A stretch of DNA of 37,456 nucleotides from Candidatus Mediterraneibacter intestinipullorum (lineage in GTDB: Bacteria; Bacillota; Clostridia; Lachnospirales; Lachnospiraceae): assembly GCA_019118665.1 (NCBI GenBank), contig DWYM01000102.1:1-37456 (forward strand), given 5' to 3'. Both the position numbers and the translations under genes were made by a program. This document shows positions 1 to 37,456 of the stretch, one piece after another (the stretch's first letter is position 1; each line of letters opens with the position of its first letter). A model generated the notes under the pieces. It was not told the DNA's origin. It made no database searches and saw only the letters and a list, made by a program, of their open reading frames with translations.

Positions 1-61
1 CAGTTATCAAAGAACTAGGTAATTATTAATTATAAACTTATTATACGAGGAGGAAATAAGA

Positions 62-3000
62 ATGAAGAGTAAAGTTCGCAGTGTGCTTGCATTATTCATG
101 GTAGTCAGTATACTGTCGGGAACGCTGCCCATAACATCATTTGCAGAGAGCGCTTTTGATACCGTGGCAGACGTAGCAGAGGAGGATGAAAGGAGGGATG
201 TCACGGCTGAGGAACCGGGGCTTACGGGGGTTCCCTGGTACTGGAGACCGGATGGAGTTGAATCAGAAGGCCAGGGGAGTATGACCATTGAAGATTATGA
301 TGGAAGCCAGCGGGATCAGATTGTTGACTTTATCGTGGAGAAGTATCCCCTGTGGGACGGTCTTGTATCAGCTAAGCTGACGATTAAGGAAGAAGATATG
401 GGTGACATTACCGGACTTGGACCAGATGCCACTCAGGATGAAATATATGAATGGTGGGGGCGCGAAGCGGAACAAATTGTCTATGATGCAAGAGAGGCGT
501 TATCCGCAGAGAGAAGTTTTGCTTACTGGCGGTATATCTATGCCGCGGGACATCGGTTTACGACATCCCCAATTAATTTCGCATGGGATGGAGAAGGAGG
601 GTATACCATCACCATCAAGACAGGCGGAAATCCCTGGTTTCATAACTATCAAAAGGAAGTAGAACTCAGAAAATTTGTGCAGAATCTGTATTCTCCCGGG
701 GGCGAACTCTATCCCTACCGTGCGGAAAACGATCTTTACAGCGATTATGAAAAATATACTGCTGTCTGGAACTGGATTAAGAACAATATTTCATACGGAG
801 GCACTCACTCTGCGTGGCAGGGGATCGTTCAGGGAGGCACGTTCTGTGATGGTTATTCTGCCGGCAATGCTTTGCTGTGCGCGTATGCGGGAGTGGAGTC
901 TATTCCGGTCATTGGCTATATTCCCGCCGGGAAGCATGCGTGGAGCTGGATCAAGATCGGAGAAAAGTATTTTGTGTCAGACAGTACAGCCAATAATGTG
1001 AATGGACAGTTTTTTCTTGTTGACCAGGAAGAAAAGGACGGTTATCACCAGCTGGATGAATACGAGGAGCCTGCCGAAATACAGGCCAGATATCCGCGAT
1101 ATACATTCACATATAATGAAGCGTTGGAGGATGGGAACAAGATTGATTCGGGCAGGATTGGGGATAATCTTTCCTGGATACTTAGTGAAGGGGTGCTTAC
1201 CATTTCCGGAAAGGGAGACATGCGCGATTTTGAAGATCCGTTTCTTGTTCCCTGGAGAAACAGCACTGAATACATTAAAAAAGTTGTCATAAAAGATGGA
1301 GTTACATCCATTGGTGCCAATGCATTTTATTCTTTGCAAAATATTAAAAAAGACGACTCTTCTACGGCAGAGATTGCGGAATCTGTGAAGAAAATTGGAA
1401 AACATGCTTTTTATGATCCGAATGATCCTGTGACGGAATTTTCCTCACGGCTTTCGTTGAAGAGCAGTTTTGAGAGGCAATATGAAGGAACTGGCATAAA
1501 GAGAGAGGATATAGTTCACGAGGCGTACTATGGGACGACCCCGGCTTCAGACAGTGATTTTCAGTACAGATATTCCACGGACAAAGGAGTAAACTGGACG
1601 AACGGACTCCCCGAGAATGTCGGGACATATGTGATCGAGGTCACGCTGAAAGAGAAGAACTTGGGGGGAATAACTTATCATTCCAGCAAGGATACAATAT
1701 CGGCAACTGTGACAAAAGGAGATTTCACTGTAAAATCGATACAAGCTGACACTGGACGTATCTATGACGGAACAACGAAAGTTAACATAGATTCTGTTTT
1801 TACGGACTATTCCCATTGGTGGAACAGACATCTCGAAATGGGTGTGGATTATGACGTCACTGCCGAATACGTTTCTCCTGATGTGGGAACGTATACGGCT
1901 TATATGACGGTGACACCCCGAAATACAGATCGTATGAACAATTATAACCTGACCTATCCGACGGAGCCTGTAAGTACAACTTTTAGGATCAGGCCCAAGA
2001 CCTTGACTGAGGAAATGTTTGATAAGATTCCGGATCAGGCTCACACGGGAGCAGAAGTTCGTCCGCTTCTTTCTATTTCGGACAGTGAAGCAGATATTAT
2101 GTCCTATGATGACTTTACAGTGACTTATGAAAATAATGTCTCTGAGGGAACAGGATACGCTGTCGTAAAAGGGCAAAACAATTACACGGGAGAGGTACGA
2201 CTTCCGTTTAAAATTGATGCTTCTCTGGAAGCGGAAACGACCCTCACGCCTATAAACAGCTCCGGAGCGGTTTCCAGAACGTTTACTTATCCGGAGATAA
2301 TGAAGGTCGATCTGGAGCATGTGAAAAATATGCAGGGTCAGACAGTCAGTCTTCACTACACGGAAAAAGACGGTTCTCTTTCATCAGAGCCTCTTGCAGA
2401 GGCTATGGTCGGAGAAAATGGATCAGCAGAATTTACAGTCAATACACATGACAAAAAACTTCCTTCAGGCAGCCACACTCTTGTGGCCGTGCCTGCTCAG
2501 AAACAGAGCGCAGACTTGGAGATTGCTCATGTTGCGGTCACTCTGAATAAAATAAAACTTACGGCAACGCCTTCAGAGAGCTGCTACGTCGTAAAAGAGT
2601 ATGACGGAACAACAAAGTCCCTTACTTTGGAAGAAGGCGGTCGTCAGTATAATGTAAAACTGGATCTGGATAATGTGGTGGATGGGGATGAAGTGAATAC
2701 CACATATGTCTGCGAACACGCCTCTGCAGAAATCGGAGATCATGATTTGCTCTTTAAAAATATTGCTCTGGCAGGGAAAGATGCAGATTTCTATCATCTT
2801 ACTAATACAACGGCGAGCATCGGCACGGTTAAGCACCCATTTGATGGGACATACACTATTCGGGCTGAGATTGTCAGAGCCGATGTGACGCCACATATTC
2901 AACTCGGAGAGAAGATTTATGACGGTACATCGGATGTGCCGATAACCGATATCAAATGGGATGGACTGGTAGGAGATGACACTCTGCGCCAGACGACCGA

Positions 3001-6000
3001 TTATACGATAGAGGCTCACTTCAATGAAACTAATGCGGGAAAACAGTCTGTTACGGTTACGATGAAACTACTCAATACACCGGCCACTTCCCATTACCGG
3101 CTCGTGTATTATGACCCGTTTACAATCGAAGGCATGATCAAGCCAAAAGAAATTACTGAGCAGATGTTTGAGAAGATTCCCAAACAGTCTTACACCGGTG
3201 AAAAGATCGAGCCCGAGGTCAAAGTGGCTGCCACAGAAAAGTTGCTGACAAAAGAGAACTATACTCTTACATATGGCGAGAACATTAACGGCACGGGATC
3301 TGTCACGGTTACAGGCAAAAAGAACTACACGGGAGAGGTGACGCTGACATTCCCTATTTCAGGCGGTGAAGAACAGTCATCGATCGACGGAGATTCATAC
3401 AGAGGAAACACACAGACTAGTGACTTTATATATGGAGATATCATAACTGTCAGAGGGTTGGCGTCAGGAGTGAATGAAGGCACAAAAGTATATTTATATA
3501 ACGGTGACACTTTGCTTGGAGAAGCCTCGACAAATGAAAAAGGAAACTATGAGATTGACTATTACACGAATAAAAAGTCTATACCGGCTTCAGGAGAGAC
3601 GGCTTCGCTCCGGCTCCGTCTGGGTGGAAAAACAGAGTCTGAGGCGCTGGCTGTAAAGGATATTAAGGTGTCCCTTTCTCCCAGACAGGTGACCGCGAGA
3701 CTTACCGGAGATGCTGTAAAAGTTTATGACGGTACTACCGGACTGCCTGAGAACCACAGTATGAAAATCCTGCTGGATGATATACTTGCCGTAGATTCAT
3801 CTGTTCTTACGGCAGAAGGAAGTTACCGGTTTGAGTCTGCGTCTGCAGGCACAAAGACTGTAATTGCCTCAGATCTGATACTTGTCGATTCAACTTCAGC
3901 GGGAGTGGAAAGCTTTTATCAGCTTGCAGGTGATAAAGAAATCACGACAGAAGTTACAGGAGGTATAAATCAGGCGGTGATCACATCTGCCATTACTGCT
4001 CAGGATAAAGACTATGATGGCGAAAAGAGTGCAGACGTCACTGTTACTTTTTCAGGTTTGGCAGGAGACGAACAGCTCACATTGGATCAGGATTACACCG
4101 TAACGGCATCTTTTGATAATAAAAACGCGGGTACGGATAAAACAGTCCGTGCAGTCATTACACTGAAGGATAAAGGCGTTGCCGCCAACTATAAATTTGA
4201 CGGTGATACCCCTACGAAGGCTGAGGTGACTGACCAGGCAGACATACGTCCATTAGCTCTTAAGAAAGAGATGTTTGTGCCGGTGGAGGACCAGCCGTGG
4301 ACCGGAAGTCAGATTACTCCGAAGATTTCGATTGCAAAAGGATATGATCTGCTTACGAAGGATGATTTTAAGGTTACTTACGGAGAAAACATCAGGGAGA
4401 GCGGTACTGTTACAATCACAGGAACTAACAATTACACCGGTACAGTGGACCTTACTTTTACAATCGTGGGAGATGCACCCCTTCCTGAGCTGAGTGCCAG
4501 AACGTATAAAGGCAGTGCGGAGGAAACAAACTTCACCTACGGAGACACAATAACTGTCAAAGGAGCCGCAGCGCTGAGCAGCGGAGCATCAAACGGAAAA
4601 GTTACGCTATATGTAAACGGCTCTCAGGTGGGAAAAACGGTGAAAGTAGACAGTGAGGGAACATATACGCTTACTTATAATACTGAGGATAAAGAGTTTG
4701 GCGCTTCCGGTGATCCTGTTGTTCTGGAGCTTCGCTTGTCCGACAGCGTCGATGAAAAGCTGGCGTCTGTACAGACGAAAATCGTTCTTTCTCCGAAAGA
4801 AGTGACAGCAGTGCTGTCTGGAGATGCGAAAAAGACTTATGATGGGACAGCCGATGTTCCTGATGCCCACAGTCTGAAGCTGTCTCTGGAAGGCGTACTT
4901 GAAGCTGATAAAGATCAGGTGAGCGTAAGCGGCGATTACGCCTTTACAGATGTGAATGCGAACACTTCTGAAGTTATCGCGACAAATGTGACGCTTTCTA
5001 ATGCAGCGGAGAACGTGGATGTGGCAGGCTTCTATCGTCTGCCGGAGGGAACAGAAGTTTCTGCCCATGTTGCGGGCGGAATCAGCCCGGCCGTACTTAC
5101 AGCTGATGCTGAGGCAAAAGACAAGATTTATGACGGTACAGCTGATGCCGAGGCAGTTGTAACGCTAGCGGGACTGCAAAATTCAGAGACTCTGACATCC
5201 GGGACAGATTACACTGTGACTGCCAGTTTTGAAAATGAAAATGCAGCTGCCGGCAAAAAGGTAACAGTTAACGTGACCCTTTCGGATTCTCCGGCTGCAT
5301 CCAACTACTGCTTCAGAGGAAGCGGAGAAACGGAAGAAAAAACAGTGACCTGTACAGTGCAGGCTGACATTACTCCGCTGACGCTTACGACAGAGATGTT
5401 CATCCCGATTGCGGATCAGACATATACAGGAAGTCCACTCACACCGCAGGTGACATTGGCAGAAGCTTATGCATCCCTTTTGGATGCAAATGATTACAAG
5501 GCTGCCTACGGCTCTAATACCGATGCGGGAACCGGACTTGTTTCCATAGCCGGACAGAATAACGCTCAGGGCAGTGTGGATCTTTACTTTAGGATTACAG
5601 GGCTTATGACGACTCTTACAGCGCAGACAGAGGATGAATCGGGAAATCCGACGTCCCAGTTTGTATATGGAGACAGGATTGTTGTTACAGGAACTTTTGC
5701 CACGACAGATGCCAGAGCGCGTTCTCTTCGGGCGGCGTCGCAGGCCGGAGATGGGCAGGTTGCCCTTTATGTGGGTGATATTCAAGTATCTGAGCCACAA
5801 AATGTTTCTATGGATAATCGTTCCTTTACGTTGTCAGTAAATACAGGCGACAAGGAAATTCCTGCAGGAGATACAGTTTTGAAACTTCGTTATCTGGGCA
5901 GCGCATCTCTGGCAGCTTCCGAGATAGATATTCCGATACGTCTGGAGAAACGTGTACTGACTCCTGAGGCCCATTCGGATTCTTTGATTACAAAGACTTA

Positions 6001-7354
6001 TGACGGAACCGTTGAGGTTCCTGCGGATCAGACACCCCGGATTACTCTGGCCGGATCAGTTGCAGACGGCGACACTCCGACAGCTTCCGCTCCTGTGTGG
6101 AGCTATGCCGCAGCCGATGCTGCAGAAACTGTCGACATCATAGGAAGCGGTCTTGTGCTGGATGGGTCATGGCAGAGGTGGTATGATCTGTCCACAGATA
6201 CTGTGACACTTACAGGCGGAGGCAGGATCGAGAAAAGTGCGCAGAGTGCGCAGAATGAGCGTGTGGATCTGCCTGCAGGTACAGCATCGTCATCCGTGAC
6301 CAAACTTCTTTCCGGGCTTGTACCGGAAGATGCGGGAGGAGTACCGGTCTATAAGGTGATAAGTTATACCGAGAACGGGCTGGTTTCTGCAAGTGTCAAT
6401 GAGGAGGGTGAACTAAGTGTTGTCTCAAAGGAAATAACAGATGTTTCAATGACGGATACCGTTATAGTAGAAGTAAGCGGTATGGCAAACTACAGTGATT
6501 TTACAATTGAAGTTACGGTGGGTTACGCGGACAGAACCCCGGTGACTATTACATTTACTCCCCGTCAGACTGCTGCTGTGTACAATGGACAGCAAATACA
6601 GGGATATGGGGAGATTACGGCAGTTTATACGGATGAGAACGGTTTTGCTCAACCGTATAACAATCTCTCATATATTTATGAGGGGGCAACCCGGTCGGGA
6701 GAGGTTTACGGACCGGTCAGCGCGCCTCCTTCCCAGGCGGGAAGCTATACGGTGACTGCTTCTGTGCCTGAGACAGATATAATGTATGCAGGAAGCCAAA
6801 GCTTTGCTTTTGTAATAGAGCCAGCTTCTCTCACATTCAAAGCTGATAATATCCAGATTGAGCAGGGAGCGGCAATGCCTGTATTTACCTACACAGTAGA
6901 AGGTCTTGTAAGCGGGGACAGTCTGATTACCGAGCCCGTTCGGACGACTTCAGCAGCGGATACCAGTATGCCGGGAATCTATACTATCAGCATTGCCGGA
7001 GCCGATGCGGGAGCGAATTATATAATTGCCGGTTATGTGAGTGGTACCCTGACAATTACAGCCGTTTCCAATCCGGAGCCTGATCCGGGGCAGCCACCAG
7101 TCCTGGATCCGGATCCTGGGCAGCCGTCGGTTCCGGATTCTGCTTCGGGAATTCAAGCAGATCCAACTGTTCAAAACACCGTTGCAGCGTCCGAGTCAGA
7201 AGGAAAGAAAAAAGCTCAGATCCCGCCGAAGACGCGAGATAATGACTTGGTGGGTCTACATGTTTTAGTTATTGCTGGAGCATTTATAATAAGCGTTCTT
7301 GGAGTTCTCGGCATGCAAAACAAGCGTAACCGGAGAAAAAATAAAACAACGTAA
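62..7354 (+). CDS. Giant secreted surface protein: transglutaminase-like domain plus YDG-type repeats
   Basis: 2430 residues. The start is fixed by an AGGAGG site about 10 nt upstream. Residues 1-28 form a signal peptide with probable cleavage after SFA. A transglutaminase-like core follows, with a plausible Cys262 (GGTFCDGYS), His292 (GKHAWSW) and Asp307 (VSDST) triad. A short BspA-like segment lies near residues 370-470. Most of the rest is repeats with the recurring motif K-x-YDGT, alternating with EMF-x-x-I-x-DQ-x-YTG segments, typical of the YDG/MBG bacterial surface families. The tail is proline/aspartate rich, then PPKTRD, a hydrophobic helix and a basic end. This resembles a sortase signal, but the usual Gly is Arg, so covalent anchoring is uncertain. 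The role is probably wall or host-surface attachment, or protein cross-linking or hydrolysis; the substrate is unknown. No operon partner is seen, and a terminator follows directly. Confidence 0.85.
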   Translation: MKSKVRSVLALFMVVSILSGTLPITSFAESAFDTVADVAEEDERRDVTAEEPGLTGVPWYWRPDGVESEGQGSMTIEDYDGSQRDQIVDFIVEKYPLWDGLVSAKLTIKEEDMGDITGLGPDATQDEIYEWWGREAEQIVYDAREALSAERSFAYWRYIYAAGHRFTTSPINFAWDGEGGYTITIKTGGNPWFHNYQKEVELRKFVQNLYSPGGELYPYRAENDLYSDYEKYTAVWNWIKNNISYGGTHSAWQGIVQGGTFCDGYSAGNALLCAYAGVESIPVIGYIPAGKHAWSWIKIGEKYFVSDSTANNVNGQFFLVDQEEKDGYHQLDEYEEPAEIQARYPRYTFTYNEALEDGNKIDSGRIGDNLSWILSEGVLTISGKGDMRDFEDPFLVPWRNSTEYIKKVVIKDGVTSIGANAFYSLQNIKKDDSSTAEIAESVKKIGKHAFYDPNDPVTEFSSRLSLKSSFERQYEGTGIKREDIVHEAYYGTTPASDSDFQYRYSTDKGVNWTNGLPENVGTYVIEVTLKEKNLGGITYHSSKDTISATVTKGDFTVKSIQADTGRIYDGTTKVNIDSVFTDYSHWWNRHLEMGVDYDVTAEYVSPDVGTYTAYMTVTPRNTDRMNNYNLTYPTEPVSTTFRIRPKTLTEEMFDKIPDQAHTGAEVRPLLSISDSEADIMSYDDFTVTYENNVSEGTGYAVVKGQNNYTGEVRLPFKIDASLEAETTLTPINSSGAVSRTFTYPEIMKVDLEHVKNMQGQTVSLHYTEKDGSLSSEPLAEAMVGENGSAEFTVNTHDKKLPSGSHTLVAVPAQKQSADLEIAHVAVTLNKIKLTATPSESCYVVKEYDGTTKSLTLEEGGRQYNVKLDLDNVVDGDEVNTTYVCEHASAEIGDHDLLFKNIALAGKDADFYHLTNTTASIGTVKHPFDGTYTIRAEIVRADVTPHIQLGEKIYDGTSDVPITDIKWDGLVGDDTLRQTTDYTIEAHFNETNAGKQSVTVTMKLLNTPATSHYRLVYYDPFTIEGMIKPKEITEQMFEKIPKQSYTGEKIEPEVKVAATEKLLTKENYTLTYGENINGTGSVTVTGKKNYTGEVTLTFPISGGEEQSSIDGDSYRGNTQTSDFIYGDIITVRGLASGVNEGTKVYLYNGDTLLGEASTNEKGNYEIDYYTNKKSIPASGETASLRLRLGGKTESEALAVKDIKVSLSPRQVTARLTGDAVKVYDGTTGLPENHSMKILLDDILAVDSSVLTAEGSYRFESASAGTKTVIASDLILVDSTSAGVESFYQLAGDKEITTEVTGGINQAVITSAITAQDKDYDGEKSADVTVTFSGLAGDEQLTLDQDYTVTASFDNKNAGTDKTVRAVITLKDKGVAANYKFDGDTPTKAEVTDQADIRPLALKKEMFVPVEDQPWTGSQITPKISIAKGYDLLTKDDFKVTYGENIRESGTVTITGTNNYTGTVDLTFTIVGDAPLPELSARTYKGSAEETNFTYGDTITVKGAAALSSGASNGKVTLYVNGSQVGKTVKVDSEGTYTLTYNTEDKEFGASGDPVVLELRLSDSVDEKLASVQTKIVLSPKEVTAVLSGDAKKTYDGTADVPDAHSLKLSLEGVLEADKDQVSVSGDYAFTDVNANTSEVIATNVTLSNAAENVDVAGFYRLPEGTEVSAHVAGGISPAVLTADAEAKDKIYDGTADAEAVVTLAGLQNSETLTSGTDYTVTASFENENAAAGKKVTVNVTLSDSPAASNYCFRGSGETEEKTVTCTVQADITPLTLTTEMFIPIADQTYTGSPLTPQVTLAEAYASLLDANDYKAAYGSNTDAGTGLVSIAGQNNAQGSVDLYFRITGLMTTLTAQTEDESGNPTSQFVYGDRIVVTGTFATTDARARSLRAASQAGDGQVALYVGDIQVSEPQNVSMDNRSFTLSVNTGDKEIPAGDTVLKLRYLGSASLAASEIDIPIRLEKRVLTPEAHSDSLITKTYDGTVEVPADQTPRITLAGSVADGDTPTASAPVWSYAAADAAETVDIIGSGLVLDGSWQRWYDLSTDTVTLTGGGRIEKSAQSAQNERVDLPAGTASSSVTKLLSGLVPEDAGGVPVYKVISYTENGLVSASVNEEGELSVVSKEITDVSMTDTVIVEVSGMANYSDFTIEVTVGYADRTPVTITFTPRQTAAVYNGQQIQGYGEITAVYTDENGFAQPYNNLSYIYEGATRSGEVYGPVSAPPSQAGSYTVTASVPETDIMYAGSQSFAFVIEPASLTFKADNIQIEQGAAMPVFTYTVEGLVSGDSLITEPVRTTSAADTSMPGIYTISIAGADAGANYIIAGYVSGTLTITAVSNPEPDPGQPPVLDPDPGQPSVPDSASGIQADPTVQNTVAASESEGKKKAQIPPKTRDNDLVGLHVLVIAGAFIISVLGVLGMQNKRNRRKNKTT

Positions 7355-7365
7355 GTAAATCTGAT

Positions 7366-7400
7366 GCCGATGGGGGAGATTTCCTACCCCATCGGCTTTC
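7366..7400 (+). terminator. Rho-independent terminator of the giant surface-protein gene
   Basis: A perfect 10-bp stem (GCCGATGGGG / CCCCATCGGC) with an 11-nt loop is followed by a short T run. It starts 12 nt after the stop codon of the surface-protein gene. Confidence 0.85.
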
Positions 7401-7540
7401 TAAAATGCAGGGGGATCATTGGCAAATCAGAGTAAGCTTCAAATAAGAATGTGCAGCGAAACCTAGTGTGGTATAAAAAGTTGACAGCTTATATGAGACA
7501 CTGATGCTGAAGCAGCCGGGGGAGTCCCTATACCCAGCGA

Positions 7541-8119
7541 GTGTACCGTGTACCGGGTCATGTTTCAGATCGTTCCAAGCTATCGATTAAAAAGAAACCC
7601 AATGGGATTACAAAAGCCCACCGGGAAGCCATGAAAGCTGATGACCTGTTAATATGGAAACCGTATGTATCTGCGATTTTTGACTGCTTTGATCTTGGTG
7701 TCTTCGGTCTGGTAATGGGTACATGCATGAAAGCGGGTTTGTATGTCCATACATTAGAGAAGGCTCCGACCACATATTCGCCTCTGGAAGGTACCATTAT
7801 CCATTGTGACCGTGGAAACGCAGTATACCAGCGAGGTATACCAAAGGGCTATTCGAGACTATCATTACCGCCAAAGCATAAACAGTGCCGGTGACCGGGC
7901 CAAGATAATGTACGCTTTGAGAGTATGTGCGCCCGGATGAAGACTGAGATTCCCTATGACCGTTACGATACGAAGCAGATGACGGCAGAGGAATTAAAGG
8001 AACTTATCTGGAAATACTTCACCAGCTACTGGAACAACTGGAGGATCTGATCAGCTAATGGAGGCCTTCTACCTATGATAAAACGCGGACAGTATTGTAA
8101 GAATTTGGAGCTGCCGTAA
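7541..8119 (+). pseudogene. IS3-family transposase (OrfB) remnant
   Basis: Pieces of an IS3-type DDE transposase appear in successive frames. The first reads SKLSIKKKPNGITKAHREA, then YVSAIFDCFDLGVFGLVM and IIHCDRGN (second catalytic Asp). After a frameshift near 7895, the stretch from 7901 reads DNVRFESMCARMKTEI (catalytic Glu region), then YDRYDTKQMTAEELKELIW and YWNNWRI. An in-frame TGA follows, then SANGG and a natural-looking end at the TAA at 8117-8119. The segment that normally carries the first catalytic Asp, between the HREA and YVSAIFD motifs, is missing. With an internal deletion, a frameshift and a nonsense codon, no active transposase can be made. The upstream piece from about 7400 shows no clear terminal repeat. 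Confidence 0.75.
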
Positions 8120-8218
8120 GTGGTGGGATCTACACCATGGTTGAGACTGTCAAAGCGAATGGGCTTGCCCCAATGAAGTATATAAAATATATTCTGGCTG
8201 AAATGCGGAGAAGTACGG
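8119..8218 (+). pseudogene. IS66-type transposase C-terminal remnant
   Basis: The frame starting next to the IS3 remnant reads IYTMVETVKANGLAPMKYIK followed by YILAEM. This matches the conserved C-terminal region of IS66 TnpC transposases (usually YSIVETAKANGL-x-P-x-KYL-x-YL). Only about 30 recognisable codons remain, and they run into the 3' end of the minus-strand membrane-protein gene. It is too short to be functional and marks a second, older insertion at this spot. Confidence 0.55.
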
Positions 8219-8953
8219 TTAGTGATCAAACCACCGCAGATTAAATCGGTCAGTCAGTCTCAAGAGTTGATTTTTAAGAAAAAGCATAATCAATACAATG
8301 GAAAGCAGAGTAATCGGCAAGATGAGTGAAAATCCATTTAGAATACCGTTGAAAAGAGAACCTGCTAGGGCTCCTGCGACAAAGCTGCCTGCAATGAGAA
8401 AATAATGTCTGAAGTTTACAAGATGTCTGCGGTCCTGGACATGGATATATGCGCACAGTTCTTGTATTCCGCTGCGCAGATTTCCTGTACACATGACAGA
8501 AATATAGGACAGCCCATGAAGTGATCTGAAAGCCTGTGTCTGTAGAGCACAAATGAAGGATATGATAATGTTGGCCACTCGGTTTGAGCCGGCAGGAATA
8601 AACATACACACGGTCAGGAGAAGGATTTCTAGAATAAGTATGATATGTCTCCATTTTATATAGCTTGCCCTGCTCATACGCCGATGAATATTTTCTGCAA
8701 GAAATACGCCGAACAGAAACGATAAGATGGGGAGTATATAATAGGACGCACCCTGAAAATCCCCTTCTGCCAGTTGGATGCCCAGCAGAACGAGATTTCC
8801 GGTCTGACCATTGGAAAAAACCCCTCCCCTGTATAGATAAGTGTAAGCGTCGAGAAATCCTCCTGACATTGTCAGAAGAATCCCGACGATGAGGGTTTCT
8901 GAGATTCGTATTCTGTTATCTTCATGTTTAATCTCAGTTAGCATATTCTCCAC
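8219..8953 (-). CDS. YoaK/DUF1275 family membrane protein
   Basis: 244 residues with about six hydrophobic segments. The first carries LLTMSGGFLDAYTYL followed by GGVFSNGQTGNLVLLGI, the signature of the DUF1275 (YoaK) family of small integral membrane proteins. The biochemical function of the family is not established; transport or membrane stress roles have been suggested. I chose the GTG at 8953 because a GGAGG lies 9 nt upstream; the ATG at 8944 would be poorly spaced. The start lies inside the end of the PEBP-like gene (20-nt overlap), so the two are probably co-transcribed and translationally coupled. The 3' end abuts the transposase debris. Confidence 0.85.
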   Translation of the reverse strand: MENMLTEIKHEDNRIRISETLIVGILLTMSGGFLDAYTYLYRGGVFSNGQTGNLVLLGIQLAEGDFQGASYYILPILSFLFGVFLAENIHRRMSRASYIKWRHIILILEILLLTVCMFIPAGSNRVANIIISFICALQTQAFRSLHGLSYISVMCTGNLRSGIQELCAYIHVQDRRHLVNFRHYFLIAGSFVAGALAGSLFNGILNGFSLILPITLLSIVLIMLFLKNQLLRLTDRFNLRWFDH

Positions 8954-9434
8954 TGATGGTTACCTCCCCGAGAATGTGCCCTTTCATTTTTCGGTACATC
9001 TCATTCATGTAGAATCCATCTTTCAGATCTAGTACAGTATCCAAGGCATAGACGTGGATATCGTATATGTGCGGGGCATCCGGCGGAGCCATGCCTCCGT
9101 AGTAACTGCAGGATTCTGCCGGGTGGCTTCCGCCCTGTAAGCTCAGCCATGAGTTGACGCCCTGGACAAAATCATCTGCCGTCTGGCTTTCGTTTTCTCT
9201 CAATTCTGTTCTGCAGATATTTGCGGCAACCCAGTGTACCCATGTGAATCCACCGCTCACCGGGAAAGCATCTTTGTCGTCGATCACGACGGCAAAGCTT
9301 TTCGTTTCCTCCGGTGCGTCTTTGATGGACAGGGGGAGAGAATATGTCGGCATGCCGAGTTCGTTGCACGCACCCCTCTTTCCGTATTTGTCCTGAATGA
9401 TTCCATTCACGATTCCACTGCTTGTTACTTTCAT
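8934..9434 (-). CDS. YbhB/YbcL-type phosphatidylethanolamine-binding-like protein
   Basis: 166 residues from the ATG at 9434, which has an AGGAGA site 6 nt upstream; an 18-codon longer frame exists but lacks such a site. The sequence follows the bacterial PEBP (Raf-kinase-inhibitor-like) fold: TYSLPLSIKDAPEETKSFAV, the ligand-pocket stretch FTWVHWVAANI, the GxxG-type GGMAPPDAPHIYDIHVYALD, and a C-terminal helix region ending GEVTISGEYAN. Members are small cytoplasmic or periplasmic proteins whose ligands in bacteria are poorly known. It is the first gene of a two-gene unit with the YoaK-like protein. A perfect palindrome about 100 nt upstream is a candidate operator for the adjacent Crp/Fnr regulator. 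Confidence 0.85.
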   Translation of the reverse strand: MKVTSSGIVNGIIQDKYGKRGACNELGMPTYSLPLSIKDAPEETKSFAVVIDDKDAFPVSGGFTWVHWVAANICRTELRENESQTADDFVQGVNSWLSLQGGSHPAESCSYYGGMAPPDAPHIYDIHVYALDTVLDLKDGFYMNEMYRKMKGHILGEVTISGEYAN

Positions 9435-9533
9435 AGTTGTTCTCCTTTCCGCGGCGTTGGCTGTCAAGGGGTTCCATGCCGCTGACAATCTTATATATTA
9501 TGCCGCCATCATACACTGGAAAAACAGAGAAGT

Positions 9534-9551
9534 ACGTTGCTTTTGCAACGT
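9534..9551. promoter_or_regulatory. Perfect palindrome, candidate Crp/Fnr-type operator
   Basis: ACGTTGC-TTTT-GCAACGT is a perfect 7+7 inverted repeat with a 4-nt spacer, the layout of Crp/Fnr-family operators. It sits between the 3' end of the Crp/Fnr gene and the PEBP-like gene, about 45 nt upstream of an AT-rich -10-like stretch on the minus strand (TAATAT near 9498). There is no T run directly after it on either strand in the direction expected for a terminator. Function is inferred from position and shape. Confidence 0.5.
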
Positions 9552-9562
9552 GTCTGTAAAAT

Positions 9563-10225
9563 TTATAATGTTTTTAACTGGAACCAGCTATGCCTGTAAT
9601 CCAGAATCCCCTCTTTTTTCATTTTGGACAGTTCTTTGGAAAGGGCACAGCGGTCGACGGAGAGATAGTCTGCCATCTGCTGTCTGTCATAAGGGATAGT
9701 AAAAGAGGGAGTCCCATTTTTTTGATATTCCTCCGAGAGAAAGGCAGAGACTTTTTCCCTCAGGTTTCTGCGGGAGAGGATGTCTGCTTTTTTCATATAG
9801 TTTAGTTTTTTTTGGATGATTATGGTCATCAGGTTGTGATACAGTTTCAAAATCCCATTGTCACCGCGGCGTGCGGCATCCAGTATCTTCTGTGTCCTGA
9901 TAAAAAGCAGGTTTGACGGCTCTACCGCGACAAGGGAGAAGAAAAGGGGAGTCCGGGAGATGCTGTGTGCTTCCCCGAACAGCGTATTCTTTGTAAATTC
10001 TGCAATAATATTCTGATTCCCCCAGAAATCTTCGGATATCATGTGAATCCTGCCCTCCAGAACGATTCCGGTATCTTCTATTACATCTTCCGGGTAGGAG
10101 AGAAACTCGCCGGAAGATGCATTTTTTATGTGGGGATAAAGTACTGTGTCAAGCCGGGCAAGTTCGTCCACTGTGATGCCCTGAAAAAGCGGAATGTGGG
10201 AAAGTATGTCTGCGTTCAGTATCAT
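9563..10225 (-). CDS. Crp/Fnr family transcriptional regulator
   Basis: 220 residues from the ATG at 10225, preceded by GGAGGTG; a longer frame to 10294 has no ribosome site. The N-terminal half is a cyclic-nucleotide-binding-type beta-barrel (LFQGITVDELARLD, GIVLEGRIHMISED, NTLFGEAHSIS). The C-terminal half has a winged helix-turn-helix (DRQQMADYLSVDRCALSKEL) after the REKVSAFL segment typical of the family. It lacks the Cys cluster of oxygen-sensing FNR, so the effector is probably a small molecule or redox state; which one cannot be told. It is divergent from the CoA-transferase operon with only 83 nt between starts, so it very likely controls that operon and itself. The same layout is common for pathway-specific activators. 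Confidence 0.88.
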   Translation of the reverse strand: MILNADILSHIPLFQGITVDELARLDTVLYPHIKNASSGEFLSYPEDVIEDTGIVLEGRIHMISEDFWGNQNIIAEFTKNTLFGEAHSISRTPLFFSLVAVEPSNLLFIRTQKILDAARRGDNGILKLYHNLMTIIIQKKLNYMKKADILSRRNLREKVSAFLSEEYQKNGTPSFTIPYDRQQMADYLSVDRCALSKELSKMKKEGILDYRHSWFQLKTL

Positions 10226-10236
10226 TTTACACCTCC

Positions 10237-10278
10237 GTTGCAAATACCACATACAAGTTATGGAAATGATACTACAAT
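10237..10278 (+). promoter_or_regulatory. Putative activator-dependent promoter of the dicarboxylate operon
   Basis: The 83-nt divergent spacer has a -10-like TACAAT at 10273-10278. The -35 match 17 nt upstream is weak (CATACA), as expected for an activated promoter. GTTGC-AAAT-ACCAC at 10237-10250 keeps the left half and part of the right half of the palindrome found at 9534-9551. It would be centred near -41.5 relative to the predicted start, the usual class II Crp/Fnr position. The right half-site is degenerate, so confidence is low. Confidence 0.35.
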
Positions 10279-10308
10279 ACGGACAAATTCGCAAGGAGGT
10301 GCAGAAAA

Positions 10309-11502
10309 ATGGGAAAAGGACTGTTGGAAGGAGTAAAGGTTCTTGATCTGACGAGGGTGCTGGCAGGACCGTACTGTGGTATGATGCTGGCTGATATGGG
10401 AGCGGAGGTGATCAAAATAGAAGTGCCGGGTAAAGGAGACGATGCCAGAGGAAACTTCCCGATCATCAATGGAGAGAGCGCGTATTACATGAACTTAAAC
10501 CGCAACAAGAGAGGGATGACCCTGAATCTGAAAAGCGAGAAGGGAAAGGACATTTTGCGTAGGCTTGTGTCCCAAAGCGATATCCTGATTGAGAATTACC
10601 GACCGGGCGTCATGGAAAAGCTGGGCTTGGGGTACGAGAATCTGAAAAAGGTCAATCCTGGGCTGATTTACGGCTGTGTATCAGGGTTTGGACATTATGG
10701 CCCCTATTCGCAAAGAGCCGGATACGATATTATCGGGCAGGCGATGAGCGGACTGATGAGCACCACCGGATGGCCGGGCGGGAAGCCAACCCGGACAGGA
10801 ACTGCCATTGCCGATGTGATGGGCGGTCTGTCCTGCTGCACCGGGATCCTGGCAGCATATATCAACAGGATGAAAACCGGAGAAGGAGAGAAGGTAGATG
10901 TGTCTCTGGTGGATTCCATGGTATCCTCGCTTGAGATCATTAACATCATCTACCTATGTACCGGAAAAGTACCGGAGAGGATTGGAAACAGGTATGAGGC
11001 AATCTATCCCTATGATTCTTTTGAGGCTTCGGACGGTTCGGTGGTGATCGGAGCGGGAAATGACAAGCTGTTCGGACTGCTGTGTGAGCAGATGGAAAAG
11101 ATAGAGCTGCTGGAGGATGAGCGGTTTTGCTGCAACAACAGCCGAGTGCTTCACCACGCTGAGCTTAAACCTATCATAGAAGAGTGGCTCCGGGATAAGA
11201 AGATTGATGATATCGTGGATTTGCTGCTGGATGCAGGAATTCCCGCCGCTCCCATCAATACGATCGACCGCGTTGCGAAAGATCCGCATATTGCGGGGGC
11301 AAGGGAGATGTTTGTTGAAATCGACCATCCGAAAGCCGGGAAACTAAAAATGACGGGAAACCAGATCAAGCTGACCAACCATAAGATCGATACATTTAGA
11401 CCGGCTCCCACTCTGTCACAGGATACGGAAGAAATATTGAGGAAGTATCTGGATATGTCGGAAGAGGATGTAAAACTGCTGGTAAAAGAACAGGTAGTAT
11501 AA
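10309..11502 (+). CDS. CaiB/BaiF (class III) CoA-transferase
   Basis: 397 residues, the usual length of family III CoA-transferases. The ATG follows AAGGAGG. Visible family features are the N-terminal GVKVLDLTRVLAGPYCGMML, GAEVIKIE, NRNKRGMTLNLK, RPGVMEKLGLGYE, SGFGHYGPYS and RAGYDIIGQAMSGLM. Asp169 in TAIADVMGG is at the expected position of the catalytic aspartate that forms the acyl anhydride. The enzyme moves CoA between carboxylic acids in the cytoplasm. As first gene of a five-enzyme operon with an aconitase-type hydro-lyase and an HMG-CoA-lyase-type enzyme, it most likely activates a hydroxylated dicarboxylate (for example citramalate or a methylmalate) before C-C cleavage. The exact donor and acceptor are not shown by the sequence. 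Confidence 0.9.
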   Translation: MGKGLLEGVKVLDLTRVLAGPYCGMMLADMGAEVIKIEVPGKGDDARGNFPIINGESAYYMNLNRNKRGMTLNLKSEKGKDILRRLVSQSDILIENYRPGVMEKLGLGYENLKKVNPGLIYGCVSGFGHYGPYSQRAGYDIIGQAMSGLMSTTGWPGGKPTRTGTAIADVMGGLSCCTGILAAYINRMKTGEGEKVDVSLVDSMVSSLEIINIIYLCTGKVPERIGNRYEAIYPYDSFEASDGSVVIGAGNDKLFGLLCEQMEKIELLEDERFCCNNSRVLHHAELKPIIEEWLRDKKIDDIVDLLLDAGIPAAPINTIDRVAKDPHIAGAREMFVEIDHPKAGKLKMTGNQIKLTNHKIDTFRPAPTLSQDTEEILRKYLDMSEEDVKLLVKEQVV

Positions 11503-11547
11503 AGGCGGGGAACACGAAATGACAATGACGGTACAGAGGTGCGGAAC

Positions 11548-12804
11548 ATGGGAATGACGATGACAGAAAAAATATTAGCCCGGGGATGCGGGCAAAAGAG
11601 TGTAAGGCCGGGGGAAATCGTATGGTGTAAAGTGGACGGCGCCATGATGGACGATATCCTTGGCCCCCGGGTAGAGATAGCGGAGAAACTAAAGGAGCTT
11701 GGGGCTTCCATATGGGACGCCGGCAGGGTCACCATTGTATCAGATCACTATACTCCGCCCGCTAACAGCAAACAGGCAGAAATCGTGAAATTTACGAGAG
11801 AGTGGGCGCGGCAGCATGGGGTCTCCAATTATTTTGAATTCGCCGGACCGTGCCATCAGGTCATGGTGGAAAATGGGCGCGTGTGCCCCGGGGATATTAT
11901 TGTGGGAACAGATTCCCATACTTGTACATATGGCGCGCTGGGTGCCTTTTCCACAGGCATTGGGTCCACGGAGATGCTGGGAGTTCTTGTGACAGGAGAG
12001 ATATGGCTGCGAGTACCGGAGAGCATCCGGATCGTTTTGCGGGGAGAGCTTCCTGAAAGTGTGATGGCAAAAGATGTGGCGCTGAAAGTGATCGGCACAC
12101 TGGGGCATCATGGGGCAACCTACAAAGCCCTTGAATTTACTGGCGATACATTTGAAAAAATGATCATGGATGAGCGGCTGTGCATAGCCAACATGGCAGT
12201 GGAAGCAGGAGCTAAGAATGGGATTTTTCCGTTTGATGAAGTGACAGGGGATTATCTGAGAGAGCAGGGGACTCCCTGCGGCGAAGCCCTGGCAAGCGAT
12301 GAGGACGCTGTGTATGCACAGACAGTCGAATTTGAATCAGAACAGCTTGAGCCTCTCTGCACATGTCCCCATGAGGTAGACAATGTAACGGAGATAAAGA
12401 ACCTGGACAATGTAACGGTTGATCAGGCTTACATCGGTTCCTGCACCGGGGGACGGTATCACGATCTGAAGATGGCGGCGGATTTCCTGAAAGGAAAGAA
12501 AGTTGCCAGAGGGGTGAGGCTTTTAGTCTCCCCGGCTTCGGCGCAGGTTTGGAGACAGTGTGCAAAAGATGGGATACTAAATACACTGGCAGAGGCAGGG
12601 GCGGTCGTGCTGGCATCAAGCTGTGGGGCATGCCTGGGAGTGCATTCCGGAGCTATCGGATCCGGAGAAGTATGCGTGTCATCTACGAACCGGAACTTTA
12701 TCGGCAGGATGGGGAGCAAGGAAGGGCAGATCTATCTGGCATCCCCTTTGTCTGTAGCAGCCAGCGCAGTCATGGGAAAACTGACGGACCCAAGGATGAT
12801 ATAA
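11548..12804 (+). CDS. Aconitase-family hydro-lyase, large subunit (LeuC/DmdA-like)
   Basis: 418 residues from the ATG at 11548, which has AGAGGTG 6 nt upstream; a GTG at 11539 and ATGs at 11554 and 11560 are alternatives. It has the aconitase-superfamily large-subunit pattern: VSDHYTPP, FEFAGPCHQVMVENG, GDIIVGTDSHTCTYGALGAF, GIGSTEM. The three [4Fe-4S] cysteines are Cys299 (GSCTGG), Cys359 and Cys362 (SSCGACLG). Relatives are 3-isopropylmalate dehydratase, homoaconitase and 2,3-dimethylmalate dehydratase. Neighbouring genes are not leucine genes (no leuA or leuB), so a leucine role is unlikely. The context suggests reversible hydration of a citraconate- or dimethylmaleate-like acid. The small subunit follows 9 nt later. 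Oxygen sensitivity is expected from the labile cluster. Confidence 0.88.
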   Translation: MGMTMTEKILARGCGQKSVRPGEIVWCKVDGAMMDDILGPRVEIAEKLKELGASIWDAGRVTIVSDHYTPPANSKQAEIVKFTREWARQHGVSNYFEFAGPCHQVMVENGRVCPGDIIVGTDSHTCTYGALGAFSTGIGSTEMLGVLVTGEIWLRVPESIRIVLRGELPESVMAKDVALKVIGTLGHHGATYKALEFTGDTFEKMIMDERLCIANMAVEAGAKNGIFPFDEVTGDYLREQGTPCGEALASDEDAVYAQTVEFESEQLEPLCTCPHEVDNVTEIKNLDNVTVDQAYIGSCTGGRYHDLKMAADFLKGKKVARGVRLLVSPASAQVWRQCAKDGILNTLAEAGAVVLASSCGACLGVHSGAIGSGEVCVSSTNRNFIGRMGSKEGQIYLASPLSVAASAVMGKLTDPRMI

Positions 12805-12813
12805 GGAGGAAAC

Positions 12814-13341
12814 ATGGAAAAAGAGAGTGGTGTATACAGAGGAAGATGCTTAAAATATGGGGATAATATTAATACGGACATTATTTCTCCCCCGATGTAT
12901 ATGGAGCTGCCCATAGAGCAGGCCGCCGCATATGCCATGAGTCCCATTGATCCGGAGTTTGCTTCAAAATGCAGACCGGGGGATATCTTTGTGGCAGAGG
13001 AGAATCTGGGCAGCGGATCCAGCCGGGAAACAGCGCCGCTGGCGCTAAAGGAGCTGGGCATCCGTATTGTTCTGGCAAAATCTTATGCAAGGATATTTTA
13101 CCGCAACTGCATCAATCTGGGGATTCTTGCCATTGAATGCAGCCAGACGGACAAAATCGCCTATTTTGACGAGATAGAGATCGACTATAAAAAGGGAGTG
13201 ATCACGAACAGGAGCAGTCAGGAGACATACAGGTGTCAGGCGATTCCAAATCATATTGTCGGTCTGACAGAAAAAGGCGGGCTTTTTGCCTGCCTCATGG
13301 AAAGGAGAGAGAAGGTAGATGGATCAGATATACATTTATGA
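12814..13341 (+). CDS. Aconitase-family hydro-lyase, small subunit (LeuD/DmdB-like)
   Basis: 175 residues, typical of the swivelling small subunit of LeuCD-type enzymes. AAGGAGG lies just upstream of the ATG. Diagnostic stretches are KYGDNINTDIISP near the N-terminus and the substrate-binding loop GSGSSRE, followed by SYARIFYRNCINLGI. It forms the active dehydratase with the preceding large subunit, with which it is separated by only 9 nt. Its 3' end overlaps the lyase gene by 23 nt, pointing to coupled translation. The substrate-discriminating loop differs from leucine-pathway LeuD as far as I can judge by eye, which agrees with the non-leucine context but does not name the substrate. Confidence 0.87.
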   Translation: MEKESGVYRGRCLKYGDNINTDIISPPMYMELPIEQAAAYAMSPIDPEFASKCRPGDIFVAEENLGSGSSRETAPLALKELGIRIVLAKSYARIFYRNCINLGILAIECSQTDKIAYFDEIEIDYKKGVITNRSSQETYRCQAIPNHIVGLTEKGGLFACLMERREKVDGSDIHL

Positions 13342-14248
13342 AGTTGGACCAAGGGACGGTTGGCAGAATGTGGCGGAGCTGATTTCCACAGAGGAAAAAA
13401 AGAAGATCATTGATGGCCTGGCAGATGCAGGCGTCTCCCATATCCAGATCTGCTCCTTTGTTAGTCCCAGGGCGATCCCCCAGATGCGGGATGCCAAAGA
13501 GGTAGCAAAGTACTGTGTCAGCCGGTATCCGAATATAGATCTGCTGGCGCTGGTGCCGAATCTCCGCGGCGCAAAGGACGCGCAGGAGGCGGAAATCCGG
13601 CATCTCTCTTATGTGGTCTCTTTAAGCGAAAGCCACAATAAAGCAAACATAAACCGTACAAGGGAGGAGTCGCTGCAAGAACTGGAGAATATCATGGAGG
13701 CTTACCCTGATCTTAATATCTGCGTGGATATTGCCACTGCGTTCGGATGCCCCTTTGAGGGTAAACCGAAAGAAGGAGAACTGGCAAAATTCGCAGAGCA
13801 GGTGTATGGGATGGGAATAAGAGAAATCTGCCTGTGCGATACCATCGGTGCGGCAAATCCCCGCCAGGTGCGCGAGGAAATCCGCCGTGTGGAAAAAACC
13901 TGTCCGGAACTTGAACTCATGGTCCATATCCACGACACAAGAGGCATGGGACTGGCATGTACGCTGGCGGCGGCTGAAGCCGGGGTCACCAAAGTCCAGT
14001 CTACCCTGGGAGGACTGGGCGGATGTCCTTTCGCCCCGGGGGCATCGGGCAACACAGCGACAGAAGATCTTGTATATATGTTCCAAAATATGGGATATGA
14101 TACAGGGATCGACTTTGGCAGGCTGCTGAAGCTGTCAAAATACCAGAAGTCTGTCATACAGGGGAATTACAGCGGACATCATATGATGATCCAAATGATG
14201 CAGGAATATGGAGAGAAGGGGGACGGACAGATATGCACAGCCAGATGA
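13319..14248 (+). CDS. HMG-CoA-lyase-like enzyme (acyl-CoA C-C lyase)
   Basis: 309 residues, a DRE-TIM metallolyase of the HMG-CoA lyase group. The start has AAAGGAG upstream. Key features: EVGPRDGWQN (Arg12, Asp13; the family usually has RDGLQN), the metal-binding HIHDTRG (His203, His205), DTIGAANP, and the flexible loop GLGGCPFAPGASGN with the catalytic Cys236. All catalytic residues expected for cleavage of a 3-hydroxy-3-methyl acyl-CoA are present. In animals and leucine degraders such enzymes split HMG-CoA to acetyl-CoA and acetoacetate. Here there are no leucine- or HMG-pathway genes; the adjacent CoA-transferase and hydro-lyase instead suggest cleavage of citramalyl-CoA or a methylated relative to pyruvate plus acetyl- or propionyl-CoA. 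That substrate is an inference. It overlaps both neighbours. Confidence 0.85.
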   Translation: MDQIYIYEVGPRDGWQNVAELISTEEKKKIIDGLADAGVSHIQICSFVSPRAIPQMRDAKEVAKYCVSRYPNIDLLALVPNLRGAKDAQEAEIRHLSYVVSLSESHNKANINRTREESLQELENIMEAYPDLNICVDIATAFGCPFEGKPKEGELAKFAEQVYGMGIREICLCDTIGAANPRQVREEIRRVEKTCPELELMVHIHDTRGMGLACTLAAAEAGVTKVQSTLGGLGGCPFAPGASGNTATEDLVYMFQNMGYDTGIDFGRLLKLSKYQKSVIQGNYSGHHMMIQMMQEYGEKGDGQICTAR

Positions 14249-15417
14249 ATATGATACGGTGTGCCATTGTGCGAGGTGGCACGAGCAAAGGAATCTTTAT
14301 CATGGAGAATGAACTCCCAGTGGACCCGAAGGAAAGAGACCGTGTGCTCCTCTCTGTTTTCGGAAGCCCGGATATCCGTCAGATTGATGGCCTGGGCGGC
14401 GCGGACGTGCTCACCAGCAAACTTGCAATAATCTCTCCGTGCCGCACAGGCGAGGCGGATGTGGATTATACATTCGGACAGGTCAGCATTGAAAAAGCCT
14501 TCATCGACTACGGCGGCAACTGTGGGAATATTTCATCAGCAGTAGGTGGTTTTGCCATTGACATGGGACTTGTCCGTGCAGTGGAGCCGGTTACAACAGT
14601 CAGGATACGCCTGACAAACACGAACCGCATCCTGACGGCTTCTGTTCCTGTAACCGATGGAAAGGCCGCGGTGGAAGGAGACTATCACATTGATGGAGTC
14701 CCCGGTACCGGGGCGAAAATCACTCTGGACTGGTCAGAGACAGCGGGCGGTATCACAGGAAATGTCCTGCCAACTCGAAGAGCGCAGGATATCATATCCG
14801 CAGACGGCAGAAACTACAGGGTGTCTGTAGTGGACGCGGGAAATATCGTGGTCTTTGTCCATGCCGGGGAACTGGGGCTTAAAGGGACGGAAACACCGGA
14901 ACAGATTGAAAGGGACAGCGGGCGAATGCGGCTTATCGAGCGGATCAGGGGAGAAGTATGCACGAAGATCGGTCTGGTGAAGCGGTGGGAGGATGCACAG
15001 AAAGTGACGCCGTTTCAGCCGTTTTTTGCGATTGTCAGCAAAGAACGCAGCCATGAGTGCTTCAATGGGCGGAAAATAGAAGAGGGAGAAAGCCACATAA
15101 CCTCCCGGATCGTATTTATGGGACATATGCATAAAGCCTACCCTGTCACAGGAACCGTGGCTACTGCAGCTGCGGCGAGGATACCGGGCAGTGTGGTATA
15201 TGATCTGCTAAGTGATAAGGCACATAATGAGCCTGTGCTTAAGATCGCCCACCCGTCCGGCATAATAGAGGCGGAAGCCCGGGTGTCTGTGCGGGATGGG
15301 AAAATAAGTGTGGAGAAGATTGGAATATACAGAACCGCGAGAATGATAATGGATGGGTATGTGTATGTGAGAAAAGAAAGGAGAAATTGCTGTGAAACAA
15401 AAGCAAAAATGGATTAG
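14233..15417 (+). CDS. PrpF / methylitaconate delta-isomerase family protein
   Basis: 394 residues, matching the PrpF/Mii/GalD family of cofactor-free double-bond isomerases with two diaminopimelate-epimerase-like folds. Visible signatures are IRCAIVRGGTSKGIFI at the N-terminus, IDGLGGADVLTSKLAI, DYGGNCGNIS with a candidate catalytic Cys97, and GTVATAAAARIPGSVVYDL near the C-terminus. Known members interconvert 2-methyl-cis- and trans-aconitate, 3-methylitaconate and dimethylmaleate, or oxalomesaconate tautomers. As the last enzyme of the operon it probably shifts the double bond of an itaconate-type substrate to give the acid hydrated by the aconitase-like pair. It overlaps the lyase gene by 16 nt. 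Its own end overlaps the start of a surface-protein gene by 26 nt. Confidence 0.87.
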   Translation: MHSQMNMIRCAIVRGGTSKGIFIMENELPVDPKERDRVLLSVFGSPDIRQIDGLGGADVLTSKLAIISPCRTGEADVDYTFGQVSIEKAFIDYGGNCGNISSAVGGFAIDMGLVRAVEPVTTVRIRLTNTNRILTASVPVTDGKAAVEGDYHIDGVPGTGAKITLDWSETAGGITGNVLPTRRAQDIISADGRNYRVSVVDAGNIVVFVHAGELGLKGTETPEQIERDSGRMRLIERIRGEVCTKIGLVKRWEDAQKVTPFQPFFAIVSKERSHECFNGRKIEEGESHITSRIVFMGHMHKAYPVTGTVATAAAARIPGSVVYDLLSDKAHNEPVLKIAHPSGIIEAEARVSVRDGKISVEKIGIYRTARMIMDGYVYVRKERRNCCETKAKMD

Positions 15418-15814
15418 TTTATTTCTGGCATGCTGCCTGTTTTTAGAGCTGATGCCGACAGTGGTGCAGGCGGCGGGATCCGGCAGGGCAATACAGTCTG
15501 GCGCCAGTGTCCTGCAGGCGAACGCAAACAGCGAAAAGGCCGCAACCGTGTATTATGGTAAAAATAATTCAAATAGTCCTGCCGCATGGCGTGTGATCGG
15601 CTATAATGGCAGCAGCGGTATGGCAAGCTCGGCAGGGAATATGACTCTGCTTTCGGCAGGAAACATGGGAACAAGCAGTTATGGAAACGAATATGGAGGA
15701 AACAATATCTATGCATCCAGCATTCTGAAAAGCAAGGTTGACGACATCGCCAGCAAGCTGACGGAGCAGGAGCAGGATGCAGTTGTAAAAAGAACTCTTG
15801 AAGTTGGGAAATAA
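15392..15814 (+). pseudogene. N-terminal part of a surface protein, ended by an in-frame TAA
   Basis: 140 codons from a GTG start with AAAGGAG upstream, overlapping the isomerase gene. Residues 1-28 are a clear signal peptide ending VVQAA. The rest (ATVYYGKNNSNSPAAWRVIGYN) is the beginning of a domain seen in clostridial surface proteins with the later motifs ALLWPLS and WWLRSPG. TAA at 15812-15814 ends it, but the same frame continues directly with NGDSTAGVADTQVDNALLWP in the downstream part. A Tyr codon (TAT or TAC) changed to TAA would explain it. As written, the product would be a short secreted fragment without an anchor. A sequencing error is the other possibility. Confidence 0.75.
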
Positions 15815-15835
15815 AATGGCGACAGTACCGCCGGG

Positions 15836-18800
15836 GTGGCGGATACACAGGTAGACAACGCCCTGCTCTGGCCCCTTTCCACAGTGGAGGCAAAACAGCT
15901 CAACAGCAGCTTACGGCAGCTCGACACCACAAATACAGGCTGGGCAATATATCGGTGGTGGCTCCGGTCGCCCGGTTACTATGTCGACCATGCGGCTTAT
16001 GTATCGGGCAATGGCAATGTCGATTCTTATGGGGGCTTTGTCCCTTCTGTATATGGTGTGCGGCCCGCTTTTTACTTAAATCTGGATTCTGTCCTCTTTA
16101 CATCTGCCGCCACAGGCGGCAAGTCAGGCGGCTCAGACTCTGCCAGCGCTGGCGCGTTAAATCCGGTTTCGGACTACAACGGTACGGAATGGAAGCTGAC
16201 CCTGCTGGACAAAAGCAGAGAGGGGTTCGCCATTGGCACAACAGGGATAGACGGAAACACCCTCACCGTTGGATATTCCGGAGCACTTGTGGGAGAAAAT
16301 GAGTATGTTTCCGCTGTTGTGACAGACGGAAGTAAAAACATCACTTACTACGTCAGGCTGAAACATACAGCGACTCCCGGTGATGAAAACGGCACCATCT
16401 CTGTGACGCTGCCTGAGGAAGTCCTGGTTGCCGTTGACGACACCATATTTGACATGGGAGCGGATACTTATACTTATGACAGTACTTCAGGCGCTTTTCT
16501 CCTTAAAGACTCTGCCATAAATGGCGACATTATCATTGAAGCCTCAGGCAAGACGGACATAAAGGCTCCAAATGTAACTGCAACTGTAAGCGATGGTGAA
16601 AATCCGCCTGTCGCGTATACCGGTACATGGACAAATAACGATGTGACCTTTACGGTTTCCGGTGCATCCGCCCCGAGCGGCATTGCGAAATATCAGTATT
16701 CTGCAGATGGCGGAAAAGACTGGAATGACATGACCGCAAACCCGGCGACAGCCGAAGCTGATATAGAGCCAGCGAGTGTAACAGAGGCAGCCATGACAGT
16801 TTCCACTGAGTCTGCAGACACAAACGGCACTTCCTATATCTTCCGTGCTGTGTCCAATGCCGGTACAGAGGGTACTCAGACCGGCTCGGTCGTGGTAAAG
16901 ATTGATAAGACCAACCCGGCTGTCACAGTATCAGGCAATACAGAGGCTTATCTGCGAAGTGATAATGTTGCCGTTACCGCGTCTGATGAGCTGTCCGGCG
17001 TTGCCAGGGTTGAGGTGTCCGCAGGAGACAGCGGCAGCTATACAGACATCACGGATTCCTATGAAAGTGGGTATAAAATCACGTCAAACGGCACTTACAC
17101 CTTCAGAGTAACGGACGAGGCCGGCAATGAAGTCACAGACAGTATCCTCTATGACAAAATTGATACGGAAAAGCCGGCAGCAGTAATCGCAGCAAAGTCC
17201 GGCTCTGCGCCATACACAAGTGGCGAGTGGATGAACAGTGATGTCACCCTCTCAGTTTCCAACACAAACACCGCAAATCTCGGGGAAACTGGCTTCGAGT
17301 ACAAGGAAGGTGACGGAGAATGGCGGACATACAACGGCTCCATTACTGTTTCCCAGGATACAGGTGAAAACGGCACTGTCTATACCTTCCGGGCTATCAG
17401 CGCCAGCGGGGTAGAGGGCGAGGGAGCGTTCATCACCGTTAAGCTGGACAAAACGGCGCCGGATGGAGATATCAAGATCCGGAAGAATTCCGTTAAGGAT
17501 TTCATCAACAACATCAGCTTTAACCTGTTCTTCAGGGAAAGCGTGGATGTGGAGATTACGGCGGAGGACGCTCTCAGCGGCATGAGATCTATCGAGTATC
17601 ACCGCAGCGAGAAGGTCCTCACTGAGCAGGATATTGCCGGGATTTCCGACTGGACGGACTATGCTTCCGTTATCCGTGAGACCGCGCAGGACGCAGAAAA
17701 GTTCATATATTATGTCAAAATCACGGACCAGGCAGGCAATGTGAGCTGCTTTGCATCCAACGGCGCCGCCTTTGACCTGACGTCTCCTGTTATCTCCGGC
17801 GTGACGGAGGGAGAAGTCTATTACACTACCCAGAAGGTGCAGGCAGCGGATGCGAATCTGGACAGCGTGACTGTAAACGATACGTCTGTGGCAGCGGAAA
17901 CATTCCTTGCCGGAAACACTGATGCCACATACAGGATCCTGGCAAAGGACAGGGCAGACAATGAAAGCGCCGTCACAGTCACAATGAGGCCAACGGCAAG
18001 CCTGGCGGAAGCGATTGCCGGGATCACTCTTGAAAATGTGACCTCTGAACATGAAGAAAAGCTCCAGAAGTATCTTACAGGCCTGAACATAAGACTTGGG
18101 GATGAAAATGCCACAGAGGAAGAAAAAGCCATCATCCAGGGGCTTGCAGAGGACGCGCAGAAGCTGCTGAACAGGATCGAGGCAGCGAGACAGGCGGGCA
18201 GCACAGAGCCGATCCAAAAGGCGGAGACCATCACGCCGGATACAGTCATGCTGACGGATAGAGAGACTCTGGAAGCCGCGCAAGGAGATATTGAGTATGC
18301 GCTGACCAACTATGGAAGGAACTACACACAGGAAGAATCAGCAAGACTTGATAAAATACAGCAGCAGAGCAAAACCGCTATTGCAGTCATTCAAAGGGTT
18401 GAAGCGGTTGAGAGCGCTATTGCGGCTCTGCCCGATTCCGTAAGACCGGACGACACGGAAACAGAAATGCAGATACACGCTGCAAGGGACATGTACGACG
18501 CGTTAAGCGTATACGAACAGTCTCTCGTTTCCCGGGAATCGTCAGAGAAGCTGGAACGTCTGCTGGCACAGCTTAAAGATTACCGCATCATCCAGAGCAG
18601 CAGTATCTGGATCCGGGGGAGCACCGCAGGGCATACCGTTACCGCAAACGGAGCGTACAGCAAGTTTACCGGGATCAAAGTGGATGGTGAAGCTGTGAGT
18701 GAGGAGCAGTACATGGCGGAAAGCGGGAGCACAGTGATCACGCTGCGTCCGGATTACCTGAGTACTCTCTCCACAGGCAGCCATACCATCACAGTGCTTT

Positions 18801-19108
18801 ACACAGATGGCGAAGCCACAGGCACCTTTACTGTTGTGGAAAAACCGGCAGAACAATCCCAACCGACAGAGCCGTCTGATTCAACGCAGCTGTCTCAGTC
18901 GACTCAATCGGACCAAACGGCTCAACCGATTCAAACGACTCAACCGGACCAAACGGCTCAACAGGACAGGACAGCCAGCCGGAACAGCGCTTCCCCTTCT
19001 ACCGGGGATGATCTTCATGGAACGTTTCTGATGATGCTCATGCTGATTTCCAGCGGCGCGGCAGTCGTGCTCGTAATGAGGAAAGCGGGGCGCAGAGGAA
19101 GGAGATGA
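15836..19108 (+). pseudogene. C-terminal part of the interrupted LPxTG-type surface protein
   Basis: 1090 codons in the same frame as the upstream fragment. The GTG at 15836 has no ribosome binding site, so it is not a convincing independent start. The order is: rest of the DUF6273-like domain (ALLWPLS, WWLRSPGYYVDHAAY, GVRPAFYLN), several Ig-like repeats with DKTxP and ASDELSGVA motifs, a helical region near residues 720-900, a Thr/Gln/Pro-rich stalk and a sorting signal (SPSTGDD, hydrophobic helix, RKAGRRGRR). Apart from the single upstream TAA the frame is open, so the lesion is recent or the stop is an artefact. The intact protein would be wall-anchored by sortase and perhaps bind host or diet glycans or proteins; the ligand is unknown. 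Confidence 0.75.
18859..18965 (+). repeat. Thr/Gln/Pro-rich stalk repeats
   Basis: A low-complexity stretch encodes repeating TQPDQTAQ-like units. The 16-nt string GGACCAAACGGCTCAA occurs twice, 33 nt apart. It forms the wall-spanning stalk just before the sorting signal and may vary in length between strains. Confidence 0.6.
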
Positions 19109-19221
19109 GGTTTCGGTCTTTGCAGCGCCGGTCCGGGGTTTAGAATGCTTTTTTACCTGGGGAGGTTCTATGCCTTAAAATATTACTCCAAATTCGGGAA
19201 TAAAAATAAAGAAATCATAAA

Positions 19222-19264
19222 CTGGCACTCGATGCTTGACATGGCTAATAACTCTTGCTATATT
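19222..19264 (+). promoter_or_regulatory. clpB promoter with degenerate CIRCE-like element
   Basis: TTGACA at 19236-19241, a 17-nt spacer and TATATT at 19259-19264 form a strong sigma-A-type promoter about 100 nt before clpB. Overlapping the -35 box, CTGGCACTC-N9-CATGGCTAA (19222-19248) matches the HrcA operator TTAGCACTC-N9-GAGTGCTAA at 13 of 18 half-site bases with the exact 9-nt spacer. The right half is poor. The promoter call is solid; the CIRCE call is tentative. The 257-nt gap before clpB holds nothing else I can support. Confidence 0.6.
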
Positions 19265-19365
19265 ACTAGTAGAACACGGAAGATTCATCGTGTTTATCCG
19301 TATGCCGGAAAGCAGAAACAGATTTTTTGAGCGTTCCACGCATAGGTATGAAGGAGGAAATCGCC

Positions 19366-21969
19366 ATGAATATCAATAAATTTACGCAAAATTCATTGCA
19401 GGCTGTCCAGAACTGTGAGAAGATCGCCGCGGACAACGGCAATCAGGAGCTGGCGCAGGAGCATCTGCTCTGCGCCCTGCTCACGCAGGATGACAGCCTG
19501 ATCTTAAAATTACTTGAAAAAATGAGCATCCAGGGGCAGCTTTTTATCAACAGAGTACAGCAGGCGATCGATAAGCGCCCAAAGGTTCAGGGCGGTCAGG
19601 CTTATGTGGGTCAGGATCTCAATAACGTTCTCATCCACGCGGAAGATGAAGTGAAGCAGATGGGAGACGAGTATGTGTCCGTGGAGCATCTGTTTCTTGC
19701 CCTGTTAAAATATGCGAGTAAAGATATGAAGCAGATTTTCCGTGAGTTTGGAATCAGCCGGGAGGGATTCCTCCATGCGCTGTCCACGGTCAGGGGAAAC
19801 CAGAGGGTGACCAGCGACAACCCGGAAGCGACCTATGATACGCTGAATAAATACGGTCAGGATCTTGTGGAGAGGGCGAGAGACCAGAAGCTGGACCCGG
19901 TCATCGGACGTGACGAAGAAATCCGCAACGTGATCCGCATCCTTTCTCGTAAGACGAAGAACAACCCGGTGCTCATCGGGGAGCCCGGCGTCGGAAAGAC
20001 AGCGGTCGTGGAAGGTCTTGCCCAGAGGATCGTCAGCGGGGATGTGCCGGAAGGACTGAAGGAAAAGACCATATTTTCCCTTGATATGGGAGCTCTTGTG
20101 GCAGGCGCGAAATACCGGGGCGAGTTCGAGGAGCGTTTGAAAGCCGTCCTTGAAGAAGTGAAGAACAGCAACGGCAGGATCATCCTGTTTATTGATGAAC
20201 TGCATACTATAGTGGGGGCCGGGAAAACTGACGGCGCCATGGACGCGGGCAATATGCTAAAGCCCATGCTGGCAAGGGGTGAGCTGCACTGTATTGGCGC
20301 CACCACACTGGACGAATACCGGCAGTATATTGAAAAGGACGCTGCCCTTGAGAGGCGTTTCCAGCCGGTCATGGTGGATGAGCCGACCGTGGAGGACGCC
20401 ATCTCGATCCTGAGAGGGCTGAAAGAGCGGTACGAAGTGTTCCACGGCGTGAAGATAACGGACAGCGCTCTCGTGGCGGCTGCGACATTGTCCAACCGTT
20501 ATATCTCTGACCGTTTTCTGCCGGATAAGGCTATTGACCTGGTAGACGAGGCGTGCGCCCTCATCAAGACGGAGCTGGATTCCATGCCCACAGAGCTTGA
20601 CGAACTGAGGCGGCGCGTTATGCAGCTTGAGATCGAAGAAGAGGCGTTAAAGAAAGAGGACGACCGTCTGAGCCGGGAGAGGCTGGAGCACCTGCAGGAG
20701 GAGCTTGCCGGGCTGAAAGAGGAATATGCGGGCAAAAAAGTACAGTGGGAGAATGAAAAGACCTCTGTGGAGCGTGTCCAGAAAATCCGTGAGGAGATCG
20801 AGCAGGTCAACAAGGACATCCAGAAAGCACAGAGGGAGTATGACTTGAACAGGGCGGCGGAACTCCAGTACGGAAGGCTGCCTCAGTTACAGAAACAGCT
20901 CGAAGAAGAGGAAGAGAAGGTAAAGGCAAAAGACCTGTCTCTTGTCCACGAGGCTGTGACGGATGAGGAGATTGCCCGCATCGTGTCTCGCTGGACCGGT
21001 ATCCCTGTGGCAAAACTAAATGAGAGCGAGAGAAACAAGACTCTCCATCTGGCGGATGAACTGCATAAGAGAGTGATCGGACAGGACGAAGGCGTGGAGC
21101 TTGTGACCGAGGCGATCATCCGGTCAAAAGCGGGCATCAAAGATCCCAGCAAGCCCATCGGTTCTTTCCTGTTCCTCGGTCCTACCGGCGTGGGCAAGAC
21201 AGAGCTTGCCAAAGCGCTTGCCCAGAGTCTGTTTGACGATGAGAACAACATGGTCCGCATCGACATGAGCGAGTACATGGAGAAATATTCTGTGTCCAGG
21301 CTGATCGGAGCGCCTCCGGGATATGTGGGGTACGATGAAGGCGGTCAGCTTACCGAGGCGGTGCGGAGGAAACCCTACTCTGTCGTATTGTTCGACGAGG
21401 TGGAGAAGGCGCACCCAGATGTGTTTAACGTGCTTCTCCAGGTGCTGGACGATGGGCGTATCACAGATTCCCAGGGGCGCACCGTGGACTTTAAAAACAC
21501 CATCCTTATCATGACCTCAAATATCGGTGCGAACTATCTGCTGGAGGGTATCCGGGATGACGGATCTATTGATGAGAACTGTCAGGAAATGACCATGAAT
21601 GACCTGAGAGCGCATTTCCGTCCGGAGTTTTTGAACCGGCTGGATGAAATAATCATGTTCAGGCCATTGACGAAACAGGATATCCGTGCCATTATTGATT
21701 TGTTGATAGCAGATGTGAACCGGCGGCTTGAGGAGAAAGAACTTAAGATCGAACTGACGGAGGCCGCGAAAGATTTCGTGGTGGAAGGCGGGTACGATCC
21801 CATGTACGGCGCAAGGCCGCTGAAGAGATATCTGCAGAAGAATGTGGAGACACTTGCCGCGAAGCTGATCCTTGGCGGAAATGTAGGCAGGGAGGACGTC
21901 ATACTGGTTGATGCTGCAAAAGGCAGGCTGACTGCCAGCGTGAAGGGACAGATCACTGCCTCAAAATAA
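19366..21969 (+). CDS. clpB: ClpB disaggregase (Hsp100 AAA+ chaperone)
   Basis: 867 residues from the ATG at 19366, preceded by AAGGAGG; a 13-codon longer frame lacks a site. The order is classical: Clp N-domain ([20 protein letters not shown]), first AAA+ module with Walker A GEPGVGKT and ILFIDELHT, long coiled-coil middle domain (roughly residues 390-520, [20 protein letters not shown]), second AAA+ module with GPTGVGKT and [15 protein letters not shown], then the C-terminal region [14 protein letters not shown]. There is no ClpP-binding IGF loop visible in the expected place, and the coiled coil is of ClpB length, so this is ClpB rather than ClpC or ClpE. It works with DnaK to rescue aggregated proteins in the cytoplasm. 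Heat-shock control is suggested by the upstream element. Confidence 0.95.
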
Positions 21970-22031
21970 GATCCCGATCCTCTGCGGCAGTACGAGGATG
22001 CAGCGGCAGTGCGAAAGGACGGATACGTCAG

Positions 22032-23315
22032 ATGGCGCCCATTATCTTTCATATTGATGTGAATTCGGCTTATCTGAGCTGGACTGCGGTGGAACAACTG
22101 AAGAACGGAGCTAAGGTGGATCTGCGCGAGATACCGGCGATCATCGGCGGGGACCAGAAGTCCCGCCATGGCGTGGTGCTCGCCAAATCCCCCGAGGCGA
22201 AAAAATATGGCATCCGCACAGGGGAACCTGTCGCGAATGCCTTTCGTAAGTGCCCGAACCTTGCCATGTATCCTCCGGATCGCAAGATGTACCGGGAGAA
22301 AAGCAGGATGCTCATGGAATATCTTCGGACATTTACGAAAGAGATCGAGCAGGTTAGCGTGGATGAGTGCTATATGGATTTTACGTCCATTGCGGACCGG
22401 TACCATTCTCCGGTGGATGGGGCGCTGGAAATCAAGGATGGGATAAAAGAGCGGTTCGGCTTTACAGTGAATATCGGCATCTCCACCAACAAGCTGCTTG
22501 CGAAGATGGCGTCGGATTTCCAGAAGCCCGACCGGATACACACTCTCTTTCCCGAGGAGATACAGATGAAGATGTGGCCCCTGCCCATCGGGGAGCTGTA
22601 CATGGCAGGCCGCTCCAGCGTGGAGACGCTGAAAAAGCTGGAGATCAACACGATCGGAGATCTGGCCCAGGCAGATCCGAGACTCATCATGCTCCATCTG
22701 AAAAGCCATGGGAAGATGCTGTGGGAATTTGCCAACGGCAGAGGCGCGGATGTGATCCAGGCAGAGCCGGAGGAGGCAAAAGGCATCGGTAATTCCACCA
22801 CTCTCAGGGAGGATGCGGAGACAGAGCAGGAAGTGTACGCTGTCTTTGAGGAGCTGGCTCGAAGTGTGGGAGGACGGCTGAAAAAGGCGTGGAAGAAAGC
22901 GGGCATGGTGAGCATGGAGATTAAATACCATGATTTTCGCACTGTCTCACATCAGATGCAGCTCGAAAAGCCGTCCAATGATACAAAGCGACTGCAGGAG
23001 ACCGCGTATAGCCTGTTCCTTGAGGTGTGGAGCGGAGAGCCGGTGAGGCTGCTGGGGATACGGACGTCAAAGCTGTCGGATGAGTCGGAGCCGGAGCAAA
23101 TTTCCATTTTTGACCTGAAGCCGCCCGAAGAGCCGGATGAAAAGCATAAACGTTTGAAAAAAGCCATGGATGAGCTCAATGCCAGGTTTGGCGATGGCGC
23201 GGTCGTGAAGGCAAGCCGGATGAAAAAGGATGTCAACACATTGAAAAAGGGCGGCAATACACTGAAAAAGGAAAGCGTTAGAGGAAATGATGCTGATGAA
23301 GGAAAAAAACTATAA
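22032..23315 (+). CDS. dinB: DNA polymerase IV (Y-family)
   Basis: 427 residues. Y-family catalytic acidic residues are visible: Asp9 in FHIDVNSAYLSW and Asp111-Glu112 in SVDECYMDF. The steric-gate region, GGDQKSRHGVVLAKSPEAKKYGI in two parts, thumb helix-hairpin-helix (LKKLEINTIGDLAQADP) and little finger (GIGNSTTLREDAET) are in order. The C-terminus contains a beta-clamp-binding-like QISIFDL. It makes error-prone translesion copies of damaged templates. The last 40 residues are Lys rich with a duplicated NTLKK motif, an extension beyond the clamp-binding peptide. It lies 62 nt after clpB and overlaps the acyltransferase start. No LexA box could be picked out in the short spacer. Confidence 0.92.
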   Translation: MAPIIFHIDVNSAYLSWTAVEQLKNGAKVDLREIPAIIGGDQKSRHGVVLAKSPEAKKYGIRTGEPVANAFRKCPNLAMYPPDRKMYREKSRMLMEYLRTFTKEIEQVSVDECYMDFTSIADRYHSPVDGALEIKDGIKERFGFTVNIGISTNKLLAKMASDFQKPDRIHTLFPEEIQMKMWPLPIGELYMAGRSSVETLKKLEINTIGDLAQADPRLIMLHLKSHGKMLWEFANGRGADVIQAEPEEAKGIGNSTTLREDAETEQEVYAVFEELARSVGGRLKKAWKKAGMVSMEIKYHDFRTVSHQMQLEKPSNDTKRLQETAYSLFLEVWSGEPVRLLGIRTSKLSDESEPEQISIFDLKPPEEPDEKHKRLKKAMDELNARFGDGAVVKASRMKKDVNTLKKGGNTLKKESVRGNDADEGKKL

Positions 23316-24309
23316 TCTGGAGCTGATCCGGATGGTGTCGTTTGTTCTTGTGATCGTCATTCATGTGACGAATTATTTCTGCCGGGCATATGGGGAGATC
23401 TCCCGGGGAGAGTATCTGTTCTCGCTTGTCCTGGACACGGCGGCAAGAGTCAGTGTCCCCTGTTTCTTTATGATATCGGGAGCCCTTCTGCTGGGGCGGG
23501 ATGAGCCGCTGCAAAAGCATGTCCGCAGACTGTTAAGGTTCCTGGCCGTACTGATCGTGTGGAGCGCGGTTTATTATTTGTGGAACAGATTTTATATGAG
23601 AACCTCCTATGATATGAGGAATATCCTGTCGGATCCGGTAGAGGAGCATCTGTGGTACCTGTATGCGATGATACCGATATACCTGGTCCTGCCGTTTCTC
23701 CAGACGATGTGCAGGGGGATGAGCATGAAGCTGGAGAAGGTGTTTCTGGCAGTGATCACATTTGCAGTGGTCATAAACTTCCTGCTTGGCCTTGGGGGAC
23801 AGGAGCTGTATTATGACGTACCGCTGGTCGGTGACAGATGCTATGTGTATTATATGTTTGCGGGATATTATCTCTATAAATACCGGAAACATATCCCTCT
23901 TGGCCAGAAGCAGGCCCTTGTCATCTGTCTGCTGAGTCTGGCTGCGGATGTGGCGGTAACGCTGGGAGTGACTGTAAGCCAGGGCGATCATTATGAGGGA
24001 GCCCTCACATATGAAAACATTTTTATAATCCTGGCTTCGGTGACATTTTTCCTGTTTATGCTCCGGCTGGGGAAGGGGCGTCTCCGGCTCGGAGAGCGGG
24101 GGCGGAAGGTGACCGATCTGTTCTGCGCATGTTCGTTTGGCATTTATCTCATACATATCCTGTTTCTGGATAATTATAAAAAATATGCGGAAGCGGAGGA
24201 CTTGTCCGCGTGGATCGCTGTGCCCCTGCTGACAGCGGGCATCACGGGAGTGTCTTTCGCCTGTGTGTGGGTGATGAGACGGTTCGCGCCCGGGAGAAAG
24301 ATAACTTAA
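23287..24309 (+). CDS. Acyltransferase-3 family membrane protein
   Basis: 340 residues with about ten hydrophobic segments, the size of the acyltransferase-3 (OatA/NodX-type) membrane domain without an extracellular SGNH domain. The N-terminal NLELIRMVSFVLVIVIHV carries the conserved Arg and the His expected in the first membrane helix, followed by RVSVPCFFMISGALLL. Such proteins move acyl groups, often acetyl, across the membrane onto surface glycans, peptidoglycan or lipids. The acceptor is unknown. ATGs at 23287, 23290 and 23296 all share the AGAGG site; 23296 (MKEKNYN) has the better spacing. It overlaps dinB by 29 nt, and the lysozyme gene follows 69 nt later. Confidence 0.82.
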   Translation: MMLMKEKNYNLELIRMVSFVLVIVIHVTNYFCRAYGEISRGEYLFSLVLDTAARVSVPCFFMISGALLLGRDEPLQKHVRRLLRFLAVLIVWSAVYYLWNRFYMRTSYDMRNILSDPVEEHLWYLYAMIPIYLVLPFLQTMCRGMSMKLEKVFLAVITFAVVINFLLGLGGQELYYDVPLVGDRCYVYYMFAGYYLYKYRKHIPLGQKQALVICLLSLAADVAVTLGVTVSQGDHYEGALTYENIFIILASVTFFLFMLRLGKGRLRLGERGRKVTDLFCACSFGIYLIHILFLDNYKKYAEAEDLSAWIAVPLLTAGITGVSFACVWVMRRFAPGRKIT

Positions 24310-24360
24310 GGCAGAAAAGATAACTTAGGACAGAAAAGATAACTACGAGAGAAGATAATA
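24295..24360 (+). repeat. Tandem 18-19 nt repeat between acyltransferase and lysozyme genes
   Basis: Three copies of AGAAA(A)GATAACTTAGG-like units lie at 24295-24312, 24313-24331 and 24332-24349, with a partial fourth (AGAAGATAATA) to 24360. The first copy includes the last codons and stop of the acyltransferase gene. The array is purine and A rich and ends at the lysozyme ribosome binding site. It may be slippage-prone sequence or a spacer that tunes expression. Confidence 0.7.
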
Positions 24361-24378
24361 ATGGAGGAAAAGGACACT

Positions 24379-25302
24379 ATGGGAGTATTAAGAGTGATCG
24401 ACGCATCATCCCACCAGGGGAGTATGGACCAGGCGGCAATGGATTTTGACGCGCTTATTGTAAAAGCAACGGAGGGGACATCCTATGTCAATCCCTATTG
24501 TGACGGAGAGTTCCAGAAGGCGCTGGAACTGGGGAAAAAACTGGGCGTGTACCATTTCGCGCGCAATGCCAGCGGGAACAGCGCCCAGGCAGAAGCGGAT
24601 TTTTTCATACAGAATACGCAGAACTACATAGGAAAAGCCATTCCGGTCCTTGACTGGGAGGATACGGATACATCGAATGTGACGTGGGCGCTCGAGTGGC
24701 TGCAAAGGGTGGAGAAGGCATACGGCTGTAAGCCCCTTATCTACATGTCCGAGTCCGTTGTAAACTGCTATGACTGGTCAGCGGCAGCGGCAGGGGGCTA
24801 TGGTCTGTGGTGCGCGAAATATGCGGACTATATCCCGGATTACAACTGGGATATGGCAGGTGCGGGACCGGCCCCCTCTGTGAAATGGTGGCCCGTGGCT
24901 GCGCTCTGGCAGTGGACGTCTGTGGGGCGTCTGGATGGGCATGAGGGGAATCTGGACTGCTCTGTGTTCTATGGAGACCGAAAGGCATGGGATCAATATG
25001 TGGGAGGCATGGAGACCGTGCAGTCTGTCCCGCCTGCATTTGGCAGAGCACTGCCGGAACAATCCACGCTTGAGCTGGCGGAAGCGGTCATGAAGGGTGT
25101 GTATGGAAATGGGGATGAGCGCAGAACGGCTCTGGGCTCCAGATACGGCGAAGTCCAGGATATGATCGATCACGTTGCGTCCGCGTCTGTTGACACACTG
25201 GTAAATGAAACGCTGGCGGGAAAATACGGCAACGGAGAGACAAGGAAGATCGTTCTGGGCGCAAGATACGCTGCGGTGCAGGAACGGATCAACAATCAAT
25301 AG
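24379..25302 (+). CDS. GH25 lysozyme (endolysin-like) with Cpl-7-type repeats
   Basis: 307 residues from the ATG at 24379. An upstream in-frame ATG at 24361 is itself part of the GGAGG ribosome site, so it is unlikely to be used. The N-terminal 200 residues are a glycoside hydrolase 25 domain: RVIDASSHQG (Asp8), KATEGTSYVNPYC, GVYHFARNAS, and VLDWED with Asp92 and Glu94, the catalytic pair region. The C-terminus holds two Cpl-7-like wall-binding repeats (VMKGVYGNGDERRTALGSRY and LAGKYGNGETRKIVLGARY). It cleaves the N-acetylmuramyl-glucosamine bond of peptidoglycan. It has no signal peptide, as in phage endolysins, so release would need a holin, lysis or an unknown route. No holin is adjacent. 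Confidence 0.9.
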   Translation: MGVLRVIDASSHQGSMDQAAMDFDALIVKATEGTSYVNPYCDGEFQKALELGKKLGVYHFARNASGNSAQAEADFFIQNTQNYIGKAIPVLDWEDTDTSNVTWALEWLQRVEKAYGCKPLIYMSESVVNCYDWSAAAAGGYGLWCAKYADYIPDYNWDMAGAGPAPSVKWWPVAALWQWTSVGRLDGHEGNLDCSVFYGDRKAWDQYVGGMETVQSVPPAFGRALPEQSTLELAEAVMKGVYGNGDERRTALGSRYGEVQDMIDHVASASVDTLVNETLAGKYGNGETRKIVLGARYAAVQERINNQ

Positions 25303-25312
25303 ACCAGAAGGA

Positions 25313-25341
25313 CTGGCAAATCTTTAGAATTTCTTTATAAT
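25313..25341 (+). promoter_or_regulatory. Promoter of the DedA-glycosyltransferase operon
   Basis: CTGGCA at 25313-25318, a 17-nt spacer and a perfect TATAAT at 25336-25341 lie 64 nt before the DedA start. The -35 box matches consensus at 4 of 6 positions. A palindrome follows within the predicted leader. Confidence 0.6.
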
Positions 25342-25362
25342 CTTCTATCAGCCTCCTTAAGA

Positions 25363-25382
25363 TTTACAGGCTATCCTGTAAA
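25363..25382. promoter_or_regulatory. Palindrome in the dedA leader, candidate operator
   Basis: TTTACAGG-CTAT-CCTGTAAA is a perfect 8+8 inverted repeat located about 15-35 nt after the predicted transcription start and just before the ribosome site. It lacks a T run, so it is not a standard terminator. It could bind a dimeric regulator, perhaps the response regulator of the same operon, or form an RNA hairpin. Confidence 0.5.
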
Positions 25383-25404
25383 CAGTGAAAGGGGGCTGTA
25401 TTTT

Positions 25405-25914
25405 ATGTCAATTCAAGAGCTTACTGATTATTTTATCCAATATGGCGCTTTTTTCATCTATCTGATCGTACTGTTAGAATATCTGAACCTTCCGGGATTT
25501 CCCGCCGGGGTCATCATGCCCCTTGCCGGCATCTGGGCGGCAAGAGGAGAGATCAGCTTTCCCCTTGTAATGCTGCTCACCGTGGCGGCGGGACTTACAG
25601 GGAGCTGGGCGCTGTACCTGCTGGGAAGATACGGCGGAGGCAGGGTGCTGGGATTTTATTTTAAGAAATTTCCCAAGCACCAGCCGATGATAGAAAAGAA
25701 GATGGAATTTCTAAGACAGAGGGGCTGTACCGGGGTGTTTGTGAGCAAGCTGCTCCCCATGGTCAGGACGCTCATCTCGATCCCGGCGGGGATGGTCAGG
25801 ATGAATTTTACAAAGTATACACTCAGCTCGCTGGGAGGGATATTTCTCTGGAACCTGGCTTTTGTGGGTGCAGGATATTTCTTTGGCGACGCGGCGATCG
25901 AGTTCTTTATATAG
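25405..25914 (+). CDS. DedA family membrane protein
   Basis: 169 residues with about four to five hydrophobic segments. It shows the DedA/SNARE-associated pattern: LEYLNLPGFPAGVIMPLAG near the N-terminus, the glycine-rich LTGSWALYLLGRYGGGRVLG, then KLLPMVRTLISIPAGMVRM with the conserved Arg, and a terminal membrane helix. DedA proteins are linked to lipid-carrier or phospholipid translocation across the inner membrane and to resistance to cationic peptides. It is somewhat shorter than the roughly 200-residue average. It heads a cluster with a glycosyltransferase, an acyltransferase and a two-component pair, which supports a role in membrane lipid or undecaprenyl-phosphate handling. The next gene starts 24 nt downstream. 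Confidence 0.88.
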   Translation: MSIQELTDYFIQYGAFFIYLIVLLEYLNLPGFPAGVIMPLAGIWAARGEISFPLVMLLTVAAGLTGSWALYLLGRYGGGRVLGFYFKKFPKHQPMIEKKMEFLRQRGCTGVFVSKLLPMVRTLISIPAGMVRMNFTKYTLSSLGGIFLWNLAFVGAGYFFGDAAIEFFI

Positions 25915-25938
25915 ATGACACAGAAGGAGGCTAGGGGT

Positions 25939-27273
25939 ATGAGGATCGCGATGCTGACAAATAATTACAGGCCGTTTGTGGGCGGCGTGCCGATCTCGGT
26001 GGAGCGGCAGGCGCAGGAACTGGTGAAGCTGGGGCATGAGGTGACGGTTTTCGCTCCATATTATGGGGATACGGCGTCTGAAAGGGAAGAGATGCTCCGT
26101 GCGGACGCGGCGGCCCCGGAGAGGGTGGTGCGTTACCGGGCACAGACAAGGAAAATGGACAACGGCATGGTCTATCCGGCATTATTTCCGTCTGAGATCA
26201 TCCGGGCGTTTGAGAATGAGACGTTTGACTGCATCCATGTGCATCATCCCATGTTTGTCGGGCCGCTGGGGGTAAAGCTGGGGAGAAAATATAGGATACC
26301 GGTCATCTATACATGTCATACACGCTATGAAGATTATCTTCATTATATCCCCCTGCTCCGCATAAACAGCGACAGTTCGAATATCAGGAAAAAAGCCGTG
26401 GGATGGATCAGGAGAAAAGTGATCCCATCCTATATGAGATGGTTTGCAGACCAATGCGATCTGGTGCTGGCTCCGTCAGCGGGGATGCAGCGGGTGCTCA
26501 GAGGCTATGGGATGACCAGCCGTTCAGCCGTATTCCCTACAGGACTGGAGGAGCGCTTTTTCCAGACAGATGAGAGCCGGGCGCAGGAGATACGGAAGCA
26601 ATACGGAAAAGGGAAAAAGCATCTTCTTATCACAGTGTCCCGCCTGGAAAAAGAGAAGAATTACGGATTCCTTTTGAGAGGGATCGCGGATATCCGCCAG
26701 CGCATCGGAGATGATTTTCATGTGCTGCTCTTAGGAGAGGGCAGTCAGGAATCAGAGCTGAAGGTGAGGACTTCTCTCCTGGGAATCCGGGATATGGTCA
26801 CGTTTGCGGGAAATATTCCGAATGAGGAGGTCAGAGATTATCTGGCAGCAGCGGACCTCTTTCTGTTTGCGTCCACGTCTGAGACACAGGGGATCGTGCT
26901 GGCGGAAGCATTTGCGGCGGGTACGCCGGTTGTTGCCGTCCGGGCAGTCGGGACAGATGACATTATAGAAAACGGAGTGAACGGATTTCTCACGGATGAA
27001 AGAGAATCCGAATGGGCTGACCGCGCGGCGGAAATTCTCTGCGGAGATAAGATGGAAGAAATGAAAAATGCTGCGAGAGCGTCTGCCGAAAATTACCGTT
27101 CGTGCAGGCTTGCCATATATGAGGAGATGCTCTACAATCAATGTATCTGTGAAAAACTGGCAGAGGGCAGAAGAAGCGCGTGGATCAGCGGATCACAGCA
27201 GGACGGAAAGGAAGAGGTGCGTTATGAGTCTGAGGAAGAATGCGGAGAACATTCTGCAATGGCTGTTCACTAA
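25939..27273 (+). CDS. GT4 family glycosyltransferase, probably glycolipid-forming
   Basis: 444 residues from the ATG at 25939 with AGGAGG upstream; an eight-codon longer frame exists. It is a GT-B fold enzyme. The N-terminal part has MLTNNYRPFVGGVPISVERQ and HVHHPMFVGPLGVKLG. The C-terminal nucleotide-sugar domain has VSRLEKEKNYGFLLRGI, GEGSQESEL, VTFAGNIPNEEV, and the retaining EX7E motif SETQGIVLAEAFAAG. This arrangement resembles diacylglycerol alpha-glucosyltransferases of Firmicutes that make membrane glycolipids or lipoteichoic acid anchors. The neighbouring DedA and DUF374 genes agree with a membrane-lipid acceptor. Donor and acceptor are not proven. The last 50 nt overlap the acyltransferase gene. 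Confidence 0.85.
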   Translation: MRIAMLTNNYRPFVGGVPISVERQAQELVKLGHEVTVFAPYYGDTASEREEMLRADAAAPERVVRYRAQTRKMDNGMVYPALFPSEIIRAFENETFDCIHVHHPMFVGPLGVKLGRKYRIPVIYTCHTRYEDYLHYIPLLRINSDSSNIRKKAVGWIRRKVIPSYMRWFADQCDLVLAPSAGMQRVLRGYGMTSRSAVFPTGLEERFFQTDESRAQEIRKQYGKGKKHLLITVSRLEKEKNYGFLLRGIADIRQRIGDDFHVLLLGEGSQESELKVRTSLLGIRDMVTFAGNIPNEEVRDYLAAADLFLFASTSETQGIVLAEAFAAGTPVVAVRAVGTDDIIENGVNGFLTDERESEWADRAAEILCGDKMEEMKNAARASAENYRSCRLAIYEEMLYNQCICEKLAEGRRSAWISGSQQDGKEEVRYESEEECGEHSAMAVH

Positions 27274-27856
27274 ATATCTTGCCCTGATCGGCCGGACCGT
27301 GAAGATCGAGTGGCATGAGGAAAATACATACGGCGACAGCCAGATCTTCGGATTCTGGCATGAAGACAGCTTTTTTATGAATCTTGTACTGGAGGAACTG
27401 TCTCACAAGACCACCCCGGTGGATGTGATCGTGACAGCAGATACAAGAGGAAATTATATTGAACATATGATAAAGAAGTGCGGCGGCAGCGCCCTGAGAG
27501 TGCCGGATGGTTATCGGGCGTTCGCGGCGCTGAAGAAGATCGTTCAGGACTCTTATGAAAAGGCTCATTCCATCGCTGTTGCTCTGGACGGACCGCTGGG
27601 ACCCAGGCACGAACCGAAGAAGCTGGCGTTTTATCTGTCAGAGCATGCGGAAGAAGAGTTCGTAGGGATCAGCCTGTCCTATTCTTCCTGCTTCCGGCTG
27701 AGGCGAAGATGGGATAAATATGTCATTCCGCTGCCATTTGCCAAGGTGACGGTGGCAGTGAAAAATTATGGCGTCGTACAGAAAAACGCGATCCCGCCGC
27801 TTCCGGTGGACGCGGAAATCGTGAGTGGGGTCAGACCCGTTCCGGAGAGGGCGTGA
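27224..27856 (+). CDS. DUF374 / lysophospholipid acyltransferase-like protein
   Basis: 210 residues from the ATG at 27224, with GGAAG/GAGG purines upstream; a much longer frame starts inside the glycosyltransferase gene and is not credible. It has the DUF374 pattern: an acyltransferase-like His motif IFGFWHEDSFF, VTADTRGNYIEHMIKKCGGS, and ALDGPLGPRHEPKKLAFYLS, the counterpart of the DGPRGP signature. DUF374 proteins are related to LpxL/PlsC-type acyltransferases and are thought to acylate lipids at the membrane, but the substrate in Firmicutes is unknown. It lies between the glycosyltransferase (overlap) and the response regulator (46-nt gap), so it may acylate the glycolipid made by the preceding gene. 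Confidence 0.78.
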   Translation: MSLRKNAENILQWLFTKYLALIGRTVKIEWHEENTYGDSQIFGFWHEDSFFMNLVLEELSHKTTPVDVIVTADTRGNYIEHMIKKCGGSALRVPDGYRAFAALKKIVQDSYEKAHSIAVALDGPLGPRHEPKKLAFYLSEHAEEEFVGISLSYSSCFRLRRRWDKYVIPLPFAKVTVAVKNYGVVQKNAIPPLPVDAEIVSGVRPVPERA

Positions 27857-27902
27857 CCCCTATGGGGAGAATTTTCAGGTAAAAGGAGAGAATGAGGATA
27901 AA

Positions 27903-28601
27903 ATGGAGACAAATCATGTTTTGATCGTTGAGGATGACAAGGAGATACGAGAAGGCGTCCAGATCTATCTGCAGAGCCAGGGATATAAAGTTTTCCAGGC
28001 GGCGGACGGCATTGAGGGTCTGGAGGTCCTGGACAGAGAGGAGATCCATCTTGCGATCGTGGATATCATGATGCCCCGCATGGACGGAATACGGATGACG
28101 ATGAAGCTAAGGGAAAAATACGATTTCCCGGTGATCATGCTTTCAGCAAAATCAGAGGAAGTGGATAAGATCACAGGTCTGAATATTGGCGCGGACGACT
28201 ATGTGACAAAGCCGTTCACTCCTATGGAGCTGATGGCGAGAGTGAATTCTCAGCTGCGCCGTTATCGAAAATTCCTTGAGAAGCTGACGCCAAAGGACAA
28301 TGTCCATGTCATAGGCGGACTGGAGATCAATGAGGAATCCGTGGAAGTGACCATGGATGGAAATCCGGTAAAGCTCACCCCGATTGAATACAAGATACTG
28401 CTCCTTCTGGCAAAGAACCCCGGAAGAGTGTTTTCCGCGGAGGAGATCTATGAGCGGGTGTGGCAGGAGAAGGCGATCAACACGGACACGATCATGGTCC
28501 ATGTGAGGAACATCAGAGAGAAGATCGAGATCGATCCAAAGAATCCGAAATATTTAAAGGTGGTGTGGGGTGTTGGATACAAGATCGAAAAACAGCCGTA
28601 A
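27903..28601 (+). CDS. OmpR/PhoB-family response regulator
   Basis: 232 residues from the ATG at 27903. The receiver domain has the acidic pair in VLIVEDDKEI, the phospho-acceptor Asp54 in AIVDIMMPRMDG, and Lys103 in YVTKPF. The output domain is a winged helix with LTPIEYKILLLLAKNPGRVF, SAEEIYERVW, and INTDTIMVHVRNIREKIE. It is a DNA-binding transcription factor activated by the histidine kinase encoded immediately downstream (32-nt overlap). The pair sits in the same direction behind DedA, glycosyltransferase and acyltransferase genes. It may therefore control this operon in response to envelope stress, although no target site can be proven by eye. Confidence 0.93.
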   Translation: METNHVLIVEDDKEIREGVQIYLQSQGYKVFQAADGIEGLEVLDREEIHLAIVDIMMPRMDGIRMTMKLREKYDFPVIMLSAKSEEVDKITGLNIGADDYVTKPFTPMELMARVNSQLRRYRKFLEKLTPKDNVHVIGGLEINEESVEVTMDGNPVKLTPIEYKILLLLAKNPGRVFSAEEIYERVWQEKAINTDTIMVHVRNIREKIEIDPKNPKYLKVVWGVGYKIEKQP

Positions 28602-30993
28602 GGCGGGCGTTATCGCAGTCGCACTGCTGCTCGCGTTTTGCTCTGTCATGATGCTGAGAGGGTATCCGCAGATGTCTTCTTATCTGGAGAGCGCAGAATC
28701 GGAAGAGTCGGCATACGAGGAAGCTCTCTATGGAATGGGCGGGGATCTGGCAGAAGGAAATTATATTCTCTACAACGAATATGCAAAGTCAACGGATCCC
28801 GGCGAGGTGCTTGATGAGTTCGGACAGAGAAAATTTGACCTGACGAGAAAATATATGGACTGTGACGTGTTTGCCGCAGCGGAGGACAGTGGAGAAAACG
28901 AGATCGGAGAACTAACGGATGATACTGCCTCCGAGGGAGAAAGCGCCTCTGCAGGAGAGGCAGCAGCAGGAGATACATCCGCAGGAGACACAGCCACAGG
29001 AGCTGCTTCCACAGCAGAAGATACAGCCGCGGGAGCTGCAGCCACAGCAGACACGGCTTTTGAACAGGAAGAACATCTGGGGATGAAGGCTCTCCTGGAT
29101 AATACGTCAGAAGAGGTCCAGGAACAGCTTACGGCTCCGGAGACAGACCGCTACGCGGTCCGGGTGCGGTATACATTTTCAGGCGACGGACTGCTCTCCG
29201 GGGTCCAGGTGGACGGAACCCTGCTTTCTCCACAGGAGGCTTACAATCTTGAGTACAGTTATATCCATGAGGCGGAGATCGTGGAGGATACCTATGGGAT
29301 ATCCAGCATATCAGTGCCAACGGATGTCGCGGTCATTTATGGGATAACACAGGAAAATCTTGACACGTATGCAAGAGCCGGTAATCTGATGTATGCGGAT
29401 ATTTACAGCCTGAACAGCTATGGGGCGTACAATGACACTCTGGAGGTCTTAAGCCTTCTGGTGATGGCCGCGGCGCTTCTCCTGCCCCTGAGCAGGCGGC
29501 TGGATATCAGTGGGCTTAAGATGTTTGCCGTTCCTTTTGAGATTCCGGCGGTTGCCCTCTTCCTCTGCCTTTGCAGCGATCTGTATTTCTGGCCCATGCA
29601 GGTGGTGTACGGAACTCTGACAGGAACCATCCTGCCAACAGCGCGGGACGGCGGGCTGGAGTTCCCGGCAGTGGCGCTCAACTTCTTTATGTGGACGCTG
29701 GTGTTCGGCGTGCTGTTCTGGATCACGACATCGTTAAGAGCAATGGTGCGTATGAAAAGCGCATATTGGAAGGAGCGGACGCTGACTGCCAGACTGATCG
29801 GCCGCATCAGGAATCGAGGTGGTGAAAATGGCGGGACTATGACACGGAAGGCAGAAGGTGTTTTCCGGAAAGCAAAGGCATTTATTTCCAGACAATATGA
29901 CGCTCTTCTGCATCTGGATTTCCAGGATAAGGCAAACCGCACGATCCTGAAGGTGGTGATCATCAACTTTGTGATCCTGTGCATTGTGTGTGTCTTCTGG
30001 CTTTATGGAATATTCGCGTTGATAGTATATTCCACGATCCTGTTCTTCTTCCTGAGGAAATACACAAAAGATCTGCAGGAGAAATATAAACTGCTCCTGA
30101 GATCTACGAACCAGCTTGCGGATGGCCGCCTGGATGTGCCCATCGAGGGGGATATCGGCCTGTTCAATCCGATCCAGGAGGAGTTAAAGAAGATTCAGAA
30201 AGGCTTTAAAAAGGCAGTTGACGAAGAAGTGAAAAATGAGCGGATGAAGACGGAGCTTGTGACGAATGTGTCTCATGACCTGAGGACGCCGCTGACCGCC
30301 ATCATAACTTATACGGATCTCCTTAAAAATGAAAAAGACGAAGAGAAACGCAGAGAATATGTGGAAGTGCTGGAGAAGAAGTCCCTGAGGCTGAAAGTGC
30401 TGATCGAAGACCTGTTTGAGATCAGCAAGGCAGCCAGCAAGAGTGTTGCCATGCACTTTATGAAAGTAGATATCGTGAACCTTCTGAAGGAGGTGGGTCT
30501 TGAAAATGACGGTAAGATAAAGGAGGCGAATCTGGAGTTCCGGTGGAAGCTGCCCGAGCACAAGATCGTTATGTGGCTGGACAGCCAGAAGACCTACCGC
30601 ATCTTTGAGAACCTCATCGTGAATATTACAAAATATGCGATGCCTCACACGAGGGTCTATATTGAGATGACAGAGCAGGAGAATACTGTGCATATCTCTA
30701 TGAAAAATGTGTCGGCATTCGAATTGGATTTTAATACAGACGAGATCACGGACCGGTTTGTCCGCGGGGATTCTTCAAGAAATACAGAAGGCTCCGGACT
30801 GGGGCTTGCTATTGCCAAGAGTTTCGCGGAGCTCCAGCACGGCACGCTTAAGATATCTACCGAGGCAGATCTGTTCAAAGCGGATATCACGCTTCCCAGG
30901 TTGGAGATCCCTCCGAAGGAGCAGGCGCTCCAGACGGCTCAGCCGGGACAGGAGATGCCGGCAGGGCAGGTTGGAACAGGTGTAAATATCTGA
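28570..30993 (+). CDS. Membrane-bound sensor histidine kinase
   Basis: 807 residues from a GTG at 28570, overlapping the regulator gene. There is one N-terminal membrane helix (about residues 12-30). A large extracytoplasmic part of about 250 residues contains an Ala/Gly/Thr/Asp low-complexity tract (about residues 125-160). Several more helices follow between residues 280 and 500. Then come a linker of HAMP type (LADGRLDVPIEGDIG), the H-box NVSHDLRTPLTAIITYTDLL with His569, an N-box-like NLIVNITKYAM, and the G-box GSGLGLAIAK. It senses an unknown external or membrane signal, autophosphorylates and transfers phosphate to the preceding regulator. The multi-helix middle is larger than in typical two-helix sensors. 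A terminator follows 24 nt after the stop. Confidence 0.92.
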   Translation: MLDTRSKNSRKAGVIAVALLLAFCSVMMLRGYPQMSSYLESAESEESAYEEALYGMGGDLAEGNYILYNEYAKSTDPGEVLDEFGQRKFDLTRKYMDCDVFAAAEDSGENEIGELTDDTASEGESASAGEAAAGDTSAGDTATGAASTAEDTAAGAAATADTAFEQEEHLGMKALLDNTSEEVQEQLTAPETDRYAVRVRYTFSGDGLLSGVQVDGTLLSPQEAYNLEYSYIHEAEIVEDTYGISSISVPTDVAVIYGITQENLDTYARAGNLMYADIYSLNSYGAYNDTLEVLSLLVMAAALLLPLSRRLDISGLKMFAVPFEIPAVALFLCLCSDLYFWPMQVVYGTLTGTILPTARDGGLEFPAVALNFFMWTLVFGVLFWITTSLRAMVRMKSAYWKERTLTARLIGRIRNRGGENGGTMTRKAEGVFRKAKAFISRQYDALLHLDFQDKANRTILKVVIINFVILCIVCVFWLYGIFALIVYSTILFFFLRKYTKDLQEKYKLLLRSTNQLADGRLDVPIEGDIGLFNPIQEELKKIQKGFKKAVDEEVKNERMKTELVTNVSHDLRTPLTAIITYTDLLKNEKDEEKRREYVEVLEKKSLRLKVLIEDLFEISKAASKSVAMHFMKVDIVNLLKEVGLENDGKIKEANLEFRWKLPEHKIVMWLDSQKTYRIFENLIVNITKYAMPHTRVYIEMTEQENTVHISMKNVSAFELDFNTDEITDRFVRGDSSRNTEGSGLGLAIAKSFAELQHGTLKISTEADLFKADITLPRLEIPPKEQALQTAQPGQEMPAGQVGTGVNI
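28940..29060 (+). repeat. Low-complexity Ala/Gly/Thr repeat within the sensor kinase gene
   Basis: Near-repeats of GCAGGAGA-x-ACA-like units encode an SAGDTATGAASTAEDTAAGA-type tract. It lies in the extracytoplasmic part, probably a flexible linker, and is a likely site of length variation among strains. Confidence 0.65.
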
Positions 30994-31016
30994 GGGATCC
31001 AGACAAAAATGTCTAT

Positions 31017-31051
31017 AAAAACCGTCAGGGTAGTTACTCTGGCGGTTTTTT
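31017..31051 (+). terminator. Terminator after the histidine kinase gene
   Basis: The stem AAAACCGTCAGG / CTGGCGGTTTT with an AT-rich loop ends in a run of six to seven T residues. It closes the DedA-to-kinase operon. Confidence 0.85.
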
Positions 31052-31080
31052 GTGTTATGATGAAAGAAAGATACTGATGT

Positions 31081-31101
31081 TTCCGGAGAAAATATCCGGA
31101 A
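31081..31101. other. Inverted repeat in the AIM24 leader
   Basis: TTCCGGA-N7-TCCGGAA, a perfect 7-bp stem, lies 30 nt before the AIM24-like start codon. There is no T run after it. It could be an operator or an RNA hairpin; nothing further can be said. Confidence 0.4.
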
Positions 31102-31130
31102 GCGCAATAAAACCAGAGAGGAGATCAATT

Positions 31131-31811
31131 ATGAGGTACGAGATCAAAGGTGAGACACTTCCGGTAGTAGTGTGCTATCTGGAAGACGGAGAAGTGATGA
31201 TAACAGAGAGGGGCTCAATGAGCTGGATGTCTCCGAACATGAAGATGGAGACGACGTCAAACGGCGGGATCGGGAAAGCATTGGGCAGGATGTTCGCAGG
31301 GGAAGCGCTTTTTCAGAATCGTTACACTGCCACCGGAGGGAATGGGATGATCGCATTTGCGTCCAGCTTCCCAGGGCAGATACGCGCCTGGGATATAATG
31401 CCCGGGAATGAGATAATCGTTCAGAAATCAGGATTCCTTGCGGCGGAGTCCAGTGTGGAGCTGTCTGTGTTCTTCCAGAAAAAGCTGGGAGCAGGTTTCT
31501 TTGGAGGAGAGGGATTCATCATGCAGAAACTGTCCGGACAGGGAACGGCATTCCTTGAGTTCGACGGACATGTGGTGGAGTATGAGCTCCAGCCGGGACA
31601 GCAGATCGTGATCGACACCGGCTATCTGGCGGCAATGGACGCTACATGCAGTATGGAGATCAAGATCGTGCCCGGGCTTAAGAATATGGTGTTTGGCGGT
31701 GAGGGCGTGTTCAATACGCTCATAACCGGACCGGGACGCGTATGGCTCCAGACTATGCCGATCTCAGGTGTGGCGGCGCAGATACTAAAGTTCATGCCGG
31801 CGTCAAAATAG
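31131..31811 (+). CDS. AIM24 family protein
   Basis: 226 residues from the ATG at 31131, with GAGAGGAG upstream; an in-frame extension to 31050 lacks a site. It has the glycine-rich beta-structure of the AIM24/TIGR00266 family: MITERGSMSWMSPNMKME, GEALFQNRYTATGGNGMIAF, SVELSVFFQKKLGAGFFGGE, GFIMQKLSGQGTAFLEFDG, and MVFGGEGVFNTLITGPGRVW. The mitochondrial namesake helps inner-membrane organisation; the role of bacterial members is not established. It stands alone between a terminator and the convergent degV gene, 42 nt away. Confidence 0.88.
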   Translation: MRYEIKGETLPVVVCYLEDGEVMITERGSMSWMSPNMKMETTSNGGIGKALGRMFAGEALFQNRYTATGGNGMIAFASSFPGQIRAWDIMPGNEIIVQKSGFLAAESSVELSVFFQKKLGAGFFGGEGFIMQKLSGQGTAFLEFDGHVVEYELQPGQQIVIDTGYLAAMDATCSMEIKIVPGLKNMVFGGEGVFNTLITGPGRVWLQTMPISGVAAQILKFMPASK

Positions 31812-31853
31812 AACGCGAAAACAGTGGGGCAGATGTCCGCCGGATGCCTTTTC

Positions 31854-32732
31854 TCAGTTCCGGCGGCTTCTCACCGCTCCGATGCCGAGCCCTCCGGGCC
31901 CTACATGAGTACCGATGCTCATGGTGAGCGGAAAATAGACTAATTCCATATCAGGAAAATTTTCCTTCATTTCTGTCTTAAATGTCTCCAGCTTTACGGG
32001 ATCCATGGCCGTATTGGCAATCCCGATTTTCAGGCAGCCCTGTTCTTTTAGGTGAGCAAGTCTTGTGGAAATATCTTTTTTCACCGCATTGAGCATTGTG
32101 TGAAATGCGGCCTTCATTCCGCGTGCTTTGGCAAAAGAATCTAGTTTGTCTCCCTGGATAGTGAGTACAGGCTTTAACCGGAGCATACTGCCCACCGCGG
32201 CAGCGGCGGGGGTGATCCGCCCGCCTTTTTTCAGGTATTCCAGCGTATCAACCGCAATATAGATGGTGGAGTCAAGCGCCTCTCGCTCAAGTATAGATTT
32301 AATCTCCGGGCCGCTTTTCCCCTCGTCTGCCAGGAGTTTTGCATCCAGAACGGACAGCGCCTGTGTGACAGAGATGCGGTGGTTGTCCACGACAAATATC
32401 CTGTCCCTGTATGGCTTGTCTCCGGAAAGGATGAGTGCAGTCTGGCAGGTATTGCTCAGCCCTGAAGACATTGGTATAAAGACGACCTGGTCATAACGCT
32501 CCAGAAGCTTGTCCCACATCGCGGTCAAATCCCCGGGAGAAGGCTGGGAGGTCGTGATCACGGCGCCGTCTGCCTGCTTTTTATAGAAAGCCTCCGGCGT
32601 GATATTGATTCCTTCATAATAAGTTTCGCCGTCAATGATGACCGGCATGGGGAGTACATGGATTCCGTAAGCGGTTCCCTCCGCTGGCATGATCCCGCAG
32701 TTGCTGTCTGTCATAATGCCGATTCCAGACAT
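31854..32732 (-). CDS. DegV family fatty-acid-binding protein
   Basis: 292 residues. The start is preceded by AGGAGGG. The DegV fold is clear: IGIMTDSNCGIMPAEG at the N-terminus, TTSQPSPGDL with the fatty-acid carboxylate-binding Ser/Thr region, VFIPMSSGLSNTCQTA, and YLKKGGRITPAAAAVGSML followed by KPVLTI. Related Staphylococcus proteins (FakB) bind fatty acids and present them to the kinase FakA for phosphorylation and use in phospholipid synthesis; a DegV role here is inferred. It is divergent from a TetR-type regulator gene across a 172-nt spacer with overlapping promoter-like elements. Confidence 0.9.
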   Translation of the reverse strand: MSGIGIMTDSNCGIMPAEGTAYGIHVLPMPVIIDGETYYEGINITPEAFYKKQADGAVITTSQPSPGDLTAMWDKLLERYDQVVFIPMSSGLSNTCQTALILSGDKPYRDRIFVVDNHRISVTQALSVLDAKLLADEGKSGPEIKSILEREALDSTIYIAVDTLEYLKKGGRITPAAAAVGSMLRLKPVLTIQGDKLDSFAKARGMKAAFHTMLNAVKKDISTRLAHLKEQGCLKIGIANTAMDPVKLETFKTEMKENFPDMELVYFPLTMSIGTHVGPGGLGIGAVRSRRN

Positions 32733-32782
32733 GATATCCCTCCTGATATAAGATTTGTTTTATTTAATCCTTTGATTATAGT

Positions 32783-32809
32783 TTGACATTTGTTGACCGT
32801 TATTATAAC
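32783..32809. promoter_or_regulatory. Shared degV/tetR promoter region with palindrome
   Basis: The AT-rich divergent spacer (32733-32904) has TTGACA at 32783-32788 and the perfect palindrome GTTAT-T-ATAAC at 32799-32809. The palindrome contains -10-like TATAAC (plus strand) and TATAAT (minus strand). It is a plausible operator for the adjacent TetR-type protein, blocking both directions. The promoter spacing on the plus strand is short (15 nt), so the exact start is uncertain. Confidence 0.4.
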
Positions 32810-32904
32810 AGGTGTTAAAATTATAGCAAAATAGTTTTTGAACCACAATGAACAATAAAGAGAAAATGTAAGTTATTTATACAAGAAAGGAAATCTGTCA
32901 GGAA

Positions 32905-33495
32905 ATGGAAGACAAACGCATCGTCAAAACAAAGCGCAGCCTGAAAGCAACTCTGATCGAAATGCTTGAAAAAGAAGATTTTGAACATATTTCTATTACG
33001 GCATTGTGCAGAAGGGCAGAAGTCAGCAGGATTACTTTTTATTCCCATTATAATGATAAATATGCGCTTCTTGACGATATCTTTAATGATATGCTGCGCA
33101 TTGGGACTGAGGATTATCAAAGAAGGCAAAAAGAAAATAATCCGTCGCGCAGGCTTGCCGCGGGATATGTAAATATGCTGGACAGTATCCTCGAACTGTA
33201 TTATGAAAGATTTGATTTCTTTCAGCACACCAATCCAGAGAAAAATCCTTACCTTGCCTCGCGGTTTTACAGCATCGTGCTTGATACGGTGGAGATTCAT
33301 ACGCTGCACGTAAAAAAGAGGCTGCAGCTCAGATATTCGCCGAAAAAAATCGCTGGCTTTGTGTGTTTCGGGATGCTTGGATTTGTCAATGAATCCCACA
33401 GGGAAAAGACTCCGCTGGAGGAGATAAAGGAACAGGCAAGAGAACTGCTCACTGACCTTCTGAAATCCGGAATCCTGGCAGAGGGCGAAGGATAA
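32905..33495 (+). CDS. TetR/AcrR family transcriptional regulator
   Basis: 196 residues. The N-terminal helix-turn-helix is typical: KTKRSLKATLIEMLEKEDFE, then ISITALCRRAEVSRITFYSH and YNDKYALLDDIF. The C-terminal part resembles the TetR_C/DhaS-like group (YSPKKIAGFVCFGMLGFV) with a helical ligand or partner domain. It is probably a repressor of nearby genes, with degV and itself the obvious candidates given the divergent palindrome. The inducer is unknown. The ribosome site is weak (AAAGG, 15 nt before the ATG). The gene ends 1-2 nt before the decayed hicA remnant, a probable insertion or deletion junction. Confidence 0.88.
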   Translation: MEDKRIVKTKRSLKATLIEMLEKEDFEHISITALCRRAEVSRITFYSHYNDKYALLDDIFNDMLRIGTEDYQRRQKENNPSRRLAAGYVNMLDSILELYYERFDFFQHTNPEKNPYLASRFYSIVLDTVEIHTLHVKKRLQLRYSPKKIAGFVCFGMLGFVNESHREKTPLEEIKEQARELLTDLLKSGILAEGEG

Positions 33496-33496
33496 A

Positions 33497-33618
33497 GAAG
33501 GGCATAAAAATGGCACGGCAACCGAACAGGAAAGGATATCCGTATCCCAAGGCATGGAAGCAGGGAGATTCCAACAGGAACAGCGAATAGAATCTTGAAG
33601 GATGCAGGGCTGAAATAA
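33497..33618 (+). pseudogene. hicA toxin remnant (C-terminal part)
   Basis: The frame 33532-33618 reads KDIRIPRHGSREIPTGTANR followed by ILKDAGLK and a stop, the conserved end of HicA mRNA interferases (GKDIP-x-GTL-x-SILKQAGL). Upstream, GHKNGTATEQ in another frame looks like the preceding beta-strand region, implying a frameshift near 33525-33532. The N-terminal half, including the catalytic His motif, is missing. HicB coding sequence follows after 36 nt with its own AAGGAGG, the usual hicAB order. Confidence 0.7.
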
Positions 33619-33654
33619 GCTCCAGTCCGGTTTGATATAAAGGAGGTCAATAGA

Positions 33655-34056
33655 ATGGAAAAAATATGTATATCCAGCAGTTTTTGTACCGGAAGAGGAG
33701 GGCGGGTATCTGGCATTTTTCCCGGATTTAGAGGGGGGCTATACCTGCGGAGATGATCTTCAGGATGCGATTATGATGGCAGAGGATGTATTGGCTTTTT
33801 ATCTTTACGATGAAGAGAAAGGTGGAAATGTGATACCGAAACCAACACCGCTTAAACAGATAAAATTAAGAGGAAATGAATTCGCGAACTATATTGCATG
33901 TGACACGAGAGAATATGCAAAACTGCATAATAACAGGGCAGTGAAAAAACTCTCAATATACCAGAATGGCTGAATGAAGAGGCAGCCGCGTTAGGAGTGA
34001 GCTTTTCACAGGTGTTGCAGGAAGCTCTGCTGAATAAGGTGAATGCAGGTAAGTAA
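33655..34056 (+). pseudogene. hicB antitoxin with two homopolymer frameshifts
   Basis: The ATG follows AAGGAGG. After ATGGAAAAA the frame shifts by one base in an A-run; the corrected frame reads YVYPAVFVPEEEGGYLAFFP and DLEGGYTCGDDLQDAIMMAE, the HicB partial-RNase-H-like domain. A second shift in the A-run at 33944-33949 is needed to continue as TLNIPEWLNEEAAALGVSFS and QVLQEALLNKV, the C-terminal ribbon-helix-helix-like DNA-binding part. Both lesions are single-base changes in poly-A, so real decay, slippage variation and sequencing error are all possible. With hicA already truncated, loss of the antitoxin would cost nothing. Confidence 0.75.
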
Positions 34057-34068
34057 ACAGAAAAATTC

Positions 34069-34449
34069 CCCTTAATGCATTCTGTTTTGAAAGGGCATCC
34101 ACTGCAGCCGCTGCTTTGATATACGGTAACGGTTCTTCGGTAGCAGCTGACCGTTTCCTTCGAGAAACAGGTAATTCTCTTCGCTTTCATATCCTGCATC
34201 CGCCACGATCTCCTGATATTTATACGGAAGATATAACTCCATGTCTTTCAGAAACGGGATCAATGTCCTTGTATCTGTGGGACGGGAACTGGTATCCAGC
34301 CATGTGACGTATTCCGAATCCACTCCATGCTGAAGATTATAAGCCGGTTTCAACTGTCCATTAAGCATAGCATCTTCTTTCATCCGCATAAAAGTCGCAT
34401 CCGGGTCTGTTTTGGAATAACTATTGCGGTCTCCACAGACATGGAGCTT
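34069..34449 (-). pseudogene. IS1182-type transposase fragment
   Basis: On the minus strand from 34449, the frame reads GDRNSYSKTDPDATFMRMKE, DAMLNGQLKPAYNLQHGVDS, then TLIPFLKDMELYLP and IVADAGYESEENYLFLEG. This is the DDE domain core of IS1182-family (transposase 11-type) proteins. After a frameshift and an internal deletion near 34150 another frame gives YQSSGCSGCPFKTECIKGN, the Cys motif of the same family. Both the N-terminal third and the C-terminal end are absent. No terminal repeats were recognised. The fragment lies between the hicB remnant and the promoter of the TIR-like gene. Confidence 0.75.
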
Positions 34450-34462
34450 TTGGTTGAACTTG

Positions 34463-34491
34463 TTGAAAATTGTCAAAATTTGATATATTAT
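34463..34491 (+). promoter_or_regulatory. Promoter of the TIR-like gene
   Basis: TTGAAA at 34463-34468, a 17-nt spacer and TATTAT at 34486-34491 form a good sigma-A promoter 46 nt before the start codon. It lies just outside the transposase fragment, so the gene has its own promoter. Confidence 0.65.
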
Positions 34492-34537
34492 ACAGATGTG
34501 GTGTGCTTTCGGAAGGTTTGTATGGAGGGATGAAAAT

Positions 34538-35206
34538 ATGAATTTGGAGCAAATGAAGAGTTGCTTATATGGCGTGTATGCCATTGCAGAAGAGAAAAGC
34601 ACAGCAAATGCAGAACAGTTAAAACTCGATAACGGAGCCGTAATTAATGTGTTTGGCAATGGGAACTATAATGTTCAAGGGAAGAATAGTGCGGAGGTAA
34701 AAGAGCACATAGAACAGTGCTTAGGAATAAATAAAATAATAGATAAGAATAAAAAAGTATTTATTGTTTATGGGCATGATGAAAAAGCACGTAATGAACT
34801 GGAAAATATTTTAAGAAGATGGGGATTAGAGCCTATAATATTAGACAAAAAGGCATCTGGTGGAAAAACAATAATTGAAAAACTGGAGAGTCAAATGCCA
34901 GAAATTGGGTATGGTATTATTTTAGCTACTGCCGATGATGAAGGATATCGAAAGGATGCTCCTAATGAAAAGATGTTTCGATGTAGGCAAAATGTGGTGT
35001 TGGAATTAGGTATGCTTTTGTCTAAGTTAGGAAGAGAGCGGATAGCTATTTTATTACAGCATCCAAATGAAACGGAAAGACCTTCAGATATTCAAGGACT
35101 GTTATATATCCCATTTGAAGACAAATTAGAACCGGATGCTTCAAAACTATTAGCAAGGGAAATAGAGGATAAATTAGACATTGTTATTCCAGCATCAAAA
35201 TTATAA
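34538..35206 (+). CDS. Stand-alone TIR-like nucleotide-binding-type protein (PF10137/Cap12-like)
   Basis: 222 residues from the ATG at 34538, preceded by GGAGGGATG; a longer frame begins inside the leader. The N-terminal 60 residues hold AVINVFGNGNYNVQGKN, a beta-type motif seen in front of several defence effectors. From residue 73 comes a TIR-like domain: KVFIVYGHDEKARNELENIL, IILDKKASGGKTIIEKLE, and the hallmark RCRQNVVLELGMLLSKLGRE with the candidate catalytic Glu156, then RPSDIQGLLYIPF. This family includes TIR domains of CBASS and Pycsar effectors that destroy NAD+ when activated. No cyclase, STING, SAVED or Thoeris partner is next to it. It is AT-richer than the chromosomal genes to the left, in a mobile region, which suggests transfer. 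Antiphage defence is inferred, not shown. Confidence 0.85.
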   Translation: MNLEQMKSCLYGVYAIAEEKSTANAEQLKLDNGAVINVFGNGNYNVQGKNSAEVKEHIEQCLGINKIIDKNKKVFIVYGHDEKARNELENILRRWGLEPIILDKKASGGKTIIEKLESQMPEIGYGIILATADDEGYRKDAPNEKMFRCRQNVVLELGMLLSKLGRERIAILLQHPNETERPSDIQGLLYIPFEDKLEPDASKLLAREIEDKLDIVIPASKL

Positions 35207-35284
35207 TTGGTGAAAAGGTATTCCTGAGATAAGATCCTTGCATACATTTCCTGCTGTTACACATACTATCCCCGAGGTGATAGC

Positions 35285-35431
35285 ATGAACAAGAAGCAGC
35301 AGGAGCAGCAGAACAGGCAGAAGAACCTGAACAAATTCAACAACATAACACAGAAGGCAAAGCCGGAGAACCAGAACCAGAGGCACAACGTCCGATCTGA
35401 AGCGGTAGAGCCGAAGAACAGACAAGTTTAA
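35285..35431 (+). CDS. Small Asn/Gln/Lys-rich protein of unknown function
   Basis: 48 codons, with GAGGTG 7 nt before the ATG. It starts MNKKQQEQQNRQKNLNKFN and ends EPKNRQV: highly polar, basic, no hydrophobic segment and no Cys. It is followed at once by a terminator hairpin, which with the good ribosome site supports a real gene. I do not recognise the family. It could be a small nucleic-acid-binding or prophage-borne protein. It lies 78 nt after the TIR-like gene on the same strand and may share its transcript. Confidence 0.55.
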   Translation: MNKKQQEQQNRQKNLNKFNNITQKAKPENQNQRHNVRSEAVEPKNRQV

Positions 35432-35454
35432 GGCGTCCATAAGGGCGTCTTTTT
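35432..35454 (+). terminator. Terminator with G-U pairs after the small gene
   Basis: As RNA, GGCGUCC and GGGCGUC pair over 7 bp (two G-U wobbles) around an AUAA loop, followed by five U residues. In DNA it looks like a direct repeat, so it is easily missed. It begins one base after the stop codon. Confidence 0.6.
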
Positions 35455-35456
35455 CC

Positions 35457-35485
35457 TTGCCTCTTGTCGATTACTGAGGTATAAT
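35457..35485 (+). promoter_or_regulatory. Promoter of the NPCBM-like membrane protein gene
   Basis: TTGCCT at 35457-35462, a 17-nt spacer and a perfect TATAAT at 35480-35485 lie 37 nt before the chosen ATG. Confidence 0.65.
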
Positions 35486-35522
35486 GACAATAGGTGTTCT
35501 TGAGCAGGGGATTGGGGGAAAG

Positions 35523-36215
35523 ATGAAACCAGGTGTACAAAAGTCCTTAATCGCGGCTGGAAGTGCCATATTAGTGGCGGCGATTAGTATACCAGCTACT
35601 GCAACTATTAGTGGTGAGTATTATCAGTCAAACAATAATTTTATGACAATTAACTTGGATGGCGAAAGAGTAGTGGTTACCGCGGAAAAGTATGAGGACT
35701 TGATACGTGAAAACGAATCAATGTCTAAAGAAATAGAGTCTTTAGAAAGCGAGATTCAAAATGTAAATAAAAAAGATGAAGATGACGCTGATGTGGAAAC
35801 AAATGCTGCGCTGTCACAGGGAGCGACCAAGTTGAAAGATCTTGTCCAAGTAGATGCGCAAAATTGTGAGTTTATTGAACCTTTTACGGATTCATATGGC
35901 AATCAGTACGAAACAGGTTACCAGTTTGACGCTTCGGATGACGCGTATGCTGTGTATGGCCTACAAGGCAAGTATAGCAGTTTTTCAGGGATGGTTGTTT
36001 GTTCAAATGAGACTGGATCAGGAGCAATTATGAGCATGATGATATATAAGGATGACGAGTTGATTGATACGATAACAGATATAACTAAGCAGACAGAAAC
36101 CAGACAGATTGGTCCATATGATATTAGCGATGCTAGAAGGTTAACGATTAAGACATCAAATAGTGGAGCGTATAGCTATGGACAGTGCTATTTGGTGAAT
36201 GCTGTTGTTGAATAA
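35523..36215 (+). CDS. Membrane-anchored protein with coiled coil and NPCBM-like domain
   Basis: 230 residues from the ATG at 35523, with GGGGGAAAG upstream; a 13-codon longer frame overlaps the promoter. Residues 8-28 form one membrane helix or uncleaved signal (SLIAAGSAILVAAISI). A short coiled coil follows at about residues 62-88 (YEDLIRENESMSKEIESLES). The C-terminal 100 residues (SYGNQYETGYQFDASDDAYA, YGLQGKYSSFSGMVVC, YDISDARRLTIKTSNSG) resemble the NPCBM/galactose-binding-like beta-sandwich. The likely site is the outer face of the membrane, perhaps binding glycans. Similar proteins are common as cargo of Firmicutes prophages and mobile elements. A terminator follows closely. Confidence 0.7.
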   Translation: MKPGVQKSLIAAGSAILVAAISIPATATISGEYYQSNNNFMTINLDGERVVVTAEKYEDLIRENESMSKEIESLESEIQNVNKKDEDDADVETNAALSQGATKLKDLVQVDAQNCEFIEPFTDSYGNQYETGYQFDASDDAYAVYGLQGKYSSFSGMVVCSNETGSGAIMSMMIYKDDELIDTITDITKQTETRQIGPYDISDARRLTIKTSNSGAYSYGQCYLVNAVVE

Positions 36216-36228
36216 TTTACGGTAGTAT

Positions 36229-36254
36229 AGAGACACTTCGGTGTCTCTTTTCTT
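36229..36254 (+). terminator. Terminator after the NPCBM-like gene
   Basis: AGAGACAC-TTCG-GTGTCTCT is an 8-bp stem with a UUCG tetraloop, followed by a T-rich run. Confidence 0.9.
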
Positions 36255-36283
36255 ATGCGGGCATATCATCAACGTCAGATGTG

Positions 36284-36326
36284 CAGGGTCGCGCCCTGTG
36301 TCCCGGTTCGACTCCGGGTGCTCTGC
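36284..36326 (+). other. tRNA-like double hairpin before the terminase gene
   Basis: CAGGG-TCGCG-CCCTG (36284-36298) is followed after three bases by CCCGG-TTCGACT-CCGGG (36302-36318), a perfect T-arm with a canonical seven-base T-loop, then GCTCTGC. There is no D-arm, no proper anticodon loop and no matching 5' acceptor strand, so it is not a full tRNA gene. It sits 36 nt before the small terminase start. It could be a tRNA 3' end captured by a phage (att remnant) or a phage structural RNA. Confidence 0.55.
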
Positions 36327-36353
36327 TTTAACAGGAAAGAGAGGTGAGCCTGA

Positions 36354-36881
36354 ATGACAAAAAAACAGAAGATATTTGCAGATGAGTACCTGATCGATCC
36401 AAATGCCACTCAGGCTTACCGGGTGGCTTATCTGTCTGTAAAGAAAGATGGAGTTGCTGCTGTTAATGGCAGTAAATTGCTAAGAAATACTAAGGTTCAG
36501 GAATATATTTCAGAACGGATGCAGGAGCGCCAGCAGTGTACTGAAGTGACTCAGGACATGGTCGTCAAGGAATTGGCGGCCATTGCTTTTGCAAGAGCAA
36601 CGGATTATGCTGCGGTTAGAGGAGGCGCTGTGTGCATCAAGGACACAGACTCTTTATCTGATGAGTAGATCCGGGCAATCGCTGGCATCAAAGAGGGAGC
36701 AAACAGTATCGAGATCAAGATGAATGATAAGGAGAAGGCGCTGGAGCTTCTTGGCCGGCGCCTTGGCATGTGGAATGATAAACTGGACATCAAGACTCTG
36801 GCGATCGAAGATTTCATAAAGGAAATGGAGGCATACTTTGAACAGCTCAAGGCAAGCGGTTCTGGACCTCTTGTGGAATGA
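36354..36881 (+). pseudogene. Phage terminase small subunit with amber stop
   Basis: The ATG follows GAGAGGTGAG. The first 104 codons read TKKQKIFADEYLIDPNATQA, YRVAY, GSKLLRNTKVQEYISERM and VKELAAIAFARATDY, the N-terminal helix-turn-helix and central part of Terminase_2 (TerS) proteins. TAG at 36660s (36666-36668) interrupts the frame, which then continues IRAIAGIKEGANSIEIKMND, KEKALELLGRRLGMWNDKLD up to a natural TGA at 36879-36881. The residue before IRAIAGIKEG is usually Gln, so a CAG to TAG change explains it. TerS recognises phage DNA for packaging; this copy would be truncated. It overlaps the terL start. Confidence 0.8.
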
Positions 36882-37209
36882 ACCGTATAGAATTGGACAT
36901 TGGGTAGGCTTCAAAGACCTTACCGCTCTGCATAATGAGTGGCTGAGGTCTTTTCTTTATGCTGATGCGGACCAGACGCTTCTTGCGCACCGTGGATCAT
37001 ACAAGACAACGGATTTGTCGCTGTTCCTGTCGATTCATACAATAATTGATCCGAATGAAAATGTGATGTTCTTTCGGAAGACGGATGATGATGTGACGGA
37101 TGATATTGTCAACCTGAAAGACCGAATCAGTAAGGCAGAGGCAGTCACGGTCAATGCAAACAGCACGATCCACCTGACCTTTAAGGTCGTGGATCCGGCG
37201 GACGAATGA
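36838..37209 (+). pseudogene. Phage terminase large subunit, truncated
   Basis: 123 codons from a TTG start with GGAGG upstream, overlapping the end of terS as in intact phages. The N-terminal region (YRIGHWVGFKDLTALHNEWL), Walker A-like AHRGSYKTT and the adenine-motif region FLSIHTIIDPNENVMFFRK are those of TerL packaging ATPases. An intact TerL has over 400 residues with Walker B and a nuclease domain, all missing here. The coding match stops near 37195 and joins sequence from another phage gene, so a large internal deletion is likely. Confidence 0.75.
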
Positions 37210-37358
37210 TTGTCCGGGTGTGGGGCGTAGTGAATTCTACCGAGGTTGAGTTTACGCCCATCCCGGACCGTCCGGGGTACTGGGAAGGGACCGCCCCCTG
37301 GAATGCCGGGATTGCAAGATATAGAGTGCAAATGTCAACCACTTTTTTACATTGTTAG
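37206..37358 (+). pseudogene. 5' end of a phage Ig-like protein, interrupted
   Basis: The ATG overlaps the terL remnant stop (ATGA). The product begins MIVRVWGVVNSTEVEFTPIP and reaches PGYWEGTAPWNAGIARYRVQ, like the first 40 residues of small Ig/Big-like proteins in clostridial prophages. The sequence character changes at about 37333, where the T-rich repeat array begins, and the frame ends in the first repeat. The match to a phage family is by pattern memory and moderate at best. Confidence 0.45.
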
Positions 37359-37456
37359 GTAAGATGTTTTTTACACCGTATGGTAAGGAGTTTTTTTCAT
37401 ACTCTGGTAAGCAGATTTTTACATCGTAAGGTAAGCACTTTTTTACTTTACCCGGT
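37333..37456. mobile_element. Putative transposable-element end with 24-nt direct repeats
   Basis: Starting with TGTCAACCAC at 37333, four 24-nt units follow with exact period at 37343-37366, 37367-37390, 37391-37414 and 37415-37438, and a fifth partial to the window end. The consensus is TTTTTTACAYCGTAWGGTAAG plus three variable bases, written here only to show the pattern. Phage coding sequence stops where it begins. Multiple transposase-binding sites behind a TG terminus are typical of IS21-type and Tn7-like element ends. The rest of the element lies outside the window, so the family is not proven. Confidence 0.5.

Follow-up and report, generated by a model that had tools for sequence, protein, structure and literature searches.

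The closest described route for itaconate is the Ict-Ich-Ccl system of Pseudomonas and Yersinia, in which attachment of CoA comes first, followed by hydration of itaconyl-CoA to (S)-citramalyl-CoA (PMC12290011, in the part of the text available). The genes PA0878-PA0883 in P. putida conferred no use of citraconate or (R)-citramalate, according to the available part of PMC9875883. An (R)-citramalate CoA-transferase (EC 2.8.3.20) and an (R)-citramalyl-CoA lyase (EC 4.1.3.46) exist as well (PMC8307300, available part). Clostridial nicotinate fermentation employs Mii, DmdAB and Dml, a PrpF/Mii isomerase being followed by a LeuCD-type hydro-lyase, both acting on free acids.

The set of five neighbouring genes analysed here, carried by some gut bacteria, resembles a second pathway, hitherto undescribed, for the breakdown of itaconate and similar small branched acids. 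With Ict-Ich-Ccl it has in common the predicted end products, acetyl-CoA and pyruvate, and the use of a CoA-transferase, but the free acids are proposed to be isomerised and hydrated first, by members of the Mii and LeuCD families, before a lyase of the HMG-CoA lyase (HMGL) family acts. With the nicotinate system it shares the isomerase and the hydro-lyase, whereas no mutase was found, no PEP-mutase-family lyase (Dml) lies in the cluster, a CoA-transferase and an HMGL-family lyase are present instead, and the LeuCD proteins belong to another clade. The last two proposed reactions are those of the (R)-citramalate pair, of which the Chloroflexus enzymes are presumably a class III transferase and an HMGL-family member; this likeness is drawn at the level of reaction and family, and the module adds an isomerase and a hydratase. 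Within the open-licence literature, as far as its texts were available, no paper describing the five-gene set and no already characterised pathway containing the cluster was found.

The window, i.e. the whole stretch of DNA analysed (37,456 nucleotides), belongs to a contig that is almost identical with a Mediterraneibacter MAG. Five ORFs on the plus strand occupy positions 10309-15417 in the order CoA-transferase, LeuC-type, LeuD-type, HMGL-type and PrpF-type (Table 1). Two of the four gene junctions overlap (by 23 and 16 bp) and the other two are gapped (by 36 and 9 bp), and the tight overlap claimed in an earlier note on this DNA is thus correct for the former two and incorrect for the latter.

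Table 1. Features of the five-gene cluster and its upstream neighbours in the window
Feature	Position	Strand	Length	Profile match
DUF1275 membrane protein	8219..8953	-		PF06912, E 2.6e-50
YbhB/PEBP-family protein, recurrent neighbour	8934..9488	-		PF01161, E 2.3e-29
Divergent Crp/Fnr-family regulator	9563..10294	-		PF00027 and PF13545
Class III (CaiB/BaiF) CoA-transferase, dicarboxylate type; catalytic Asp169	10309..11502	+	397 aa	PF02515 (CoA_transf_3), E 7e-128
Large subunit, dedicated LeuC/HacA-type [4Fe-4S] hydro-lyase	11539..12804	+	421 aa	Aconitase, E 3.7e-97
Small subunit, LeuD/DmdB family, specificity loop YMEL	12814..13341	+	175 aa	Aconitase_C, E 1.2e-19
HMG-CoA-lyase-family acyl-CoA lyase, proposed (R)-citramalyl-CoA-type	13319..14248	+	309 aa	HMGL-like, E 3.6e-49
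PrpF/Mii-family allylic isomerase	14233..15417	+	394 aa	PF04303 (PrpF), E 7.3e-111, 371 bits

The identities given to the five genes at first reading were borne out by the Pfam families, Asp169, the three cluster cysteines and Mii as the best solved relative. The CoA-transferase belongs to class III by its family profile and the exact Asp169; its best NCBIfam match is succinate-glutarate CoA-transferase (349 bits, below the cut-off of 750), and the best solved chain is 9br6, a succinate-hydroxymethylglutarate CoA-transferase. The isomerase carries the PF04303 profile and the motifs GGTSKG, TSKLAI and GNCGN, of which Mii (3g7k, 374 bits, vs 226 bits for PrpF) has AGTSKG for the first and the identical letters for the other two. 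The lyase belongs to the HMG-CoA lyase family (NF004283 (PRK05692), 293 bits, cut-off 246) and keeps Arg12/Asp13, His203/His205, Cys236, Asn245 and Glu249; the full catalytic set ascribed to it earlier holds for most of the human residues, but the conserved Glu of human 'IETTSF', which we take to be Glu72, is replaced by Gln43. This substitution is not common to all module lyases, since those of L095-L097 and L172 carry Glu. For the five proteins no NCBIfam equivalog model was over its cut-off among the matches listed (for the lyase, the best 25 of 27). Neither a MaoC-type itaconyl-CoA hydratase nor a CitE-type (S)-citramalyl-CoA lyase was matched by Pfam or NCBIfam among the five proteins and three neighbours, which supports the statement that the protein families differ from those of Ict, Ich and Ccl.

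Both family profiles and the cluster cysteines Cys302, Cys362 and Cys365 place the hydro-lyase among the LeuCD/DmdAB enzymes. The large subunit scored 560 bits against NF001614 (cut-off 385) and was also over the cut-offs of TIGR01343 and TIGR02086, and the small subunit scored 155 bits (154.8) against TIGR02087 (cut-off 109). No clear ribosome site accompanies the GTG start codon of the large-subunit gene, and a later ATG may be the likelier start. A second LeuC-LeuD pair, with the loop YLNS and 215.5 bits against TIGR02087 (vs 154.8 for the module copy), lies on contig C89 of the window genome (G000); by these features the window hydro-lyase is probably not the isopropylmalate isomerase of leucine synthesis, a role which the C89 pair would have. 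The earlier note had reported leucine genes as absent nearby, which is right for the window, but a separate leucine-type LeuCD exists elsewhere in the genome. A LeuD outside the module was present in 11 of the 11 genomes tested and was leucine-type (YLNS) in 10 of them. The loop YMEL was read in all eight module LeuD rows and was not found in the leucine-type, DmdB or PrpF-less LeuD copies read, DmdB having YAMx. Its Glu stands at the position of Arg in homoaconitase 2pkp and of Asn in leucine-type LeuD. That the loop reads substrate polarity directly is less credible, and its polar residue says little about the substrate, because leucine-type LeuD has that Asn and a LeuD outside the module in G940 reads YLEL (L205).

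A genome search of the kind proposed in the earlier note revealed all five genes together in nine genomes read (window, L005, L006, L007, L008, L095, L096, L097 and G940), in four arrangements. The relatives were samples of 397, 58, 392, 391, 397, 7 and 199 genomes, read in the stretches fetched, and overlapping records were counted once (a contig of 44366 bases is common to L005 and G308; the coordinates show that L003=G429, L004=G435, L006=G426, L007=G431, L002=G434 and L009=G422). The L005 cluster is 99-100% identical to that of the window. The gene order is CoAT-LeuC-LeuD-PrpF-HMGL in L008 and CoAT-HMGL-aldehyde DH-PrpF-LeuC-LeuD in L095-L097 (the CoA-transferase (CoAT) of L096, missed by mechanical ORF calling, was located by tblastn), and in G940 the set spans about 14 kb on one strand (L172 and L214).

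In the trees, the module LeuC (8 rows) and the module PrpF (10 rows) each formed a single clade with support of 100/100, the latter being sister to Mii of nicotinate clusters, and LeuC and DmdA formed separate clades, both at 100/100. Of the 26 LeuC rows, 9 more distant ones of aconitase type, selected by name, were kept out of the LeuC tree; the PrpF tree comprised all 28 rows. The five genes of the set have defined identities and conserved residues, are linked and share a common descent. Since the set recurs in nine genomes and the hydro-lyase and the isomerase each form one fully supported clade, the five genes are predicted to be a conserved catabolic module. The PrpF of L227, which has no other module genes in the rows shown, groups inside the module PrpF clade.

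The module is rare and is decaying in some relatives. L002, L009 and L125 have broken clusters, which means that the trait is being lost, and in G940 an extra broken PrpF adjoins its LeuC. L003 and L004 are without LeuCD but keep CoA-transferase, lyase and PrpF (dN/dS 0.02-0.16), with a leucine-type LeuD elsewhere in the genome; this is the pattern expected if the housekeeping isopropylmalate isomerase, an enzyme promiscuous for citraconate hydration, can replace the missing step, but such clusters could equally be in early decay. The tree does not settle how L003 and L004 branch among the five Mediterraneibacter rows, and one or two LeuCD losses both fit. L174, L175 and L176 have a carrier, LeuC, LeuD, CoA-transferase and lyase, with no PrpF in the stretch read, as would be expected of a route that starts from the cis acid.

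Judged by gene content, the five genes are quite possibly a dedicated fermentative module for the breakdown of a branched, unsaturated dicarboxylic acid of short chain, with the C5 acids of the itaconate/mesaconate/citraconate group as the likeliest substrates, a reading which we put forward tentatively. We infer the individual reactions, substrate, stereochemistry and direction of the route as follows. The PrpF/Mii-type isomerase would shift the double bond of itaconate to give citraconate, the LeuCD-type hydro-lyase would turn this cis acid into (R)-citramalate by hydration, the class III CoA-transferase would form the CoA ester with succinyl-CoA or acetyl-CoA as the donor, and the HMG-CoA-lyase-type enzyme would cleave the ester to acetyl-CoA and pyruvate. 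The gene content agrees with the order of chemistry proposed earlier (isomerase, hydratase, CoA-transferase, lyase), and itaconate as the substrate is kept as the leading reading, not as an established one. Several observations speak against a C5 acid: an itaconate route has no use for the transketolase, IolM-like, IolN and aldehyde dehydrogenase genes of the L095-L097 operons, a methyl side chain does not account for the Glu of the LeuD loop or Gln43 of the lyase, no known transporter family adjoins the window cluster, and some clusters are broken. Should a C5 acid be the substrate, anaerobic gut Lachnospiraceae would possess a second itaconate-group route made up of different enzyme families, which would tie a host immune metabolite to commensal fermentation. 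Citraconate and (R)-citramalate would then also be usable, unlike with the Pseudomonas genes in P. putida (PMC9875883, available part).

The L095-L097 operons point to a serious rival, which we regard as possible but doubtful. In it the substrate would be a hydroxylated analogue, 2-(hydroxymethyl)maleate/2-formylsuccinate, converted to itatartarate (2-hydroxymethylmalate), the CoA ester of which would yield acetyl-CoA and hydroxypyruvate, and in some bacteria it would come from a cyclitol (inositol, quinate). In G163, G384 and G085 (L095-L097) the five genes lie inside an operon of the IolM/IolN and transketolase type for cyclitol catabolism. There they form a single run with transketolase halves (of which the L095 contig has the C-terminal one only), IolN (in L096, 283 bits, cut-off 245), an IolM-like dehydrogenase and a SauS-like CoA-acylating aldehyde dehydrogenase. 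In Faecalicatena orotica (L010) and in a Clostridia MAG (L011), the CoAT-HMGL pair has as neighbours both transketolase halves and a 2-hydroxyacid dehydrogenase of hydroxypyruvate-reductase type (in L010, 319 bits, cut-off 448), and in L011 also glycerate kinase; these neighbours fit hydroxypyruvate as a product, and the window CoA-transferase is 75% identical to that of L010. The acidic residue of the LeuD loop also agrees with a hydroxylated substrate, subject to the Asn and YLEL copies described above. The module of the window genome, on the other hand, stands without such genes: IolN had no match in G000 or G308 at E 1e-60, a threshold at which a more distant homologue could be missed, and the stretches read near the module of L005-L008 and G940 gave no match to either transketolase half. 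A quinate scheme for the L095-L097 operons is speculative and does not close. An extended form is less probable still: the module would be the lower half of an undescribed cyclitol or cyclitol-acid fermentation (ring oxidation, IolN-type opening, removal of C2 by transketolase, conversion of a branched, hydroxylated diacid by isomerase and hydratase, and a final split into acetyl-CoA and hydroxypyruvate by the HMG-CoA-lyase-type enzyme), of which Mediterraneibacter would keep the lower half only, living on the free branched acid. A hydroxylated substrate would open a fermentation of as yet unassigned chemistry, and either substrate gives testable functions to protein subfamilies without an NCBIfam equivalog over cut-off among the matches listed. 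The Anaerostipes inositol-propionate pathway was rejected as the home of the L095-L097 operon, as it runs via 5-dehydro-2-deoxy-gluconate 6-phosphate (PMC8355322); the main text of this paper has no mention of transketolase, hydroxymethylglutaryl or isopropylmalate.

It is rather improbable that the cluster joins two unrelated functions or is a decaying operon, e.g. leucine/citramalate side metabolism by LeuCD together with degradation of HMG or another acid by CoAT-HMGL. The broken copies in L002, L009 and L125 and the frequent presence of CoAT-HMGL without the rest of the module agree with it; the repeated co-clustering in four arrangements, the additional LeuD in every genome tested and the low dN/dS between intact copies (with dS at saturation in distant pairs and not calculable for several) speak against it.

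Of the two alternatives named in the earlier note, trans-aconitate was disfavoured the more weakly and is very unlikely. It would be converted via cis-aconitate and citrate to citryl-CoA, which is similar to HMG-CoA, and then to acetyl-CoA and oxaloacetate; PrpF-family proteins include aconitate isomerases, and a CitMHS-family carrier adjoins the G940 copy, but the LeuD loop has Glu where homoaconitase has Arg, and the PrpF found beside aconitase-type hydratases in the same bacterial order forms a separate clade at 41-44% identity. One such PrpF (L126) adjoins genes that by appearance resemble citrate lyase. The other, a CoA-using version of clostridial nicotinate fermentation from 3-methylitaconate via dimethylmaleate and 2,3-dimethylmalate to propionyl-CoA and pyruvate, is equally improbable: the PrpF tree and 3g7k favour it and an external supply of the acid would fit the missing mutase, but LeuC lies outside the DmdA clade, the loop is YMEL and not YAMx, and methyleneglutarate mutase was found in none of 10 genomes, of which 8 have the whole module and 2 most of it (G000 being 83% complete and the genome behind L008 lying outside the set), both positive controls, one of them the query's own genome, being detected. 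The query came from L228, presumably a nicotinate cluster, and is taken to be the mutase by gene order and family knowledge, Pfam showing a B12-binding domain only. A PF01642 search of eight genomes was negative but uninformative, the L228 mutase itself having no PF01642 match.

Upstream, the divergent Crp/Fnr-family regulator likely controls the operon. Homologues (67-100% identity) lie upstream of the intact or remnant cluster in L002-L007, L009 and L125; none was found in L008. PrpR_N sensor domains were present in all four regulators scanned beside CoAT-HMGL sets (L092, L094, L172 and L174), which had been chosen for resemblance to sigma-54 activators. Such pairs elsewhere adjoin TRAP, DASS or CitMHS-type carriers (L092, L173, L177 and L094), which like the sensor domains counts in favour of the C5 reading; no known transporter family adjoins the window cluster. 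The DUF1275 protein, with homologues in L005, L006, L007 and L125, is a possible carrier. Homologues of the YbhB/PEBP protein (62-100% identity), which we regard as a recurrent neighbour and not as a pathway member, lie beside the clusters of L003-L009, L011 and L125, with none in the stretches L010, L095-L097, L172, L213 and L214; a PEBP protein is also located near ybhHIJ in E. coli.

Genome searches for conservation of the five-gene set, as proposed in the earlier note, recovered the complete set in nine genomes, each counted once. With the lyase as the query across genome contigs, 71 loci were obtained, and comparison of the five proteins with these and one own locus by tblastn gave the complete set in L005 (a Mediterraneibacter MAG, G308, with the five genes at 99-100% identity), L006, L007 and L008. 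Lyase matches at E 1e-40 were present in 18 of the 397 genomes of the Lachnospiraceae sample, and all five genes were also found in genomes G163, G384 and G085 (loci L095, L096 and L097, respectively) from nine neighbourhoods read. The L097-type lyase was matched at E 1e-55 in 16 of the 391 genomes of the class sample, including G940, where CoA-transferase, lyase, isomerase, LeuC and LeuD lie on one strand within ~14 kb (~16 kb including a CitMHS-type carrier), and between them stand an IS110-type transposase, a PrpR_N regulator and an additional, broken copy of PrpF. PrpF was matched in 9 of the 58 genomes of the genus sample: the set was complete in four (G000, the window genome; G308; G431, L007; G426, L006), without LeuCD in two (G429, L003; G435, L004) and broken in two (G434, L002; G422, L009), and G412 carried a different PrpF type. 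In G652 (L125), from another genus, the isomerase is kept and transferase and lyase are fragments. With nine complete sets, few among the sampled genomes, plus broken or partial copies, the module is genuine and uncommon, and some relatives are losing it. It is conserved, no description of it was found in the literature searched (open-licence papers only), and it is probably a variant of the known catabolism of branched dicarboxylates by way of a CoA-ester lyase.

The window, one entire contig (C83, 37,456 bases) of a 2.50-Mb genome (123 contigs, 83% complete), was analysed by ORF calling and profile searches, and five plus-strand ORFs were assigned to a class III CoA-transferase, the two subunits (large and small) of an aconitase-type hydro-lyase, a member of the HMG-CoA-lyase family and a member of the PrpF family. 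The catalytic Asp169 and the three cluster cysteines previously claimed for the transferase and the hydro-lyase, respectively, were located by sequence inspection. The full catalytic set claimed for the lyase held for Arg12-Asp13, His203/205, Cys236, Asn245 and Glu249 but not for Gln43, which replaces a conserved Glu and aligns with that of 'IETTSF' in human HMG-CoA lyase (presumably Glu72). The best solved relative of the transferase was 9br6, a succinate-hydroxymethylglutarate CoA-transferase, which we take to be SUGCT. SUGCT is named for itaconate use in mammals (PMC12558001). A Crp/Fnr-type regulator, a YbhB/PEBP-type protein and a DUF1275 membrane protein are divergent from the operon (profile search), and none of the eight proteins of operon and divergent neighbours matched a known transporter family in profile searches. 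In L005 and L006 clpB directly follows prpF, whereas two extra ORFs intervene in the window, which indicates an insertion or rearrangement at the prpF 3' end; the last PrpF residues differ in the window protein. YbhB/PEBP-family genes recur beside the clusters, and in E. coli K-12 ybhB is two genes away from ybhJ, part of the run ybhH-ybhI-ybhJ (PrpF-type isomerase, carrier, hydratase).

Coordinates of features in the window and in related loci
Locus	Position	Feature
Window	62-7354	open frame of 2430 aa upstream of the cluster, perhaps a surface protein
Window	8934-9488	YbhB/PEBP-family gene
Window	10309-15417 (+)	five-gene module
Window	15392-15814	secreted-protein-like ORF, signal-peptide-like start
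Window	15836-19108	secreted-protein-like ORF, 1090 aa
Window	19327	clpB
Window	34072-34659 (-)	transposase-remnant look (by eye), beside Cap12-like match
Window	34496-35206	weak match to CBASS effector Cap12 family (34 bits, cut-off 450)
L008	2232; 8866	YbhB/PEBP-family genes
L011	7967-8470	YbhB/PEBP-family gene
L126	5078-14021	CitMHS-like carrier, aconitase-type hydratase, PrpF, putative citrate lyase subunit genes (by sequence look)
L181 (G1056)	1373-16556	HMGL-family lyase, HMG-CoA-reductase-like protein, transketolase halves, hydroxyacid dehydrogenase, IolM-like dehydrogenases, RraA-like protein, apiosidase-family protein
L213 (G940)	912-9527	near module: carrier, LeuCD (loop YLSL), PrpB/dimethylmalate-lyase-like protein, PrpF, MmgE/PrpD-looking gene

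Module LeuC formed one clade (100/100; 8 module rows), apart from the genome's leucine-type LeuC and nicotinate-cluster DmdA. Module PrpF formed another (100/100; 10 rows), sister to nicotinate-cluster Mii and apart from PrpF of aconitase-type clusters; this clade includes the PrpF of L227, for which the rows shown contain no other module gene. dN/dS was 0.02-0.26 among the pairs for which it was computable. The LeuD loop, assumed from work on archaeal enzymes to be the specificity-setting site, was YMEL in 8/8 module rows. Ten leucine-type copies carried YLNS and another copy in G940 carried YLEL; nicotinate-cluster DmdB had YAMx, and the sets without PrpF (L174-L176) had YLVT or HLVT. The references were YLVY (isopropylmalate/citramalate isomerase 3vba) and YLRT (homoaconitase 2pkp).

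Mii-type isomerases shift a double bond adjacent to a carboxylate, and LeuCD-type enzymes add water to cis-butenedioates; carboxylic acids are activated by class III transferases, and 3-hydroxyacyl-CoA is cleaved by HMGL-family lyases. An unsaturated branched acid would thus pass through its cis isomer, a hydroxy acid and a CoA ester to acetyl-CoA and a 2-oxoacid; itaconate would be isomerised to citraconate (Mii-type isomerase), hydrated to (R)-citramalate (LeuCD-type hydro-lyase), activated to (R)-citramalyl-CoA (class III transferase) and cleaved to acetyl-CoA and pyruvate (HMGL-family lyase). The last two activities are known (EC 2.8.3.20 and 4.1.3.46; PMC8307300). The Ict-Ich-Ccl pathway (PMC12290011) activates itaconate first and then yields (S)-citramalyl-CoA, whereas the proposed route would run through free acids first to the (R)-ester. 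When PA0878-PA0883 were expressed in P. putida, citraconate and (R)-citramalate were not used (PMC9875883). Circumstantial support for a branched-acid substrate comes from PrpR_N-type sensors near the CoAT-HMGL sets of L092, L094, L172 and L174 (the four scanned) and from TRAP, DASS or CitMHS-type carriers adjoining those of L092, L173, L177 and L094. L174-L176 hold a sodium-solute carrier (family scanned for L174 only), LeuC, LeuD, CoAT and HMGL with no isomerase in the stretch, which fits direct use of a cis acid.

The isomerase-hydratase-transferase-lyase series gives the itaconate reading of the earlier note, but transketolase/IolN-type partners in L095-L097 speak against plain itaconate. 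There the module stands in one same-strand run with transketolase, an IolM-like dehydrogenase, IolN and a SauS-like CoA-acylating aldehyde dehydrogenase (in L096, IolM-like 225 bits, cut-off 450; IolN 283, cut-off 245; SauS-like 505, cut-off 600). CoAT-HMGL of L010 (Faecalicatena orotica) and L011 (a Clostridia MAG) stand alongside transketolase halves and a 2-hydroxyacid dehydrogenase, with glycerate kinase too in L011; these partners fit hydroxypyruvate as the product and hence a hydroxylated (hydroxymethyl) analogue, itatartarate, as the substrate. However, IolN had no match in G000 or G308 at E 1e-60, and a reaction scheme attempted for the L095-L097 operon did not close. From these operon contexts and the IolN result, degradation of a C5 methyl acid of the itaconate type is put forward tentatively, at slightly under an even chance, and a hydroxylated substrate is considered a less probable but serious alternative.

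A C6 route of the nicotinate type is less likely, since the nicotinate-cluster mutase was found in 2/2 controls but in none of the 10 genomes that carry the whole module (8) or most of it (2). Tricarboxylates are also less likely substrates: the module LeuD loop has Glu where 2pkp has Arg, and PrpF adjoining aconitase-type hydratases (L108/L131 of one genome, L126-L129) is a separate clade. A role in leucine biosynthesis is less likely too, as LeuD outside the module was present in 11/11 genomes tested, with loop YLNS in 10 and G940 as the exception.

Several related clusters were also read. The L213 set is a CoA-free counterpart of the module in G940, and L126 is, judged by its sequence, a likely trans-aconitate cluster. 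The L181 content points to a CoA-dependent route that degrades a branched sugar, apiose for example. In L179, L180 and L182 an HMGL-family lyase occurs with a TPP enzyme, Gfo/Idh and an aldehyde dehydrogenase of the SauS-like type. A gene of the shikimate/quinate dehydrogenase family is present in L179 and a similar-looking one in L182, both loci having TRAP-like carriers by eye, and quinate/shikimate fermentation is a possible function of the three.
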